A stretch of DNA of 64,000 bases from an uncultured Acetobacteraceae bacterium (lineage in GTDB: Bacteria > Pseudomonadota > Alphaproteobacteria > Acetobacterales > Acetobacteraceae): positions 1 to 64,000 of the forward strand of contig CAIYDT010000216.1 of the NCBI GenBank assembly GCA_903924985.1, written 5' to 3'. Below the pieces are notes generated by a model. That model was given only the letters and a program-made list of their open reading frames with translations, had not been told where the DNA came from and did no database searches. Numbering within the stretch: the stretch's first letter is position 1; every line of letters begins with the position of its first letter. The translations under genes were made by a program, and so were the position numbers. Below are positions 1 through 64,000 of the stretch, in pieces.

Positions 1-1
1 C

Positions 2-460
2 CTCGGCGGCGGCTGCGAGCTGGCCATGATGTGCGACATGATCATTGCCGCGGACACCGCCAAGTTCGGTCAGCCGGAGATCAACCTCGGCGTCATCCCC
101 GGCGCTGGCGGCACCCAGCGACTGACCCGAGCAGTAGGCAAGTCCAAGGCGATGGATATGGTCCTGACAGGTCGGATAATGGACGCGACCGAGGCCGAAC
201 GCGCCAGCCTGGTCTCCCGCGTCTTCCCGGCCGACACCATGCTGGAGGAGGCGATGAAGATCGCTGCCCGCATTGCTTCTATGTCTCCCGTCGCGGTGCA
301 ATTCGCGAAGCAGGCGGTCAACCGGTCCTACGAGATGACATTGGTGGAGGGCGTGCGCCACGAGCGCGCCCTGTTCTTGTCACTGTTCGGCACCCCGGAC
401 CAGAAGGAAGGCATGGCGGCCTTCGTGGAGAAGCGGAAACCCGATTTTAAGCTCGGGTAA
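2..460 (+). CDS. Enoyl-CoA hydratase, crotonase family (5' truncated by window edge)
   Basis: C-terminal part of an enoyl-CoA hydratase, which adds water to trans-2-enoyl-CoA in beta-oxidation-type pathways in the cytoplasm. The reading frame is open from the window edge, so the true start lies upstream. Both catalytic glutamates of the crotonase fold are visible, one in [11 protein letters not shown] and one in FGQPEI, followed by the [10 protein letters not shown] turn. The C-terminus ([14 protein letters not shown]) matches short-chain enoyl-CoA hydratases closely, so this is more likely a housekeeping-type hydratase than an isomerase or carboxylase-like crotonase. No partner gene is visible downstream in the same direction. 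The family call is firm; the exact substrate range is not. Confidence 0.93.
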
Positions 461-560
461 CGCCTGCAAAACCGACCGCGCGGATTTTGACACGCTGGTA
501 TGCGCCTCAAATGCGGGATTTTTCTCTCTTATTTGGGGTTGAGGCGCTATAAGACAAAGC

Positions 561-893
561 ATGCTCGATAGTGCCCGCATCCGACACGGCGCTCCGACTC
601 CGCCGTCTCCGCTGAACCTGCTGCTGGTTACGCACGACCTGCGCTGGTCGGCGGCGGTCACCGACGCGGTCTCGGATCTTGGGCCAGGCGGGGTGTCGGC
701 CTGCGACGCGCGGGGAGCCCTCGCGCGGCTGAGCGATACACGCAAACGCTATTCTCATCTGCTGGTGCACGCTGATTCCGCCGATGGCCTGATTGAGGCT
801 CTCGCCGATGTGACGTCGGGACCGGCCGGATCGCACACTGCCATGCTGATCCTCGGGAGCGCGGGGGTATCCTTCCAGGTGTCGGTGTCATAG
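561..893 (+). CDS. Receiver-like N-terminal part of a frame-disrupted EAL protein
   Basis: A 110-residue open frame starting PPSPLNLLLVTHDLRWSAAV, which reads like the first strand and helix of a response-regulator receiver fold (LLVTHD, LLVHAD, MLILGS strands). It runs out of frame soon after a run of five G at 863-867. If one G is added, or the ribosome slips back one base there, translation continues as AGGILPGVGVIASASRQ and joins the EAL domain gene that follows. The two ORFs are therefore probably halves of one receiver-EAL protein. As it stands this fragment has no clear phospho-acceptor aspartate triad, so it may be a pseudo-receiver. The fold call is by pattern and moderately sure; the frame break is seen directly. 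Confidence 0.6.
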   Translation: MLDSARIRHGAPTPPSPLNLLLVTHDLRWSAAVTDAVSDLGPGGVSACDARGALARLSDTRKRYSHLLVHADSADGLIEALADVTSGPAGSHTAMLILGSAGVSFQVSVS

Positions 894-967
894 CGTCTGC
901 CAGCCGGCAGGCGATTCGCGCGGCCCTGTCTTTACCGCCCAACCTATATGCCGCCCGGGAGGGGGCC

Positions 968-1765
968 ATGCTCCCAGGCGAACTCCGCGAAGCACTGGCC
1001 GGCGCGATGATCGAAACGCGCTATCAACCGATCGTCGCCATGGCCGATGGCACGCCTTTCGCGGTGGAAGCCCTCGCCCGGCTCAATCATCCGACGCTCG
1101 GCACCCTATCCCCGGACCACTTCGTCCCGCAGATGGAGGATGCTGGCCTCGCCGCTCAACTGACCGAGTTGGTGTCCCATCAAGCTTTCACCGACATGAC
1201 CGGCCCTTTCATGCGCGACCTTGGGCTACGCGTCACCGTTAATTTTCCGTTGGATGTGCTGCTCGCCCCCCTCGCGCTGGACCGGCTTGAAGAACAACGT
1301 GTCGCGGCTGGCATCGCGCCAGAGCATGTGATCGTCGAACTGACCGAAAGCCGCCCGGTGGAGGATATGACGACGCTTCGCGTGTCGCTCGAGTGGCTGC
1401 GGACCCGCGGCTACAAGGTCGTGATCGATGATGTCGGCCCGGCTGTGCCCCGCCTCGACCTGCTGATGGAGCTGCCCTTCACCGCCATCAAGCTCGACAT
1501 GGGGCTGGTGCGTCAGGTCGATGACAACGCCGAGGTCAAGGCGTTCCTGGCGAGCGCCATTGCGCAAGCGCATGCGCGCGGGATGGCCGTCATCGCGGAA
1601 GGCGTCGAAACCGTGCCGCTCTGGCGTACCATGAAGGCGATGGGGGTCGATGCCGCCCAGGGCTTCCTGGTGGCCCGACCGTTGCCCGTCGCCGCGGTTC
1701 CGATCTGGCTGACCGCCTGGAACGAACCCCCCAGCTTTCTGCTCAGTTCAGAAGTAGGCGGCTAA
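968..1765 (+). CDS. EAL-domain protein (cyclic-di-GMP phosphodiesterase-like)
   Basis: EAL domain filling almost the whole 265 residues. EAL proteins hydrolyse cyclic di-GMP to pGpG. Visible family motifs are EALARL (residues 34-38), VNFPLD, ELTES, IDDV, IKLD, AEGVET and QGFLVARPL, which together supply the expected metal-binding and catalytic acidic residues, lysine and glutamine. Loop 6, normally DFGTGYSSL, is changed to DVGPAVPRL, so activity may be reduced or the domain may only bind the nucleotide. The ATG used here is internal to a longer open frame that reaches back to about 866, and the real protein probably includes the upstream receiver-like ORF after a frameshift. Its 3' end overlaps the convergent purC gene by 18 bases. 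Confidence 0.85.
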
Positions 1766-2725
1766 ATTCCGCCGGACCCGAGCCAAGACAGGCTCCGAAG
1801 GATCGGGGTAGTCGAACGCGCGTCCGGTAATCCGTTCGAACGCCGCGATGTAGACCTGCGCGGTTTCCAGCACGATCTCCGCCGGAATCGACGGAATCGG
1901 GTCCTTGTAGGGATCGCAGCGTGCCGCGACCCAGCTGCGCATCACATCTTTGTCGAAGCTTTCCGGGCGGGCGCCAGCCTCGAATCGCGCCTGATAGCTG
2001 TCCTGGAACCAGTAGCGGCTGCTGTCCGGTGTGTGGATCTCGTCCGCCAGCACGATGCGGCCGGAGGCATCGGTGCCGAATTCGTACTTGGTATCCACCA
2101 GGATCAGGCCATTCTCCGCCGCCATTTTCTGGCCGCGGGCAAACAGAGCGAGAGCGTATTCGGTCACCGCCCGCCACTGCGAGGCCGGCAACAGCCCGCC
2201 GGAGACGATCTCCTCCGGCGTCAGCGGCATGTCGTGCCCGCCGTCCGCCGCCTTGGTGGTGGGGGTGATGATGGGGTGCGGCAGCTTCTGATTGTCTCGC
2301 ATCCCGTCCGGCAGCGTGACGCCGTACATCGACCGCTGGCCCTTATTGTACATGGTTAGGATGGAGGTGCCGGTGGTGCCGGCCAGATAGCCACGCACCA
2401 CGATCTCCACGGGGAGAATATTCAGATGCTGGCCGATCACCACGTTGGGATCGGGATACGCCAGTACATGGTTCGGGCAAATGTCCTTGGTCGCCTCGAA
2501 CCAAAAGCGCGCCGTCTGGGTCAGTACCTGCCCCTTGCACGGGATGCACGCCAGGTTGATGTCGAACGCGCTGAGCCGGTCGGTGGTGATCAGGATGCGC
2601 CGCCCGTCCGGCAGGTCGTAATTGTCCCGCACCTTGCCCCGGTAGTGGTTGGGCAACTCCGGAATGGTTGCGTCGTCGAGGATCAATTTTTCCCGAATGC
2701 GCAGTTCGGGGGAGATCGAGCTCAT
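1748..2725 (-). CDS. purC: Phosphoribosylaminoimidazole-succinocarboxamide synthase (SAICAR synthetase), long form
   Basis: ATP-dependent ligase joining aspartate to CAIR in purine synthesis. The GKVRDNYDL phosphate-binding start, SAFD, and the later KYEFG and [13 protein letters not shown] segments are characteristic of the family. At 325 residues it belongs to the longer yeast/plant-like group rather than the roughly 240-residue PurC usual in purine operons. The track start is 11 codons further up, but the ATG at 2725 overlaps the stop of the upstream dehydrogenase gene as ATGA, so translation is probably coupled and this start is preferred. No other purine gene is nearby. The enzyme family is certain; whether it is the only PurC of the cell cannot be told. 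Confidence 0.95.
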
Positions 2726-3918
2726 GCGCCGGGCCGGTTGCTGGCGGCACCGATCCACACTTCCCGGTACAGGGACATAATCTCCGCCGCATCCGGCACG
2801 CGTGGGTTGTTGTTGGGGCTGCCCGAGGCCAACGCCTGCTCGGCCATCAGTGCCATCTTGCCGTTCCAGTTTTCTTCCGTGATCCCGAACTCGGCCGGCG
2901 TGGGGACTTTGAGTTCCTTGTTCCAGGCCTCCAGTCCCGCGATCAGCTTGGCGGCCGCCACGGCGTCGGAATCAGTGACTTCCGCGAAACCCACCCGTCG
3001 CGCGGCCTCGGCGTAGCGCGCCGGGGCGCCGTTGACGGAAAACCGGGTGATCGCCGGCATCAGCATGGCGTTGGACAGCCCGTGCGGCACATGGAAATGC
3101 GCCCCGATCGGGCGGGACATGCCGTGCACCAGCGCGACGGAGCTGTTGGAGAACGCCAGCCCGGCCTGGGTGGCGCCGATCATCATGCCCTCCCGAGCGG
3201 CGGCGTTGCGTGGTTCGGCGTAGGCGGTGCGGAGGTGCTTGCCGATCAGCTCCATCGCTGCCAGCGCCAGCGCGTCGGAGAACGGGTTGGCGCGCTTGGA
3301 GACATATGCTTCCAGGGCATGGGTAAAGCTGTCGATGCCGGTGTCGGCGGTGGTGCGGGGTGGGACGGAGAATGTCAGCTCGTAGTCCACGATTGCCGCC
3401 AGCGGGAGGCAGCCGAAGCCGGCGATCAGCATCTTCTCGTCGCGCTCGTGGTCGGTGATGACGGTGAAGCGGGTGCACTCGCTGCCGGTGCCGGCGGTGG
3501 TGGGGATGGCGATGACCGGCATTTTCCCCGTGTCGGCGGCGAAGGGCACTTTGTAGTCGCGCATCTTGCCGCCACCCTGGCCAAGGACCGCCATGGCCTT
3601 GGCGGTATCGATCGGCGATCCGCCGCCGAACCCGATCAGGCAGTCGTAGCTGCCGGCGTTCATCGCGGCTACGCCCCGGTCGATGACGGTGTCGTCCGGT
3701 TCCGGCACGGTGTCGCTGAACACGCCCGGTGCGATGCCCGCGGCTTCCAGCGGGTCGAGGACCGATCGCACCAGGCCGAGCTTGACCATCATGGGGTCGG
3801 TGACGACCAACGGCCGCGACAGCCCGAATTTTGCCAGCACATCGGCGACCTGTTTCACCGCGCCGCCGGCAACCAGCAGCATGCGAGGGGAGGCGATGTT
3901 GGCGTTGACGGCGGTCAT
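2722..3918 (-). CDS. Iron-containing alcohol dehydrogenase (group III)
   Basis: NAD(P)-dependent oxidoreductase of the Fe-ADH family, 398 residues from the ATG at 3918. The dinucleotide-binding [13 protein letters not shown] and TTAGTGSE segments lie in the N-terminal half; the metal site is seen as [10 protein letters not shown] and the two histidines of [16 protein letters not shown]. Such enzymes interconvert alcohols and aldehydes or oxidise hydroxy-acids (butanol, maleylacetate and lactaldehyde reductase types); the substrate is not evident here. The longer start in the track adds a proline/arginine-rich extension and is less likely than the start with GGAG ten bases upstream. It ends overlapping purC by four bases, an unusual operon partner. 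Confidence 0.93.
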
Positions 3919-4329
3919 GGGCGGGGCACTCCGGACAATTGAGAGACGTTTACGCCAGGGCGGGGGAGTCGTCACGGTGCGGTGTTTATCGGATAAATCT
4001 TCTGCTCGGGCATAGGCTGGGGTATACGTTCCGCTGAAACCGAGTGCCCGAAAGATCGGCTTTCATGGTTAATCCAGCGGAACCTTCGTCGTTCTGCGAG
4101 ACCCTCGCGCGACTGCCGACGCGTCTCATGGCAGCCGTCATGTCACCAATCCACATCCTCGGGTCAAGCCGGCGAAGTGTCCGGCTACACTGGTAATTTC
4201 ACTCTGATCGGAAAACGAGCCGGAACCAGTCGATGCAGCCGGCCCGTCATCCCGGTGCGGGGCACCCGGTGTGTCACTATCCACGCGGGTTGAAATAGGG
4301 GCAAAACCGGTAGCAGGATATTGCTACCC

Positions 4330-4360
4330 CGTCATGGTCGGGCCTGACCCAACCATGACG
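4330..4360. repeat. REP-like palindromic element (GTCATGG class)
   Basis: Stem CGTCATGGT / ACCATGACG around CGGGCCTGACCCA, an almost perfect hairpin in the 520-base gap between the dehydrogenase promoter region and the 3' end of the acyl-CoA dehydrogenase operon. The same left arm, GTCATGGTCGGGC, recurs near 63700, and related hairpins sit at 55012 and elsewhere. It may also terminate the minus-strand operon, but there is no T-run. The rest of the 3919-4442 gap shows a short imperfect hairpin around 4250-4280 and no convincing gene. Confidence 0.75.
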
Positions 4361-4442
4361 GTTCAAAAATGGCCTGCCACCGGTTTCCCCCACTTAAGCG
4401 CGGGTTGGCACAAGTCATTAAAAAATCGGCTCGACTGCCCGC

Positions 4443-5654
4443 CTACTTGCGGGGCATGTCGAGTCCACGACGGGAAATCTGGTCGCGCATGACCTGGGTG
4501 CTGCCATGGTTGATGCCGGACTGAAACGCGCCTTGCAGGTTATGGGCGAAGACGCCGCTTTCAACCGCGTGCGGGGAGCCGTTTAGCAGCTGGCCGTACG
4601 GCCCAAGCATCTGCGCAATCGCTTCGGTGGTGCGCACGCCGTGTTCCGGCGCCCAGGTCTTCTCCGCTGAGCCTTCGTAGGTGAAGTTGCCGCCGTGATT
4701 GACGATGGACATGCTGCGCATGGTCATCAGACGGCACACCTGCGCCTCGATCCACAGTTCGGCGATCTTGTCGCGCATCGCCGGATCGCTGGCCGGGGTA
4801 TAGCCGTCGAACGTGTTTGTTTTCACGAAATTGACGATGTCCTCGTCGCGACGGACCGAAATCAGGTAGCGCGACGCGCCCACCCGATCGAGATTGAGCC
4901 CCATGGACCCGACGCGCCAACCCTCATTCTCTTTGCCCAGAAGGCTGGACGCGGGAATGCGGACGTCGTCGAAGAAGGTTTCGTTGGTCCGCTGATGGCC
5001 ATAGGTGGTGCCTACCGGGGCGACCGGATCGTTCTGCATCGTCCAAAGCGGCCGGACGGTGATGCCGGGCGTGTCCATCGGGAACAGGAAGATCGAGATG
5101 CCGCGATGCTTCGGAGCGTCCGGGTTGGTCCGCGCCATCAGATAGATGTGCGTCGAAACGTGCGCCGAGGACGTGTACATCTTCTGGCCGTTGATGACCC
5201 ATTCATCGCCGTCGCGCACCGCGCGGCACTGCAACGACGCCAGATCGGCGCCCGCATACGGTTCGGTGAATCCAAGCGCGAAGGAGATCTCGCGCTTGAT
5301 CAGGCCGCGGATATAGTACTGCTTTTGCTCTTCGGTTCCGGCCGCCATGATCGCCGGCGCGCCGCTGCCGCCCATGCCGACGGGGATGTCCACGCGGGTG
5401 AACTCCTCTTCGACGATGTACTGGGTCATGCGGTCGCCGCCCTGGCCGCCGTACTCCTTGGGGTAGGTGATGCCAAGCCAGCCGCGCTGGTAGATTTTGT
5501 CGTACAATTCTACCATCGGGCCGGATTCGCCGCGCGATGAATTCGATTCCGACGATCCACGCGCGGCCAGCACTTCTTCCGTCACGTGTTCGGCGATGAA
5601 GGCGCGGACCTCTTTCCGCAAGGTTTCCTGCTCTGGGGTATATGCGAAGTCCAT
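4443..5654 (-). CDS. Acyl-CoA dehydrogenase (copy 1 of a close paralogue pair)
   Basis: FAD-dependent acyl-CoA dehydrogenase of 403 residues that introduces a 2,3-double bond and passes electrons to ETF. N-terminal helical domain (FAYTPEQETLRKEVRAF), the beta-domain signature FALGFTEPYAGADLASLQCRA, and the helical C-terminal domain are complete. The ATG follows a GGAG site. It is the last gene of the minus-strand operon that begins at 9573, after MmgE/PrpD and two MaoC-type genes, which suits a CoA-ester degradation route. It is closely related to the gene at 29861: the last 80 or so residues are almost identical while residues 20-60 differ. The substrate is unknown; a carboxylated or branched acyl-CoA is possible. 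Confidence 0.93.
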   Translation of the reverse strand: MDFAYTPEQETLRKEVRAFIAEHVTEEVLAARGSSESNSSRGESGPMVELYDKIYQRGWLGITYPKEYGGQGGDRMTQYIVEEEFTRVDIPVGMGGSGAPAIMAAGTEEQKQYYIRGLIKREISFALGFTEPYAGADLASLQCRAVRDGDEWVINGQKMYTSSAHVSTHIYLMARTNPDAPKHRGISIFLFPMDTPGITVRPLWTMQNDPVAPVGTTYGHQRTNETFFDDVRIPASSLLGKENEGWRVGSMGLNLDRVGASRYLISVRRDEDIVNFVKTNTFDGYTPASDPAMRDKIAELWIEAQVCRLMTMRSMSIVNHGGNFTYEGSAEKTWAPEHGVRTTEAIAQMLGPYGQLLNGSPHAVESGVFAHNLQGAFQSGINHGSTQVMRDQISRRGLDMPRK

Positions 5655-5708
5655 TGGGTCCTATCTCCTTTCGCGTCGCCGCCTCTGTCCACCATGGCCG
5701 CGCGGCGG

Positions 5709-7070
5709 TCAGGGGGTCAAGGCCTCGATCAGGTCTTTGGTTGCCGGGATTTGCTCGAGCGTTTCCAGTACCCCGATGGATCGCTCCAGCCGGTCGCCCT
5801 TCAGTACGCGGGACGCACAGCCGCGATACTTGCCCACCAGCTCGTCGCGGGTCAGCGGATTTCCCGGGCTGCCGTGCACCTTTTCCACCAGCCGGGTGAA
5901 GGTCCGTCCATCCCTCATTATGATGGTAACCGGCGACCGGCGGCGCGACGCGGCGTCGTTGGGCCATTCCGTATGCGCGTTGACCCGCACCTTCTCCAGC
6001 GCGGCCCGCATGCGCGGCGCGTTGCAGTATTCATCGGAGAACGAGTCCAGGTCCACACGCCGGTCCAGCAGCATCGCCGCCAGCACGTAGTCGATCGAGA
6101 ACTTGCCGCGGAAACCGTCGGTGGGTTTGTGAAACCGCACGATGTCGAGCAGGTCCGGGTGGACATCCACCTCCAGCCGTTCGACGTCGTCGGATCGGAT
6201 ATCGTGTTCCGTCAGCAGCGCCTCCGCCGCGTCCAGCGCCCGCAGATTGCCGCCGCAGCACGGATAGCGTTTGACCGTCAGGCCGGGGTCGACGATCGAC
6301 CAGTGCGTGCCCAATCCGTCCGCCATCTTATCGAGGTTGTAGTTCCCGTCGCCATGAAAAGCGGAATAGAAGCCGTAATCGCCCTCCAGGCCCTCGGGGT
6401 CGGCGACATAATCCTTCCGAGCCAGCAAGACCGCGGTCACACCGGCGCGGGCCGCGTTTCCGGCGTGAATACCTTTGCCCCAGGTGCCGAAGTGCTGCGT
6501 CAATCCGCCGGCGTTGGCCGCGGCCAGCCCAAGGGCAACGCCCATCTGCCGCGGGTTCAGCCCAACGATGCTGCCCGCGCCCGCCGCCGCCGCCGAACAA
6601 CCGTAGAGCGAGGTCGGATGAAAGCCGCGTCCCCGCAGTACATGCTCATATTGGCGGCCGGAGGACGACATGCGCTCGAACACCTCCAGCCCGACACAAA
6701 CGGCAGCCACCAGTTCGCCGCCGGTCGCGCCCGTTTCCTCGGCCATGGCGAGGGCGGCGGGCAGGATGCAGGCGGTCGGATGGGAAAAACCGGTATCGTC
6801 GAAATCCAGCAGATGCGCGAGGGCGCCGTTAGCCCATGCGGCGGACACGACGCTGGTCCGCAGGCTGGACCCGATCACGCTCGCCTTGGGCGTGCCGCCT
6901 TGCTCCCGCGTGATATCCCGGATGATCCGTCCCGGCGGTTCCACGGACGCCGCGAGCGCGACGCCGGTGCAATCCAGGATATGCCGCTTCGTCGCGGCAA
7001 CCGCCTCGGCGCTCATGTCACCGAGGCGGGTCTTGCTGGCGAACTCGGAAAGGACCGCGGTTGCTTTCAT
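5709..7070 (-). CDS. MmgE/PrpD family protein
   Basis: Protein of about 453 residues with the MmgE/PrpD fold; characterised relatives are 2-methylcitrate dehydratase (PrpD), cis-aconitate decarboxylase and iminodisuccinate epimerase, so dehydratase, decarboxylase or epimerase chemistry on a polycarboxylic acid is likely. Family landmarks are LLDFDDTGFSHPTA, GFHPTSLYG and the GTWGKGIHAGNAARAG segment, then VKRYPCCGGN. The track start is TTG; the ATG four codons later (7070) is preferred. It sits between MaoC-type genes and an acyl-CoA dehydrogenase in one operon. Two further MmgE/PrpD genes occur in the window, each in a different operon. The family is firm, the reaction is not. Confidence 0.92.
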   Translation of the reverse strand: MKATAVLSEFASKTRLGDMSAEAVAATKRHILDCTGVALAASVEPPGRIIRDITREQGGTPKASVIGSSLRTSVVSAAWANGALAHLLDFDDTGFSHPTACILPAALAMAEETGATGGELVAAVCVGLEVFERMSSSGRQYEHVLRGRGFHPTSLYGCSAAAAGAGSIVGLNPRQMGVALGLAAANAGGLTQHFGTWGKGIHAGNAARAGVTAVLLARKDYVADPEGLEGDYGFYSAFHGDGNYNLDKMADGLGTHWSIVDPGLTVKRYPCCGGNLRALDAAEALLTEHDIRSDDVERLEVDVHPDLLDIVRFHKPTDGFRGKFSIDYVLAAMLLDRRVDLDSFSDEYCNAPRMRAALEKVRVNAHTEWPNDAASRRRSPVTIIMRDGRTFTRLVEKVHGSPGNPLTRDELVGKYRGCASRVLKGDRLERSIGVLETLEQIPATKDLIEALTP

Positions 7071-7103
7071 GTTTGTATCCAATCGATGGGGGCCAATTCA
7101 GAA

Positions 7104-7553
7104 TTACTCAACATCCGGCACCCACAGGCTGGGAACGATGCAGGCCCCCGCGCCCGCCGCCGTGACGTCACCCTTCTGGTTGGTGGCGGTGACCTCGACG
7201 GCGACGCGGACGCCGTTCGTCACCTTCGCGATGCCGGTCACTTTGCCGTTGAAAGTCACGGTGTCTCCCGGGCGCACCGGCCGCAGGAAGCGTAATTCCA
7301 CCTGGCCACCGCGATTGTACACGTCGGACCCGAAATAGCGCCGCAGCAGCTCGGTGCCGAACGTCAGCGACATGCGGCCCGAGGCGACGGTGCCCTTCGT
7401 GCCCAACACACCCTGGGCGGTCGCCTCGTCGGTGAACTGGCTCGGGCCGGTCTTGCCGCCGCTCCGTTCGAACAGATTGATCGCCTCTTGCGTCATGGTC
7501 TTGCTCAGGGGCGGTACCGCATCGCCGATGGCGAAGCTGTGTGTCATTGCCAT
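7104..7553 (-). CDS. MaoC-like hot-dog dehydratase subunit
   Basis: 149-residue hot-dog fold protein of the MaoC dehydratase group, which hydrates or dehydrates 3-hydroxyacyl-CoA esters. The fold is suggested by FLRPVRPGDTVTFNGKV in the central strand region and by the preceding GTVASGRMSLTF helix. The usual Asp/His hydratase pair (DxNPxH) is not intact: the equivalent region reads GPSQFTDEA. With its overlapping neighbour upstream it may form a two-subunit hydratase in which one chain carries the active site. Two starts are possible: ATG 7553 has GGAGG ten bases upstream, and ATG 7547 would give an ATGA overlap with the preceding gene. Confidence 0.82.
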   Translation of the reverse strand: MAMTHSFAIGDAVPPLSKTMTQEAINLFERSGGKTGPSQFTDEATAQGVLGTKGTVASGRMSLTFGTELLRRYFGSDVYNRGGQVELRFLRPVRPGDTVTFNGKVTGIAKVTNGVRVAVEVTATNQKGDVTAAGAGACIVPSLWVPDVE

Positions 7554-7963
7554 TTCTTACCAACCTCCGAGGGCTGTTTCAGTTCATGCGTGATGACGCG
7601 ATCCAGAAGGCGGCCATCCTCATCGACGGAAACAGCTTCGGTCACGATATAGTTTTTGCCGCGGCGGGCGTACTTGTCGGCGATCCACGCCTGGACGGTG
7701 ATACGCTTGCCGGCGGCCGGCGGGTTGTAGCAGGAGAACGTGCACCGCGCGTTCACCGAACCATCGTCGTGATACGCCATGTGATAGGCGTTCACGTCCA
7801 CCTTGTGGGAGATAGTTGGGAAAGCGGCCTCCGGGTCCATGACCCCCTTGCGAAAGTCGTCCATCATCTCCTGCGTGAGCACATAGGAGAACGAAGGCAA
7901 CTTCTGGCCGACCTCCAGCGTGTCCCAGTTTAGTAGCGTGCGTGTCTCTTCCCCATGCGCCAT
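7544..7963 (-). CDS. MaoC-like/FAS1-DH-like hot-dog protein
   Basis: 139 residues from the ATG at 7963, which has AAGGAAG upstream; the track start 36 codons earlier reads through non-conserved sequence. The protein resembles the N-terminal half of two-domain MaoC dehydratases: conserved entry LTQEMMDDF, a middle ISHKVDVNAYHM, then AGKRITVQAWIADKYARRGKNYIV, typical of the hot-dog core strand. It overlaps the next MaoC gene by up to ten bases, so the two are probably made in equal amounts and act together. It is the second gene after the solute-binding protein in the 9573-4443 operon. The family call is by pattern and moderately sure. Confidence 0.75.
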   Translation of the reverse strand: MAHGEETRTLLNWDTLEVGQKLPSFSYVLTQEMMDDFRKGVMDPEAAFPTISHKVDVNAYHMAYHDDGSVNARCTFSCYNPPAAGKRITVQAWIADKYARRGKNYIVTEAVSVDEDGRLLDRVITHELKQPSEVGKKWQ

Positions 7964-8001
7964 GCTGACTTCCTTTCCATGAGCGGCCCGAAGGCCGGTA
8001 T

Positions 8002-9573
8002 CTATCCCTTCTCCACGCCCCAGAACACCGGGGCCGCCCCCTTCAGCTGTCCGGTTACGTTCGACCGCCACGCCGCGTGCGGCAAATATTGGCCCAGCGG
8101 GATGGTCGGTACGGTGTCGAACGCCGCCATTTGGTAGTCCCGCTCAAGCCGCCGCCGCTCCGCGTCGGTCGGGGCGTCGATCCAGGCTTCGAGGGCGGCT
8201 TCCAGCTTCGGATCGTCCGGCCAGCCGACCCAGGCCTTTGGACCGTTGCTGCGGACGATGCCCTCAAGCAACGGGTTAACGAGATCCCCGCCTGGCGCGC
8301 CACCGGGAAACATCGACCAGCCGCCCTTGTCCAACGGCTCCTTGGAGTTGCGGCGTTGCAGGATCGTACCCCAATCTACCAGTTGATCGTCGATGTTGAG
8401 TCCCACCTTGCGGAACGCGTCCACGGCCACGGTAGACAGTGCGTGATAGGCGAGCTGGTCGGTCGGGTGCATGAACGCGATGCGTTCGCCGGCATAGCCT
8501 GCCTTGTCCAGCATCGCCTTGATCTCATTCACGCTGTGCGGCTTGCTGACCGCGTCCATAGCGGCATCGTTGGCGGATTCCGAACCCGGGATGAAATAGC
8601 CGACGGGGACCCGCCACATCGCCGGGTCTTCCCCCATCGTCGCGATCATCTCGTCCTTCTGGTTGATCGCCGCTACCATCGCCCGGCGGACTCCGGGATT
8701 GGCGGTCGGCCCCTGAATGTGGTTCGGCCGCAAATGGCCGTAGGTGCCGTAGATGTCCAACAGCCCGGTGGACACGCCCTTCTGGGCTTTCAGCATCGGA
8801 ATCAGGTCGGGCTGCGGCAATTCCAGCCAGTCCACCTCGCCCGCGGCCAGCGCATTGGCCGCCGTCGCCGAATCGGGGATCACCCGCCATTCGATGCGAT
8901 CGACCTTCGCATGGTGGCCGCCGGCGAAATAGGACGGGGGTTCCGGCCGCGGCGTGTAGTGATCGAACTTCGTGAAGACGGCGCGAATGCCGGAGACATA
9001 CTCGTCCGGGACAAAGCGGAACGGGCCGCAACCGACGATCTCGGTCAGTTGCTGGTACGGGTCCGTGGCCGCCAGGCGCTCCGGCACAATCACCGGCTGC
9101 GGCTGGGCCTTCGACAGGAAATAGGGGAGCGTCGGGAATGGCTTGTGCAGGCGCCATACGATGGTGCGGTCGTCCTTGGCCTCGATCGCGGCGACCCGCG
9201 TGGCGAAGGTCGTGCTGACCTGGTCGCGCTTCAGCCACCGCTGCAATGAGGCAACGCAATCCCGCGCGAGTACCGGTGTGCCGTCGTGGAACAGCAGACC
9301 GTCGCGCAGCGTCATGGTCCAGCGCTTGCCGTCATCGTCGATGACGTGGCCTTCCACCATCAGCGGCTGGGGTTTGTAGGCGATGTCGCGGCCATACAGG
9401 GTCTCGTAGACCATCATCGCGAAATTGCGGGTGACGGTGGCGGCGGTCCAGACTGGATCGAGGCTCGTGAGGTTGGACTGCGGAACAAAGATCAAGGGGC
9501 GGCTGCCGGCCGCGATGGCGGGCCGGGCAAGCGAGGCTGCCGCGGCGCCCGCGATGAAGGTGCGTCTTTTCAT
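8002..9573 (-). CDS. Family 5 ABC solute-binding protein, Tat-type signal, no adjacent permease
   Basis: 523-residue periplasmic binding protein of the peptide/nickel/opine (SBP_bac_5) family. The start at 9573 gives MKRRTFIAGAAAASLARPA, a twin-arginine-like leader ending near AIAA; the longer track start is rejected because it precedes this leader. The mature part has PLIFVPQSNLTSLDPVWT, the LRDGLLFHDGTPV segment and EWRVIPDSATAANALAAGEVD, all typical of the family. No permease or ATPase is next to it: instead two MaoC genes, MmgE/PrpD and an acyl-CoA dehydrogenase follow in the same operon. A paralogue at 44339 is also an orphan. The ligand is probably an organic compound degraded by this operon, which is inference. 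Confidence 0.93.
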   Translation of the reverse strand: MKRRTFIAGAAAASLARPAIAAGSRPLIFVPQSNLTSLDPVWTAATVTRNFAMMVYETLYGRDIAYKPQPLMVEGHVIDDDGKRWTMTLRDGLLFHDGTPVLARDCVASLQRWLKRDQVSTTFATRVAAIEAKDDRTIVWRLHKPFPTLPYFLSKAQPQPVIVPERLAATDPYQQLTEIVGCGPFRFVPDEYVSGIRAVFTKFDHYTPRPEPPSYFAGGHHAKVDRIEWRVIPDSATAANALAAGEVDWLELPQPDLIPMLKAQKGVSTGLLDIYGTYGHLRPNHIQGPTANPGVRRAMVAAINQKDEMIATMGEDPAMWRVPVGYFIPGSESANDAAMDAVSKPHSVNEIKAMLDKAGYAGERIAFMHPTDQLAYHALSTVAVDAFRKVGLNIDDQLVDWGTILQRRNSKEPLDKGGWSMFPGGAPGGDLVNPLLEGIVRSNGPKAWVGWPDDPKLEAALEAWIDAPTDAERRRLERDYQMAAFDTVPTIPLGQYLPHAAWRSNVTGQLKGAAPVFWGVEKG

Positions 9574-9643
9574 TGGCCGTTCCCGTGGCACTTGCCATCG
9601 ATATAGGCAGAACCTTACCCCCGACCCGGCGTGCGGGAAAGAT

Positions 9644-9660
9644 ACGCCGGAAGCCGGCGT
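9644..9660. promoter_or_regulatory. Palindrome in divergent promoter region (operator candidate)
   Basis: ACGCCGGAAGCCGGCGT, a perfect 7-base inverted repeat with a 3-base spacer, lies between the divergent genes starting at 9573 and 9797. Position and symmetry suit a repressor or activator site, but no regulator gene is nearby. Confidence 0.35.
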
Positions 9661-9718
9661 GTGCCGAGGATGACGAATGAGGAATCTGGACCCGTTGTCT
9701 CCGTTCATCGGATTGCCT

Positions 9719-9732
9719 TGGGCGAACGCCCA
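9719..9732. promoter_or_regulatory. Palindrome TGGGCGAACGCCCA (operator candidate)
   Basis: A perfect 14-base palindrome about 65 bases before the CoA-transferase start at 9797. It is the second symmetrical site in this 223-base divergent region. The protein that might bind it is unknown. Confidence 0.35.
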
Positions 9733-9796
9733 GCGAACCTCGACAGGGGATGCCAACCCGTCCTAGATCAACGGCTTCAAGCGAGGGGAAACGAGA

Positions 9797-10963
9797 ATGC
9801 TGCCGGCGGTGCTCGACGATTTGGTGGTGCTGGATCTCAGCCAAGGAATCGCGGGACCGATCTGCGCCCGGCTGCTCGGCGACCATGGTGCCGACGTCAT
9901 CAAGGTCGAACCGCCGAACGGCGATTACGGACGGCGCATGCCGCCATTCTTCCAGGACGACCCGCATCCGGAAAAAAGCCTGTTCTTCCTGATGGCCAAC
10001 CTGAACAAGCGCGGCATCGTGCTGGATCTGGAGACGCCGCTCGGGGTGTCGCGGCTGCGGCAGTTGGCCCGTTCGGCGGACGTGATCGTCGAGAATTTCA
10101 CGCCCGGCTATCTGGCCTCCTTGGGTCTCGATCACGCGACCCTCGTTCAGGACAACCCCGGACTGGTGATGACGTCCATCACGCCGTTCGGCCAGACCGG
10201 CCCCTACAGCCGGTACAAGGGCGATGAGATCGTCACCTACGCCACCAGCGGCATCATGGCGATCAGCGGCACCTCCGACCGGGAGCCATTGAAGCACGGC
10301 GGCGTTCCGGGCGAGTACGAGTCGGCCATGAACGGCATGCTGGCGACCAATGTCGCGATCCTGGTGCGCGACATGACCGGCGTTGGACGGCATGTGGATG
10401 TGTCGATGCAGGAGGTTGTAGCCTCCTCGCTGGTGATCGAGCAGCCCTGGTACAGTTTTGCCGGCGGCGTGCAGGGCCGCCGGCATGTCGAGGGGACCAA
10501 TTTCGGGCAGGTGATGCCCTGCAAGGACGGCTATTTCATCAGCCAGGAAGGCGGCGGCGCCACCTGGGAGACGATCGCCGACTTCTACGGGCGCCCGGAA
10601 CTGAAGGAGCCGCGCTTCGCCGAGCCGGCACAGCGCATGCGGAACGCCCATGAGATGGATCCATTCATCCTGGAGGCGACCAAGGACCGCACCATGGCCG
10701 AGCTGTTTAATACGGCATCCGAGAAGTTCCGCCTTCTGTTCGGAATCGTGCAAACGCCGGCAGACCTCGCGCGTTGCGGACAGCTTGAAGCGAGGGGATT
10801 TTTCCAGGAGGTCGATCACCCGGTGATCGGCAAGATTCGGGTCCCATTCCGGTTGTGGAACATGAGTGCCGGAGGGGCGACCTACCGCGCGCCAGCGCCT
10901 TTGCTGGGGCAGCATAACGCGGAAGTGTTTCAGACGCTCGAAGTATCCAGCGGCGCGATTTGA
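9797..10963 (+). CDS. Class III CoA-transferase (CaiB/BaiF) with Glu at the usual Asp position
   Basis: 388-residue class III CoA-transferase; the family moves CoA between carboxylic acids through an enzyme aspartyl-CoA thioester. The N-terminal GPICARLLGDHGADVIKVE and the TSITPFGQTGPYSRY segment identify the family. Where relatives have the catalytic aspartate (VDxxxG helix), this protein reads VPGEYESAMNG, with glutamate by my alignment. The next gene, twenty bases on, is a second family member with a normal aspartate, so the two may form a heteromeric enzyme in which only one chain is catalytic. First gene of the plus-strand operon to 13924. The family call is firm; the residue assignment is by eye. 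Confidence 0.92.
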   Translation: MLPAVLDDLVVLDLSQGIAGPICARLLGDHGADVIKVEPPNGDYGRRMPPFFQDDPHPEKSLFFLMANLNKRGIVLDLETPLGVSRLRQLARSADVIVENFTPGYLASLGLDHATLVQDNPGLVMTSITPFGQTGPYSRYKGDEIVTYATSGIMAISGTSDREPLKHGGVPGEYESAMNGMLATNVAILVRDMTGVGRHVDVSMQEVVASSLVIEQPWYSFAGGVQGRRHVEGTNFGQVMPCKDGYFISQEGGGATWETIADFYGRPELKEPRFAEPAQRMRNAHEMDPFILEATKDRTMAELFNTASEKFRLLFGIVQTPADLARCGQLEARGFFQEVDHPVIGKIRVPFRLWNMSAGGATYRAPAPLLGQHNAEVFQTLEVSSGAI

Positions 10964-10982
10964 CCGGAGGCGGCGAGACAGA

Positions 10983-12368
10983 ATGACGGACGATACCGAA
11001 AACGCGGGTCGGGAAGCGAAGCTTCCGCTCTCCGGGATGCGAGTCATCGACATCAGCAACGTCTTCTCGTTGCCTTATGCGGCCGGCCTGCTGACCGATC
11101 TTGGCGCTGAGGTGATCAAGATAGAAGGTCCCGCGCGAATCGACACCACACGGGGCGGAAATTTTTCGGCCGTCTATGCGGATAACGAGCCGGGCGAGGA
11201 TCCGTGGAACCGTACCGCCACGTTCAACCTGCTGAATCGCGGCAAAAAATCGCTCACGCTCGATTTGCGCGAGCCAGCCGGACGCGACGTCCTGCGCGAC
11301 CTCATTAAGGTGAGCGATATCCTGGCGGAGAATTTCACCCCGCGGGTCATGCGCGGCTGGGGGTTGGATTATCCGAACGCGACCAAACTCAATCCCAACC
11401 TGATCATGCTCTCCTGCAGCGGTTACGGGCGGGAAGGGCCCTATGCCACGTACCCCGGGCAGGCCACCACGATGGAAGCCACGCACGGATTGACGCATGT
11501 CACCGGATACCGCGGCGGAGAGCCATCGAAAGCCGGCCAGTCCTTCGTCGATTTTCTCGCCAGTTGGGCTTTGGTGATGGGCACGACGCTGGCGGTGCGC
11601 TACCGTAACCGTTTTTCCAAGGGCATTTGGATCGATGTCGCCATGTATCAGCTCGGCTGTTCCATGGTGTCCGATTACATCCTCGATTGGGAAGCGAACG
11701 GGCGGCTGGGCGAACGAATCGGCAATCGTCATCCGTGGCTGGCACCGCAAGGCTGTTATCGTTGCGCTGGGGACGACGATTGGTGCGTCGTGTCGGTGCA
11801 CGACGATGAGGAGTGGGCCGGATTGTGCCGGATGATCGGGCAGCCGGACCTCGCGGGCGATTCGCGCTTCGCCACCAACGAAGCCCGTATGCGCAACCAT
11901 GATGAGATCGACACGATCATCGGAGCATGGACCCAAGGGGTTGGAAAATTCGACGCGATGCACGCGTTTCAGGCAGCCGGCGTGCGCGCGGGTGCGGTGT
12001 TCGATGGGCGGGACATGCACCTGGATCGCCATGCCAAGGCCCGCGGTATGCTGGAGCTTCAACGGTTTCCGCCGGAACGAAAAATCGGCGACCGCCCCAT
12101 CATCGGCCGGCCGTGGCGGCTGAGCGGCCTGCCGCTGTCCGTTCGCGGTCCTGGACCGATGCTCGGTCAACATAATCGAGACGTCCTCCAGGGCATATTG
12201 GGATACGACGACGCGCGTTACGCGGCGCTGGAACAGAGCGGCATCATCGCGACTCAGCCAACTTCGTTGCGTCCGATCGTGCGCATGGGGATGGACGAGC
12301 GCGTCAAACGTGGGCGGTTGGCGTCCTGGGATCCGGACTACAAGGAACGGCTGGGTCTCAAAGACTGA
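10983..12368 (+). CDS. Class III CoA-transferase (CaiB/BaiF), catalytic Asp present
   Basis: 461-residue class III CoA-transferase starting at the ATG with GGAGG upstream; the 39-codon longer start in the track lies inside the previous gene. Family landmarks are LPYAAGLLTDLGAEVIKIEG, NRGKKSLTLDLREPAGRD and CSGYGREGPYATYPG. The catalytic aspartate is seen in SFVDFLASWALVMG. The C-terminus carries the usual MLGQHNRDVLQ. It directly follows another CoA-transferase gene (9797) and precedes an SMP-30-type gene by eighteen bases, so the three are probably co-transcribed. Likely role: activation of the pathway acid to its CoA ester using a short acyl-CoA donor. Substrate and donor are not evident. 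Confidence 0.93.
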   Translation: MTDDTENAGREAKLPLSGMRVIDISNVFSLPYAAGLLTDLGAEVIKIEGPARIDTTRGGNFSAVYADNEPGEDPWNRTATFNLLNRGKKSLTLDLREPAGRDVLRDLIKVSDILAENFTPRVMRGWGLDYPNATKLNPNLIMLSCSGYGREGPYATYPGQATTMEATHGLTHVTGYRGGEPSKAGQSFVDFLASWALVMGTTLAVRYRNRFSKGIWIDVAMYQLGCSMVSDYILDWEANGRLGERIGNRHPWLAPQGCYRCAGDDDWCVVSVHDDEEWAGLCRMIGQPDLAGDSRFATNEARMRNHDEIDTIIGAWTQGVGKFDAMHAFQAAGVRAGAVFDGRDMHLDRHAKARGMLELQRFPPERKIGDRPIIGRPWRLSGLPLSVRGPGPMLGQHNRDVLQGILGYDDARYAALEQSGIIATQPTSLRPIVRMGMDERVKRGRLASWDPDYKERLGLKD

Positions 12369-12386
12369 ACGATAGGGAGTATGGCC

Positions 12387-13301
12387 ATGGAAACGCGGAT
12401 CGAACAACTCGCTCCCGAGTTGGATGGGGTACTATCGGTATCGGAACCGGTGCGGAGGCTCGCGGATGGTTTTGGCGGGCCGAAAGGGCCGGCGGAAGGG
12501 CCGGTCTGGTGGCACGAAGGCGGCTACCTGCTGTTCAGCGACATCAACAGCAACCGCCGGATGAAGTACCAGCCCGGCAGCGGCGTGTCCGTATTCAAGG
12601 AACGGACCAACTATGCCAACGGACTGACCCGCGACATGCAGGGGCGGCTGGTGGCCTGCGAGAACGCCGCCCGCCGCGTCACCAGGCTGGAGCACGATGG
12701 CAGCACCACGGTCATCATGAACAGCTTCGGCGGCAAGCGGCTCTACCGTCCGAACGATGTGGTGGTGCGGTCCGATGGCTGCATCTATTTCACCGATCCC
12801 TGGACCGGAAACCGTCCGACGGAAGAGTGGGACCAGACGGTCCCCGGTGTGTACCGGGTGACCCCCGACCTCGGCACGAAGTCGCTGCTGGCCGCCGATT
12901 TCGTCATGCCGAACGGATTGGCGTTTTCGCCCGATGAAACAGTGCTTTATATCAACGACTCGCGGCGCGGGCATATCAGGGCCTTCGACATCGCGCCATC
13001 CGGCATGCTGGCGAAACACACCGACCGCGTCTTCGCCGATTTGCGCGGCGATGAGCCGGGTGTTCCCGACGGCATGAAAGTCGATACCGCGGGCAATGTC
13101 TTTTGCGGCGGTTCGGGCGGCCTGTGGATCATGGACTCCAACGGCAAGAAGCTGGGCCGTATCGTGCACGGATCGAATGCGACGACCAACATGGCGTTTG
13201 GCGGCGATGACTGGAAGACGCTGTATTTCACCACCCACCACGAATTGTGGTCGGTGAACGTGAAAATCCCCGGCGTCCCGGTCCCGGCGCCGAAGCGGTA
13301 G
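12387..13301 (+). CDS. SMP-30/gluconolactonase family protein
   Basis: About 304-residue six-bladed beta-propeller of the SMP-30/gluconolactonase/LRE group, metal-dependent lactonases. The metal-site residues typical of the family appear as AEGPVW, NGLT, RPNDVVV, MPNGLAFSPDE and VPDGMKVD along the chain. The ATG at 12387 has AGGGAG seven bases upstream; the track start at 12381 would leave only one base of spacing. There is no signal peptide, so it is probably cytoplasmic. It follows two CoA-transferase genes and precedes a phosphoesterase, and may open a lactone intermediate of the same pathway. The family is firm, the substrate unknown. Confidence 0.88.
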   Translation: METRIEQLAPELDGVLSVSEPVRRLADGFGGPKGPAEGPVWWHEGGYLLFSDINSNRRMKYQPGSGVSVFKERTNYANGLTRDMQGRLVACENAARRVTRLEHDGSTTVIMNSFGGKRLYRPNDVVVRSDGCIYFTDPWTGNRPTEEWDQTVPGVYRVTPDLGTKSLLAADFVMPNGLAFSPDETVLYINDSRRGHIRAFDIAPSGMLAKHTDRVFADLRGDEPGVPDGMKVDTAGNVFCGGSGGLWIMDSNGKKLGRIVHGSNATTNMAFGGDDWKTLYFTTHHELWSVNVKIPGVPVPAPKR

Positions 13302-13318
13302 CCGCCGCGGGAGGTCTG

Positions 13319-13924
13319 GTGAAGCTCGGTATTATTTCAGATGTCCATTGCAACCTGCGTGGGCTGCGGCAGGCGCTCGCCGCTATGGACGACGTCGATG
13401 AAGTGCTGTGTCTCGGCGATATCATCGACGCGGGACGATTTTCCAACGACGTCATTGCCGCCCTGAAGGCGCGCGGGGCGCACGTGATACTGGGCAATCA
13501 TGAGGAGGTGTTTCTATCGCGCGAGGCCGAACGCGCGCGGGACGGCAACGGGATCGACCGCTCGTTGGTGAAATGGCTGGCGGACCAGCCGTTGCGGAAA
13601 ACGCTGGAGACCGGCGGGAAGAAGGTGCTGATGATCCATTCCACGCCCTGGGAACCGCGCGGGGACTACATCTTCCCTCACAGCGAGCACCTGGAACGTT
13701 TCGGCGAGGCGGATGCGGATTTCGTGTTGTATGGGCACACGCATGCCCAGGTCGTGCGGCGCTTCGGACGCGTGCTGGTGATCAACCCGGGATCGGCCGG
13801 CGAGGCACATTATGACGGCGATTCCTGGCGCCTCAGTTGCGCGATCCTCGATACCGTGACCGGGGAGGTGGATCGGATCGGCTTCCCGGATCCGCGGTAT
13901 GGGGAGCGGGGTGGGGGCGGTTAA
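13319..13924 (+). CDS. Metallophosphoesterase, YfcE-like
   Basis: 201-residue calcineurin-type phosphoesterase beginning at a GTG with GGGAGG just upstream; the longer ATG start in the track would lie inside the SMP-30 gene. The dimetal-site motifs are complete: ISDVH, LGDIIDAG, LGNHEE, the MIHSTPW histidine and GHTHAQ. The GSAGEAHYDGDSW near the C-terminus matches small bacterial phosphodiesterases of the YfcE type. It is the last gene of the 9797-13924 operon and ends eighteen bases from a convergent membrane-protein gene. The physiological substrate is unknown. Confidence 0.9.
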   Translation: MKLGIISDVHCNLRGLRQALAAMDDVDEVLCLGDIIDAGRFSNDVIAALKARGAHVILGNHEEVFLSREAERARDGNGIDRSLVKWLADQPLRKTLETGGKKVLMIHSTPWEPRGDYIFPHSEHLERFGEADADFVLYGHTHAQVVRRFGRVLVINPGSAGEAHYDGDSWRLSCAILDTVTGEVDRIGFPDPRYGERGGGG

Positions 13925-13942
13925 CCGTGGACGCGGGATGTC

Positions 13943-14539
13943 TCACAGACCGGTGACGAACTTCGCCATCACCACGATGATCGCCACCTGCATCGTTCCT
14001 TGCAGTGCCACGGCGTACACGTAGCGCTTCATCAGCCGGCCGATGCGCGCGCCATCGGGAACGGTCTTGCGCATCTCGAAGTAGACCATGAGGTTGGCCG
14101 GCAGCAGCACGCCCAGGCCTTGAACTGTCAGGATTGCGAGGATTCCCAGCGCCGCCAGCACCCAGCCATATTGCGGCCAGGGGAGGTCGAGAAAGCCTAG
14201 GTCTCGAGCGTGAAACCAGCCGGTAGTGCCGGTGATGATGGATAGGGTGGGCAGCAGGAACAGCGTTTTCGGCATCAGCCGCAGGACAATCGCACGCCGC
14301 GCCGGCGGCGGCAGGCGACGCATGATCGGGCCAACGACGAAGCCCATGAACAGGTCGATGCCGGTCCACAACACGCCGCACATCACATGCACGAAATTGA
14401 GCGCCCAGGGACTGTCGACCATGATTGTCGCGATCATCGCACAAAGCGCGAGACCGACCCAGATCAGGTTGCGCGAATCGATCGGCGGGACGCCGGAAAG
14501 AGGATCCTCAGCCGGCCCCTTCATCGACTGCGACATCAT
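13943..14539 (-). CDS. Integral membrane protein of unknown function
   Basis: 198 residues with about four to five hydrophobic segments (roughly 25-42, 50-75, 88-108, 125-152, 175-195). The second carries a histidine next to a CGVLWTG motif (NFVHVMCGVLWTGIDLF), which resembles haem- or copper-associated membrane proteins of the CopD/DUF2269 type, but I cannot place it firmly. It is a monocistronic minus-strand gene, convergent with the phosphoesterase and divergent from the VOC/ABC operon. No enzymatic motif is seen. Confidence 0.75.
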   Translation of the reverse strand: MMSQSMKGPAEDPLSGVPPIDSRNLIWVGLALCAMIATIMVDSPWALNFVHVMCGVLWTGIDLFMGFVVGPIMRRLPPPARRAIVLRLMPKTLFLLPTLSIITGTTGWFHARDLGFLDLPWPQYGWVLAALGILAILTVQGLGVLLPANLMVYFEMRKTVPDGARIGRLMKRYVYAVALQGTMQVAIIVVMAKFVTGL

Positions 14540-14687
14540 CTGCTCCCTTTTCGCTGCCCGTGGCCGGCAGTGGAATTCCCGGTATGCGAAGTCCGCTGGT
14601 CCGGAAGGCAGTCTAGGTTCCGGATCGTGCCGCCGGCAACGGCGCGCATTCCGATGAGTTCGTCCGCCGGATACCCGGGTTCGCTCG

Positions 14688-14701
14688 TTGATTCAGGTCA
14701 A
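14688..14701. promoter_or_regulatory. FNR/FixK-type box (one mismatch)
   Basis: TTGATTCAGGTCAA fits the FNR/FixK consensus TTGAT-N4-ATCAA with one mismatch in the right half. It lies 53 bases before the ATG of the VOC gene that heads the 14754-22804 operon, a typical activator position. One of four such sites in the window. Confidence 0.5.
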
Positions 14702-14753
14702 AGACAAAAAGCCCGCCGTACACACAGCTTGCCGGAGCGTTCAGGAGGTTGCC

Positions 14754-15155
14754 ATGCCGACATACCGTTACGACCACGTGCACCTACGCAGCATCGACCC
14801 GGACGCCATGGCTGGGTTCTTCGAGCGTATGTTCGGCGCCGAGGTGGTGCGCGGCACCTACGCAGCCGGCACTTTCTACCCCGGCGAGCCGCGTGTGTTC
14901 GTGAAGCTCGGCGGGCAGACCGTGCTGATCGCGCCGCCGCATCACGATGAGCCGACCGGGCCCGCGCCGAGCTTCCCCTACTATGGCGTCGAGCATATCG
15001 GGCTGACCGTGGACGATATCGACGCGGCGGTGGCCGATCTGCGTGCCAAGGGCGCCAAATTCGCGGTGGAGCCGATGGACTACTCGGCCGGCACGCGCCT
15101 CGCGTTCATCCGCGGGCCAGAGGGCGTGATGGTCGAGATCGTGCAACGACGCTGA
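14754..15155 (+). CDS. VOC family (glyoxalase/extradiol-dioxygenase fold) protein
   Basis: 133-residue vicinal-oxygen-chelate protein starting at the ATG preceded by AGGAGG. The fold is seen as two beta-alpha-beta-beta-beta halves, with likely metal ligands in YDHVHLR, GVEHIGL and MVEIVQ. VOC enzymes include lactoylglutathione lyases, epimerases and ring-cleavage dioxygenases; the methylmalonyl-CoA-epimerase-like spacing VDDIDAAVADLRAKG is compatible with isomerase activity, but this is a guess. It is the first gene of an operon with an ABC importer, a ThDP enzyme, MmgE/PrpD and a flavoprotein, and is preceded by an FNR-type box. Confidence 0.85.
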   Translation: MPTYRYDHVHLRSIDPDAMAGFFERMFGAEVVRGTYAAGTFYPGEPRVFVKLGGQTVLIAPPHHDEPTGPAPSFPYYGVEHIGLTVDDIDAAVADLRAKGAKFAVEPMDYSAGTRLAFIRGPEGVMVEIVQRR

Positions 15156-15190
15156 CCGGTGGCGAAAACGCCGTCCAACGGAGGAAATTC

Positions 15191-16234
15191 ATGGCATTCA
15201 TACTACCCAGGCGTACGATCCTGATCGCCACGGTCGCCACCATGGCCCTGACCCGGCGGGCGTCCGCGGTCGGCAAGGGCGTCGCCACCTATCCGGTCGC
15301 GGTGCCTGCTTACCTGCAGATGTACCTCGCCCAGGAGCTGGGCTATCTCAAGGACGAGGGCTTCGAATTCAGGCTGGTGCAAGGAGGCAGCGGCGTGAAG
15401 TCGCGTGAAATCATGGCATCGGGGGAGGCGGATTTTGCCATCGAGGACATCGTTCACTGCCTGCAACTCAATAATCGCGGCCGCCCGGCGCGGGCGGTGA
15501 ACGCGGCCGACACCCGCTCTCCCAGCCAGTATTTCCTGATCAGAAAGGACCTGTTCGACCAAGGGATCGATACAATCCAAAAACTCGCGGCATGGAAGCG
15601 TCCCGACGGGCGCAAGCCTATCTTCGGGGTCTCATCGCTGGGCGGCACCGCGCATCTCTGGGCAAATTTTTTCATGGAGCATTACGGCCTGGCAGAGCAG
15701 GTAACCTGGGTCGGCGTGGGCAATGTCGATACCATGCTGGGATCTCTGAAGACAAAACAGATCGACGCGCTGGCTGCCCCTGCCTCCCTGAAAGTAGACG
15801 CGGAAAGTCATGACTGGGGCCGGACGATCTACCACGGTTCGGACGAAAAAGTGTGGAATGAGATCGTCGGCGGCAACGTCCCGGTAAACGCCAATATTTG
15901 CCTGCTTAGCACGATTAAGAAGGAACCGGAAAAAGTTCAAGCCTACACGAATGCCGTTTACCGCGCTGCCCAATGGGTCAAAACCCACACGGCCGATCAG
16001 ATTTATGACCATATAGAAACCTATGTCGGCAGCACCTCACGCGAGGGAAACCTGTTGGAAATTCAGACGATGAAGGAGGTGACCGACTACAACGGCTTGA
16101 TCGATCCAGCGACCTATGAGCGCGGCGGCAAATGCTGGTATCGAGAACTGACCGGTATCAAACCGATCCCGCTGACCGAGGTTTTCGACGACAGTTTCCT
16201 GCGCAAGGCGCAAGCGAGATATCCCGCCGGATGA
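15191..16234 (+). CDS. ABC transporter substrate-binding protein, NMT1/SsuA-like
   Basis: 347-residue periplasmic binding protein of the NMT1/THI5 or sulfonate/taurine type. The N-terminus (PRRTILIATVATMALTRRASA) is an export signal with paired arginines. Family-like segments are YLQMYLAQELGYLKDEGFEF, GEADFAIEDI and the GVSSLGGTAHLWANFF turn. The gene overlaps the downstream ATPase gene as ATGA, and permease and ATPase follow, so this is a complete importer. Relatives carry sulfonates, nitriles, pyrimidine precursors or aromatic acids; the neighbouring catabolic genes favour a carboxylic or aromatic acid, which is inference. Confidence 0.92.
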   Translation: MAFILPRRTILIATVATMALTRRASAVGKGVATYPVAVPAYLQMYLAQELGYLKDEGFEFRLVQGGSGVKSREIMASGEADFAIEDIVHCLQLNNRGRPARAVNAADTRSPSQYFLIRKDLFDQGIDTIQKLAAWKRPDGRKPIFGVSSLGGTAHLWANFFMEHYGLAEQVTWVGVGNVDTMLGSLKTKQIDALAAPASLKVDAESHDWGRTIYHGSDEKVWNEIVGGNVPVNANICLLSTIKKEPEKVQAYTNAVYRAAQWVKTHTADQIYDHIETYVGSTSREGNLLEIQTMKEVTDYNGLIDPATYERGGKCWYRELTGIKPIPLTEVFDDSFLRKAQARYPAG

Positions 16235-17079
16235 ACTATCCCGCACTGCCTGACCAGGGCATCCATGCCGATCGGCCCCCGCTGGGAGCCAACCGCGTCC
16301 GCATCGACGTGTGTAATCTTGGCAAGTCGTTCAGCATGGACGGCCGCACGATCCAGGCGGTGGAGGATGTGTCCTTCCGTATCCACGAGGGCGAGTTTGT
16401 CGCTCTCCTCGGTCCGTCCGGATGCGGCAAAAGCACGATCCTGAACATGATCGCCACGCTGTTACCGGCCAGCGGCGGTTCAATCCTGATCGATGGCGCC
16501 CCGGTCGTACCGATGCGGCCCGTCCGCGACGTTGGTTATGTCTTCCAGCGCGATACATTGTTCCCTTGGCGTACCGTGGAGGCGAACATCGGATATGCGC
16601 TCGAACTCGCGGGCGTACCGGCCGCGGAACGGCGGGAGCGTGTGCGCGCGGCGATCGCGCAAGCGGGACTTACTGGGTTCGCCACCTTCTATCCAGCGTC
16701 GCTGTCCGGCGGGATGCGCCAGCGCGTGGCTTTGATGCGAACCCTGATCGTGCAGCCGCGGATATTGCTCATGGACGAGCCGTTCGGGGCACTCGATACG
16801 CACACCAAACTGGAGATGCACCGCGTGCTGCTGGAAATCTGGGAGCGCGAAAAGCAAACCGTCCTCTTCGTCACCCACGACCTGGGCGAAGCGCTGACAT
16901 TGTCAGACCGGATCATCCTGTTATCGGCTCGCCCGGGCCAGTTGAAAGAAGAATTCGCCATCGATTTTCCCCGCCCGCGGGACGCGGTGACCTTGCGCGA
17001 ACAACCCGCTTATGCCGCGCTGTTTTCGCGTATCTGGCATTCCCTGGGCGAGGAATTCGCCAAGGGATTGGCGTCATGA
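16231..17079 (+). CDS. ABC transporter ATP-binding protein (SsuB/TauB type)
   Basis: 282-residue importer ATPase. Walker A is GPSGCGKST, the signature LSGGMRQRV, Walker B ILLMDEPFGALD and the switch histidine is in VTHDL. The start at 16231 overlaps the stop of the binding-protein gene (ATGA), and its own stop overlaps the permease start in the same way, so the three products are probably translated in step. The longer start in the track lies within the upstream gene. It energises uptake of the ligand of the 15191 binding protein. Confidence 0.96.
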   Translation: MNYPALPDQGIHADRPPLGANRVRIDVCNLGKSFSMDGRTIQAVEDVSFRIHEGEFVALLGPSGCGKSTILNMIATLLPASGGSILIDGAPVVPMRPVRDVGYVFQRDTLFPWRTVEANIGYALELAGVPAAERRERVRAAIAQAGLTGFATFYPASLSGGMRQRVALMRTLIVQPRILLMDEPFGALDTHTKLEMHRVLLEIWEREKQTVLFVTHDLGEALTLSDRIILLSARPGQLKEEFAIDFPRPRDAVTLREQPAYAALFSRIWHSLGEEFAKGLAS

Positions 17080-17945
17080 GACGTGGTGGTTGCGTGCTGG
17101 TCTGGCAATTGGCGATTGGCCTCTTGTTGCTCGCGGTATGGGAGTGGGGCTACGCGCTGCATGACCGCGCGCCCTGGGTAGTGCCGGCATTGTTGGACCC
17201 GTACTTTGTCTCCAAGCCGTCGGAAATATACCACCAGTTCCTGCGCGCGAGCTGCCTCGTATCTACCCGAGGCGAGTGGAATGGACTGTTCACGCCGGAA
17301 TTCTCCCGCTGTCTGGCTCGGGCGGAGAATAATCTATGGATCGCTGCTTTCGTGACGCTGAAAAACACGTTGGCCGGTTTCGCCGTTGGCGTGTCCAGCG
17401 GATTCGTCCTGGGCCTGGTTCTTGGCCGGTCGGACCGGCTGACGGCGATCTTCCACCCCTTCATCGTCGCCGCCAATTCCATTCCGCGCATCGCGCTGGC
17501 ACCAATCATAATCTTGGCATTTGGTATCGGAGATGCGTCGAAGATCGTGACCGCCTGGCTGGTCGTGGTATTCCTGGTGTTCTTCAATACCTTCGAAGGC
17601 GCCCGTTCGGTGGATCGCGACCACATCAGCGCCGCTCGGCTCCTGGGCGCCAGCGAGTGGCAGATTACCTGGACGGTGATTATTCCCTCCGCGATGGCGT
17701 GGCTATTCGCCTCACTGACCCCTGCCATTTCGTTCGCCCTGATTGGCGTGATCGTTGGCGAGTTCATCGGCGCCGAACATGGAATCGGTCGCATGATCAT
17801 CGAGTCGGAGGCGCGCGGTGAGGCAGCCGGCATGATGGTGGCGGTGTTCGTTCTGATGGTGGTCGGCGTGCTGCTGGCAAGCATCGTGCGGCGGGTCCAG
17901 GCACACTTGCTGCGCTGGCGACCGCGTGCCGCGGAAGGTGGTTGA
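17076..17945 (+). CDS. ABC transporter permease (SsuC/TauC type)
   Basis: 289-residue inner-membrane permease with six or so hydrophobic segments. The EAA-like coupling helix is seen as AARLLGASEWQITWTVIIP, and the preceding SIPRIALAPIIILAFGIGD is typical of the BPD_transp_1 taurine/sulfonate subgroup. The ATG at 17076 overlaps the ATPase stop as ATGA; the much longer ORF in the track runs antisense-free through the ATPase gene in another frame and is rejected. A periplasmic loop of about 70 residues after the first helix is somewhat long for the family. Confidence 0.95.
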   Translation: MRRGGCVLVWQLAIGLLLLAVWEWGYALHDRAPWVVPALLDPYFVSKPSEIYHQFLRASCLVSTRGEWNGLFTPEFSRCLARAENNLWIAAFVTLKNTLAGFAVGVSSGFVLGLVLGRSDRLTAIFHPFIVAANSIPRIALAPIIILAFGIGDASKIVTAWLVVVFLVFFNTFEGARSVDRDHISAARLLGASEWQITWTVIIPSAMAWLFASLTPAISFALIGVIVGEFIGAEHGIGRMIIESEARGEAAGMMVAVFVLMVVGVLLASIVRRVQAHLLRWRPRAAEGG

Positions 17946-17973
17946 GAAGTTCAAAGCCGGAAAGGAGACGGAC

Positions 17974-19737
17974 ATGACCCAAATGAACGTCGCGTGCGCG
18001 ATCGCCAAATTGCTGGAAACCATGGGCACCGAGTTCGTGTTCGGCATGAACGGCCATGGCAACTGGGCGCTGCTCGACGCCATCGTGCACGAAACGAAAA
18101 TCCGCGGCATCCCGGTGCGGGCCGAGGACCAGGCCGTGCACATGGCCGACGGCTACTGGCGGATGCGGCGCCAGGCGCCCTTGCCGATCGTCGCGACCAG
18201 CGTCGGCCCCGGCAATATGAACATCGTCTCGGCCGTCGCCTCCGCCTTTTATGGTTCGGTCGCGATGCTGGTGCTGGCCGGAGCGGGCCCAACGCACTGG
18301 TTCGATCGCGGCGGCATGGAGGAAGCCTATCGGCAGGGGCCGGAGGACTGGGTGGCGGTGCTGAAGCCGATCACCAAGAAGGCGTTCCTGATCACCCGGC
18401 CCGACAACGCACTGGACATGTTCCTGCGCGCCTACCAGACCGCGCTGACCGGCCGGCCGGGGCCGGTGGTGGTACAGATCCCGTTCGACATCCAGCACAG
18501 CGAGGCACCCGATCCACTGCCGGATCCCCTGCCGTATCTGCGATCTTTTCCGCCGGGGCCGAGCCCGGAGGGCGTGAAGGCGGCCGCGGCGCTGATTGCT
18601 ACCGCCGAACGCCCGCTGATCATGGTGGGAAGCGGCCTGCACAATGCCCGGGCCTGGGATGACCTTCTCCGTTTTGCGGAGGTGACCGAGACGCCGGTTG
18701 TCACGACCGCTACTGGCAAGGCCGCTTTTCCCGAACGCCATCCGCTCTCCCTCGGGTGCATCGGCCGGGCGGGCACCGGCCACGCCAATGAGGCGGCGCG
18801 AACCTGCGATCTGCTGATCGCCGTGGGGACACATCTTTCGGATATCGACACCGGCGGCTGGACGTTGTTCGACATCCCCGGCAAGACGCGGCTGATCCAT
18901 CTTGATATCGACCCGACCGAACTGGGCCGAGCTTATCCGGCGTCGGTAGCGCTGCCATGCGATGCCGCCGCCGGGCTCGCGGTGCTGACGGAGGCTGTGG
19001 TGCAGCAGGAAGGCCGGCCGCGCGGCGCCTGGCTCAAGGCGCTCGCGGAGGCACGCCAGCACTGGACGAAGGAGACAGAGCCACAACGCACCTCGGACCT
19101 GGCACCGCTGCACTATGCGCGGATCTGCCACGATACCGCCGAGGTGGTGGAAGCGGTCGATCCCGACATGCCGGTGTTCTTCGACACCGGCCATCTGCTG
19201 AGCTTTGCCCCTGCCTTCCTTTCACCGGTGTCCCGTCATGTCGCGCATGATGGGTTTTTCCATCGTATGGGCTGGAGCGCCTCGGCAATCATCGGCGCAT
19301 CCCTGGCACAGGGCGGCCGGCCAGCGCTCGCATTGCTCGGCGACGGTTCCTTCCTGATGGGCGGCGTCGCCGTGGCCACCGCGGTCGAACAGAACCTGCC
19401 GCTGGTATGGGTTGTGCTGACCAACCGGTCGTTGCAGATCGAGCGCGAGCTGATGCTGCGCCTGTACGGACGCGAATCGTTCTGCGACTATCGCCGTACC
19501 GACACGGGGGAAATGTGGAACCCGGACATCTGCCTGTGGGCGCAGGCGATGGGGGCGGGCAGCGCGCGGGTAACGAAACCGGAGGACTACGCACCAACGT
19601 TGCGGCAGGCGCTCGCCGCCAAACGGCCCTTCGTGGTGGACGTCGAGGTCAATCTCGACATCCAGGGTTATCGTTCGGTCTGGTATCCCTATCCGAGCAA
19701 TTTTTACGACACCTGGAAGCCGGGGCAGGGGCAATGA
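17974..19737 (+). CDS. Thiamine-diphosphate-dependent enzyme, acetolactate synthase/decarboxylase family
   Basis: 587-residue ThDP enzyme. The cofactor-activating glutamate is residue 51 (PVRAEDQAVHMADGY), and the ThDP/Mg motif is GDGSFLMGG followed about thirty residues later by TNRSLQ. All three domains (PYR 1-165, central 190-330, PP 370-560) are present. Relatives include acetolactate synthase, benzoylformate, oxalyl-CoA and sulfopyruvate decarboxylases; the activity here is not decided by motifs. The start ATG follows AAAGGAG. It stands between the importer permease and MmgE/PrpD, overlapping the latter as ATGA, so it probably decarboxylates or carboligates a 2-oxo acid derived from the imported compound. 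Confidence 0.9.
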   Translation: MTQMNVACAIAKLLETMGTEFVFGMNGHGNWALLDAIVHETKIRGIPVRAEDQAVHMADGYWRMRRQAPLPIVATSVGPGNMNIVSAVASAFYGSVAMLVLAGAGPTHWFDRGGMEEAYRQGPEDWVAVLKPITKKAFLITRPDNALDMFLRAYQTALTGRPGPVVVQIPFDIQHSEAPDPLPDPLPYLRSFPPGPSPEGVKAAAALIATAERPLIMVGSGLHNARAWDDLLRFAEVTETPVVTTATGKAAFPERHPLSLGCIGRAGTGHANEAARTCDLLIAVGTHLSDIDTGGWTLFDIPGKTRLIHLDIDPTELGRAYPASVALPCDAAAGLAVLTEAVVQQEGRPRGAWLKALAEARQHWTKETEPQRTSDLAPLHYARICHDTAEVVEAVDPDMPVFFDTGHLLSFAPAFLSPVSRHVAHDGFFHRMGWSASAIIGASLAQGGRPALALLGDGSFLMGGVAVATAVEQNLPLVWVVLTNRSLQIERELMLRLYGRESFCDYRRTDTGEMWNPDICLWAQAMGAGSARVTKPEDYAPTLRQALAAKRPFVVDVEVNLDIQGYRSVWYPYPSNFYDTWKPGQGQ

Positions 19738-21101
19738 GCCTGACAGCGGAACTTGGGGCGTTTCTGGCCGGCATCTCGTACGACGCGCTGCCGGGCGAGG
19801 CGCTGCCCATCGTGCGCATGGGATTCACCGATGCCATCGGGGTCATGCTGGTCGGCACCGCCGAACCGGTGGCCGCGATCGTCCGCCAGGCGCTGATGAC
19901 GCCGACAACCCAGCCGGAGGCGCGCGCCTGCCTGTCCCACCTGCGTGTCACGGCGGCGGACGCGGCGCTGTTGGGCGGCACCGCGGCGCACGCGATCGAC
20001 TATGACGACCAGTCGTTGACCGGCCATCCCAGCGCCGTGCTGGTGCCGGCGATCCTGGCGGAGGGCGAACGGCTGGATGCCGACGGGCATGCGCTGGTTA
20101 CCGCCTATGTCGCGGGCTACGAGGTGTGGGCCGAACTGGTGCGGCGCGACACGGGGTATCACCGCAAGGGGTGGCACCCCACCGCTGTATTCGGCACGAT
20201 CGGTGCCGCTGCCGCGTGTGCCGTGCTCAACCGGTTGTCGGCGGAACGTGCGTCCATGGCCCTCGGCATCGCGGCAAGCCACGCCGGCGGCATGGCAACC
20301 AGTTTCGGCAGCACGACGAAGCCGTATCACGCCGGGAAGGCCGCGCGGGACGGCGTGGTGGCCGTCCGCCTCGCCGCCGCCGGCATGACCGCCGGGCGGG
20401 AAGCGTTCGAGCACGCGCAGGGCTTCCTCACGGCCTTTTCGCCCGGCACGCCGGACCGGGAGTCGCCCGCTCGGGTGGGCAAAGACTGGTACATCCCGCG
20501 CCAGGGGCTGTGCATCAAGCTCTACCCCACCTGCTATTTCATGCACCGCTCGTTCGAGGCGGCGGTGAAGCTGCTGGCCGGGCGGGGCATCGGCCCAACC
20601 GACATTGCCGAGGTGCGCGTCACCATGGGCCGCGGTGAGGCCGACGTGCTGTTCAATCACCGCCCTGGCACCGCGGACGAGGCGCGGTTCAGCGAGGAAT
20701 TCGCCATGGCCACCGCCGTCATCCTCGGTCGCATGGGGGTGGCGGAACTGTCCAACGCGGTCGTACAACGCGCCGATTTCAAGGATTTCTACCCCAAGGT
20801 GCATATCGATACGATCGACGAGCGCGACCCGCGCGAGCCGGCGGTGGCGCCGTACGCGCAGGTGCGCATCCGGCTGGCGAATGGATCGATGCTCGACAGT
20901 GGGCAGGTGAGCGGCATCCACGGCCATCCCTCGGACCCGGTCACCGCGGCGGAGCAATGGACGAAGTTCCAGGAATGCACCGCGCGGACCCACACGCCGG
21001 CGGAGGCGCGGACACTGTTCGACATGTTGCAGCAGGTTGAGACGCTGGCATCGGCGCGGGCGCTCCCGACCGCCGCTTCGGTGTTCGCCGGCGCGGGCTG
21101 A
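19734..21101 (+). CDS. MmgE/PrpD family protein
   Basis: 455-residue MmgE/PrpD protein starting at the ATG that overlaps the ThDP-enzyme stop; the longer ORF in the track is a shadow of that gene. Landmarks are AIDYDDQSLTGHPSA, HPTAVFGTIGAAAA, SFGSTTKPYHAGKAARDG and KLYPTCYFMH. It is closer in these motifs to the third copy (34315) than to the first (5709). Expected chemistry is dehydration, decarboxylation or epimerisation of a di- or tricarboxylic acid, judged from characterised family members only. A flavoprotein gene follows after five bases. Confidence 0.92.
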   Translation: MSLTAELGAFLAGISYDALPGEALPIVRMGFTDAIGVMLVGTAEPVAAIVRQALMTPTTQPEARACLSHLRVTAADAALLGGTAAHAIDYDDQSLTGHPSAVLVPAILAEGERLDADGHALVTAYVAGYEVWAELVRRDTGYHRKGWHPTAVFGTIGAAAACAVLNRLSAERASMALGIAASHAGGMATSFGSTTKPYHAGKAARDGVVAVRLAAAGMTAGREAFEHAQGFLTAFSPGTPDRESPARVGKDWYIPRQGLCIKLYPTCYFMHRSFEAAVKLLAGRGIGPTDIAEVRVTMGRGEADVLFNHRPGTADEARFSEEFAMATAVILGRMGVAELSNAVVQRADFKDFYPKVHIDTIDERDPREPAVAPYAQVRIRLANGSMLDSGQVSGIHGHPSDPVTAAEQWTKFQECTARTHTPAEARTLFDMLQQVETLASARALPTAASVFAGAG

Positions 21102-21106
21102 ACACG

Positions 21107-22804
21107 ATGACCGACCCGGTGACCTGCGATGTGCTGGTGATCGGGAGCGGCGCCGGCGGCTTGGCCGCCGCCGTCACGGCCGGCACGCTCGGGCTCGATG
21201 TGATCGTCGTGGAGAAGGACCCCTGGTTCGGGGGCACCACGGCGCTTTCCGGCGGTTGGCTCTGGATACCCTGCAATCCGCTGGCGGTGCGTGCTGGCGT
21301 TGTTGATTCGCTTGAGAGCGCGCGTTTGTACCTCAAGCACGAAACCGGCAATCGGTACGACGCGGAACGGGTGGAGGCGTTCCTGCGGAATGGACCGGCG
21401 ATGGTGGAATTTTTTGAGACCCGGACCGAACTCGCATTCCTGATCGACACCGCGTATCCCGATTACCATCCGGATGCGCCCGGAGGCTTGCCGGGCGGGC
21501 GGGCGATCTGCGCGGAACCCTATGACGGACTGCGGCTTGGCGACCGGCTGTCGCAGGTGCGCCCGCCGGTTCGCGAGCTGACGCTGTTCGGCCTCAAGGT
21601 CGGATCGGGTCCCGACTTCAAGCATTTCTTTAAGGCGCGGCGGTCGCTGAAATCGGCCTGGTACGTCGCCCGCCGCATCGCGTCCCACTTCCGGGAAGTC
21701 GCGATGCATGGCCGCGATGTCCAATTGATGAGCGGCAACGCCCTGATCGGCCGGTTGGCGGCGAGTGCGTTCAAGTTGAACATCCCGATCTGGGTGTCCT
21801 CGCCGGTCACTGGACTTGTGGTCGAGGACGGCAAGGTCACCGCCGCCACGGTGCGGAGGGCAACCGGGGACGCGACGATCGTCGCGCGGCGGGGCGTTGT
21901 GTTGGCCACGGGCGGATTTCCGCACGATCCTGTCCGGCGCGCCCGGTTGTATCCGCACGATGTGGCCTCGACGGGCCACGCGTCCCTCGCGGCGCCGGGA
22001 GACACCGGGGATGGATTGCGCATGGCGGAGGCCGTGGGTGCGGTGGTCGAGGACAATTGTTCGAGCCCGGCGCCCTGGATGCCGGTTTCGCGCGTGCCGC
22101 GCCCCGATGGGTCGGTGGCCATCTACCCGCACAGCTTCGATCGGGGAAAGCCCGGCTCCATCGCGGTGACGGCGGGCGGCGTGCGGTTTGTTAACGAAAG
22201 CAACTCCTACCACGACGTGGTCGTAGCGATGCTTGGCGTTCTGGGCAAGGATGTTGGCGCCCGGTTTTTTCTGGTGTGCGACAGTCGGTTCATCAAGCGT
22301 TATGGACTGGGAATGGCCAAGCCGTTTCCGTTTCTGCTGGGCCGGTACTTGCGCGCCGGCTACCTGCATCGCGGCGATACGATCGAGGCACTGGCCGTCA
22401 GCGCGGGCATCGACAGCGCGCGGTTGGCGGACACGATCGCCCGGTTCAACAGGCTCGCGCGGGACGGCGTGGACCCGGACTTCGGGAGCGGGGGCAACGC
22501 CTACAATGCGTATCAAGGGGACCGGGACCACCGGCCCAACCCCTGCGTCGCGCCGATCGAAACGCCACCGTTCTATTGCCTGAGGATCGTGCCCGGCGAC
22601 CTCGGCACCTTCGCGGGGCTGCGCACCAATGGCGATGCGCAAGTGCTGGACCGCGAGGGCGGCGTCATCCCAGGGCTTTATGCGGCCGGGACCGACATGA
22701 CGAGCATATTCGGGGGGAGCTACCCCGGCCCGGGTGCGAACCTTGGCCCGGCCATGACCTTTGGGTTCGTTTGTGCTCGGCACATGGCTGGTTTGGCTGG
22801 GTGA
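21107..22804 (+). CDS. FAD-dependent oxidoreductase, 3-ketosteroid-dehydrogenase/fumarate-reductase-like
   Basis: 565-residue flavoprotein of the FAD_binding_2 group. The N-terminal dinucleotide fold is VLVIGSGAGGLAAAVTAGTLG, then the EKDPWFGGTTALSGG loop; the second FAD contact is VLATGGFPHD and the C-terminal one is YAAGTDMTSIFGGSYPGPG. This layout is shared by 3-ketosteroid-delta-1-dehydrogenases and soluble fumarate reductases, so it probably adds or removes a carbon-carbon double bond next to a carbonyl. There is no signal peptide, which suggests the cytoplasm. It is the last gene of the operon starting at 14754. A steroid substrate should not be assumed from this family. Confidence 0.9.
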   Translation: MTDPVTCDVLVIGSGAGGLAAAVTAGTLGLDVIVVEKDPWFGGTTALSGGWLWIPCNPLAVRAGVVDSLESARLYLKHETGNRYDAERVEAFLRNGPAMVEFFETRTELAFLIDTAYPDYHPDAPGGLPGGRAICAEPYDGLRLGDRLSQVRPPVRELTLFGLKVGSGPDFKHFFKARRSLKSAWYVARRIASHFREVAMHGRDVQLMSGNALIGRLAASAFKLNIPIWVSSPVTGLVVEDGKVTAATVRRATGDATIVARRGVVLATGGFPHDPVRRARLYPHDVASTGHASLAAPGDTGDGLRMAEAVGAVVEDNCSSPAPWMPVSRVPRPDGSVAIYPHSFDRGKPGSIAVTAGGVRFVNESNSYHDVVVAMLGVLGKDVGARFFLVCDSRFIKRYGLGMAKPFPFLLGRYLRAGYLHRGDTIEALAVSAGIDSARLADTIARFNRLARDGVDPDFGSGGNAYNAYQGDRDHRPNPCVAPIETPPFYCLRIVPGDLGTFAGLRTNGDAQVLDREGGVIPGLYAAGTDMTSIFGGSYPGPGANLGPAMTFGFVCARHMAGLAG

Positions 22805-22829
22805 GGGCCACCGAGCGTGCGATGCGATC

Positions 22830-22961
22830 TCAGGTTGGGGCGATCAACTGTCGTCCCGGAAAGTAGGTGCGGTAACGCGCCGCATCGCGTGTCAAGAGCC
22901 AATACCCAGCGATCGCGGCATGGACGCCGATCAGAAAATCCGGGAGATCCAAATCTCTTGA
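22830..22961 (-). pseudogene. C-terminal remnant of a PIN-domain (VapC-type) toxin gene
   Basis: Reading the minus strand from 22961, a 43-codon frame gives LPDFLIGVHAAIAG, then LLTRDAARYRTYFPG, and ends at TGA (22830-22832). This is the usual end of VapC ribonucleases: the PDFxIxxHA helix with an acidic metal ligand and the LLTRD strand. Upstream the frame hits a TAA and no antitoxin or N-terminal PIN half is present, so this is a decayed fragment. It fills most of the 220-base gap between two convergent genes. Confidence 0.7.
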
Positions 22962-23024
22962 TTAGCGGAACGAGGAACGGACACAAGGCAAGCCACACCA
23001 ACGTGGTCGGGCCCGATCGCTCCC

Positions 23025-24614
23025 CTACGGGTCGATCAATACCCCCGGGTTCAATACCCCCCGCGGATCGAGCGCCTGCTTCGCCGCCGTCAACGCCGCC
23101 GCGAACAAATCCGGCCGCTGCCGGTCGTACCAAGGCCGGTGCTCGCGACCCACCGCGTGGTGATGCGTGATCGTGCCGCCGCCGTCGATCACCGCGTCCG
23201 AGGCCGCGGTCTTGATCGCCTGCCATTGCTCCATCAGGGCCCCATGTCGCCCCAGTGCGTGGAAGCTGAAATAGGGCGCAGGGCCGTCCGGATAGACATG
23301 GGTGAAGCGGCACGTCACCTGCCCCGGCCGCCCGGTCGCGTCGCGGATCGCCCGTTCGGTTGCGGCTTTCACGTTGTCGTGGAAGGCCTCGAATCGCTCC
23401 CATGTGATCGCCGTCTCAAACGTGTCGGACACGATGCCGCGCGGGGTCATCTTCTCCCGCCCGTAGGGCATGCGGATGAAGGCGTTGCGCCATTGGCCCG
23501 CCGCGCCCTCCCGATGCGCGTCGGGACGGCCCGCCGTCTCCGGCTCACCGCCGAAATCGCGGACAACCTCCAACGCCCGAGCCTGCCAGGCGTCCAGGGG
23601 GTGGTCGGCGGATTCGAACGCCAGCACCATGATCGCGACCGATCCATCTGCGGCGCCGGTGTTGAACGCCTCCTCGGCGTCGAGGATGCGGCAGTTCGAC
23701 GGATACAGCCCGGTCTGGCTCAGCACCCGCAGCGCGCGGGCGGCGGTGAAGAAGTCCTTGAACCGCACCGCCCCGCCGGCTCGGAATTTCGGCCGGTTCT
23801 GCAGGCGCATCCAGGCCTCGGTGATCACGCCGAGAATGCCTTCGGAGCCGATGAACATCCGATCCGGACTCGGCCCGGCACCGGAGCCCGGCAGGCGGCG
23901 GCTTTCCAGCGTGCCGGCCGGCGTCACCACCCGCAGGCTTTCCACGAAATCGTCGATGTGCGTGTACAGCGTGGCGTAATGCCCCCCCGAACGGGTGGCG
24001 ATCCAGCCGCCCAGGGTGGAGAATTCGAAGCTTTGCGGGAAATGCCGCAGCGTCAGGCCGTGCGGCCGCAACTGGTTCTCCAGATCCGGGCCGAAGATGC
24101 CGGCCTGGATGCGCGCGGCGCGGGAGGTGCGGTCGATCTCCAGGACCTTATTCAGCCGGTCGAGATCGAGGGTTATCGTCGCCTTCGCGTTAGCGGGTGG
24201 CGTGACGCCACCCACCACACTCGATCCGCCGCCGAACGGGATCAGCGCTGCCCCGGCGCCACCGGCCCAGTCCATCACCGCCGCGATGTCCTGTTCGTTC
24301 TGGGGATAGGCCACCACGTCGGGGGCGGAGGCGAAGTCGTTCGACAGGGCCCGAATTGCATCGGTGAAGCCCTTGCCGTGCGCGTGCGCGGCGCGATCGT
24401 GGGTATCGATGGAGCAGATCCCCGCCAGCGCGGCCGGCGGGGCGATGCGCGGGGCGCGCAGGCGGATGTCGGCGAGTGTCGGTGTGGGAATGCTGGGAAA
24501 ATCGGCGACCCCGAAACGGCGGCGGTGGATGCCAAGCGAGAAGGATTCTTCCTCCGCCGTCATGCCCTCGCCTTCTCGTCCCCAGCCGAAAATCTTCAGG
24601 CGTGCTTGTGCCAT
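23025..24614 (-). CDS. FAD-binding oxidase, alkyl-DHAP-synthase-like
   Basis: 529-residue flavoprotein of the vanillyl-alcohol-oxidase/PCMH fold. The N-terminus KIFGWGREGE, the AHGKGFTDAIRAL region, PFGGGSSVVGGV FAD loop and FSTLGGWIATRSGGHYAT contact are all visible. The C-terminal GGTITHHHAVGREHRPWY histidine triplet is the hallmark of alkyldihydroxyacetonephosphate synthases, and the overall length fits. Bacterial members are often of unknown function and may oxidise 2-hydroxy acids instead, as in GlcD. It is a single minus-strand gene, divergent from the lyase operon at 24852. Ether-lipid synthesis cannot be assumed. Confidence 0.88.
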   Translation of the reverse strand: MAQARLKIFGWGREGEGMTAEEESFSLGIHRRRFGVADFPSIPTPTLADIRLRAPRIAPPAALAGICSIDTHDRAAHAHGKGFTDAIRALSNDFASAPDVVAYPQNEQDIAAVMDWAGGAGAALIPFGGGSSVVGGVTPPANAKATITLDLDRLNKVLEIDRTSRAARIQAGIFGPDLENQLRPHGLTLRHFPQSFEFSTLGGWIATRSGGHYATLYTHIDDFVESLRVVTPAGTLESRRLPGSGAGPSPDRMFIGSEGILGVITEAWMRLQNRPKFRAGGAVRFKDFFTAARALRVLSQTGLYPSNCRILDAEEAFNTGAADGSVAIMVLAFESADHPLDAWQARALEVVRDFGGEPETAGRPDAHREGAAGQWRNAFIRMPYGREKMTPRGIVSDTFETAITWERFEAFHDNVKAATERAIRDATGRPGQVTCRFTHVYPDGPAPYFSFHALGRHGALMEQWQAIKTAASDAVIDGGGTITHHHAVGREHRPWYDRQRPDLFAAALTAAKQALDPRGVLNPGVLIDP

Positions 24615-24708
24615 TTGCGTTTTCTCCCATTTGTCGTCCCGGACGCGGCGGCGGTCGACGCTATCCCGTTATAAGTTTGCACGTTACCGCGCCGGGCGTT
24701 CGGATCGT

Positions 24709-24722
24709 TTGACCTGTATCAA
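24709..24722. promoter_or_regulatory. FNR/FixK-type box (one mismatch)
   Basis: TTGACCTGTATCAA matches TTGAT-N4-ATCAA except for one base in the left half. It lies between the divergent genes starting at 24614 and 24852, about 130 bases before the lyase gene. It belongs to the group of four similar sites in this window. Confidence 0.5.
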
Positions 24723-24851
24723 TGCGAAAGGCCCCTGGGGCCGGAGTCTACGCTGGACTTGTCGGAATACGGGTCAAGGGTTTACGCTTCGTCGACTGCC
24801 ACGCGCTGCATCGGCCACGGCCGATCGGATGCTTGAACAAGGAGGGAACAC

Positions 24852-26057
24852 ATGGCCGGACGATATCCGAAGATCGTGTACACCGAAGAAGGCATGCGCG
24901 AGGGCATGCAGATCGAGGATGCGAACATCCCGGTCAGTTCCAAGGTCGAATTGCTGGATGCGCTGTCCGAGACCGGTCTGACGCAGATCGTGATCGGCTC
25001 GTTCGTCAGCCCGAAATACACCCCGCAGATGGCGCGCATCGATGAGATCGTGACCAAATTCACCCCCAAACCGGGGGTGAACTACTACGCGCTGGCGCTG
25101 AACGAAAAGGGCGTGGAGCGGGCCAAGCAGTACGCTCCGCCGCTGACCATCGTGCGCAGCAGCCGGCCTCAGCTGCGGGTGCACCAGTGCGACGTGTTCG
25201 CCCGGCGCAACACCAACCGCTCCCAGATGCAGGAAATGGCGGCCTGGGCGAAGGTGATCGACACCGCGGTCAAGAACGGCACCAAGGAAGCGGGTATCGG
25301 CACCAATGCCACTTTCGGCTCGAATTTCGTGGGCGACTTCAGCGTCGATATGACCATGAAGTTCCTCGAAAAGCAGCACGAGTTGTGGGATGCCGTGGGC
25401 ATCAAGGTGACCTCGGTCAGCATCGGCGATCCGATGGGCTGGTGCCATCCGATAAAGGTCGAGGAGATTTTCGGCCGCGTGAAGCGCAAATGGCCGGAGA
25501 TCAACACCTTCAGCGCGCATCTGCACAACAGCCGTGGCATGGCGATCACCTCGGCTTACTCGGCCATCAAGGCGCTGGACGGCGACGACACGCTGCATTT
25601 GCAGGGCACCATCGGCGGCATCGGCGGCTGCCCCTATTGCGGCAACGGGCGTGCGACCAGCATGGCGCCGACCGAGGATTTCATGCACATGCTGGAAGGC
25701 ATGGGCATCGAAACCGGCGTCAACCTCGACAAGCTGATCGACTGCGTGTGGATGCTGGAAAAGATGATCGGCCGCTACGCGTGGGGCCACGTGTCCCGCG
25801 CCGGCCCGCGTCCGATGACGCCGGACAAATTCTACGACATCAACGCGCCGTTCGTGGAGACGGTCGAGCAGGCCAAGCACTTCAAGCTGGGCAAGCACGC
25901 CTACGACGGCTGCATCTATCCGTGGGACAAGCCGATCGCCAGCCCGTATCACGACCGGGCGATGAAGGGTCAGCCGACCTACGAGGTGGTTGGCGATTGG
26001 CCGTGGGCGGAGGACTTCTTCCCCAAGCCGCAGAAGTTCTCAGCAGCCGCGGAATAG
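24852..26057 (+). CDS. HMG-CoA-lyase-like DRE-TIM metallolyase with REG in place of RDG
   Basis: 401-residue TIM-barrel protein of the HMGL/pyruvate-carboxyltransferase family, which cleaves 3-hydroxy-3-methylacyl-CoA-type substrates or makes the reverse bond. Seen are the entry motif MREGMQIED (residues 15-23), SFVSPK, the metal-binding FSAHLHNSRG and the flexible loop GGIGGCPYCGNG with the conserved cysteine, followed by PTEDFMHML. Normal HMG-CoA lyases have RDG at the entry; here the metal-ligand aspartate is glutamate. The chain is about 100 residues longer than bacterial HMG-CoA lyase, with an extra C-terminal part. The ATG is preceded by AAGGAGG. A two-gene MaoC hydratase follows, which suggests hydration then cleavage of an acyl-CoA. 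Confidence 0.85.
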   Translation: MAGRYPKIVYTEEGMREGMQIEDANIPVSSKVELLDALSETGLTQIVIGSFVSPKYTPQMARIDEIVTKFTPKPGVNYYALALNEKGVERAKQYAPPLTIVRSSRPQLRVHQCDVFARRNTNRSQMQEMAAWAKVIDTAVKNGTKEAGIGTNATFGSNFVGDFSVDMTMKFLEKQHELWDAVGIKVTSVSIGDPMGWCHPIKVEEIFGRVKRKWPEINTFSAHLHNSRGMAITSAYSAIKALDGDDTLHLQGTIGGIGGCPYCGNGRATSMAPTEDFMHMLEGMGIETGVNLDKLIDCVWMLEKMIGRYAWGHVSRAGPRPMTPDKFYDINAPFVETVEQAKHFKLGKHAYDGCIYPWDKPIASPYHDRAMKGQPTYEVVGDWPWAEDFFPKPQKFSAAAE

Positions 26058-26137
26058 GAACAGACACGTTGCCATGACGGCCGTGGGCGCCAGCGCGCCT
26101 CGGCTCGTCACGGCCGCGCACCGGCATGGAGCTGTGC

Positions 26138-26704
26138 ATGAGCGAGACGATGAATCCGTTGACCGATCAGATCAAGGCGCTGATCGGCACGTCCGCGGAG
26201 CGGATCGAAGCGAGTCCGCCCTGGGGAATCGAGCGGGAGGGGCTGCGCATTTTCACCAATGCGATCATGGACCCGGACCCGCGCTACTGGGACGACGAGT
26301 TCGCCAAGGGAACCAAGTTCGGCGGCATCGTCACGCCGCCGATCTATTGCTCCTACATCGGGCGCAAGACCCTGGCCGGCACCGACGACCCGATCACCCG
26401 GGCGTTCACCGAGAACCCGCACTCCGACGGTATCGGCGGCGTACGCGACGGTCTGGACCGCAAGGGCGCGCTGCCGAAGCTGCCGACGCCGCTGGTGCGC
26501 ATCCTGAACGCCGGCAACGAGATCGAGTTGATCCAGTATCCCAAGCTGGGCGACCACATCTACAGCCAGGCGCAATACTCCGACATCAAGGGGCGCGTCA
26601 CCAAGGACGGCACGGCGATGCTGATCGTCACCACCCAGACGACCTACACCAACCAAAATGGCGACGTGCTGTGCATCCTGCGCGCGTCGACCATCCGCCG
26701 TTAG
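26138..26704 (+). CDS. MaoC-like N-terminal-type hydratase subunit
   Basis: About 188 residues resembling the N-terminal hot-dog domain of two-domain acyl-CoA hydratases. The marker is AIMDPDPRYWDDEFAKG followed by FGGIVTPPIY, as in MaoC_dehydrat_N proteins; the catalytic histidine of the C-type domain is absent. The ATG at 26138 has GGAG at good distance; the track start is four codons earlier. The next gene, after 27 bases, encodes the C-type domain, so the two chains probably make one active hydratase. A paralogous pair lies at 35698-36720 in the opposite orientation. Confidence 0.82.
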   Translation: MSETMNPLTDQIKALIGTSAERIEASPPWGIEREGLRIFTNAIMDPDPRYWDDEFAKGTKFGGIVTPPIYCSYIGRKTLAGTDDPITRAFTENPHSDGIGGVRDGLDRKGALPKLPTPLVRILNAGNEIELIQYPKLGDHIYSQAQYSDIKGRVTKDGTAMLIVTTQTTYTNQNGDVLCILRASTIRR

Positions 26705-26731
26705 GCCGGGTCACACAAGGAGACGCCCATC

Positions 26732-27235
26732 ATGGTGACCGCAGACGACCTTCGTAACAAACAACAGACCTGGTACGATGACATCGAGGTGGGGCAGGAG
26801 ATGCCGCCTCTGGTCATCGGGCCGATGACGCCGACGCACCTGTTCCGCTGGAGCGCGGCGATCGAGAACTGGCACCGCATCCACTACGACCAGAACTTCG
26901 CCGTCTACCACGACGGCCTGCCCAGCATCCTGGGGCAGGGCTCGTGGAAGCAGAGCATCCTGCCGCGCTATCTGAAGGACCTCTGCCTGCCCGACGGCTG
27001 GATGTGGAAAGTACAGTTCCAGCACCGGGCAATGATCGTGCCAGGGGATACCATTACCGTCTGGGCCACGGTCACCGGCAAGAGCGTGCGCGACGGGCTT
27101 GGCTGCGTGGAGATGGATGTCGGCATGCGGCTGCATTACGGCGCCGAATCCTGCCCGGGCACGGCGACCATCGTGCTGCCGATTCGTGGCGGCCGGCCGG
27201 TCCCCTACCCATTCGTGCCCCCCAAAGCGGCATAA
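26732..27235 (+). CDS. MaoC/HTD2-like hydratase catalytic subunit
   Basis: 167-residue hot-dog protein. The region AIENWHRIHYDQNFA fits the NxHRIHYD signature of HTD2-type dehydratases and mesaconyl-C4-CoA or 3-methylfumaryl-CoA hydratases, rather than the DxNPxH of PhaJ-type hydratases. FQHRAMIVPGDTITVWATV forms the hot-dog core. It follows the N-type subunit gene and the HMGL-like gene in one operon. Taken with the lyase, a hydratase acting on a branched or dicarboxylic enoyl-CoA is plausible. Its close paralogue is at 35698. Confidence 0.85.
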   Translation: MVTADDLRNKQQTWYDDIEVGQEMPPLVIGPMTPTHLFRWSAAIENWHRIHYDQNFAVYHDGLPSILGQGSWKQSILPRYLKDLCLPDGWMWKVQFQHRAMIVPGDTITVWATVTGKSVRDGLGCVEMDVGMRLHYGAESCPGTATIVLPIRGGRPVPYPFVPPKAA

Positions 27236-27266
27236 ACCATTAACGCCGGCTGGCGAAGGAGAGACC

Positions 27267-27539
27267 ATGGGACGCTGGATCGTAGTCGGGAAGGCCCCGG
27301 GATGGGACAACCTCGAGACATTCACCGCGGAGATGAAATCGACGGAGCAGTGGCGGCTGGACCCGCGAACGACCGTCACCAGCGTGACCGCCCTGGCGGA
27401 CGGGCGCCTGCTGGCGGAATGCCACGCCGGGAGCACGGCGGATTTCGAGCCCTGGCTGGCGAAGAAGGGCTGGCAGGTCGAAAGCATCACACCGATCAAG
27501 CATATCGCCAGGACTGGGGAGATTTGGAAGATCGGCTGA
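27267..27539 (+). CDS. Small conserved-looking protein of unknown function
   Basis: 90 residues starting MGRWIVVGKAPGWDN at an ATG preceded by GAAGGAGAG; the longer ORF in the track reads into the previous gene. It is soluble, with alternating strand-like and helical stretches and a C-terminal HIARTGEIWKIG. Length and layout suggest a ferredoxin-like or dimeric alpha-beta barrel fold, but I do not recognise it. It is the last gene of the 24852-27539 operon, so it may assist the lyase or hydratase. It ends four bases from a convergent gene. Confidence 0.7.
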   Translation: MGRWIVVGKAPGWDNLETFTAEMKSTEQWRLDPRTTVTSVTALADGRLLAECHAGSTADFEPWLAKKGWQVESITPIKHIARTGEIWKIG

Positions 27540-27543
27540 TGGG

Positions 27544-28320
27544 TTACGCCGCGACCGACTGAACCATCCAGCCATCGCTGGTGCGCGGCAAGGGGCGCTG
27601 GCGCTTGGCGCCGCGCCACACCACCGAACCGTCCAGGCCGACAGCCCAGGCGTCGCCAACACCCAGCACGCGCAACCCATCGTTCGCCACCGCCACCGAG
27701 GTGACGTGGTGATGGCCGTGAACGATCGTCCGCGCGCCCATCGCTCGGGCGAGCCGATCCAGAATGAGACTACCCTCCGGATGGCTGGACGGGGCGTCGT
27801 GCGTCACCAGGACGTCGGCCTGTCGCGTCGCGAGCGCGTCAACGTCCTCCGGCCAAATCGCCGTGGTGGCCAGGAAGTGCATCATCCCGGCCGCGCGGTC
27901 CGGACTCAGATCCGGGCGGTTGGCCGCGAAATCGGCCACCAGTTGCTCCCGGCGGTGCAGCCGTGGCGGCCGGTCTCCGGCCCAGACCAGCGGCAGAAAG
28001 GTGCCGCCGAGGCCCGCCACGCGGACGCCGCCGATCTCCGCCACGCGGGTATGCAATGCCCCCGCCGCGGTCAGCGGATTGCGTTCGGGTGCCGCGAGGT
28101 TGGCCCACATCTCCGGGCCGGAGTCATGCTCGTGGTTGCCGTGGATCCAATAGATCGCGACGCCGCGATCCAGCAGCGGCGCGGCCAGATGGTCCAGCGG
28201 CGCCGTGCACTCGATGTCGCCCAGCAGCACCGCGGCGCGCGGTGGCGCCGACAGAGCCGCCAGTCCGGCCTCAATGTGATGCCAGTTCTGGTGGATATCG
28301 CCGATGAAAATAAGACTCAT
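27544..28320 (-). CDS. Metallophosphoesterase
   Basis: 258-residue calcineurin-like phosphoesterase. The metal-site motifs are FIGDIHQN, LGDIECT, HGNHEHDSG, VTHDAPSS and HGHHHV, in the usual order. A YfcE- or Ser/Thr-phosphatase-type activity is possible; no C-terminal specificity domain is present. It is on the minus strand downstream of the acyl-CoA dehydrogenase genes, separated from them by hairpins at 28344-28388, so it may have its own promoter. It has no clear link to the CoA-ester pathway. Confidence 0.88.
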   Translation of the reverse strand: MSLIFIGDIHQNWHHIEAGLAALSAPPRAAVLLGDIECTAPLDHLAAPLLDRGVAIYWIHGNHEHDSGPEMWANLAAPERNPLTAAGALHTRVAEIGGVRVAGLGGTFLPLVWAGDRPPRLHRREQLVADFAANRPDLSPDRAAGMMHFLATTAIWPEDVDALATRQADVLVTHDAPSSHPEGSLILDRLARAMGARTIVHGHHHVTSVAVANDGLRVLGVGDAWAVGLDGSVVWRGAKRQRPLPRTSDGWMVQSVAA

Positions 28321-28343
28321 GCGGGGCCGACAGGACTCCTCGA

Positions 28344-28388
28344 GGGCGCCGTTAGATGGCGCCCAACAATAACTGCTCCATGTTGGGC
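28344..28388 (-). terminator. Two overlapping hairpins between gene units
   Basis: On the minus-strand transcript a perfect 8-base stem GCCCAACA/TGTTGGGC (28388-28361) is followed by a 7-base stem GGGCGCC/GGCGCCC (28364-28344). The two stems share four bases, so only one can form fully. The site lies just after the small metal-binding-protein gene and before the phosphoesterase gene; termination without a T-run, or attenuation, is possible. Confidence 0.45.
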
Positions 28389-28413
28389 ACGGGCGCCGCC
28401 TTAGCCCGCCGAA

Positions 28414-28617
28414 CTACGATGCTTTGGTGTAGGTATCCGGACTGACCAGGAACTTGCTGCGGCATTCCAGGCTATCGAAATACACCCATTTGCCGTCGTG
28501 AAACTGCCGCGTCCCCTTCGTCGGATCCTGCTCCGACGCACCATGGGCGGTGAAGCCTGACGTCGCCTTCGCCGCCGCTTCATCCACCGTGCTGCCACAT
28601 ACCGGACAGGTCGCCAT
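28414..28617 (-). CDS. Small YHS-like, probably metal-binding protein
   Basis: 67 residues from the ATG at 28617, which has AAGGAG eight bases upstream; the track start is a TTG seven codons earlier. A TCPVCGSTVDEAAA motif near the start and FDSLECRSKF near the end place two cysteine pairs or triads as in YHS/TRASH-type domains that bind zinc or another metal. The protein begins 36 bases after the stop of the acyl-CoA dehydrogenase gene 28654 and is probably in the same operon, perhaps handling a metal for one of the enzymes. The function is not known. Confidence 0.7.
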   Translation of the reverse strand: MATCPVCGSTVDEAAAKATSGFTAHGASEQDPTKGTRQFHDGKWVYFDSLECRSKFLVSPDTYTKAS

Positions 28618-28653
28618 CCCCACTTCTCCTTCTGTCAATTACGTCCGATCGCC

Positions 28654-29835
28654 TTACGCTTCCGCCATCACGGGAACCGGCCGGCCGAGGATAACATGCC
28701 CGGGGCAGTCCAACAGCGCGTGGGCCACACGGGCTCGATGCTCATACGCCGTACCAAGCCTGGTGGTCCAGGCGCACACCCGGCGGTACCAAAGCTGCAG
28801 ATCGAACTCCATGATAAATCCGATGCCGCCGTGGATCACCTGGCAGCCGCGGATCACCGCCTGGCACTTCTCGTTGCAGAATGCCTTGGCCTGCGACACT
28901 TCGACGCCCGCCGGAAGCCCTTGGTCCATCTTCCACAGCGCCTCGTAGGTCAGCAGCTCACCGCCATCGATCCACATCAGCATGTCCGCGCACATGTGCT
29001 GCAACGACTGGAACGCGCCGATCGGCTGGCCGAACGCCTTGCGGAATTTCGACCACTCGACCGCCATCTCCATGTCCTTGCGCGTCGCCCCCAGCATCTG
29101 CGCGCATAGCAGGGCCGTGGCCACGTCGATCAGTCCTTCGGCAATGGGCGCCCCTTCGTTCAGGCCGCCAACCAGGCGCGCCCGCGGCACATGCACGTCG
29201 CGGAATGTCACCTCGCTCTGCTTGTCCTTCGCCAGCGTCACCAGATCCCGGTGCGAAATGCCGGCGCTGTTGCTGTCCACCAGGAACAGCGACAGGCCCG
29301 CGCTCGCCGGCGAAGCGTCCGCCGTGCGGCACACCACCAGGCACTGGTCGGAGACACTGAAGTTATCCACGAACATTTTGGTGCCGTTCAGCACGAAGCC
29401 GTCGCCGCTGGCGACCGCGCGCGCCTGAACCGCCGCTGGCAGCAAGCGCGGGTCCTGTTCCATGTAGGCCCAGGTGAGAACGGCCTCGCCGGCAGCCACC
29501 TTCGGCAGCACGTCCTGGCACAGCGCCGCATCGGCATGTTTGGCGAGGGTTAAGGCGGCCGGCACCGTGCTCAGCAGCGGCAAAGGCGCCAGCGCGCGCC
29601 CCATCTCGTGCATCACCAAGCCCATATAGGTCAGCGGCATGCCGCTGCCGCCGTATTGCTCGGGCAGTGCCAAGCCCTGCCAGCCGAGGTCCGCCGCCTG
29701 CCGCCACAAAGCCGGTGGATAGCCGAGCGCGTCTTTCTCCATCGCGCGCACCAGCTTGGTCGGGCATTCAGTCTCGAGGAACTTCCGTGCAGTTTCCCGC
29801 ACCATCACTTCTTCTTCGCTCAGAGTCGTATCCAT
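28654..29835 (-). CDS. Acyl-CoA dehydrogenase
   Basis: 393-residue FAD-dependent acyl-CoA dehydrogenase beginning at the ATG with GGAGGAAG upstream. The N-terminal TLSEEEVMVRETARKFLE, the LPEQYGGSG and the helical C-terminal CQVIHGGIGFIMEFDLQLWYRR are seen. It is of a different subgroup from its upstream neighbour at 29861 and shorter in the beta domain (TWAYMEQDPR in place of GFTEPxAGAD). Such pairs of unlike dehydrogenase genes often encode heteromeric enzymes, for example in pimeloyl-CoA or sterol side-chain oxidation, so the two may form one complex. The substrate is unknown. Confidence 0.9.
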   Translation of the reverse strand: MDTTLSEEEVMVRETARKFLETECPTKLVRAMEKDALGYPPALWRQAADLGWQGLALPEQYGGSGMPLTYMGLVMHEMGRALAPLPLLSTVPAALTLAKHADAALCQDVLPKVAAGEAVLTWAYMEQDPRLLPAAVQARAVASGDGFVLNGTKMFVDNFSVSDQCLVVCRTADASPASAGLSLFLVDSNSAGISHRDLVTLAKDKQSEVTFRDVHVPRARLVGGLNEGAPIAEGLIDVATALLCAQMLGATRKDMEMAVEWSKFRKAFGQPIGAFQSLQHMCADMLMWIDGGELLTYEALWKMDQGLPAGVEVSQAKAFCNEKCQAVIRGCQVIHGGIGFIMEFDLQLWYRRVCAWTTRLGTAYEHRARVAHALLDCPGHVILGRPVPVMAEA

Positions 29836-29860
29836 ATCGCTTCCTCCGCGGTCGCCACCG

Positions 29861-31084
29861 CTACTTTCTTGGCATGTCGAGACCGCGACGGCAAATCTGG
29901 TCACGCATGACCTGTGTGCTGCCGTGGTTGATGCCGGACTGGAATGCCCCTTGCAAGTTGTGAGCGAAGACGCCGCTCTCTACCGCATGCGGCGAGCCAT
30001 TCAGCAACTGGCCGTAGGGGCCGAGCATCTGCGCGATCGCTTCGGTGGTGCGCACACCGTGTTCCGGGGCCCAGGTTTTTTCCGCTGAGCCTTCGTAGGT
30101 GAAGTTGCCGCCATGGTTCATGATGGACATGCTGCGCATCGTCATCAGGCGGCAGACCTGTGCCTCGATCCACAGCTCCGAGATTTTGTCGCGGATCGCG
30201 GGGTCCTGGGCGGGGGCGTAACCGTTGAAGCTGTTCGATTTGACGAAGTTGACGATATCCTCGTCGCGGCGAACGGAAATCAGGTAGCGGGCGGCCCCGA
30301 CGCGGTCGAGGTTGAGGCCCATGGCACCGACCCGCCAGCCTTCGTTCTCCTTACCCAACAGGCAGGAAGCGGGCACACGCACATCGTCGTAGAACGTCTC
30401 GTTGGTGCGCGGCGTGCCATAGGTCGTTCCGATCGGCGCCCTGGGATCGTTCTGCATGGTCCATAATGGCCGGACGGTGATGCCGGGCGTGTCCATTGGG
30501 AACAGGAAGATCGAGATGCCGCGGTGCTTCGGCAGGTTCGGGTTGGTCCGCGCCATCAGATAGATGTGCGTCGACATATGGGCCGACGACGTATACATCT
30601 TCTGCCCGTTGATGACGTAATCATCGCCATCGCGTACCGCGCGACATTGTAACGAAGCCAGGTCGGCGCCCGCATGCGGTTCGGTGAAGCCCAATGCGAA
30701 CGAGTACTCGCCGGTGATCAGCTTCGGGATGTAGTACTGCTTCTGCTCTTCGGTTCCGGCCGCCATGATCGCCGGCGCGCCGCTGCCACCCAGGCCCAGG
30801 GAGATGTCGACGCGGGCGAATTCCTCCTCGACGATGTACTGGGTCATGCGGTCGCCGCCCTGACCGCCGTACTCCTTCGGGTAACTGATACCCAGCCAGC
30901 CGCGTTCGCCGATCTTTTTGAAGAACTGGTTGACGTGCGTGGCGTTATGGCGACCTGGGCTGACGCCGAAGCCCTCGCTCAGCCCCTCCATCTCGGCACG
31001 AACCTCATCGGTCATGGTCTCGGCGATGAAGGCCCGGACCTCTCGTCGCAGAGCCTCTTGCTCCGGGGTGTATCCGAACTCCAT
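29861..31084 (-). CDS. Acyl-CoA dehydrogenase (copy 2 of a close paralogue pair)
   Basis: 407-residue acyl-CoA dehydrogenase, complete, with FALGFTEPHAGADLASLQCRA and C-terminal GSTQVMRDQICRRGLDMPRK. It is closely related over its whole length to 4443-5654 except for residues 20-60, where the two share little. Third-codon positions differ freely while the protein is conserved, so this is an old duplication kept by selection rather than a recent copy. It is the first gene of the minus-strand operon and starts 62 bases from a perfect FNR-type box. The neighbour 28654 may be its partner subunit. Confidence 0.93.
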   Translation of the reverse strand: MEFGYTPEQEALRREVRAFIAETMTDEVRAEMEGLSEGFGVSPGRHNATHVNQFFKKIGERGWLGISYPKEYGGQGGDRMTQYIVEEEFARVDISLGLGGSGAPAIMAAGTEEQKQYYIPKLITGEYSFALGFTEPHAGADLASLQCRAVRDGDDYVINGQKMYTSSAHMSTHIYLMARTNPNLPKHRGISIFLFPMDTPGITVRPLWTMQNDPRAPIGTTYGTPRTNETFYDDVRVPASCLLGKENEGWRVGAMGLNLDRVGAARYLISVRRDEDIVNFVKSNSFNGYAPAQDPAIRDKISELWIEAQVCRLMTMRSMSIMNHGGNFTYEGSAEKTWAPEHGVRTTEAIAQMLGPYGQLLNGSPHAVESGVFAHNLQGAFQSGINHGSTQVMRDQICRRGLDMPRK

Positions 31085-31146
31085 GGTTGTTCATCTCCCG
31101 CTATTCTGGCTGGAAGCCAACCTCGAACGTGGGTCGGGCGCTCACA

Positions 31147-31160
31147 TTGATATGGATCAA
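31147..31160. promoter_or_regulatory. Perfect FNR/FixK-type box
   Basis: TTGATATGGATCAA fits TTGAT-N4-ATCAA exactly. It lies in the 178-base divergent region between the acyl-CoA dehydrogenase gene (start 31084) and the CoA-transferase gene (start 31263), and could control either. Confidence 0.65.
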
Positions 31161-31262
31161 TGCTGCCCCCCGACAGGCGGCCCGATGGTTGGACACGTGC
31201 CAAGATCATAAACGAGAGGAAACGGGCTTGCAAAACCAAATATGCACGAAGGGCCACCCACG

Positions 31263-32495
31263 ATGAGCGGCCCCCTCGCCGGTATCAAGGTCGTCGAGTT
31301 CGGCGTGGCAATGGCAGGGCCGTTCTGCGGCATGATGCTCGCCGATTACGGCGCCGAGGTCATCAAGGTCGAACGGGTCGGCGTGGGCGACGACAGCCGC
31401 GGATGGCCACCGTACTTCCATGGCAAGGTGCCCTATTATTTTGCCTCGGCGAATCGTAACAAACTTAGCGTCGCGCTCGATCTGAAAAGCCCTGAAGGCC
31501 GGGAGGCGGCCCGCAAGCTGGTGCTGGACGCCGATGTGCTGCTGGGCAACTACCGGCTGGAAGCGCTGAACCGGGCCGGGCTGGATTACGAATCGTTATC
31601 GGCCGCGAACCCTCGCCTGATCTACTGCCTGATCAGCGGTTTCGGGTCCACGGGACCGCGCCGCCACGAGCCCGCCAACGACCTGTTCATGCAAGCCTAT
31701 ACCGGCGGCATGAGCATCACCGGGGAACCCGATCGCACGCCGTCCAAGATGGGGCTGTCGGTCGCCGATGTCGGCGCCGGCATGACCGCCACGATCGGCA
31801 TCCTGATGGCCCTGGAAGCCAGGCATCGCACCGGCCGCGGCCAGCGCGTCGACACATCGCTGCTGGAAGGCCAGATGGCGATGTTATCGTATCATATCAC
31901 CCGGTACTTCGCGACCGGGGTTGCGCCGCAACGGGCCGGCAGCGGCGGCGGGGTCGGGGTGCCCTACCAGGCCTTCCGAGCGGCCGACGACTACATTGTT
32001 GTCGCGGCGTTCAACCCGCGCATGTGGCGCGATTTCTGCGACGCGCTCGATCACCCGGAATGGGACGACGACCCACGCTTCCATACCTCCGGCGCACGCG
32101 CCGAGAACCGCGACGTTCTGATCGCCATGATCCACGAGGTCCTGGGGAAACACCCCGTGAAATACTGGGAGGAACGATTGCGCGCGCGCAGCGTGCCATC
32201 CTCCCCGGTCAACAATGTCGCGCAGATCGTCGCCGAGGAGCAGGTGGCGGCGCGGGATATGGTGGTGGAGATCGACGTTCCCGGTGCCGGTCCGATCAAA
32301 ATGGCCGGACTTCCCCTGAAATTCACCGAGACCCCGGGCGCCATACAGCTCCCGCCGCCCCGGCTGGGCGAGCACACCGAGGCGATGCTGCGGCGCGTTG
32401 GCTACAGCGCCGCGGAGATCGCCGATCTGGCGGCGCGTGAGGCGATCGGCTTGGATGGGCCGCTGGAAGACCACGAGGGCGCCGGCGGACGATAA
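31263..32495 (+). CDS. Class III CoA-transferase (CaiB/BaiF)
   Basis: About 410 residues. Landmarks are GVAMAGPFCGMMLADYGAEV, CLISGFGSTGPRR and the catalytic aspartate in LSVADVGAGMTATIG. The C-terminus has the usual PRLGEHTEAML. Two starts exist: ATG 31242 (used in the track) and ATG 31263, which gives the normal MSGPLAGIKVVEF beginning and is preferred. An LLM oxidoreductase gene follows after 15 bases. It probably activates a carboxylic acid for the adjacent acyl-CoA dehydrogenases across the FNR-type divergent promoter. Confidence 0.93.
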   Translation: MSGPLAGIKVVEFGVAMAGPFCGMMLADYGAEVIKVERVGVGDDSRGWPPYFHGKVPYYFASANRNKLSVALDLKSPEGREAARKLVLDADVLLGNYRLEALNRAGLDYESLSAANPRLIYCLISGFGSTGPRRHEPANDLFMQAYTGGMSITGEPDRTPSKMGLSVADVGAGMTATIGILMALEARHRTGRGQRVDTSLLEGQMAMLSYHITRYFATGVAPQRAGSGGGVGVPYQAFRAADDYIVVAAFNPRMWRDFCDALDHPEWDDDPRFHTSGARAENRDVLIAMIHEVLGKHPVKYWEERLRARSVPSSPVNNVAQIVAEEQVAARDMVVEIDVPGAGPIKMAGLPLKFTETPGAIQLPPPRLGEHTEAMLRRVGYSAAEIADLAAREAIGLDGPLEDHEGAGGR

Positions 32496-32510
32496 ATTGG
32501 GAGAACGTGC

Positions 32511-33410
32511 ATGCAGATCGGCGCATCCCTGCCCATTGGCGATATCGGCACCGGTCCGGCCGTCATCCGAGAGTACGGCCAGACGGTGGAGGGCCTCGGC
32601 TTCGATTACATTATCACCGGCGACCACGTGATGGGTGCCAACCCGGCGAAGCCCAACCCCTCGGGCGTCCGGGTCGGCACCAACGAGCACCCTGTCCACG
32701 ATCCCTTCGTGGTGCTGAGCTTTTTGGCCGGGTGCACCACCTGTCTCGGTTTCGCCACCGGCATCGTGATTATGCCGCAGCGGCAAACGGTTCTGGTTGC
32801 AAAACAAGCCGCCGGCCTCGACCTTCTGTGCGAGGGACGCTTCCGGCTTGGCGTCGGTGTGGGCTGGAACGAAATCGAATACGAAGGCCTGAACGAGAAC
32901 TTCCACAACCGCGGCAGCCGATCCGAGGAACAAGTTGAGGTCATGCGCGCGCTATGGGCGGAGCCGCATGTGAAGTTCGAGGGCCGCTATCACACCATCG
33001 ACGACTCCGGCATCAACCCGCGCCCGGCCTCCGGCCGCGTCCCGATCTGGTTCGGAGGCCATGCCGACGCGATCCTGCAACGCACGGCCCGGATCGGCGA
33101 TGGCTGGATGCCGCTGGCGTACGGGCCCGGCGAAAGGGCGCTGGCGAAGTTCGAACAGTTGCGCACCTGGACGAAAGAAGCCGGCCGCGATCCGGCGGAG
33201 GTCGGCGTGGAGGTGTGGATATCGCTGGGCGTCGGCACGCCGGACGATTGGCGGCGGGATTTTACATTTTGGAAGAACGCCGGCGTTAGCCATATCGCCG
33301 GGCACACCACCTATAACGCCGGGCGCCACAAGCGCATCCAAGGGCGCACGCTCGCGGATCATGTGGCGGCGGCGCGGTTGTTTATCGAGGCGGTGAAGGA
33401 TTTGCGGTAG
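32511..33410 (+). CDS. LLM-class flavin-dependent oxidoreductase
   Basis: 299-residue luciferase-like TIM barrel, FMN- or F420-dependent. FATGIVIMPQRQTVLVAKQA, the GVGVGWNEIEYEGL segment and VPIWFGGHADAILQRTAR are typical of the TIGR03619-like group. Such enzymes act as monooxygenases or dehydrogenases; which flavin is used cannot be decided by eye, but members outside actinobacteria generally use FMN. It follows the CoA-transferase gene in one operon and is more distant from the tandem LLM genes at 59286 and 60150 than these are from each other. Confidence 0.88.
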   Translation: MQIGASLPIGDIGTGPAVIREYGQTVEGLGFDYIITGDHVMGANPAKPNPSGVRVGTNEHPVHDPFVVLSFLAGCTTCLGFATGIVIMPQRQTVLVAKQAAGLDLLCEGRFRLGVGVGWNEIEYEGLNENFHNRGSRSEEQVEVMRALWAEPHVKFEGRYHTIDDSGINPRPASGRVPIWFGGHADAILQRTARIGDGWMPLAYGPGERALAKFEQLRTWTKEAGRDPAEVGVEVWISLGVGTPDDWRRDFTFWKNAGVSHIAGHTTYNAGRHKRIQGRTLADHVAAARLFIEAVKDLR

Positions 33411-33445
33411 GGGGCAGAGGACGGCGCTTATTCATGCCTGACTGG

Positions 33446-33468
33446 ACAGAGACGCTACGCGGCTCTGT
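33446..33468. terminator. Hairpin between convergent genes
   Basis: ACAGAG-a-CGC-tac-GCG-g-CTCTGT forms an almost uninterrupted hairpin with one A/G mismatch between the LLM gene ending at 33410 and the SDR gene ending at 33490. The position suggests a bidirectional terminator; no T-run follows. Confidence 0.5.
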
Positions 33469-33489
33469 GCCCAACAGCGCTCCCCCCGC

Positions 33490-34245
33490 TTACGCGGGAA
33501 CCGACGGCTTGGCGAACTCGATGTAGCCGCGCATTGGATAGTCATAAAGCTTGCCGGTGTCCTTGAAACCCGGCAGGCACAATTCCACAAGTTTCTCAGC
33601 ACAATGCTGTGGCGTATCGAGCGACATCGGGTCTTCGTGCGGCGCGACGGTCCTGCGCATCTGCGTCCGGACCGGGCCCGGATTGAACAGATTGATACAC
33701 AGCGATGTGCCGAGATTTGTTGCCGCATAGGCACGGACGAGGGATTCCAGCCCAGCCTTGGAAACGGCATAAATCCCGCGATCCGCACGGGCCTGTCGCA
33801 CCGCGCTTGAAGACATGAACACGGCACGGCCGGCATCGGACCGCTTCAGCAGTGGATGCATGCAGCGGATCAGGTGCCAGTTCGCGGTAAGATTGATCGC
33901 CAGCACCTCGGCCCAATCGGCCGGCTTGGCATGCTCGACCGCCACATTGGGACCCGGTATTCCAGCATTGCCGACCAATATGTCCAGCTTTCCGTGTCGT
34001 CCTTCGATCGTCGTCGCCAGCCGCGCGATCGCGTCGGGATCCGCGAGATCGAGCGGCACAATTGTGGCCGTCCCGCCCGCGGCGCCGATTGTCTCCCGCA
34101 CCTGCCGCAGTCCATCCATACTGCGCGCGACCGCGACGACATGCGCGCCGCGTTCGGCCAATGCGACGGAAAGCGCGGCCCCGATTCCGCGTGAGGCGCC
34201 AGTCACAAGCGCGATGCGACCGCTAAGCGGTTGAAGCTTTTCCAT
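33490..34245 (-). CDS. Short-chain dehydrogenase/reductase (SDR)
   Basis: 251-residue classical SDR that oxidises or reduces an alcohol/ketone with NAD(P). The cofactor loop is TGASRGIGAA, followed by VGNAG; the catalytic set is seen as MSSSAVRQARADRGIYAVSK with serine, YxxxK. The N-terminal basic residue after the glycine motif (ARSMDGLRQ) hints at NADP but does not settle it. It is the last gene of the minus operon that runs from 36720 (MaoC pair, MmgE/PrpD, SDR), so it may oxidise a 3-hydroxyacyl or hydroxy-acid product of the hydratase. Confidence 0.93.
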   Translation of the reverse strand: MEKLQPLSGRIALVTGASRGIGAALSVALAERGAHVVAVARSMDGLRQVRETIGAAGGTATIVPLDLADPDAIARLATTIEGRHGKLDILVGNAGIPGPNVAVEHAKPADWAEVLAINLTANWHLIRCMHPLLKRSDAGRAVFMSSSAVRQARADRGIYAVSKAGLESLVRAYAATNLGTSLCINLFNPGPVRTQMRRTVAPHEDPMSLDTPQHCAEKLVELCLPGFKDTGKLYDYPMRGYIEFAKPSVPA

Positions 34246-34314
34246 ATGTACCCTCGGCCCGACGTAACGCAGAAAGCATGACCCCGGCGTATAACGCCGG
34301 GGTCACCCCAACCC

Positions 34315-35658
34315 TCAGTGAACCGCCGTCAACGCCCGTGCCGAGATCGACTGCATCGATTGCAGCCGCCCGAACAGCACGTCCGCTGGAATCGCGGACC
34401 CGCTGCTTGTCAGGCAGTCCGCGAACTTCTCATGCAGTTGCGAATCGGTCAGCGGCCGCTCGGCATGGCCGCGCGCCCGCGTTACCCGTTCGCTTTGCAG
34501 GACCTGGCCCGAAGTCAGCTCGATCGTCACCTGTTCCCATGGCGAGGAACCCGGGTTCGCCGCGTCGGTTTCGTCCGTCAGGTCGCGTTCCACCTTCCGC
34601 ATCATGTCCTGCACGTCCTTGCGCTGCACGAACGGGTCGGTCAGTTCGGACAGGCTCACGCGATGTGCGATCAGGCCGCTCGCCATCGCGAATTCCATGC
34701 TGAACTTGGCGGCGAGGCCGGTGTCGGGCTGGCGGTTGCGCAGCACGTTGGACGTCAGCGAACTGAAATGCACCGATACCTTCTTTACGTCGGTGGGCTT
34801 CACCGGATGCGCGCCCACGAGATCCAGCATGGCATCGATGGCGCGATGCGTGCCGTAGCAGGCGGGGTATTTCTTGATGCTGAGGCCATGCTGTATAATG
34901 GCCCAGTCTTCGCCGAGCTTTCCGTCACCGGAACGGTCTGGATTGTTCTGAGGGGAGACGGCGCTCAGGAACCCTTGCGGATGTTCCAGCGCGTCCACGT
35001 TGGCGGTGAAGCCGGCCTCCGCCAGCCGCGCCGCCATGATGCCGGAATGCGCCGACTTCCCGGCATGGAACGGCTTCGTCATGGTGCCGAAGTTCGCCAT
35101 GATCCCGGATGCCTGCGACGCGCCGAGCGCGATGGCGATCGCGGTGCGGGTGGCGTCGAGTTTGCGCAGCTTGGCACAGGCCGCCGCGGCGCCGACCGCG
35201 CCGAAGATGCCCGTGGGGTGGAACCCCTTCTGGTGGTACATCGGCACATCGCGACGAACCATCTCGGCCCAGGTCTCATAGCCGGCGATGTAGGCGATCA
35301 GCATGTCCTGGCCGGTGGCGCCAAGCACCTCGGCTTCCGCCAGGATGGCCGGCACGAGCACGGTGGACGGATGGCCGCGCAAGGCCACGTCGTCATAATC
35401 CAGCGCGTGCGCGGCGGTGCCGTTGATCCAGCCGGCCTCCGGCCCCGGGCTTTGTTCGCCGCTGAAATATAGCGTGGCCGGGCCTTTGCCGGGTGCCAAT
35501 ACGCCCTTGAGAATCTGCGTGCAGGGTTCGGTGCGTCCCACGATCATCGTGCCGATGCAGTCGATGAAGCCCATGCGGGCGATGCGGATCGCTTCGTCCG
35601 GCACCCGGTTGGGTGACAGATCCGCGATAAACTGGCCAAGTGCCTTGGTGAGAGCCAT
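34315..35658 (-). CDS. MmgE/PrpD family protein
   Basis: 447-residue MmgE/PrpD protein. LDYDDVALRGHPSTV, GFHPTGIFGAVGAAAA, NFGTMTKPFHAGKSAHSG and KKYPACYGTHRA are visible. It resembles the 19734 copy more than the 5709 copy. In this operon it follows a MaoC pair and precedes an SDR, whereas the 5709 copy follows another MaoC pair and precedes an acyl-CoA dehydrogenase, so the module MaoC-MaoC-MmgE/PrpD occurs twice in the window. Likely a dehydratase, decarboxylase or epimerase on a polycarboxylic substrate. Confidence 0.92.
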   Translation of the reverse strand: MALTKALGQFIADLSPNRVPDEAIRIARMGFIDCIGTMIVGRTEPCTQILKGVLAPGKGPATLYFSGEQSPGPEAGWINGTAAHALDYDDVALRGHPSTVLVPAILAEAEVLGATGQDMLIAYIAGYETWAEMVRRDVPMYHQKGFHPTGIFGAVGAAAACAKLRKLDATRTAIAIALGASQASGIMANFGTMTKPFHAGKSAHSGIMAARLAEAGFTANVDALEHPQGFLSAVSPQNNPDRSGDGKLGEDWAIIQHGLSIKKYPACYGTHRAIDAMLDLVGAHPVKPTDVKKVSVHFSSLTSNVLRNRQPDTGLAAKFSMEFAMASGLIAHRVSLSELTDPFVQRKDVQDMMRKVERDLTDETDAANPGSSPWEQVTIELTSGQVLQSERVTRARGHAERPLTDSQLHEKFADCLTSSGSAIPADVLFGRLQSMQSISARALTAVH

Positions 35659-35697
35659 CGTGTGTTTCCTCCTGTTGCCGTGCGTCGGAATCCTTGG

Positions 35698-36183
35698 CTA
35701 ACCCGCCGAACCGAGGCAGGCGGGATCGAACGGATAGGGGACCGCCGGCCCCCCGCGCCGCGGCAGCACCACGGTGGCGGTGCCGGGCGTGCCTTCTTCA
35801 TTCTTTTGGTTTCTCAACCCGATCTCCAGCCGGACCAGGCCGTACGGGCCGCGTTCCTCCGTCCCGGTGACGCGGCCCCAGGCGGTGAGCAAGTCGCCGG
35901 GCACGTTCATGCCACGGAACTGGAAGCGGATATTCCACAGCCACCCGTTCTCGCCCACCCAATCGGTCAGCAACTGGATCAGAACATGTTGTTTCCACGA
36001 TCCGTTGACGACGACGTCCGGCAGCTTGTCATGTCCGGTAGCGAATTTCCAGTCGTAATGGATGCGGTGCCAGTTTTCCATAGCCGAGGACCAACGCATG
36101 ACGTGCGCCGTGCTCATCGGCCCTTTGACGACCGTGGGGATGTCCTGTCCGACCGCGACATCTTCGAAGCAAAGGCCACTCAT
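35698..36183 (-). CDS. MaoC/HTD2-like hydratase catalytic subunit
   Basis: 161-residue hot-dog protein, paralogue of 26732. It carries AMENWHRIHYDWKFA with the NxHRIHYD signature and FQFRGMNVPGDLLTAWGRV in the core strand region. It follows the N-type subunit gene (36196-36720) by 12 bases, mirroring the pair at 26138-27235. Presumably the two chains form an enoyl-CoA hydratase for the same or a related acyl-CoA. The end is proline-rich (VPYPFDPACLG), matching the paralogue's VPYPFVPPK. Confidence 0.85.
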   Translation of the reverse strand: MSGLCFEDVAVGQDIPTVVKGPMSTAHVMRWSSAMENWHRIHYDWKFATGHDKLPDVVVNGSWKQHVLIQLLTDWVGENGWLWNIRFQFRGMNVPGDLLTAWGRVTGTEERGPYGLVRLEIGLRNQKNEEGTPGTATVVLPRRGGPAVPYPFDPACLGSAG

Positions 36184-36195
36184 GGCGGGCTCCCC

Positions 36196-36720
36196 TCAGC
36201 GCAGGATGGTCGTGGTGGTTACGGCGACCAACGGAACATCGCCATCCGTGGCGTAGGCATCGGCGGCAATGACAAACACCATCGGCCCGCTCTGGCCGTC
36301 GCGCTGATAGATATCGAGGTAGGTACTGCTGCGATATATGCGTTCCCCGATCCGTGCGTAGCGAAAGAAGTCGTATTCGTAGCCGCCATTCAACAGGCGG
36401 GGCAGGGGTACGTTCACCGGCGGCAGGCCGCGATAATTGCGGGGCAAGCCGTCGAAATCCGGGTCGGCCATGCGATCCAGCGGGTCCGTTTCGTCCGGCT
36501 TGCGCCGGAAGGCGAATGGCGGGAACGCGGGCGGGGCGACCACGCCGCCATAGCGGCTGCTTTTTGCCCAGGCTTCGTCCCAATAGCGCGGGGAGGGATC
36601 CATGATCGCGTGGTGGAAACGGCGGACCTCGCTTGCCTCCACCGGATGGAAGGCCAGGACCGGGCCATTGTGCGCGCCGATGAGCGCCTTGATCTCATCG
36701 GTGATGTAGTTCACTGGCAC
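36196..36720 (-). CDS. MaoC-like N-terminal-type hydratase subunit
   Basis: About 174 residues with a GTG start at 36720, chosen because GGGAGG lies seven bases upstream and because the alternative start in the track adds forty residues with no counterpart in the paralogue 26138. The hot-dog N-type domain shows AIMDPSPRYWDEAWAKS and YGGVVAPPAFP, parallel to the paralogue. First gene of the minus operon to 33490; its 5' region contains a TetR-like palindrome (36885) and a perfect FNR-type box (36908). Confidence 0.8.
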   Translation of the reverse strand: MPVNYITDEIKALIGAHNGPVLAFHPVEASEVRRFHHAIMDPSPRYWDEAWAKSSRYGGVVAPPAFPPFAFRRKPDETDPLDRMADPDFDGLPRNYRGLPPVNVPLPRLLNGGYEYDFFRYARIGERIYRSSTYLDIYQRDGQSGPMVFVIAADAYATDGDVPLVAVTTTTILR

Positions 36721-36884
36721 GCCCGTTCCTCCCGGTGGGATGTTTCCGATAGGGATTGAAAGAGATGGCGGGGCGCGACCGGCATGACCCCATTTCGGGG
36801 CAAAGGAACTTTGCCGCCTGGCCATCCCTGATACGGGCAAGCATCGATATTGCGGTCACTTTACGTGCCCTCCACCGATCTGTT

Positions 36885-36896
36885 TACCGGTCGGTA
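36885..36896. promoter_or_regulatory. TACCG/CGGTA palindrome (TetR-type operator candidate)
   Basis: TACCGGTCGGTA has two matching 5-base half-sites with a 2-base spacer and lies 12 bases from the FNR-type box, between the divergent genes at 36720 and 37030. Half-sites of this kind are common for TetR-family repressors, but no such regulator gene is in the window. Confidence 0.35.
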
Positions 36897-36907
36897 GGCG
36901 CGCGGCA

Positions 36908-36921
36908 TTGATCTGGATCAA
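36908..36921. promoter_or_regulatory. Perfect FNR/FixK-type box
   Basis: TTGATCTGGATCAA fits TTGAT-N4-ATCAA exactly. It lies in the 309-base region between the minus operon starting at 36720 and the hydrolase gene at 37030. On the minus side an AT-richer stretch (GTAAAC) lies at about the spacing expected for a -10 element. Confidence 0.65.
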
Positions 36922-37029
36922 GCCGTATTTGATGAAGGGCAACGCCGTGCGGCGGTGCGATTGACGGGAGGACGATCCCGCGTCATTGCTCGACGCCTCG
37001 CACAACCGCAAGACGTTTTTGGTACGCAC

Positions 37030-37890
37030 ATGACCGGGTCGATACCCACCGCCCTCGATGCTGAAGCGGCGCAGGCTTTGCTGGATCGTCTGGATCGGGC
37101 CGCGCGACGCTGGGAAACGCCCTGCGGTGACGGAACGATCGTTTGGCGTGGCTGGGGGAGCGGCCCGGCGGTGCTGCTGCTGCACGGCGGTGCCGGCTCG
37201 TGGCGGCATTGGGTGCGTAATCTGGCGGCCCTTACCCCGGGTTACACCGTCCTCGCGCCCGACCTGCCAGGATTGGGAGATTCCGCCCCCGCACCGGATC
37301 CCATGAGCGCGGAGTCGATCGGTGCGCTCATGTCCGGCGGGCTGGACATGGTTCTCGGGCCATCGGCGCCGGTCCACGTGGCAGGGTTCTCGTTTGGCGG
37401 CGTCATCGCCGGCGTGGTCGCGGCGAACGCCGGGCCGCGTCTTCGGTCCCTGACATTGATCGGCACCGGCGGTCTCGGGCCACCCAATCGCTCAGTCGAA
37501 CTGGTAAGGGTCCGCGACAAGACTGGTGCCGAGCGGCAGGAGGCACATCGCGAAAACCTGTTGCGCATGATGCTGGCCAACCCCGCCAGCGTCGATGCGC
37601 TGGCGCTGGAAATCCAGGAGCAGAACGCGAACCGGGCACGCCTCAACAGCGGCTTCATGTGGATGTCGCGGGCGTTGCATGAGGCACTGCCGCGTGTGCA
37701 TGGCCATGTGCATGGGATCTGGGGTGAGCAAGACCTGTCAGATCGCGCGATGCTGGACACCCGCGTCGCATTGCTGCGGCAGGCCCGTCCGGATGTCGAG
37801 GTCGAGATGATCCCGCGCGTCGGACACTGGGCCTTTTATGAGGCGGCCGAACACTTCAATGCGACGCTGCTGCGTATCCTGACGAGGTAA
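37030..37890 (+). CDS. Alpha/beta hydrolase
   Basis: 286-residue alpha/beta hydrolase; the ATG at 37030 is preferred over the track start, which adds an arginine-rich extension. The oxyanion strand LLLHGGAGSW, nucleophile elbow GFSFGG, acid in GEQDLSD and histidine in VGHWAFYE give a complete Ser-Asp-His set. C-C hydrolases of aromatic meta-cleavage and esterases both have this layout. No strong ribosome-binding site is seen. An amidohydrolase gene follows after 65 bases. Confidence 0.88.
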   Translation: MTGSIPTALDAEAAQALLDRLDRAARRWETPCGDGTIVWRGWGSGPAVLLLHGGAGSWRHWVRNLAALTPGYTVLAPDLPGLGDSAPAPDPMSAESIGALMSGGLDMVLGPSAPVHVAGFSFGGVIAGVVAANAGPRLRSLTLIGTGGLGPPNRSVELVRVRDKTGAERQEAHRENLLRMMLANPASVDALALEIQEQNANRARLNSGFMWMSRALHEALPRVHGHVHGIWGEQDLSDRAMLDTRVALLRQARPDVEVEMIPRVGHWAFYEAAEHFNATLLRILTR

Positions 37891-37955
37891 CCCCCGGCCT
37901 TCTCCCGCGACAAGGCGGTCGCCGATAATGACGCTGAACCATTAGGACGAAACCC

Positions 37956-38792
37956 ATGCCGATCATCGACGTCCAGGTGCATCCCTTCGACCGCAACCAT
38001 CCCGGCCGGCCGTGGGCCGGGCCCTCGCACGGGCTGGAGTCCGCGTCCGGCGACGAAATGGTCGCCGCCATGGACGGTGTCGGCGTCGACGCGGCGGTGA
38101 TGGTGTCGTCGTTCAGCGCCTATCGTTACGACCCGAGCTATGCGCTGGAGGTCTACAACGCCTATCCCGACCGGTTCCGCGTTGTGACGCCCGTCGATAC
38201 AACGAACCCGGCAATCGACGATTTCGTCGCTGAATGGGCCAAGACCAAGGGGACCGTCGGTATCCGGGTCAGACTGGTCGATGGCAAACCGGCCGATCCC
38301 GCCGACCCCGGTGTGACGCGCACCTTCGCCGCCGCCGCCAGACACGGACTGCCGGTCAACTTCCTCTGCTGGGGCCATTTGGATCTGGGGGCGGCGTTCA
38401 TCCGGCGGAACCCCGACACGGTGATCGTGGTCGACCACCTCGGCCTGCTACAGCCGTACAAGCCGCCCGTGCCGGCGGATGTATGGGCGGATCTGCCGAA
38501 GCTGCTCGCTTTGGCGGATTGCCCGAATGTCCGGGTCAAGATCAGCGGCGCCTGCACGATGTCGCATCAGCCGTTCCCCTACAACGACATCTGGGAGCCG
38601 GTGCTGAAAATCATCGATGCGTTCGGCCTGGATCGCTGCATGTGGGGCACCGACTGGACCCGAACGATCCAAATGCTGACCTACGAGCAGGGGGTCGCGC
38701 CGTTCCGCGAAACGACGCGCCTGTCCGCGAGCGACAAGGCAAAGCTGATGGGCGGCACATTGGAGAAAGTCTACAACTGGCACCGTTGGTAA
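37956..38792 (+). CDS. Amidohydrolase-2 family metal-dependent hydrolase
   Basis: 278-residue TIM-barrel amidohydrolase. The entry motif reads DVQVHPF, so the first of the usual H-x-H pair is glutamine; later motifs are VVDHLG and MWGTDW, the latter with the metal-site aspartate. Family members of this type include lactonases such as 2-pyrone-4,6-dicarboxylate hydrolase, as well as decarboxylases. With the alpha/beta hydrolase upstream and the amidohydrolase at 38867, it suggests lactone opening in the pathway. The substrate is unknown. Confidence 0.87.
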   Translation: MPIIDVQVHPFDRNHPGRPWAGPSHGLESASGDEMVAAMDGVGVDAAVMVSSFSAYRYDPSYALEVYNAYPDRFRVVTPVDTTNPAIDDFVAEWAKTKGTVGIRVRLVDGKPADPADPGVTRTFAAAARHGLPVNFLCWGHLDLGAAFIRRNPDTVIVVDHLGLLQPYKPPVPADVWADLPKLLALADCPNVRVKISGACTMSHQPFPYNDIWEPVLKIIDAFGLDRCMWGTDWTRTIQMLTYEQGVAPFRETTRLSASDKAKLMGGTLEKVYNWHRW

Positions 38793-38815
38793 TGTGATGG
38801 CATCGCAAGTCGTGG

Positions 38816-38837
38816 ATGGCGGGCCGTCGCCCGCCAT
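38816..38837. terminator. REP-like hairpin between convergent genes
   Basis: ATGGCGGGC-CGTC-GCCCGCCAT is a perfect 9-base stem with a 4-base loop, flanked by TCGTGG and GACGAT. An almost identical element, inverted, lies at 63603. It lies between two convergent amidohydrolase genes, so it probably serves as a bidirectional terminator and belongs to the REP-like family of the window. Confidence 0.7.
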
Positions 38838-38866
38838 GACGATGCAGGAACGGCGGGATGAAACCC

Positions 38867-39943
38867 CTAGGGCGCGATCATCCGGTAAACCCGCGCCGCC
38901 GTGCCGCTGTACAGCGCCTTCTTCTCCGCCGCTGAGGCCCCAGCGGTGATGCGCTTGAAGGCGTTCCACAGCTCGGTGTAGCCGCTGGACTGCTTGTCCG
39001 GCGGGAAGTTGCTCTCGAACATGCAGCGATCGACGCCGAACGCTTCGATGCAGTGCTCGATATACGGGCGCCATGCTTCGGCCAGGTCCTCGGAACCGGG
39101 TGGCACGTCGCGTTCGTGGAAATCGTACCCGACCGAAACCATGCCCAGGCCACCCAACTTCACCGTGACGTTCGGGCACTTGGCGAGTTCGGAGATATTG
39201 GCTTTCCAGGTCTGGAGAATCTCCTGCCTGTGGCCGTTATAGGGGCCGACACCCAGAATGCCGCCGACATGGTTCAGAATGATCGACGTCCCCGGGAACG
39301 ACCGCGCCAGGTCGATCGCGTCGGGAAGTTGCGGATGATACTGCCACGACTCGAAGCTCAACCCCAACGGCGCGAGTTGGGCGAAGCCCTCGCGGAATTT
39401 GGGGTCCATCACCTGGTGCAGCGGCACGGGGCGCGAGGCGAATTTGCCGACCGCGTCGTGCTCGTCCGTTGCGACGCCGTGGCGCATGCCGCGCAACCGC
39501 CCGCCGGCCGCGACGATTTCGGCTTCCATCAGTTCGCGCACGTTCGCCGCACCCAGGGTCAGGTCGCCGCCGCCGATGATGACCTCGGCCACCCGGCAAG
39601 GGCCGAAGCCGCCGGAGGCGCTCATGGCCGCGAGGCCGGCTACGAACTCGATTTCTCCCAATGCCGCCATGTGGCGCGGCCCATCTTTCCGGTACATCGC
39701 GCGGCATTCCAGGAAGACGGTCGAAACGATGTTGTGGCCCCCTGCGATATCCGAAAGGATTCCGGGCAGCAGATACTCGCCCCGGCCCGGCGCGTGCCAG
39801 AAATGGTGGTGCGGATCGATGATCGGCAGTTCGGGTTCCAGCGCCGCCTCGGTGGGGCGCTTCGCCAGCCATGCGGCCAGCTCGGCGTCGTGGCGGACGT
39901 GGCTGCCGCGGTATTCGCCTTTTGAGTCTGCGACTTGGGCCAT
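38867..39943 (-). CDS. Amidohydrolase-2 family metal-dependent hydrolase
   Basis: 358-residue amidohydrolase. The metal-binding entry is DPHHHFW, the normal HxH type, and the later histidine and aspartate lie in LNHVGG and FESNFPPD. It is longer than its neighbour 37956 and not a close paralogue. It is divergent from the single-chain carboxylase gene at 40056 and convergent with 37956. Lactonase or amidase activity is possible; sequence alone does not decide. The ATG follows AGAAGGAAA. Confidence 0.87.
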   Translation of the reverse strand: MAQVADSKGEYRGSHVRHDAELAAWLAKRPTEAALEPELPIIDPHHHFWHAPGRGEYLLPGILSDIAGGHNIVSTVFLECRAMYRKDGPRHMAALGEIEFVAGLAAMSASGGFGPCRVAEVIIGGGDLTLGAANVRELMEAEIVAAGGRLRGMRHGVATDEHDAVGKFASRPVPLHQVMDPKFREGFAQLAPLGLSFESWQYHPQLPDAIDLARSFPGTSIILNHVGGILGVGPYNGHRQEILQTWKANISELAKCPNVTVKLGGLGMVSVGYDFHERDVPPGSEDLAEAWRPYIEHCIEAFGVDRCMFESNFPPDKQSSGYTELWNAFKRITAGASAAEKKALYSGTAARVYRMIAP

Positions 39944-40055
39944 TGCTGTTTCCTTCTGAACGGTGTTGCCGCCGACTGTAGGGGGAACCGCGCCATTTGG
40001 CCAATCGCGCGGTGCCTCTTACGCTATGCCCAAAGACCGAAGGGAACGCCCGTCC

Positions 40056-43000
40056 ATGCTCATCAAGAAGCTCCTGATCGCCAACCGTGGTGAGATCGCG
40101 ATCCGCATCGCGCGGACCGCCGCGGCGATGGGCGTCGCCACGGTGGCGGTGCATGCGGAGGACGATGCGGCGTCGCTGCACACGCGCCGAGCCGATGAGT
40201 CGCGAGCGCTCAGGGGGCGCGGCGTGGCGGCGTACCTCGATGCCGCCGGCCTGATCGCGGTAGCGGCTGAAACCGGCTGCGACGCGGTGCATCCCGGCTA
40301 CGGCTTCCTGGCGGAGAACGCGGCCTTCGCCCGGGCCTGCGAAGCGGCCGGGCTGATTTTCGTCGGCCCATCCCCGGACTCGCTGGACCTGTTCGGCGAC
40401 AAGGCGGCGGCGCGGGCATTCGCCGGGCGCTGCGGCGTGCCGCTGGTGCCGGGCAGCGCGGGCGCGACCGACCTGGCGGCGGCGCAGGCCTTCATGGCCA
40501 GTCTGGGCGATGGTGCGGCGATCATGGTCAAGGCCATCGCGGGCGGGGGAGGGCGCGGTATGCGGCCGGTCCATGCAATCGCCGACCTGCCGGCTGCGTT
40601 CGAGCGCTGCCGGGCGGAAGCACTGGCCGCGTTCGGCAACGGCGATTTGTATGTCGAGCGGCTGTTTCCCCAGGCTCGCCACATCGAAGTCCAGGTGCTC
40701 GGCGACGGCACCGGTGGGGTCACGCATCTCTGGGAGCGCGAGTGCAGCGTCCAGCGCCAGCGCCAGAAGCTGATCGAGATCGCCCCGGCGCCCGGCCTGC
40801 CCCCTGACCTGCGGGACCGGTTGCTGGCGGCGGCGGTCAAGCTCGCCTCGGCCGCGCAATACCGCAATGCCGGCACATTCGAATTCCTGGTCGGCGACAC
40901 CGACTTCGCCTTCATTGAAGCCAATGCGCGGATTCAGGTGGAGCACACCATCACCGAGGAGGTCACGGGCGTCGATCTGGTGGAGGCGCAGCTGCGCATC
41001 GCCGCCGGCGCCACGCTTGCGGACATCGGCCTGACCCAGGCGCGAATCCCCGCGCCGCGCGGCATTTCCATGCAGTTGCGCGTCAACCTGGAAACCATGA
41101 CCCCGGACGGCAACGCCAAACCGGCCGGCGGCGTGCTGAGCGCCTATGACATACCAAGCGGGGCAGGGGTGCGCGTCGATGGGTATGGCTATGCGGGTTA
41201 CCGCACCAGCCCGGCGTTCGACTCGTTGCTGGCGAAGGTGATCGTCACCGCGCCCTCCGGCCGGTTGGACGACGTGGCAGCACGCGCCAGCCGCGCCCTG
41301 GCGGAATTCCGCATCGCCGGTGCCCAGACCAATCTGCCGTTCCTGCAAGCCTTGCTGCGGCATCCCGTTTTGCTGGCCGGCAAGGCGCACACCCGCTTCG
41401 TCGAGGAGCACATCCAGGAGCTGCTGGCCGCCGCCGGCGCGCCGCGACAGCGCCTGTATTTCGAGCCCACCGCGGCCCTGGCCGCTGCCCCAGGCGCGCC
41501 GCGCACCGCCGGCATCCGGCTGCAAACCAACGATCCACTGGCGATCGTCGCCCTCGGAAAAATCGTTGAGGCCGCGGCGCCGGATCCGGAGCCGGACCTC
41601 GACGGCCCGGACGACACCAAGCCCATCCTCGCCCCCATGCAAGGTACGATCGTCGCCCTGGAGATCGCGGTGGGCGCCACGGTCCTCCGTGGCCAACCCT
41701 TGCTGGTCATGGAAGCCATGAAGATGCAGCATGAGATCGCCGCCACGGTCGGCGGCATCGTGCGCGCCCTGACCGTTGCCATCGGCGATACCGTGTTCGA
41801 AGCTCACCCGATGGTGTTCATCGAGGAGACCGACGCCGCCAGCGGCGTGGCGGCGGCGACGAAGGAAATCGACCTCGACCTGATTCGTCCCGACCTCGCG
41901 GAAGTTCTGGCGCGGCAGGCACGAGCGCTCGACGAAGCGCGGCCCGCGGCAGTGGCGAGGCGGCGCAAGACCGGGCAGCGCACCGCGCGGGAAAATATCG
42001 AGGACCTCGTCGATCCCGGTTCCTTTACCGAATACGGCGCCCTGACCGTCGCCGCCCGCCGCACCACCACTCCTATGGAAAAGCTGATCGACGAATCCCC
42101 CGCCGACGGCTTCGTCATGGGTCTGGCGCACATCAACGGCGACCGTTTTCCCGACGAGACAAGTCGCGTCGTGGTCGGCGCTTACGACTACACCGTGATG
42201 GCCGGCACGCAGGGCAAGCACAGCCACCGCAAGCAGGACCGGATGTACGAGATCGCCGAGCAATGGCGGCTTCCGACCGTGATCTACACGGAAGGTGGGG
42301 GTGGGCGGGGCAGCGATCCCGATTACATCTCGATCCTCGGCGGCACCAGCGACACCTTCCACCAATTCCCGCGTCTGAGCGGACTGGTGCCAGTGGTCGG
42401 CATCGCCTCCGGCCGCTGCTTCGCCGGCAATGCGGTGTTGCTGGCCTGCTGCGACGTCATCATCGCGACCGCCAATGCCAGCATCGGCATGGCCGGCCCG
42501 GCGATGATCGAGGGCGGCGGCCTGGGCGTCTATCGGCCGGATGAGGTCGGGCCGATGAGCGTCCAGGTGCCCAACGGCGTGGTTGACATCGCCGTTTCCG
42601 ATGAGCGCGAGGCCGCTCGGGTTGCCCGCCAATATCTGTCCTATTTCCAGGGCCGCACGACGGATTGGACCTGCGCCGATCAGCGGCTGTTGCGGCACGC
42701 CGTGCCGGAAAACCGCATGCGCGCCTACGACATGCGCGCACTGATCGGCACGATGGCCGACACCGGCTCGATGCTGGAGATACGCCAGGGATTCGGGTTG
42801 GGCATGATCACCGCGCTGATCCGGGTCGAGGGACGGCCGATGGGCGTTGTCGCCAATAACCCGCTGCACCTCGGCGGCGCGATCGACAGCGATGCGGCCG
42901 ACAAGGCGGCTCGGTTCATGCAGCTTTGCGACGCGCACGACGTGCCGCTGCTGTATTTGTGCGACACCCCCGGCAACATGGTCGGGCCGGAGGCCGAGAA

Positions 43001-43439
43001 GACCGCCTTGGTCCGCCATTGCGGCCGCGCCTACGTCATCGGCGCCAATGTGACGGTGCCGACGTTCATGATCATTACCCGCAAGGCCTACGGCCTCGGC
43101 GCCCAGGCGATGGGCGGCGGCAACCTGTTGATCGGGGCCTTCTGCGTGTCCTGGCCGACCGGCGAGTTCGGGGGCATGGGGCTGGAGGGCAAGGTCAAAC
43201 TCGGCAACCAGCGCGCCTTCGCCACGATCGAGGACCCGGCCGAACGGCTGGCGCTGTATGAAAAACTGGTCGCGGCGGAATACGAGCGCGGCAAGGCACT
43301 GAATGTCGGCTCGTTGTATGAAGTCGACGACGTGATCGACCCCGCCGCGACCCGCAAATGGATCGTTGCCGGTTTACGCGCGATGCCACCGGCACCGAAG
43401 CGCGAGGGCAAGAAGCGCGGGTGGGTGGACGCCTGGTGA
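40056..43439 (+). CDS. Single-chain biotin-dependent acyl-CoA carboxylase (BC-BCCP-CT)
   Basis: 1127-residue fusion. Biotin carboxylase occupies about 1-450 (ANRGEIAIRI, ATP-grasp AIAGGGGRGMR near 160, FIEANARIQVEHT); the biotinyl domain ends near 585 with EAMKM at about 552, the lysine being the biotin site; carboxyltransferase fills about 640-1110 (GTSDTFHQFPRLSG, LYLCDTPGNMVG, GGNLLIGAFCVSWPTGEFGGMG). The order matches single-chain long-chain-acyl-CoA carboxylases known from mycobacteria and Rhodopseudomonas. It would add a carboxyl group to an acyl-CoA. The start with GAAGGGAA upstream is used. Its neighbours are amidohydrolase (divergent) and aldolase (convergent) genes. Confidence 0.93.
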   Translation: MLIKKLLIANRGEIAIRIARTAAAMGVATVAVHAEDDAASLHTRRADESRALRGRGVAAYLDAAGLIAVAAETGCDAVHPGYGFLAENAAFARACEAAGLIFVGPSPDSLDLFGDKAAARAFAGRCGVPLVPGSAGATDLAAAQAFMASLGDGAAIMVKAIAGGGGRGMRPVHAIADLPAAFERCRAEALAAFGNGDLYVERLFPQARHIEVQVLGDGTGGVTHLWERECSVQRQRQKLIEIAPAPGLPPDLRDRLLAAAVKLASAAQYRNAGTFEFLVGDTDFAFIEANARIQVEHTITEEVTGVDLVEAQLRIAAGATLADIGLTQARIPAPRGISMQLRVNLETMTPDGNAKPAGGVLSAYDIPSGAGVRVDGYGYAGYRTSPAFDSLLAKVIVTAPSGRLDDVAARASRALAEFRIAGAQTNLPFLQALLRHPVLLAGKAHTRFVEEHIQELLAAAGAPRQRLYFEPTAALAAAPGAPRTAGIRLQTNDPLAIVALGKIVEAAAPDPEPDLDGPDDTKPILAPMQGTIVALEIAVGATVLRGQPLLVMEAMKMQHEIAATVGGIVRALTVAIGDTVFEAHPMVFIEETDAASGVAAATKEIDLDLIRPDLAEVLARQARALDEARPAAVARRRKTGQRTARENIEDLVDPGSFTEYGALTVAARRTTTPMEKLIDESPADGFVMGLAHINGDRFPDETSRVVVGAYDYTVMAGTQGKHSHRKQDRMYEIAEQWRLPTVIYTEGGGGRGSDPDYISILGGTSDTFHQFPRLSGLVPVVGIASGRCFAGNAVLLACCDVIIATANASIGMAGPAMIEGGGLGVYRPDEVGPMSVQVPNGVVDIAVSDEREAARVARQYLSYFQGRTTDWTCADQRLLRHAVPENRMRAYDMRALIGTMADTGSMLEIRQGFGLGMITALIRVEGRPMGVVANNPLHLGGAIDSDAADKAARFMQLCDAHDVPLLYLCDTPGNMVGPEAEKTALVRHCGRAYVIGANVTVPTFMIITRKAYGLGAQAMGGGNLLIGAFCVSWPTGEFGGMGLEGKVKLGNQRAFATIEDPAERLALYEKLVAAEYERGKALNVGSLYEVDDVIDPAATRKWIVAGLRAMPPAPKREGKKRGWVDAW

Positions 43440-43475
43440 TGCCATGGGCACACCACGCGTCCACCCGGCCGGATA

Positions 43476-44312
43476 TTACCGGTAGCCGTCCGCCGCGGCT
43501 TTGGTTTCAGTGCCTTCGGTGCCAAGCAGTTTCTGCATCGTGGCGCCGCGGGAAGTCCAGAAATTGTGGAGAATCCGCACGTCCCAGCCGATGCAGAAAT
43601 GCTTCACGCCCATTTCGATATACGGTTCGGCTTCCGCCGGTTCCGATATTTCGATGCGCGGATGGATGCCCAGTTTCAGGCACGTTTCGATGGTTTTGCG
43701 TTCCGCCGCTTTGACCTCCGGGCTGCCGCGTTTGCCGGTTTGGCCAATGGACATGGAATAATCGGACCCGCCGAACTGCACCATGTCGATGCCGGGCACC
43801 GCGAGGATATTGTCCAGGTCTTCGACGCATTCGCGCTTCTCGACCATGATGGCCACCACGACGTCATCCAGTGCCTTGACGTAAGCGGGCGAACCACCCT
43901 CCCGCACGACACCGACATCGCGGCGCATGCCGACACCCGTCAGGCCGATACCGCGACGGTTGCCGGGCGTTTCGGCGCGTGAGGCCGCGACGCAGGCTTT
44001 CGCATCTTCGACGGTACGCAGGTCGGCGAACAGCACGGACTGGAACCCCGAACCGATCGCGCGCATCGCCTGGTGGGTGTACTCGCCTTGCTCGATCTTG
44101 ATCATGCCGCCGATGCCGGCGACTTCCATGCTTCGGCCTAGGTTATCCAGGTCATGCATGGTGAAGGGGCCGTATTCGGCGGTGAATTCTACATAGTCGT
44201 AATGACCGGCGGCACCGATCAGTTCGACCAGGGTGGGCCAGCAGGACAGAATATGTGTGCCGAGCGTCGGCAGGCCGGCATCGAGCTTTTGGCGGAGGCG
44301 GTTGGCACGCAT
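43476..44312 (-). CDS. HpcH/HpaI-family aldolase
   Basis: 278-residue TIM-barrel class II aldolase of the HpcH/HpaI/citrate-lyase-beta group, which splits 2-oxo-4-hydroxy acids to pyruvate plus an aldehyde, or related compounds. Metal-site glutamate is in MIKIEQGEYTH and aspartate in MVQFGGSDYSMSIG. The first 86 residues of the track ORF are read from the 3' end of the upstream gene; the ATG at 44312 has AAAGGAATCG upstream. It is 26 bases downstream of the binding-protein gene 44339-45916, in one operon. Confidence 0.88.
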   Translation of the reverse strand: MRANRLRQKLDAGLPTLGTHILSCWPTLVELIGAAGHYDYVEFTAEYGPFTMHDLDNLGRSMEVAGIGGMIKIEQGEYTHQAMRAIGSGFQSVLFADLRTVEDAKACVAASRAETPGNRRGIGLTGVGMRRDVGVVREGGSPAYVKALDDVVVAIMVEKRECVEDLDNILAVPGIDMVQFGGSDYSMSIGQTGKRGSPEVKAAERKTIETCLKLGIHPRIEISEPAEAEPYIEMGVKHFCIGWDVRILHNFWTSRGATMQKLLGTEGTETKAAADGYR

Positions 44313-44338
44313 GGGTCGATTCCTTTTGTCGTTGGCGG

Positions 44339-45916
44339 TTAAGCGCGTCGCATGCCCCAAAACACCGGGAACGACGCCGAGACAACATCCTGGATGTCGG
44401 ACCGGAATGCCATGGGCTGGCGCATGCGGCCAAGCGGCAGGAAGTTCACGGTCTCGAAATAGTGCAACTGGATCTGTTCGGAGATCGCCTTCTGCGCCTC
44501 CAGCGTGGGGGCATCGAACCAGGCCTCCCGCATGACTTCCAGCTTTTCGTCCGTTGGCCAGCCGAACCATCCCTTGCGGCCGTTGCCGCGCAAAATCAGC
44601 ATGCTGCCGGGATTGGCGGAGGTCAGCGGGCTCATGACCGAAATGAACGCGCCCCAGCCGCCTTTGTCGAGCGGGTTCTGGTTGGCGCGCCGAGCCACCA
44701 CGCTGCCCCAGTCCATCGTCTGGTAATCCACACTCAGGCCGATGCTCTGGAACAGGTCGCGGGCGACCTCCGACAATGTCGCCAAAGCTGGCTGGTCGCT
44801 CGGCGACATGATCATCGCCGGTTCGCCCTGGTAGCCGGACTCGGCGATCATCTTTTTCGCTCGCTCGATGTCGCGGGGGCTTGTGAAGTGCTCCAGGCCC
44901 GCCGTGTTGGACATGGGCATGGTGGGCGCGAACAGGCCGGTCGGCACGATCTCCAGTTCATCCTGCTCGCCGACCACGGAGTCGATGAAGGCCCGCTGGT
45001 CCAAAGCTACCAGTATGGCCTGCCGCACCTTCGGATTGTCGAACGGAGGGTTAAGGTGGTTGAGCTGCATGAACATCAGCCATCCGCCGGGATCGACCAC
45101 CTTGGTATAACAGCCGGGGGATTTGTTCAGCATGGGGCACAAATCGATCAGCGGCTGCTCCAGCCAGTCGACCTCCCCCTTCTGCAAAGCGGCGGCGGCG
45201 GTGGCGGGATCGGGCTGCACGATCCATTCGACCCGCTCGAAGTTGGCCACTTTGCCGCCGGCGAAATGGGCGGGTGGCTCCTGCCGGGGGACATAGCCGT
45301 CGAACCGGGCATAGGCTGCGCGCGCACCGGATATCCATTCGTCCTTCAGGAACCGGAAGGGTCCCGAACCGATGGACTCCGTCACCTGCTCGGTGCCGGG
45401 CCGCAGCGCGTGACGCTCCGGCATGATGAAGGACTGGCGGGCGCCCAGACCGAACAGCAGTTGGGGGCAGGGGCGTTTGAGGCGGATGGCGAATTTCCTG
45501 TCGTCGATCGCGACGATCTCATTGACGTATTTCATCAGCACCTGGCCGAAGGAATCCCGCGAACCCCAGCGCCGCAGCGACTGGGTGCAGTCTTTGGCCA
45601 GCACCTTCTCCCCGTCGTGGAATTTCAGCCCGTCGCGCAGGGTGAAGGTCCAGGTGAGCTGGTCCGCCGAAACCTCATGCCCCTCCGCCATTTGCGGGCG
45701 GATGTTGCCGGCGCCGTCGAAGCCATACAGCAGGTCGTAGACCATGTAGGCGTGGTTGTAGGTGATGACGGCGGTGGTCCAGATCGGGTCGAGCACGGTC
45801 AGATTGGCCTGCGGGATGAACCGCAAAGGCTTCTGCGCCTGCGCCAAAGCAGGCATGGACAAAGATGAGGCGGCGGCGATCAGGGGCGCGGATTTCAGCA
45901 GGTCGCGGCGGCGCAT
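44339..45916 (-). CDS. Family 5 ABC solute-binding protein, Tat-type signal, no adjacent permease
   Basis: 525-residue SBP_bac_5 protein, a paralogue of 8002-9573 (compare PLRFIPQANLTVLDPIWT). The leader MRRRDLLKSAPLIAAASS is twin-arginine-like and ends near ALAQA. The track ORF runs on for hundreds of codons antisense to the helicase gene, which is rejected. No permease or ATPase is adjacent; the next gene is an HpaI-type aldolase. Like its paralogue it may use a shared permease elsewhere or deliver a ligand to an unusual partner. Confidence 0.92.
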   Translation of the reverse strand: MRRRDLLKSAPLIAAASSLSMPALAQAQKPLRFIPQANLTVLDPIWTTAVITYNHAYMVYDLLYGFDGAGNIRPQMAEGHEVSADQLTWTFTLRDGLKFHDGEKVLAKDCTQSLRRWGSRDSFGQVLMKYVNEIVAIDDRKFAIRLKRPCPQLLFGLGARQSFIMPERHALRPGTEQVTESIGSGPFRFLKDEWISGARAAYARFDGYVPRQEPPAHFAGGKVANFERVEWIVQPDPATAAAALQKGEVDWLEQPLIDLCPMLNKSPGCYTKVVDPGGWLMFMQLNHLNPPFDNPKVRQAILVALDQRAFIDSVVGEQDELEIVPTGLFAPTMPMSNTAGLEHFTSPRDIERAKKMIAESGYQGEPAMIMSPSDQPALATLSEVARDLFQSIGLSVDYQTMDWGSVVARRANQNPLDKGGWGAFISVMSPLTSANPGSMLILRGNGRKGWFGWPTDEKLEVMREAWFDAPTLEAQKAISEQIQLHYFETVNFLPLGRMRQPMAFRSDIQDVVSASFPVFWGMRRA

Positions 45917-46168
45917 AAGGGGGTCCTTTACAGGGTGCGGTGGCTGGGCGTTTACCGTGTCCCGGCCCGGCCGGCCAGTGATACAGGGCGATTGGGCAGG
46001 GGAATTGCTCTTGGATCGGACGCCCCCCTTCGCCGTATTTCCCTGGTTGATAGGGCGGCGTGACCGGATAAGCCTTGCGCGCGGCGTCCGGCTCAGGCGT
46101 CCTGTCCGGACCCGCCGGCCCGATTCGGTGCCCGCTCGTCTCCCCACCGCCCGAGGTGACCAGAACCG

Positions 46169-49100
46169 ATGCCGACGCCGTTTTCGTCCCAGGACCTGAA
46201 CCGGGCCTTCGATGCCCGAGCGCTGACGCGGGGCCGGAGCCTGGGATTGGCGGGGGCAGTGCAGGTGCGGCTGGACGGCGACACCATCGTCGGCAGCGTG
46301 CAGGATCGCGACACCAGTCGTAGCGTGCGGATCACGCCGTCGATGATGGGTCGCCGGGTGGTGTTCGACCACGAATGCAGCTGCCGCATTCGCGGCTGTC
46401 CGCATCTGGCCGCCGCGGCGTTCGCGGCGCTCGACCAGTTCCCCGTCCTGCGCAAGGCGGAGCAGCAAACCTTCCTCGACACGCTCGCGGCGCCGGTTGC
46501 CCAGAAGGAGCGTCAGCGCCTGGTGTTCGAACTGGCGCCGGCCGAGGGCAAGCACGCCTGTGTCGTCATAGCGATGCTGATAGGCGAACGCTCCGGCATT
46601 ATCGCCCCCACCACGCCCCGCGCGATTACGTCGGACGAAACCGCCTCCAGCGAGGTGCGCGACCTCGGCTATATGCTGGGGGACGGGACCGAAGCCCGCA
46701 CCGGCATCGCGGCCGATCTGGTAACCGACGCGCTGGATGCCCTCATCGAAACCGGTCTGGCGCGTTGGCACGCCGGTGGCGCTCGGCTGGTTAAGGGCCA
46801 AACCCGCGTTTTCCCCTCTACCACCGCGGTCGCGCTGCCGCCCCGGTCCGGCGTTATCGTCGCCGATAGTGGCCCCTGGTATGTCGACGCCGCCACTGGG
46901 GCGGTCGGCCGCATCCGAATCCAGACCTTGGCGGCGGTGCTGCCGCCGCCTCAACCCGCCGCACCGCCGCCACCCCCCATGCGCCGGCGGGTGGAAGCGG
47001 CGTCGAGCATCGAACCCGAAATCGTCGACCGTCCGATGACGCCCGTGCTGCGCCTCACCCGCTTTCCCTGCCCGGATGAGCGGGGACGCATGCAGATGCT
47101 CGATGCCCTGCTGCTGGCGTTCGACTACGAGGGCGCCAGCGTGCCGTTCGACGACGACCGCCAGTTCGTGCGTGCCAACACGCCCTATGGCCCGGTCTTC
47201 GTGCGGCGCGACCGCAAGGCCGAGGCCGCGGCGCAGGACGCCATCCGCCAGGACGGTCTGGTGCAGATGCGCATGGTCACCGGTAAGGATGCCAGGGGCC
47301 GCATGGTCTTCGTCTTCCGTGGCCGCGACGCCGCCGAGGCGTGGGAGGGGTTTGTCGCCGAACGCCTGACGGTGCTGTCGGCGCTGGGATGGCACAACCA
47401 GATCGACGGTGAATTCGGCCCCCGCATGGCGGCCTCCGGCGGCCTTTGCGACATGAAGGTGGCGGATACCGCGAGCGGGGGTTTCTCGCTCGACCTCGGC
47501 ATCGACATCGACGGCGCGCGCCATCCGCTGTTGCCCATCCTTCTCCGCCTGCAGGAACGCGGTGGCATGCCCAAGGCGCGGGTGGTCGATGGGCAATTGA
47601 TCACCAGCCTCGACGACGGCCGTATCCTCAAGCTGCCGGCGGAGCGGATCGCGCGCCTGCTGGCGGTGATGGAGGATTTGGCCGAGACGGCCCGTCGCAC
47701 CACGGGCGACACGCTGGAGTTGGATACCGCCCAGGTGGCCGACGTCCTGGACCTGGAGGATATTATCGCGACGCGCTGGCAGGACGGTGCCGCCGCCACG
47801 GCGCATGTCGCGCGCTTCCGCTCCGCCGCCGAAATCCCGGGCGTGCAGGTGCCCCCCAGCTTCACCGCGGATTTGCGCCCTTACCAGCAGCACGGGGTCA
47901 ACTGGCTCCAGCATTTGCGGGAAAACGACCTCGGCGGGTTGCTGGCAGACGACATGGGCCTGGGCAAGACGGCGCAGACCATCGCCCATATCGTGATCGA
48001 GGAGGCAGAGGGCCGGTTGGACCGCCCCGTGCTGGTCGTGGTGCCCACCAGTCTGGTGCCCAACTGGACGGCGGAACTGACTCGCTTCGCGCCGGATTTG
48101 CGCGTGGTGGTCTTGTACGGCCTCGACCGCCACGAAAAGCGCCGCGATCTGACCGGCGTGCACGTCGTCATCACCACCTACACCGTGCTGACCCGCGACA
48201 TCGAGGAGATGGCCGAACTGCCCTGGCATCTGGTGGTGCTGGATGAGGCGCAGGCCATCAAGAGCCCTGGCGCGAAAGCCACCCACGCGGTGTGCCGGCT
48301 GAACACAAGGCACCGGCTCTGCCTGTCCGGCACGCCGATCGAGAACAATTTGGGCGAACTCTGGTCGCTGTTCGCTTTCCTGATGCCGGGGCTGTTGAGC
48401 AGCCGGAAGACCTTCACCCGCCGGTTCCGCTCACCCATCGAGAAGGACGGCGATCCGGTCCGTCGCCGGCAGCTATCGTCGCGCATCCGCCCCTTTATTC
48501 TGCGCCGCACGAAATCCGCCGTGGCCACCGAACTGCCGCCGAAACACACCATCCTGCGCCGCATCGTGCTGGCCCCGGACCAGCGGGAGCTTTACGAAAC
48601 CATCCGCGAAACCATGCACGCCCGTGTCACGCAGGGGATCGCCGAACGCGGCATGGCGCGCAGCCACGTCCTGGTGCTCGACGCGCTGCTGAAGCTGCGG
48701 CAGGTCTGCTGCGATCCGCGCCTGGTGAAGCTGGCCTCCGCCGATTTGACCGGCTCCTCCAGCAAGCTGGACGATCTGCTGGAGATGGTGGGCGAGATGA
48801 TCGCCGAGGGGCGGCGCATCCTGCTGTTCTCCCAGTTCACCTCCATGCTGGATTTGATGAAGGCGCCGCTGGAGGCGGCCGGAATCCCTTTCGTGGAACT
48901 GCGGGGCAGTACCGCCGATCGTGGAGAGCCCGTGCGCCGGTTCGAGGCCGGAGAGGTGCCGCTGTTCCTGATCAGCCTGAAAGCCGGCGGGCGGGGGCTG
49001 AACCTGGTGTCCGCCGACACCGTCATCCACTACGACCCCTGGTGGAACCCGGCGGTCGAGGATCAGGCCTCCGACCGAGCCCATCGCATTGGCCAGACGA

Positions 49101-49285
49101 AATCGGTGTTCGTCTACAAACTGATCGCCGCCGACACGGTGGAGGAACGCATCGTCGCGCTACAGGAACGCAAGGCGGCGCTGGCCAGCATCGCGCTGAG
49201 CGAGGACGGCACGGCGTTGCCGCCAATCGACGAGGACGACATCGACTTCCTGTTCGGTGCCGCGCCGGAGCGGCTGGCGGCCTGA
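46169..49285 (+). CDS. SWIM zinc-finger SNF2-family helicase
   Basis: 1038-residue protein. A SWIM zinc finger is seen at 70-79 (CSCRIRGCPH, i.e. CxCx4CxH) and the SNF2 ATPase in the second half: ADDMGLGKT (about 594), VVLDEAQAIKS (about 689), LSGTPIENNLGELWS, and the C-terminal lobe with QASDRAHRIGQ near 970. It moves along or remodels DNA-protein complexes or RNA polymerase; bacterial members of this kind are mostly of unknown role. Between the finger and the motor lies a proline-rich linker (about 265-280). It is a single gene with no obvious defence neighbours. Confidence 0.93.
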   Translation: MPTPFSSQDLNRAFDARALTRGRSLGLAGAVQVRLDGDTIVGSVQDRDTSRSVRITPSMMGRRVVFDHECSCRIRGCPHLAAAAFAALDQFPVLRKAEQQTFLDTLAAPVAQKERQRLVFELAPAEGKHACVVIAMLIGERSGIIAPTTPRAITSDETASSEVRDLGYMLGDGTEARTGIAADLVTDALDALIETGLARWHAGGARLVKGQTRVFPSTTAVALPPRSGVIVADSGPWYVDAATGAVGRIRIQTLAAVLPPPQPAAPPPPPMRRRVEAASSIEPEIVDRPMTPVLRLTRFPCPDERGRMQMLDALLLAFDYEGASVPFDDDRQFVRANTPYGPVFVRRDRKAEAAAQDAIRQDGLVQMRMVTGKDARGRMVFVFRGRDAAEAWEGFVAERLTVLSALGWHNQIDGEFGPRMAASGGLCDMKVADTASGGFSLDLGIDIDGARHPLLPILLRLQERGGMPKARVVDGQLITSLDDGRILKLPAERIARLLAVMEDLAETARRTTGDTLELDTAQVADVLDLEDIIATRWQDGAAATAHVARFRSAAEIPGVQVPPSFTADLRPYQQHGVNWLQHLRENDLGGLLADDMGLGKTAQTIAHIVIEEAEGRLDRPVLVVVPTSLVPNWTAELTRFAPDLRVVVLYGLDRHEKRRDLTGVHVVITTYTVLTRDIEEMAELPWHLVVLDEAQAIKSPGAKATHAVCRLNTRHRLCLSGTPIENNLGELWSLFAFLMPGLLSSRKTFTRRFRSPIEKDGDPVRRRQLSSRIRPFILRRTKSAVATELPPKHTILRRIVLAPDQRELYETIRETMHARVTQGIAERGMARSHVLVLDALLKLRQVCCDPRLVKLASADLTGSSSKLDDLLEMVGEMIAEGRRILLFSQFTSMLDLMKAPLEAAGIPFVELRGSTADRGEPVRRFEAGEVPLFLISLKAGGRGLNLVSADTVIHYDPWWNPAVEDQASDRAHRIGQTKSVFVYKLIAADTVEERIVALQERKAALASIALSEDGTALPPIDEDDIDFLFGAAPERLAA

Positions 49286-49328
49286 TTGCGGCGGATCTCC
49301 CGTGCCATCGGCACTGGATAGTGAGCGG

Positions 49329-49408
49329 TGGCACGCTCTCTCCGTGTCATGGCAGGCCTTCGAGGCTGTAATCCAATCCCGGTTTTAGATTGGCGGCCGG
49401 CGGCGGCG
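49329..49408. repeat. 80-bp imperfect direct repeat, left copy
   Basis: GGCACGCTCTCTC, then a GTCATGG REP-like core, GAGGCTGT, and ATCCAATCCCGGTTTTAGAT ending in GGCCGGCG. A similar 80-base sequence in the same orientation lies at 52706-52785. The repeat starts about 45 bases after the helicase gene. Confidence 0.75.
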
Positions 49409-49551
49409 ACGAGGATGGAGGCGATGCGCATGGCGGGGTTTAGTGCGCGAACGGGGGCGGGGCGAGGCCGAACACCCTGTCTTGGCCACGCAAGAACCGA
49501 GCAATCTGACGTTGTGTGTGGAGAGCAGTTCTGCTATCCTAGGGTGACTGT

Positions 49552-49830
49552 ATGCACTATTATTCTAGTGTGGCATTACATGGCGGGCGTCACGATGCGA
49601 TGAACAGGAAGGGCCGAAAGGCGAATTCTCTGGATTTTTATAAATTAATAGAACCGATTTGGCGATCAATTTTGATGGAAATAGCCATATTTTATGCTGA
49701 TTGTCAAGAAAGCGCGATTAATGAGTTTTTGCGCCTCGGCCAAGTCGCATCTTTAATTTCTGGACGCTGTCGGGGTGCGGGTGTGGCCTCAATCATCGCT
49801 TATTTTTTCTCATTCTCTCCAATGAGTTGA
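49552..49830 (+). CDS. Short AT-rich ORF, doubtful
   Basis: 92 codons in a stretch much richer in A and T than its surroundings. An inner ATG at 49600 gives MNRKGRKANSLDFYKLIEPI, with a hydrophobic end (IIAYFFSFSP). No ribosome-binding site or known motif is visible. It could be a remnant of a transferred gene. The rest of 49286-50403 shows no convincing gene; it contains a T8 tract (50130-50137) and two copies of GATATATAAT near 49830 and 50150. Confidence 0.25.
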   Translation: MHYYSSVALHGGRHDAMNRKGRKANSLDFYKLIEPIWRSILMEIAIFYADCQESAINEFLRLGQVASLISGRCRGAGVASIIAYFFSFSPMS

Positions 49831-50403
49831 TATATAATCGGCAACCCATCATAACCCACCCGTTCTGACCATCCCGTCCAACGCCGGGATACCGGAGGGG
49901 CGTCGACGTGATCCGGCAGAACAAATGAGGCCCGCGGCAATGGGGCGGCTACAGCGGCGTATTTGTCGGCTGTATGTCAGGGGTATGGCCTGATTCGGTA
50001 GACGGTTGTGTGTCAGGAAGGGAGCATTAACAATCGGTTACCAGCATAGGGGGCGGAGTGTACAGACAATCCGCGTAATTCCCGATCCGCATGCTCGATA
50101 ATTGGACATACCATCGGGCCTGATAATCCTTTTTTTTATGAGTTCCGGTCGATATATAATACCATCGGTGCCTATATACAACGTAATTGCGCGGGAAAAA
50201 CCGCGTTTGACATGCAAGTCGGTTCCTGCTCAAATCGGGTAGGATAAATCGTGGTCGAGCGAGTCCTGAATCATCTCAGGCATCGGACTGAGTGTGAAAG
50301 GCCGTGCCAGCGATAAAGGTCGCTGTGGCATCACCCGGGTATCGGAGCAGCAGTTCCGGCCCCCCGCATGGTATATTTGTGCGCACTTCCAGGAGCAGAA
50401 ATC

Positions 50404-52659
50404 ATGACCACACCAATCAACGGTATCTATGTGCTGCAAGGCGTCGTGCCATCCCAGATCGCCGCCGCGGCCGTGGGCGTTAAAGTGGTGGAAATGTACG
50501 ATGACAGTGGTCAACTTTTCAGCGCTGCTCAAGTCGCACAGATGGAAACCGGAAACAGCCTTTTGCTTGGATACTTCAGCATCGGTGAGGCCGAGAACTA
50601 TCGGAGTTATTTCGCTACGCTGCCGCCTTCAATCCTCGGCCCAGTCGATCCCTCATGGCCCGGTGACTTTGAGGTAGCCTATTGGACGGACGCATGGAAA
50701 CAAGTCTGCGTCGACTACATCAACCAAATGATATCGCTCGGCTACCAGGGCGCATATTTTGATGTCGTGTCAGAATATACAACCGCATGGGCAGCGGCGC
50801 ACGCGCCCAATGGCGACGCCGCCGGCGCGATGGTCAGTCTGATCGAGTACCTGTCCAACTACGCGCATTCGATACAACCAAATTTCCAGATCTGGATCAA
50901 TAGCTCAGGTGCCGAAGACCTGCTGTCGAATAGTGGGTTCGTCAACGCCATCAACGGAGCGTTCGAAGAGGAACTGTTCTATAAAGACAATGGGACCCCA
51001 CAGAAGACAGCCGATATCAATTACAATCTCGCCCTGTTGCACAATCTTGTAGCGGCCGGTAAACCGGTCGTTGCGATCGAGTATGTCACGGGCGCGGCGA
51101 CGGTGGCGAATGTCCAGGCGGAGGCCGCGGCTGCCGGAATCGGGTATTATATCGCAAACCCGAACCTCGCCCTTAATGGTGTGGATACGGAAGGATTTAC
51201 CAGTCAGGTCGTCAACCCGCCCCCCAACAACGTCATCGTCATCCCAAATCTGGCGCCGTTGACCGCGGTCATCAGCAACTACAAGGTCACCGCCGCAAGC
51301 ACCGTGCTGACGCTGACCGACGGCACCAACAGCACGAAAATCACGCTGTCCGGTGCGTACTATGGCAGTTTCGCCCTGGCCCCGGACAGCACCGTGGGCA
51401 GCACCGATCTGATCTATACGCCGAACGCCAGCCTCTCCACGTTCACCCTGCCGAACACGCCGGTGACTATCTCGGCCGGACCGGTGAGCAGCGTCGTTAT
51501 CGCGACCGCGGCCTCCCTGCTTGCCGCCGACAGCATCGCCGGTGGCACCGGCACGGGGGTCAGCAACCAGCTCCAACTGACCGGCGGCGGGACGTTTAAT
51601 CTCGCGGCCCTCGCGAAGCTGACCAATATCCAAACCATCACCGCCCAGGAAGGGCAGGGTCCGACAGCACAGACCGTGACGCTGCGTGCCGGGCTGAACG
51701 CGACGGTGAACGTGGCCTCCGATACGGCGGCCGACCCGTCGCCCACTATCACCATCATCGGCGCGGCCAACAGCGCCATCATCAACCTCGGTTCGGGCAA
51801 CGACACCGTAACCCTTGGCAAGGGCGAGACGGTAAACAGCGGCGGCGGCAACAACACCTTTAACGTCGCCGCCACGGCGCTGGCCGGCGTGACGATCCAT
51901 GGCGGATCGTCGGGGACCAATACGCTGACCATCACCGGTGGCGGCACGGGCACGATGGGTGCCGCCATCACCGGCATCAGTGTCGTGCAACTGGCTGCGC
52001 CGACCAAATTCGTGGCCAACACCACGGCTGGGTTGCAGATCCTCGGGAGCAGTACCGGTGGCGATACCATCACCCTGGGTGCACCAACGCAGAGCGTTGT
52101 TGCTGGCGGACCCAATGAGACTGTGAAGGCCAGCGTGGCCAATGCGGGCGCCTTGGTCAGCGGGCTTGGCGCCAACAGCATGCTGGAGATTACCACCGGT
52201 GGTACCATTGCGCTGAACGCCGCGACCGCCGTAACCACCGTGAAGATCGACGCGGCGAGCATGTTGTCGCTGAGCGGAATGTCGTTCATCAGGGCCATTG
52301 GCAGCAGCGGCGGCGACACGATCAAGGCCGGGGCTAAGAACCAGACGCTGACCGGTGGCGGCGGAGCAGACACGTTGATCGGCTTCGCCGGCGGTAACGA
52401 TACCTTCAGCGACACGGCTTCGGGACTCAATGGGGACACCATCACGAACTTCCTGACCAGCGACGTCATCGACATCACCAACCTGGCCTTTATTGGCGGA
52501 ACCACGAAGCTGAGCACGGCCGCGAGCGGGGCCAACACCAAAGTGACCGTCACAGCGGGATCGACCAAGTCCGTCTTTACCATGGCCGGTTCCTGGTCGG
52601 CTTCTGGCTTCACCCTCGCATCCGATGGCGCGGGTGGGACATTGTTGACCCACACCTGA
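50404..52659 (+). CDS. GH114/TM1410-like glycosidase fused to RTX-type repeats, type I secretion likely
   Basis: 751 residues from the ATG with AGGAGC upstream. Residues about 1-290 resemble GH114/TM1410 TIM barrels: LLGYFSIGEAENYRSYF, WPGDFEVAYWTDAWK and YQGAYFDVVSEY, with likely acidic catalytic residues in these motifs. Residues about 300-640 are a low-complexity, threonine/glycine-rich beta region (LGSGNDTVTLGKGETVNSGG). Near 650-690 RTX-like motifs (GGGGADTLIGFAGGNDTF) occur before a DVIDITNL stretch and the C-terminus. There is no N-terminal signal, so type I secretion is likely. GH114 members cut galactosamine-containing polysaccharide. Flanked by direct repeats and an AT-rich stretch. 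Domain calls are by eye. Confidence 0.82.
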   Translation: MTTPINGIYVLQGVVPSQIAAAAVGVKVVEMYDDSGQLFSAAQVAQMETGNSLLLGYFSIGEAENYRSYFATLPPSILGPVDPSWPGDFEVAYWTDAWKQVCVDYINQMISLGYQGAYFDVVSEYTTAWAAAHAPNGDAAGAMVSLIEYLSNYAHSIQPNFQIWINSSGAEDLLSNSGFVNAINGAFEEELFYKDNGTPQKTADINYNLALLHNLVAAGKPVVAIEYVTGAATVANVQAEAAAAGIGYYIANPNLALNGVDTEGFTSQVVNPPPNNVIVIPNLAPLTAVISNYKVTAASTVLTLTDGTNSTKITLSGAYYGSFALAPDSTVGSTDLIYTPNASLSTFTLPNTPVTISAGPVSSVVIATAASLLAADSIAGGTGTGVSNQLQLTGGGTFNLAALAKLTNIQTITAQEGQGPTAQTVTLRAGLNATVNVASDTAADPSPTITIIGAANSAIINLGSGNDTVTLGKGETVNSGGGNNTFNVAATALAGVTIHGGSSGTNTLTITGGGTGTMGAAITGISVVQLAAPTKFVANTTAGLQILGSSTGGDTITLGAPTQSVVAGGPNETVKASVANAGALVSGLGANSMLEITTGGTIALNAATAVTTVKIDAASMLSLSGMSFIRAIGSSGGDTIKAGAKNQTLTGGGGADTLIGFAGGNDTFSDTASGLNGDTITNFLTSDVIDITNLAFIGGTTKLSTAASGANTKVTVTAGSTKSVFTMAGSWSASGFTLASDGAGGTLLTHT

Positions 52660-52705
52660 TGGTTAAAATGTTCGCGTAATATCAACCGTACGAACCATCG
52701 ATCGT

Positions 52706-52785
52706 TGGCACGCTCTCTCATCGTCATGGTGGGCAAAGGAGGCTGTGATCCAACCCCGGTTTTGGATTGGCGACCGGCGTTGGAG
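52706..52785. repeat. 80-bp imperfect direct repeat, right copy
   Basis: GGCACGCTCTCTC, GTCATGG core, GAGGCTGT, ATCCAACCCCGGTTTTGGAT and GACCGGCG follow the left copy (49329) base for base with scattered differences. It contains its own short inverted repeat ATCCAA/TTGGAT. The two copies bound the AT-rich stretch and the GH114-RTX gene. Confidence 0.75.
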
Positions 52786-52879
52786 CGTGTTTTTCCGCGG
52801 CGCCGGGCTGTCGGTCATTGCCTGACCGGATGTCCTCGCCCTTATTCGCCTGCCATGACAAAAGGGTAGCCGCGGCGTA

Positions 52880-53080
52880 TCAAACATCGTCGGGACTCAA
52901 CGTCATCATCATTTCCGCCGACTGCTTGTGAACCTCTGCTTCCCGCTCCAGGTTTTTCGGGAACCGGCTGCGGCGCGACAGCACCAGCGTTTGCTTGGCC
53001 TTCGCCTCATGCCAATCGCGGGCGGCCTGGATCGCGGCGTCCCAGCCGCGTTGGAACTCGGCGCTTCTTGGTTCGGTCAT
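52880..53080 (-). CDS. Small protein of unknown function
   Basis: 66 residues from the ATG at 53080 with GGGAGAG upstream; the track start is longer by 44 residues and lies in the region divergent to the exporter. The sequence MTEPRSAEFQRGWDAAIQAA looks helical with a conserved-looking GWDAAI, and ends in acidic residues. I do not recognise a family. It is a single gene divergent from the ABC exporter. Confidence 0.6.
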   Translation of the reverse strand: MTEPRSAEFQRGWDAAIQAARDWHEAKAKQTLVLSRRSRFPKNLEREAEVHKQSAEMMMTLSPDDV

Positions 53081-53144
53081 TGTGCTCTCCCGTGGTCCGG
53101 CATGGCGCGAGCATAGCGCATTGCAACCGGGTGCAACCCGCGCC

Positions 53145-54962
53145 ATGTCGGTCCGGACGGCAGCCAGGGACACCGATTTGACCGAAACACCGCAACCAAC
53201 GCGCCCGCGCATTGGCTCGCTTCGTTTGATCCCGCCGTATCTCCGAGCCTACCGCTGGCGCGTGGCGGGGGCGTTGGTGGCGCTGGTGATGGCGGTGGTG
53301 CTCATCCTGGACATTGGGCAGGGGCTGCGCGGTTTGGTGGACAAGGGGTTCGCCAGCGGCGACGGCGGCCACCTCAATGCCGCCGCGCTGTCGATGTTCG
53401 GCATCGTCGCCGCCTTCGCTTTCGTCACCTCTACCCGCTTCTACCTTGTGACCTGGCTTGGGGAGCGGGTCGCCGCCGACCTGCGGCGCGATCTGTTCAA
53501 CCGCGTGTTGGGGCTGTCGCAAGCGTATTTCGAGCAGGCGCGGACCGGCGACATCCTGTCCCGCCTGACCGCCGACATCGCGGTGTTGCAGGCGCTGATC
53601 GGGTCGGCGATCTCGCTGGGTGCGCGCAATGTGCTGACCGCGCTGGGTTCGTTTGCGATGCTGATCGTCACCAGCCCCCGGCTCGCGGCCATCGTCGCCA
53701 TTGTGGTACCGGTGGTGATTGGTCCGATGCTGCTGTTCGGTCGCCGGGAAAAGCGGCTGTCGCGCGAGTCGCAGGACCGCATCGCCGATCTCGGCGCCTA
53801 CGCCGAGGAGATCATCAACGGCCTGCGCGCCGTGCAGGCGTTTACCTATGAGGGTCAGGCGCGCCGCCGCTTCGACGCGACGGTGGAGCGCAGCTTCACG
53901 ACCGCGGCGCGGCGGGTGTTAACCCGGACGATGCTGATCCTGACGGTGATCCTGTTCGGTTTCGGCGCCATCACCTTCGCCCTCTGGGTTGGTGGGCGGG
54001 ACGTGGTGACCGGGCGCATGACGGGCGGCGAGCTGTCGGCTTTCGTGCTGTATGCCGTGCTTTTGGCCACATCCGGCGCCTCCCTCAGCGAGGTCTGGGG
54101 CGACGTACAGCGCGCGGCTGGCGCGGCGGAGCGGCTGTTGGACCTGCTGGCGGAGGAGCCGTCGATCCGAGCGCCTGCCTCACCCGCGCGTTTGGCTTTG
54201 CCGGTGCGAGGACGGATCGTATTCGAAAATGTAACGTTCGAATACCCGACGCGTCCCGGCCAACCGGCGTTGGAGTCGCTTTCGTTGACCATCGAACCGG
54301 GGGAGACGGTGGCGCTGGTCGGCCCCTCCGGTGCCGGCAAGACGACCGTTCTGCAACTGCTGCCGCGGTTCTACGACCCGACTTCCGGGACCATTCGGCT
54401 GGACGGGGTGGACATCGCGACGCTGGACCCGGCGGATTTGCGCCGCTGCATCGGGCTGGTGCCGCAGGAGCCGGTCATATTCTCCGCCGACGCGTGGGAG
54501 AACATCCGCTTCGGCCAGCCGGACGCCACCGCCGCCGAGGTGCGCGCCGCCGCCGTGGCCGCCGCCGCCGATGGGTTCCTGGATGCGCTGCCCGAGGGTT
54601 TCGACACTTTCCTGGGCGCCAAGGGCGTCATGCTCTCCGGCGGTCAGCGTCAGCGCATGGCGATCGCCCGTGCCATCCTGCGCGACCCCGCGATCCTGCT
54701 GCTGGACGAGGCAACCAGCGCGCTGGATGCGGAATCCGAGCAAGCGGTGCAGCACGCGCTGGCGGTGCTGTCCAAGGGACGGACCACCCTGGTGGTGGCA
54801 CACCGGCTGGCAACCGTCCGCCGCGCCGACCGGATCGTGGTGCTGGAGGACGGACGCATCGTGGCGATCGGGACGCATGACGCCCTGATCGAGGAAGGCG
54901 GGCTGTATGCTCGGCTGGCGGCCTTGCAGTTCGATGGTGGGAAGGGGCGTTTCCGGTCGTAA
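53145..54962 (+). CDS. ABC exporter, fused membrane and ATPase domains (MsbA/multidrug type)
   Basis: 605-residue half-transporter. A six-helix membrane domain (about 40-320) precedes the ATPase, where Walker A is GPSGAGKTT, Q-loop in LVPQEPV, signature LSGGQRQRM, Walker B ILLLDEATSALD and the switch histidine in VAHRL. It would export a lipid, drug or peptide as a homodimer. No HlyD-type adaptor or outer-membrane partner is nearby, so a direct role in secreting the GH114-RTX protein is not supported. The start at 53145 is chosen over the longer track start. Confidence 0.93.
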   Translation: MSVRTAARDTDLTETPQPTRPRIGSLRLIPPYLRAYRWRVAGALVALVMAVVLILDIGQGLRGLVDKGFASGDGGHLNAAALSMFGIVAAFAFVTSTRFYLVTWLGERVAADLRRDLFNRVLGLSQAYFEQARTGDILSRLTADIAVLQALIGSAISLGARNVLTALGSFAMLIVTSPRLAAIVAIVVPVVIGPMLLFGRREKRLSRESQDRIADLGAYAEEIINGLRAVQAFTYEGQARRRFDATVERSFTTAARRVLTRTMLILTVILFGFGAITFALWVGGRDVVTGRMTGGELSAFVLYAVLLATSGASLSEVWGDVQRAAGAAERLLDLLAEEPSIRAPASPARLALPVRGRIVFENVTFEYPTRPGQPALESLSLTIEPGETVALVGPSGAGKTTVLQLLPRFYDPTSGTIRLDGVDIATLDPADLRRCIGLVPQEPVIFSADAWENIRFGQPDATAAEVRAAAVAAAADGFLDALPEGFDTFLGAKGVMLSGGQRQRMAIARAILRDPAILLLDEATSALDAESEQAVQHALAVLSKGRTTLVVAHRLATVRRADRIVVLEDGRIVAIGTHDALIEEGGLYARLAALQFDGGKGRFRS

Positions 54963-55011
54963 GGGATCGTCGGGAAATAAACGCTTCGAATTCAAGGCGT
55001 TTGCCTCTCAT

Positions 55012-55036
55012 CGTCATGGCAAGCCCGGCCATGACG
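55012..55036. terminator. REP-like hairpin between convergent genes
   Basis: CGTCATGGC-AAGCCCG-GCCATGACG, a perfect 9-base stem, sits between the ABC exporter end (54962) and the mntR end (55037). Position suggests a shared terminator; the arms match the other GTCATGG elements of the window. Confidence 0.7.
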
Positions 55037-55492
55037 CTATTGCCGCCGCAGAAAACGCCCGAAAGCGGCGAGGGTGGTGTCGGAGACGTGGTGTTCGAGG
55101 CCCTCGGCGTCCTGTTCGGCGGCTTCGCGTGGGACGCCCACGGCCAGCAGCAGATCCACCACCACGCGGTGGCGGGCGCGGACGCGGTCGGCGAGGGTTT
55201 CTCCGGCTTCGGTCAGGAACACGCCGCGGTAGGGCTTGGCCACCGCCAACCCTTCCCGTTTCAGGCGGGCGATGGTCTTGATCGCGGTGGGATGGGACAC
55301 GCCCAGGCGGCGGGCGATGTCGGTGGGGCGTGCCTCGCCGCCGGAGCCGATGAGGTCCGAGATCAGCTCGACATAATCCTCCATCAGCGCGCCGGACTGC
55401 GCGGTGCGCGCCTTGCCGAAGCGGCGGGCCTGGGTGGGTTCGGCCGGAAGCTCTCCCCGTTTGGGTGGGCCGTCCGCTTGGGACTCGGACAT
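55037..55492 (-). CDS. mntR: Manganese-dependent transcriptional regulator MntR (DtxR family)
   Basis: 151-residue DtxR-family repressor that senses Mn(II). The helix-turn-helix is in RPTDIARRLGVSHPTAIKTI and the metal-binding region follows with EHHVSDTTL (histidines and acidic residues). About thirty N-terminal residues precede the DNA-binding part, as in several proteobacterial MntR. It stands 15 bases downstream of mntH, in one operon, so it controls its own synthesis. Palindromes before mntH are likely its operators. Confidence 0.93.
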   Translation of the reverse strand: MSESQADGPPKRGELPAEPTQARRFGKARTAQSGALMEDYVELISDLIGSGGEARPTDIARRLGVSHPTAIKTIARLKREGLAVAKPYRGVFLTEAGETLADRVRARHRVVVDLLLAVGVPREAAEQDAEGLEHHVSDTTLAAFGRFLRRQ

Positions 55493-55507
55493 GTGTTTTG
55501 GTACCGA

Positions 55508-56821
55508 TCAAACGCCGGTGAGCAGAGTGAGGTCCACGCCGCATGTCTGCAACAGCAAAATCAGGTTCAACGCGAGGACGATAGCGGTTGCCAGCCAGGC
55601 GGTGAGGCGGAGGACGCGGCGCACAGCGAAGGCGCCCATTACGTCGGGCCGGCCGGACAGATACAGCAACGCGATCATCGGCACCGGCAGCACAAGGCTG
55701 AGCACCACCTGGCTGAGCACCAGCGCGTCGGTCGCGTTCACCCCCCAAGCAACCACCGCAAGCGCCGGCAGCATGGTGACGATGCGCCGCACCCAGAGGG
55801 GGATGCGGATATGGACGAAGTCCTGCATGATGGTCTGACCGGCGATGGTGCCGACCACCGAACTGGCGATGCCGGAGGCCAGCAAGGACGCCATGAAAGC
55901 GCCGGCGGCGGCGACCCCCATCAGCGGCAGCAAAGTGCGGTAGGCCGTCTCGATCTCTCCCACGCCGGAGTGGTCCTGGTGGAACATCGCGGCGGCCATC
56001 GCCACCATGGCCATGTTGACCAAACCGGCGACGGTCAGGGCGAACAGCACCTCCCGGTTCGAAAAACGTAGCACCTTGCGGCGTTCGGCGTCGGTGTGGG
56101 CCGGCATGCGGTTGGGCATCAGAGCCGAGTGCAGATAGATCGCGTGCGGCATCACCGTGGCGCCGACGATGCCCACGGCCAGGGTGACGCTGTCGGCGCC
56201 GGCCAGTCGCGGCACCACGGAATGGTAGGCGAAGGCCCCCCAATCGGGCGGGGCGATGACCATCTCGATCAGGTAACCCAGGCCGATGACGCTGACGAAG
56301 CCGGCGATCATGACCTCCAGGGGCCGGAAGCCACGGGTTTGCAGGTTCAGCAGGCCCCAGGTGATGCCGAAGGCCAGCAGCAGCGCCGGCAGCATGGGCA
56401 TGCCGGTGAGCAGGCTCAGGCCGATCGCCGCGCCCACCAGTTCCGCGAGGTCGGTGGCCATCGCCGCGGCCTCGCTGGCCACCCACATCGCCAGGACGAC
56501 CGGGCGGGGGACATGGGTGCGGCACAGGCTGGCGAGGCTGCGGCCGGTGACGATGCCGATGCGCGCGGACAGCGCCTGGAACAGCATGGCGATCAGGTTG
56601 GCGATCACTACCACCCACAGCAGCAGATAACCGTGGCGGGCGCCGGCCTGGATGTTGGTCGCGAAATTGCCGGGGTCCATGTAGGCGATGGAGGCGATGA
56701 TCGCCGGTCCCGCGAAGGGCAGAAACGCCCGTATGCCACGGCGCCGGCCGGCCATCGCCTCCTGCCCCGCGAGCAGGGTGCGGTCGGACATGGTCGCGCG
56801 CTGGGCGATCGCCTGGCTCAT
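55508..56821 (-). CDS. mntH: Nramp-type Mn(II)/divalent metal transporter MntH
   Basis: 437-residue Nramp transporter, with about eleven hydrophobic segments. The metal site is seen as DPGNFATNIQAG in helix 1 and VMPHAIYLHS in helix 6, both complete. It imports Mn(II) with protons. The gene heads a two-gene operon with mntR; palindromes upstream (56846, 56878) are candidate MntR sites close to the start at 56821. Confidence 0.97.
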   Translation of the reverse strand: MSQAIAQRATMSDRTLLAGQEAMAGRRRGIRAFLPFAGPAIIASIAYMDPGNFATNIQAGARHGYLLLWVVVIANLIAMLFQALSARIGIVTGRSLASLCRTHVPRPVVLAMWVASEAAAMATDLAELVGAAIGLSLLTGMPMLPALLLAFGITWGLLNLQTRGFRPLEVMIAGFVSVIGLGYLIEMVIAPPDWGAFAYHSVVPRLAGADSVTLAVGIVGATVMPHAIYLHSALMPNRMPAHTDAERRKVLRFSNREVLFALTVAGLVNMAMVAMAAAMFHQDHSGVGEIETAYRTLLPLMGVAAAGAFMASLLASGIASSVVGTIAGQTIMQDFVHIRIPLWVRRIVTMLPALAVVAWGVNATDALVLSQVVLSLVLPVPMIALLYLSGRPDVMGAFAVRRVLRLTAWLATAIVLALNLILLLQTCGVDLTLLTGV

Positions 56822-56845
56822 GCGGGGTTCCGAAGGGGGTGTGGC

Positions 56846-56868
56846 GTATGGCAGAATTTATGCCATAC
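56846..56868. promoter_or_regulatory. Palindrome before mntH (MntR operator candidate)
   Basis: GTATGGCA-GAATTTA-TGCCATAC, a perfect 8-base inverted repeat with a 7-base spacer, ends 25 bases from the mntH start. The sequence is symmetric and AT-rich at its centre, as expected of an operator. Confidence 0.6.
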
Positions 56869-56877
56869 AGCACAGGG

Positions 56878-56893
56878 TGTAGCATAGGCTACA
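56878..56893. promoter_or_regulatory. Second palindrome before mntH
   Basis: TGTAGC-ATAG-GCTACA, a perfect 6-base inverted repeat with a 4-base spacer, 10 bases upstream of the first palindrome. It may be a second MntR site. No gene is seen in the rest of the 56822-57067 gap. Confidence 0.5.
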
Positions 56894-57067
56894 TTTTCCA
56901 ACCAAGGGTTCGTTTGCCCGCCTTCCGTGTCATCGACGGGGTCGTCCCCATAAGCGCTACCTTTTGACGTTCGAATGGGGGCGTTGAGGTCGATGTTGGA
57001 CGGCGTGGTGGTAACCAACGTAGCACATGGCGGGCGGCGGCGTTGGAGCAAGGCCGAGATGCTGCGT

Positions 57068-57592
57068 TCAATCCATCGGGGGGGCACCGATGACGATGCG
57101 CACGACGTCCGGTGCGGTCGCGTCGAATTGCGCCTCGGGCTTGATGCCGGCGGCGTCGAGGGCCTGCTTGATCAGCAGCGCGTCGGGCGAGGGATCCAGT
57201 GCCCCGCGGTTCTGGATCAGGATGCCGTTGAAGGACGCCAGCGTGCCGGCTGTGTAGGTGCCCTGGTCGTCGACATCCCAGCCGGGAATGCTCTGGAGCA
57301 GTTCCTTGAGATCCTCCTTGAACTGACGGGCGCGGAGGTTGTTCAGGCGCACGATCACGCGCAGGTTATGCTGGCTGGCGGTGGCGATGGCCTGGAATTT
57401 GGCCCATTGCGCGTCGCTGATCCCCCAGGCGTCGGGGTCGCGTTCGCGGTCGGGGGAGCGGCCTTTGGCGGTGCTGGCCGGGGGGCCATCCGGCATGAAC
57501 ACGACGCCGTCCGATGATTCGGCACGCGCCGCCAGTGGGTACATCCCCAACACGATCAGACCGGCTGCCAGTCCAAGCCGAACGAACTTCAC
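57068..57592 (-). CDS. Exported protein of unknown function
   Basis: 174 residues with a Sec-type signal (MKFVRLGLAAGLIVLGMYPLAARA) and a periplasmic part of about 150 residues. Hydrophilic and partly charged (KGRSPDRERDPDAWG), with no known enzyme motif. It is the last gene, by four bases, of the minus-strand group that starts with the two LLM genes, deacetylase and amidohydrolase, but belonging to that operon is only suggested by the spacing. Confidence 0.75.
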   Translation of the reverse strand: MKFVRLGLAAGLIVLGMYPLAARAESSDGVVFMPDGPPASTAKGRSPDRERDPDAWGISDAQWAKFQAIATASQHNLRVIVRLNNLRARQFKEDLKELLQSIPGWDVDDQGTYTAGTLASFNGILIQNRGALDPSPDALLIKQALDAAGIKPEAQFDATAPDVVRIVIGAPPMD

Positions 57593-57596
57593 GCTG

Positions 57597-58421
57597 CTAC
57601 CCTTGTCTGTACAGCCGCGCGAGCCGCTCGTGATCGGTCAGCCAGCAATGGGCGGCGCGGCGAATGAGGGACAGCGAATCCAACATCGCGAGCGCACCAT
57701 AAGGGCGACCAAATACATGGGCGTGAAGAGTGATGTCCAGACACCCGGGATCGTTGCCAAGGCGCGGCCATCCATCCAGAATTTTTCCCAAAGTGCGGGT
57801 AAAGGCGTCCGGCTCATTCCCATAGCGGACATACAGCGGCATGTCGTTCACCTCCATGGTGAAGGGCATGCCGACCAGGGGGCCGGCGCCGGTTTCGATC
57901 GGGTATGGCAGATCGGAGTCGAACATGTCCGCGTGCCAGCGAAATCCGGCGCGCGCCAGCAGGCCGGAGGTCAGGGCGCTGGGCGTGCAGCGGGGGCTGA
58001 GCCAGCCGGCGGGATGCTGGCCGGTGGTTTTCTCGATGACGTCGACGCAGCGGGCGATGTCGGCTTGTTCGGCTTCCGGAGTCAGGTACGGGGGCAGGGT
58101 GCCCTGGCTCCAGCCGTGCGCCGCGACATGGTGGCCCCGCTTGACGATGGCGGCGGCGAGGTCGGGGTAAAGTTCCGCCACCACGCCGGACGTGTAAAAA
58201 ACCGCCCGCGCACCCTCCCGGTCCAGCAGATCGAGCAGCCGCCACGCGCCGACCTTGGCGCCGTAGTCGGCCCAGGACCGCGCCTGCAAGTCGACCACGC
58301 CGGGTCGCAAAGGATTGCCCATCGGGCCGATGCCGGGGGCGTCGGGGGCGGCCCAACCCTCCAGCATCACGTTGACCGAAATCGCGAGAGGCCTATCCGC
58401 CGGCCAGCCGTCCGGGGTCAT
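57597..58421 (-). CDS. Polysaccharide-deacetylase-family (CE4/NodB) protein, PuuE-like
   Basis: 274-residue NodB-fold protein starting at the ATG overlapping the upstream amidohydrolase stop (ATGA). NVMLEGWAAPDAPG, VVDLQARSWADYGAKVGAWR and HVAAHGWSQGTL appear as in the allantoinase/PuuE or cyclic-imidase subgroup, which cleaves C-N bonds of rings rather than polysaccharide. The longer track ORF is in the shadow of the previous gene. The substrate may be a heterocyclic ring or amide of the local pathway; uncertain. Confidence 0.85.
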   Translation of the reverse strand: MTPDGWPADRPLAISVNVMLEGWAAPDAPGIGPMGNPLRPGVVDLQARSWADYGAKVGAWRLLDLLDREGARAVFYTSGVVAELYPDLAAAIVKRGHHVAAHGWSQGTLPPYLTPEAEQADIARCVDVIEKTTGQHPAGWLSPRCTPSALTSGLLARAGFRWHADMFDSDLPYPIETGAGPLVGMPFTMEVNDMPLYVRYGNEPDAFTRTLGKILDGWPRLGNDPGCLDITLHAHVFGRPYGALAMLDSLSLIRRAAHCWLTDHERLARLYRQG

Positions 58422-59239
58422 ACCGGCCACCCCAGCCACGCGCACAGACCCTTGCCCATCACCCATTCCTTGTCGGCGGCGGACAGGAACGGCAGTTCCT
58501 CGGTGAACATGGTGACGGCCTGGCGGTAGGTGCAGGGCAGGCGGGACAGGTCGGTGCCCCAGAACATGCGTTTCGGTCCGAAGGCGTCGAACACCTGCTC
58601 GATGTACCCGTGAATGTTGCGATATGGCCAGGGTTCCGAGGAAAAACACGGCAGCGCCGAGGCTTTGGCCGCCACGTTCGGGCGCTTCGCCATCGCCAGC
58701 AGCAGCGGCAGATCGGCGAAGGCGGCGTCGTCCTTCACCCGCCGCAGCGCCAGATGATCGACCACGAGCCTGAGGCCGGGATGCCGTTCGGCGAGCTTGT
58801 CCACCAGCGGCAGTGCGCCGACGCAGGACATCATCACCGGCAATCCGTATTCCTCCGCCGCCGCGAATGCCCAATCTCCCAGCCCGTCCTTGAACCAGGT
58901 GTGCTCGGGGCGGACGGTAAAGCGCAGACCGAGGAAGCCGGGCTGGTCCCGCCAGGTCGCCAGTTTCTCCGGTGCGACGGGGGTGACAGGCACGCGCCCC
59001 ATGATGGCGAAACGGCCGGGGTGCAGGCGGCAGGCCTCCTGCGCGAGGTCGTTGCGGTCGCCCTCCCACGACGGCGGCACGATAATCGCTTTATCCACCC
59101 CCGCCACGTCCATTTCCGCCACCAGCTCGGCGGTGCCGAGGGGCGTGTCGCGATGCGCATAGCTATGGGTGGCCTTGGGCCAGGGACGTTCCGGGGTGTC
59201 GGCGCCCCAAATATGCACCTGCGCGTCGGCGATCATCAT
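58418..59239 (-). CDS. Amidohydrolase-2 family hydrolase, lactonase-like
   Basis: 273-residue TIM-barrel amidohydrolase. Entry motif DAQVHIW has glutamine in place of the first metal histidine, as in 37956; later motifs are VVDHLALRR and FWGTDLSR. Similar proteins include lactonases of aromatic and sugar pathways. It overlaps the deacetylase gene by four bases and starts behind AAGGA. The neighbours (LLM, ABM monooxygenase, PcaB-like lyase) support lactone chemistry, by inference. Confidence 0.88.
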   Translation of the reverse strand: MMIADAQVHIWGADTPERPWPKATHSYAHRDTPLGTAELVAEMDVAGVDKAIIVPPSWEGDRNDLAQEACRLHPGRFAIMGRVPVTPVAPEKLATWRDQPGFLGLRFTVRPEHTWFKDGLGDWAFAAAEEYGLPVMMSCVGALPLVDKLAERHPGLRLVVDHLALRRVKDDAAFADLPLLLAMAKRPNVAAKASALPCFSSEPWPYRNIHGYIEQVFDAFGPKRMFWGTDLSRLPCTYRQAVTMFTEELPFLSAADKEWVMGKGLCAWLGWPV

Positions 59240-59285
59240 GGTCCTTGGTCCCCTCTTTTCCAGCCCGCTCGGCGTCCCCTGCCAG

Positions 59286-60137
59286 CTACACCGCCCGCAT
59301 CAGCCCGACCCAGCGATCCAGGATCGGCAGCACCACGTCCGCCTTCGCCGAGGGCAGGCTGACGATGCAGCGGACGATGCCGAAGTCGCGGTAACGGGAC
59401 AGGGTTGCCTGATCCTCCACCCCGTAGAACAGGGAGATCGGGAAGGTCGCGGGGTCGCGGCCGGCGTCCGTCAGCATGTCGCGGAATTTGGGCACGTAAT
59501 CGAATACGTCGCCGTATTGGCCGGGGCGGCCGGCCAGGGGGATCCAGCCGTCGCCGTAGCGGACGGCGCGGCGGGCGGCGTAGGGGTAGGCGCCGCCGAC
59601 GATGACCGGCGGGTGGGGCTTTTGCACCGGCTTAGGCCAGGTCATCATCGGGTCGAAATTGACGAACTCCCCGTGATATTCGGCCTTGGTCTGGGTCCAG
59701 ATGGCTTTCATGGCCTCCACCCGTTCGCGCACCAGCTTGTGGCGGGTGGCGAAGACGGTGCCGTGGTTCTCCATCTCATCCTGGTTCCAGCCGTTGCCGA
59801 TACCAAACAGGAAGCGGCCCTTGGAGATGTGGTCGATGGACGCGACCAGCTTCGCCGTTTGGATGGGGTCGCGCTGGTTCACCAGGCAGACGCCGGTGCC
59901 GAGTTTTAGGGTTTTGGTGACCATGGCGGCCGATGTCAGCGACACGAAGGGGTCCATCACATCGTAGTAATGCTTCGGCAATTCCCCGCCGCCGCCCCAG
60001 GGGGATTTGCGCGACAGGGGGATGTGGGAGTGTTCCGCCGCCCAGACGGACTCGAAACCGCGTTCCTCCAGCGCCAGGCCGAGTTCGGCGGGGCTCATGG
60101 AGTAGTCGGTGAAGAACATGGATGCGCCGAAATGCAT
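59286..60137 (-). CDS. LLM-class flavin-dependent oxidoreductase (tandem copy 1)
   Basis: 283-residue luciferase-like protein, TIGR03619-type. AELGLALEERGFESVWAAEHS, LGTGVCLVNQRDPIQTAKLV and IVGGAYPYAARRAVRYGDGW are typical. It is very similar to the gene 12 bases upstream (60150). The gene starts behind AAGGAG. It probably uses FMNH2 or F420H2 to oxygenate or reduce a ring compound; cofactor and substrate are unknown. Confidence 0.9.
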   Translation of the reverse strand: MHFGASMFFTDYSMSPAELGLALEERGFESVWAAEHSHIPLSRKSPWGGGGELPKHYYDVMDPFVSLTSAAMVTKTLKLGTGVCLVNQRDPIQTAKLVASIDHISKGRFLFGIGNGWNQDEMENHGTVFATRHKLVRERVEAMKAIWTQTKAEYHGEFVNFDPMMTWPKPVQKPHPPVIVGGAYPYAARRAVRYGDGWIPLAGRPGQYGDVFDYVPKFRDMLTDAGRDPATFPISLFYGVEDQATLSRYRDFGIVRCIVSLPSAKADVVLPILDRWVGLMRAV

Positions 60138-60149
60138 GGTCGGAACTCC

Positions 60150-61007
60150 TTAGTTTGAAACCTGACGGATCAGCGCGGCCCAGCGGTCGAGGATCGGCAG
60201 CACCGTTTCCGCGTTGCCGGCCGGAAGGCCGACGGAGGCGCGCTCGATGCCGAGGTCGCGGTAACGTTTCAGCAGATCCAGGTCCTCGGGCGACGCGGTC
60301 AGGGAAATGGGGAAGGTCGCGGGGTCGCGTCCCTCGGCCGCCAGCATGGCGCGCGCTTTGGGGACGATGCTGAACACGTCGCTGTTTTCGCCCATCAATC
60401 CGGCCAGGGGCATCCAGCCGTCGGCGTAACGGATGGCGCGGCGGGCGGCGTGCGGGAACGTTCCGCCGACGTAAATTGGGGGGTAAGGTTTCTGGATCGG
60501 TTTGGGCCAGGTCATCATGGGGTCGAAATTGACGAACTCGCCGTGATATTCGGCCTTGTCCTGGGTCCAGATTTGCTTCATCGCCTCCACCCGTTCGCGC
60601 ACCAGCCTGGCGCGGGTGGCATAGACGGTGCCGTGGTTTTCCATTTCCTCGGCGTTCCAGCCGACGCCGATGCCGAAGATGAAACGGCCCTTGGAGATCT
60701 GGTCGAGCGATGCCACCGACTTGGCCAACTGGATGGGGTCGCGCTGGTTCACCAGGCACACGCCGGTGCCGAGTTTCAACGTCTTCGTCACCATCGCCGC
60801 CGCCGCCAGGGTCACGAAGGGGTCCATCACGTCGTAGTAGTGCTTCGGCACCTCCCCGCCATTGGGGAACACCGACCGGCGCGACACCGGGATGTGGGAG
60901 TGTTCGGGCGCCCACAGGCAGTCGAAGCCGCGTTGCTCCAGCGCCTGGGCGAGCTCCCCCGGGGCCATGGAATAATCGGTGAAGAACATGGATGCGCCGA
61001 ATTTCAT
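60150..61007 (-). CDS. LLM-class flavin-dependent oxidoreductase (tandem copy 2)
   Basis: 285-residue luciferase-like protein, starting at the ATG at 61007 behind AGGGAG; the track start adds 23 unrelated residues. It is very close to the 59286 gene over the whole chain, with differences mostly in the C-terminal third (LTASPEDLDLLKRY against LFYGVEDQATLSRY). The two are presumably tandem duplicates that form a heteromer or have different substrates. First gene of the minus-strand cluster running to 57068. Confidence 0.9.
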   Translation of the reverse strand: MKFGASMFFTDYSMAPGELAQALEQRGFDCLWAPEHSHIPVSRRSVFPNGGEVPKHYYDVMDPFVTLAAAAMVTKTLKLGTGVCLVNQRDPIQLAKSVASLDQISKGRFIFGIGVGWNAEEMENHGTVYATRARLVRERVEAMKQIWTQDKAEYHGEFVNFDPMMTWPKPIQKPYPPIYVGGTFPHAARRAIRYADGWMPLAGLMGENSDVFSIVPKARAMLAAEGRDPATFPISLTASPEDLDLLKRYRDLGIERASVGLPAGNAETVLPILDRWAALIRQVSN

Positions 61008-61106
61008 ACTGGGACTCCCTGGTGCCGCGTTGTCGCCAGCGTAGCCCCAGCTTGACGCGCGGCAAAGCGGGGGCAACGCTTGGGGGATAACCAGGGAGGA
61101 ACCACC

Positions 61107-61394
61107 ATGCCCGTACGCCTTGTCGTGTCGATCAATGCCGAACCCGGCAAAGGATCGGAACTCGCCGCCATTTACCGGGGCCGCTGTGCCGACGTGACGA
61201 AGGAGCCGGGCTGCCTACAGTTCGAGGTGTTTCAGAGCGTGGTGAACCCCGACAGGCTCGCATTGCTGGAGCTGTGGGCGGATCAGGCGGCGCTGGACGT
61301 GCATGCGGGGGTGAATGCGACCCGAGCGCCGTTGCCGCCGGGACTGCGGGCGCCGGGTTCGGTGCGGGAAGATTACGAACACAACCCCGTCTGA
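61107..61394 (+). CDS. ABM-domain (antibiotic-biosynthesis-monooxygenase-like) protein
   Basis: 95-residue dimeric ferredoxin-like protein of the ABM/YgiN family, starting at the ATG behind GGGAGGA. RLVVSINAEPGKGSELAAIY and EPGCLQFEVFQS are typical, as is LLELWADQAALDVH. Family members act as cofactor-free monooxygenases or quinone-handling proteins. It is followed after 16 bases by the PcaB-like gene, so the two are co-transcribed. Confidence 0.87.
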   Translation: MPVRLVVSINAEPGKGSELAAIYRGRCADVTKEPGCLQFEVFQSVVNPDRLALLELWADQAALDVHAGVNATRAPLPPGLRAPGSVREDYEHNPV

Positions 61395-61410
61395 TCAGGA
61401 CACGGACCCC

Positions 61411-62769
61411 ATGAGCGACGCTCTTCCCACCGCCACCCGCGTGTCGGACCCCGGCATTCGCGCGCTGTATCAACTGGAGAACCGCTGGCAGGCGTGGCTG
61501 GATGTGGAGGCCGCATTGGCGCGGGCCCAGGCCGAACTCGGGATCATTCCGGTCGCGGCGGCCGACGCCATCGCCAAGGCGGCGCATTACAGTTCGATGG
61601 ACCGAGCGCGTTTGGATGAGGGGTTCGCTCGGACGGGGCATACGATCGTGCCGCTGGTCTGGGAACTCAGCCGTATCACGGGGGAGGAGTATGGCGGCTG
61701 GGTCCACTGGGGCGCCACCACCCAGAACATCACCCAGACCGGCGATTTACTCGTTCTGCGCCAGGCACACGCCGTGTTTTTCCGCCTGATCGGGGAGGCT
61801 TTGGCGGCGATGGCGGACCTCGCCGAACGCGGCGCCGATATGCCGATCGCGGGGCGGACGCATGGGCAGCACGCGGTGCCCGCGACGTTTGGCTATAAGG
61901 TCGCGGTGTGGATCGATGAGTTGCTGCGTCATGTGGAACGGATGCGGCAGGCGGCGCCTCGGCTGTTCATTGCCATGCTTGGCGGCGGGGCGGGGACTTA
62001 TGCGTCATTGGGCAAGATGGGGCCGCCGGTGCAGCAGGGCATCGGGCGGCTGCTGGGCTTCGGCTCCATGACCGTGCCCTCCCGCGCCATCGGCGACCAT
62101 CTGGGGGAGAACATTTGCCTGCTCGGCATGCTCGCCGCCACCTGCGGCAAGATCGGGCGGGAAATCTACACCCTGATGAAAACCGAATACGGGGAGGTCG
62201 AGGAACCCGTGCCGCCGGGTACGGTGGGGTCGTCCACCATGCCGCAGAAGCGCAATCCCAAGCTGTGCCAGGACATTATCGCGGCGGCGGCGGAGGTGCG
62301 CTCCCTGGTGCCCCTGGCCCTGGAAGCGATGACCACCGAACACGAGGCCGACCGCACCACCAGCCTGATGTTCGATAGCGCCGAGGCGCGGGCTTGCATC
62401 GCGATGGGGGATATTCTGTCGCGGCTGGGGGAGATCATGCGGGGATTGAAGCTGGACCCGGCGCGGATGCGGGCGAACCTGGACCTCGGCGGCGGGTTGA
62501 TTCTGGCGGAGGCGGTGATGCTGGACCTCGGCGCCGCGCTGGGGCGGCAGCATGCGCACGACGTGGTGTATGATTCGGCGATGGCGGCGGCTGAGCAGGG
62601 GGTTTCGTTCGGGGGGCTGCTGACGGCGGACCCAAGGGTGACGGCGCATATGTCGGCGGAGGCGATCCAGAAACTGCTGGACCCCACGGCTTATACCGGG
62701 CTGTGTTCGGAGATGGCCCGAGAAGGGGCCGTGCGGGCACGGGCGGCGGTGCCGGGGTTGGTTGCTTAA
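61411..62769 (+). CDS. Adenylosuccinate-lyase/PcaB-like fumarase-superfamily lyase
   Basis: 452-residue lyase of the superfamily that includes adenylosuccinate lyase and 3-carboxy-cis,cis-muconate cycloisomerase (PcaB). The GSSTMPQKRNPKLCQ signature, HWGATTQNITQTGD and GRTHGQHAVPATFG (catalytic His region) are all present. The C-terminal part is PcaB-like in length; the neighbours (ABM protein, alpha/beta hydrolase, amidohydrolase) favour cycloisomerase or ring-opening over purine synthesis. The start at 61411 is preferred over the track's longer one. Confidence 0.9.
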   Translation: MSDALPTATRVSDPGIRALYQLENRWQAWLDVEAALARAQAELGIIPVAAADAIAKAAHYSSMDRARLDEGFARTGHTIVPLVWELSRITGEEYGGWVHWGATTQNITQTGDLLVLRQAHAVFFRLIGEALAAMADLAERGADMPIAGRTHGQHAVPATFGYKVAVWIDELLRHVERMRQAAPRLFIAMLGGGAGTYASLGKMGPPVQQGIGRLLGFGSMTVPSRAIGDHLGENICLLGMLAATCGKIGREIYTLMKTEYGEVEEPVPPGTVGSSTMPQKRNPKLCQDIIAAAAEVRSLVPLALEAMTTEHEADRTTSLMFDSAEARACIAMGDILSRLGEIMRGLKLDPARMRANLDLGGGLILAEAVMLDLGAALGRQHAHDVVYDSAMAAAEQGVSFGGLLTADPRVTAHMSAEAIQKLLDPTAYTGLCSEMAREGAVRARAAVPGLVA

Positions 62770-62774
62770 TTCCG

Positions 62775-62805
62775 CGTCATCCCCGGGACAAGCCCGGGGA
62801 TGACG
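62775..62805. terminator. REP-like hairpin, 13-base stem
   Basis: CGTCATCCCCGGG-ACAAG-CCCGGGGATGACG, a perfect 13-base stem with a 5-base loop, directly after the lyase gene. It shares the GTCAT start with the other hairpins of the window and may stop or protect the transcript before the hydrolase gene at 62837. Confidence 0.7.
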
Positions 62806-62836
62806 TATCGATGCTAATGAAGGAAGGAGACCCCAA

Positions 62837-63577
62837 ATGCCATTCTACGAAAAAGGCAACGTCCGCATCCACTATGAGGAAGTCGGCTCCGGCCCACCCC
62901 TGCTGATCATCCCCGGCGGCGGGCTGAACGCGATGATCCCCTACGTCACGGTGAACGGGCCGTTCAACGTGTTCGAGGAGTTCAAGAACGAATACCGGTG
63001 CATTTCCTTCGATCTGCGCAACTCCACCGGCAGCCAGTCCACTGGCCCGCTCGAGATCGACAGGCCCTGGGACGCTTACACCGACGATCACCTCGGGTTG
63101 ATGGACCATTTGGGCATCGACAAGTTCCTGGTGATGGGCTTCTGCATCGGCGGCCCGTTCATCTGGAATATGTTGCGGCGCGCGCCGGAGCGCGTCATCG
63201 CCGCCGTGCTGGCACAGCCCAGCGGGAACCGTCCGGAGATGCCGGATCTGTTCTACAACAACAACATGAAGGGCTGGGCCCCGGCCCTCTGCGCTGCTCG
63301 GCCCGAGATCACGATGGAGCAGTGCGACCGGTTCCTGCGGAACATGTACGGGTCGAACGATTTCGTGTTCACCGTGACGCGCGATTTCGTGCGGTCCTGC
63401 CAGACCCCGGTGCTGGTGCTGCCGGACGACGTGCCGGCGCATCCTTACGCGGTGGCGATGGAGACGGTGATGTTGGCGCCGAACTCGGAGGTGAGCTTGT
63501 TCCCGTGGAAGGAGCCTAAGGAGCGGATTCCGCTGGTTGTGCGGCAGACTCGGTCGTTTTTGCGGGCGCATCGGTAG
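62837..63577 (+). CDS. Alpha/beta hydrolase with Cys nucleophile, His of the triad not evident
   Basis: 246-residue alpha/beta hydrolase-fold protein. The nucleophile elbow reads GFCIGG with cysteine in place of serine, as in dienelactone hydrolases. The acid region is LVLPDDVPAHP, but where the histidine is expected near the C-terminus the sequence is LFPWKEPKERI with no histidine. It may use the histidine of the PAHP turn or be non-catalytic. The ATG follows GGAAGGAG. The preceding PcaB-like lyase suggests an enol-lactone step, but PcaD enzymes usually have serine. Confidence 0.83.
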   Translation: MPFYEKGNVRIHYEEVGSGPPLLIIPGGGLNAMIPYVTVNGPFNVFEEFKNEYRCISFDLRNSTGSQSTGPLEIDRPWDAYTDDHLGLMDHLGIDKFLVMGFCIGGPFIWNMLRRAPERVIAAVLAQPSGNRPEMPDLFYNNNMKGWAPALCAARPEITMEQCDRFLRNMYGSNDFVFTVTRDFVRSCQTPVLVLPDDVPAHPYAVAMETVMLAPNSEVSLFPWKEPKERIPLVVRQTRSFLRAHR

Positions 63578-63602
63578 GGGAGGGGACGCGGTTTTTGTGT
63601 CA

Positions 63603-63622
63603 TGGCGGGCGCAGGCCCGCCA
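63603..63622. repeat. REP-like hairpin (inverted copy of the 38816 element)
   Basis: TGGCGGGC-GCAG-GCCCGCCA with GTCA before and CCCACGAT after. Read on the minus strand it matches the 38816 element including the TCGTGG flank. It follows the hydrolase gene. Confidence 0.7.
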
Positions 63623-63694
63623 CCCACGATTTATTTGCGTCGTGACAATGGTAGGAGGGCGCGAAGCAAGGAGCACGAGGCACCGCCTGTTCCC

Positions 63695-63730
63695 GCACCG
63701 TCATGGTCGGGCTTGACCCGCCCCCCCCCC
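63695..63730. repeat. GTCATGG-type element ending in a C10 tract
   Basis: CACCGTCATGGTCGGGCTTGACCCG repeats the left arm of the 4330 element and then runs into ten C (63721-63730), so the right arm is missing. The tract could vary in length. Confidence 0.6.
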
Positions 63731-63888
63731 GCGGTACGATGCCTTGAAGTTTGGGATTGGTTGCAAGCACAGGGGGAACTATGAGCTGATGACAGCGTCT
63801 GGCTGCCGAGAGCCGCGCGGATAATCAGCATGCCTATATCGTATATGAAGCAATTTGAACCCTTCGACGCAAAGTAAGTATTTCAACG

Positions 63889-63933
63889 CAGATGAACATG
63901 GATGAACGCAGATACACGCAGATTTTGTCGGTA
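63889..63933. repeat. Short repeat with ACGCAGAT units
   Basis: Three ACGCAGAT units occur within 45 bases (spaced by GAACATGGATGA and by AC). Similar ACGCAGAT runs are known as dispersed intergenic sequences in many bacteria. There is no gene in the last 420 bases of the window. Confidence 0.55.
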
Positions 63934-64000
63934 TTATGTAGCAGCCGCCACTATACAGAAAATCAATGGGTTAGCGGTCAGGCCGAAGCCATTTCAACCC

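Follow-up and report, generated by a model that had tools for sequence, protein, structure and literature searches.

HMG-CoA lyases, of which the human (2cw6), P. aeruginosa (2ftp) and B. subtilis (1ydo) enzymes have been solved, are TIM-barrel proteins. In the human enzyme the metal is bound by Asp42, His233, His235 and Asn275, and the catalytic residues are Arg41, Glu72, Tyr167 and Cys266 (PMC6941031). Another set of enzymes is encoded by the itaconate/methylsuccinate cluster of pseudomonads (ict, mcd, mmgE/msi, ich, ccl), which includes a CoA-transferase, a methylsuccinyl-CoA dehydrogenase, an MmgE/PrpD methylsuccinate isomerase, an itaconyl-CoA hydratase and a citramalyl-CoA lyase; the MmgE/PrpD substrates known so far have a 1,4-dicarboxylate backbone in common (PMC12290011). 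A two-subunit hydratase (ChsH1-ChsH2), dehydrogenase (6wy8) and CoA-transferase (9fn0) are described from steroid and benzylsuccinate pathways.

Here we describe a module found in a 64,000-nucleotide stretch of DNA from an uncultured Acetobacteraceae bacterium (hereafter the window), in which the gene of an HMGL-fold lyase is followed by genes for two MaoC hydratase subunits and a small protein, P90 (Table 1). The module shares its five reaction types with the pseudomonad cluster, as well as a hydratase with an HRIHYD block. Unlike that cluster, it has an HMGL-fold lyase, whereas the (S)-citramalyl-CoA lyase Ccl of the pseudomonads is CitE-like; its transferase, dehydrogenase and hydratase are each paired, and P90 is an extra component. 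The two-subunit architecture is that of the steroid and benzylsuccinate enzymes, but identity to these is low, and they belong to other pathways with another lyase. The HMG-CoA lyases have the barrel fold in common with the lyase (TMt 0.74-0.76), which differs from them in four active-site positions (Asp42 to Glu, Glu72 to Val, Tyr167 to Gly, Asn275 to Met), in an 83-aa C-terminal extension and in a neighbourhood without a carboxylase.

Table 1. Features of the lyase module and of related genes in the window
Feature	Coordinates	Strand	Basis or remark
MmgE/PrpD family protein	19746..21101	+	Family match; PrpD homologue within 8 kb in 14 of 26 cassette loci
CoA-transferase family III, subunit a of conserved pair (CoATa)	9797..10963	+	56-78% identical to lyase-near pair member in most cassette loci compared
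CoA-transferase family III, subunit b of conserved pair (CoATb)	10866..12368	+	Homologue comparison
HMGL-fold C-C lyase, REG/Met clade, 401 aa	24852..26057	+	Pfam HMGL-like, fold match, tree
Arg16-Glu17-Gly18 (human Arg41-Asp42-Gly43), metal ligand Asp to Glu	24897..24905	+	Alignment
Met271 at the place of human metal ligand Asn275	25662..25664	+	Met in 78 of 81 family rows
C-terminal extension, residues 319-401	25806..26057	+	Alignment
MaoC-N, hydratase subunit (FAS1_DH_region)	26126..26704	+	True start may be a few codons downstream
MaoC-C, hydratase subunit with HRIHYD block	26732..27235	+	Alignment, PDB match, loci
NWHRIHYD block of MaoC-C, residues 46-53	26867..26890	+	Invariant in 18 aligned members
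P90, 90 aa, predicted ferredoxin-like alpha/beta fold	27267..27539	+	Conserved in loci
Acyl-CoA dehydrogenase, PimD-like small subunit (ACADs)	28654..29904	-	Family model, alignment
Acyl-CoA dehydrogenase, PimC-like large subunit (ACADl)	29861..31084	-	Family model
Third CoA-transferase family III (CoATc), succinate-glutarate/mesaconate type	31242..32495	+	Models matched under cut-off
MmgE/PrpD family protein, second module	34315..35658	-	69-86% identical to lyase-near PrpD in loci L011, L013 and L014
Second MaoC-C subunit (MaoC2-C)	35698..36183	-	
Second MaoC-N subunit (MaoC2-N)	36196..36840	-	Coding start probably near 36762

The lyase clade and its active site

The lyase is a member of the HMGL-like fold family. 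Its residues 12-297 match Pfam HMGL-like (PF00682; E 2e-20, 73.7 bits against a gathering score of 29), and the top 14 Foldseek matches of its AlphaFold model (mean pLDDT 84.7) are all HMG-CoA lyases, with E 1.4e-18 and TMt 0.76 for the human enzyme. The best family model is the NCBIfam HMG-CoA lyase (NF004283), matched at 162.7 bits and thus well under its cut-off of 246; homocitrate and isopropylmalate synthase matches are weaker. An apparent ribosome-binding site (aaggaggg) lies immediately 5' of the open reading frame, and a promoter and terminator scan of 24600-27700 found none.

We aligned the lyase family (81 rows) with the three solved HMG-CoA lyases and HMGL-like sequences taken from genomes. 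At human positions 41, 42, 72, 167, 233, 235, 266 and 275 the residues read R E V G H H C M in 76 of the 81 family rows, the other five deviating only at 72 (Ala) or at 275 (Gln or Leu), while rows outside the family mostly read RDE.HHCN. Position 42 is Glu in every family row, position 72 is Val in 79 and Ala in two, and position 275 is Met in 78, Gln in two and Leu in one. Two of the four metal ligands of HMG-CoA lyase are thus changed, and of the DRE triad, which we take to be the equivalents of human Asp42, Arg41 and Glu72, Arg alone is kept. The equivalents of Arg41, His233, His235 and Cys266 are retained together with the GGCPY loop, and across 43 aligned relatives Arg, both His and Cys never vary, and neither does the R16-E17-G18 that the original prediction had correctly read as replacing RDG. 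Tyr167 is Gly in the family; since this position also varies among the RDG-type rows outside it, the loss says little. The extra C-terminal part noticed earlier is also real: it comprises about 83 residues beyond the HMGL core, 13 of them invariant across the 43 relatives, and is missing from HMGLs and from the sister clade described below. The distinctive set is the exchange of Asp42 for Glu, Glu72 for Val and Asn275 for Met plus the C-terminal extension, with Arg41, both His and Cys266 kept, and from the alignment we infer an altered geometry of the metal site.

The REG motif had been proposed as a diagnostic feature, with a phylogeny of the REG subfamily as a check. In a tree of 116 rows (a short search with SH-aLRT support only, in which many inner forks are open), the lyase clade does stand apart from the characterised HMG-CoA lyases (SH-aLRT 100, stem 0.96), and 69 RDG/Asn275 rows, the three solved enzymes among them, lie on one side of a branch (SH-aLRT 97) with the REG rows opposite. 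The motif itself did not hold up as a marker. REG with Asn275 kept occurs in 15 outside rows, three of them paralogues in the window's own genome; because this whole HMGL-like sister clade (REG_N) carries REG, the motif by itself is not diagnostic, and we rejected it as unique to the lyase clade. The REG_N proteins (REGFQ, annotated hydroxymethylglutaryl-CoA lyase) share REG with the lyase, form one REG clade with it and have mostly lost Glu72 (Gln at this position in 11 of 15); unlike the lyase, they keep Asn275 and have neither the C-terminal extension nor the CPYCGNG loop. The bait query for HMGLs was a consensus whose matches were then read from genomes, and the RDG:REG_N ratio in the sample is not a prevalence. 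The distant members of the lyase clade, at 48-54% identity, are a Rhodococcus USK10 megaplasmid protein and two proteins from the taxonomic family of the window's genome.

We found no characterised member of the lyase clade, a branch of the HMG-CoA lyase family whose metal site, going by the alignment, is altered. Our literature search returned no paper linking HMG-CoA lyase to SAR202 or to itaconyl-CoA hydratase, nor any account of the cassette, and titles and abstracts on Rhodococcus USK10 held nothing relevant.

Hydratase, P90 and the gene neighbourhood

The MaoC pair had been predicted to carry an NxHRIHYD signature, and indeed N46-WHRIHYD-53 is found in MaoC-C, where it aligns with 8khg and corresponds to the N-x-H-R-I-H-Y-D block of itaconyl-/mesaconyl-C4-CoA hydratases (HTD2-like). 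The best PDB match of MaoC-C is the single-chain itaconyl-CoA hydratase (8khg/8huc), a weak match (E 0.002) over 39 residues only. P90 has no curated Pfam match above cut-off (best WCX, 19.7 against 23.9 bits) and no match among PDB sequences; a Foldseek search with its model gave weak ferredoxin-like matches only (best E 0.004). It lies within the span covered by the original prediction (24852-27539), which does not mention it. That prediction also missed the paired CoA-transferases and acyl-CoA dehydrogenases and the link of MmgE/PrpD to substituted succinates.

We fetched 80 relatives of the lyase (60-89% identity), nearly all from metagenome-assembled genomes. By record title, with some titles probably belonging to misnamed bins, they come from Acetobacteraceae/Rhodospirillales, Betaproteobacteria, Candidatus Rokuibacteriota, Lambdaproteobacteria and many SAR202/Dehalococcoidia. 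Few of the window's kin carry the clade: at E 1e-90 it was found in 5 of 98 genomes, the window's own among them, and in two of the five the identity is no more than 48-49%. An even sample of 399 Pseudomonadota genomes gave, apart from the window's own, a best match of 37% identity.

A MaoC subunit lies directly downstream of the lyase in 29 of the 80 loci, and outside the Chloroflexota in 25 of 27, so that the lyase-MaoC arrangement seen originally is not due to chance. One exception (L019) ends 0.9 kb past the lyase; the other (L062) is truly without MaoC. All 26 MaoC-adjacent loci with at least 2.6 kb of downstream sequence have MaoC-N, MaoC-C and P90, and P90 is part of the lyase-hydratase unit. 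Homologues of CoATa are found in 21 of these 26 cassette loci, of CoATb in 18, of ACADl in 20, of ACADs in 17 and of MmgE/PrpD in 14 (not always of the same subfamily), and biotin carboxylase in none; the counts come from tblastn with the window proteins, which misses diverged homologues. As the 29 loci were chosen for having MaoC, the informative figures are 25 of 27 for MaoC, 26 of 26 for P90 and the partner counts. On the Rhodococcus USK10 plasmid, the lyase, the MaoC pair, two CoA-transferases and an acyl-CoA dehydrogenase lie on one strand.

In the window, the CoA-transferase pair (9797-12368) and the acyl-CoA dehydrogenase pair (28654-31084) are the same pairs as in the relatives' loci. 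The overlap of the CoATb and CoATa reading frames suggests a later true start for CoATb. Among the family III enzymes that CoATa matches in the PDB are both subunits of benzylsuccinate CoA-transferase (9fn0_A/B), and both dehydrogenases match PimC/PimD models under cut-off. ACADs has Leu where CarC has Glu in the YEGTS segment, which would be expected of a pair with a single catalytic subunit. Whether CoATc is associated with the module is uncertain. A KstD/ChcC-like flavoprotein is encoded at 21107-22804; a CitE-like gene was not seen among the window genes examined, which include an HpaI-like aldolase at 43479-44300.

In 51 loci MaoC is not next to the lyase; by title all of these except L019 and L062 are Chloroflexota, and several end too early to judge. 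We searched 11 SAR202/Dehalococcoidia genomes whole, and all of them carry a single lyase of this clade and match MaoC-C strongly. The two are adjacent in one genome (G588, locus L040) and apart in the other ten; in every one of these ten MaoC-N is close to MaoC-C, and P90 was detected in nine, the tenth locus (L210) being a 2-kb piece that ends soon after MaoC-C. Among the 98 kin genomes, four, counting the window's own, have MaoC-C of the lyase-cassette type; the same four have P90, and three of them have the lyase (Fisher p 2.6e-5 for lyase and MaoC-C, kinship ignored). The fourth (G019) has only about 250 bases of contig on the upstream side of MaoC-N, and one frame there reads WPREEPFFPKPQ, resembling the lyase C-terminal WPWAEDFFPKPQ; the lyase is thus either cut off or degraded in this genome. 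The lyase is therefore associated with the two-subunit hydratase and P90 in soil and ocean bacteria that are only distantly related.

The carboxylase at 40 kb, which had been proposed to act at an earlier step, found no support as a pathway partner: biotin carboxylase is present in none of the 80 lyase loci (flanks of up to 8 kb, often shorter), whereas 14 of the 16 neighbourhoods of RDG-type HMGLs (up to 17 kb) contain a carboxylase, as expected of leucine operons. This difference bears on whether the lyase could be an ordinary HMG-CoA lyase that serves leucine catabolism and whose substitutions are neutral. Its top family model and the retention of Arg41, both His and Cys266 are what such an enzyme would have, but its score far under the family cut-off, its separate clade, the change of two metal ligands and Glu72 and the missing carboxylase argue against this, and we regard it as highly improbable. 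Separate clade and different gene context support the conclusion that the lyase is not an ordinary HMG-CoA lyase.

A REG_N relative on plasmid 3 of Variovorax SRS16 lies between a ThDP enzyme and an MmgE/PrpD gene, in a cluster with acyl-CoA dehydrogenase, CoA-transferase and a MaoC pair, so the association seen for the lyase extends to part of the sister clade. PrpD was found by tblastn in only 2 of 17 REG_N neighbourhoods, and those two were chosen from annotated plasmids.

A candidate pathway for substituted succinates

As suggested originally, the best reading of this enzyme set is that a branched or dicarboxylic acyl-CoA is first hydrated and then cleaved at a C-C bond, most likely in the breakdown of branched dicarboxylic acids and not of leucine; from this set we infer the substrate of the module and the reaction of the lyase. 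The MmgE/PrpD link points to substituted succinates, and we propose, at a little short of an even chance, that the lyase, the MaoC pair and P90 make up the final part of a module for the catabolism of a 2-substituted succinate (a branched or alicyclic 1,4-dicarboxylate). In such a module the MmgE/PrpD protein would set the stereochemistry of the free acid, the two-subunit family III CoA-transferase would load CoA onto the distal carboxyl, and the two-subunit PimCD-like dehydrogenase would yield a mesaconyl-CoA-like enoyl-CoA. The two-subunit hydratase, with P90 as a possible accessory subunit, would add water to give a citramalyl-CoA-like tertiary alcohol, and the lyase would cleave it at C2-C3 by a metal-assisted retro-aldol reaction into a 2-oxo acid and acetyl-CoA (or a longer acyl-CoA). 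Arg16 and Cys260 may act as in HMG-CoA lyase, the metal being held by Glu17, His223, His225 and the substrate, with Met271 in place of the fourth protein ligand and Val47 in place of Glu72. Isopropylmalate, homocitrate and citramalate synthases belong to the same superfamily and condense 2-oxo acids with acetyl-CoA, so that a cleavage releasing a 2-oxo acid would suit the chemistry of this fold.

Several observations count against the substituted-succinate reading: PrpD lies near only about half of the cassettes, the match of MaoC-C to itaconyl-CoA hydratase is short and weak, the lyase is outside the operon in most SAR202 genomes, and the loss of Asn275 and Glu72 could mean a different reaction. 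With the same module logic, the substrate might instead be beta-branched or glutarate-type, the lyase splitting a 3-hydroxy-3-alkyl(glutaryl)-CoA and releasing acetyl-CoA together with either a ketone or a 3-oxo acid, as with HMG-CoA, isohexenyl-HMG-CoA or the steroid side-chain retro-aldol. The HMGL fold with HMG-CoA lyases as closest solved relatives, the PimC/PimD-like dehydrogenases, the pairing of hydratase and dehydrogenase subunits, suggestive of a bulky substrate, and the flavoprotein, which hints at alicyclic chemistry, would all suit this alternative. We nevertheless find it unlikely, though not far-fetched, as the MmgE/PrpD proteins indicate a succinate backbone, none of the 80 loci has a carboxylase to form a glutaconyl-type intermediate, and the Glu72 of HMG-CoA lyase is lost.

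The changed metal ligands and the weaker synthase matches could also mean that the enzyme runs in the condensing direction, as an isopropylmalate or citramalate-type synthase, or has lost metal catalysis and taken on another role. The tight linkage to catabolic-type CoA-transferase, dehydrogenase and hydratase genes argues against this reading, and the invariance of Arg, both His and Cys argues against lost catalysis; we consider it improbable.

The label of HMG-CoA lyase, given by the best curated model and carried by the annotated REG_N relatives, assigns these proteins to leucine degradation, and the evidence says that it is wrong for the lyase clade, which is present in many SAR202 genomes. 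That SAR202 bacteria are involved with recalcitrant carboxyl-rich matter has been put forward as a hypothesis (PMC5395668). More boldly, it is conceivable, if rather doubtful, that the lyase represents a new type of DRE-TIM lyase, with Met for the Asn ligand and a C-terminal lid of its own, which cleaves citramalyl-CoA-like homologues from bulky alkyl- or alicyclic succinates, and that with the paired transferase, dehydrogenase and hydratase and the new P90 subunit it would form an undescribed substituted-succinate pathway in SAR202 and soil bacteria feeding on such matter. If the pathway proposed above for 2-substituted succinates is right, the clade would be a natural test of how the HMGL metal site tolerates the loss of Asn275 and Glu72, and the module would provide a testable gene set for the degradation of branched or alicyclic dicarboxylates, a class of compounds suspected in refractory dissolved organic matter.

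Neighbours of the lyase and related loci

The window carboxylase combines biotin carboxylase, carrier and carboxyltransferase domains in one 1124-aa polypeptide; it showed no conservation beside the lyase in relatives. The MaoC2 pair and MmgE/PrpD gene form a trio that is likewise contiguous in genome G004 (L231), and in G038 (L232) a homologue of the CoA-transferase CoATc and an HMGL-like protein with 35% identity to the lyase lie near MaoC2-C and PrpD. A single stretch of Variovorax SRS16 plasmid 3 carries a ThDP enzyme, an HMGL-like protein of the sister group REG_N, MmgE/PrpD, an acyl-CoA dehydrogenase, a CoA-transferase and a MaoC pair.

Coordinates of the features discussed
Feature	Location	Strand	Basis
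Putative ABC transporter (substrate-binding protein, ATPase, permease ORFs)	window 15191-17945	+	ORF translations as read
Flavoprotein	window 21107-22804	+	
Second MaoC pair adjoining MmgE/PrpD gene	window 34315-36840	-	
Carboxylase	window 40065-43436	+	
Variovorax REG_N cluster	L169 6314-14899		
Lyase-like stretch, G019 contig end	L230 9144-9393		

A lyase-like stretch in G019

In the kin genome G019, a stretch resembling the lyase C-terminus (WPREEPFFPKPQ) was found, upstream of which the alignment stops; it is either cut by the contig end or degraded.

Putative transporter and flavoprotein

The putative ABC transporter ORFs lie upstream of the catabolic genes. The flavoprotein resembles KstD and 4-oxocyclohex-2-ene-1-carboxylate dehydrogenase, and this likeness suggests alicyclic substrates for the island.
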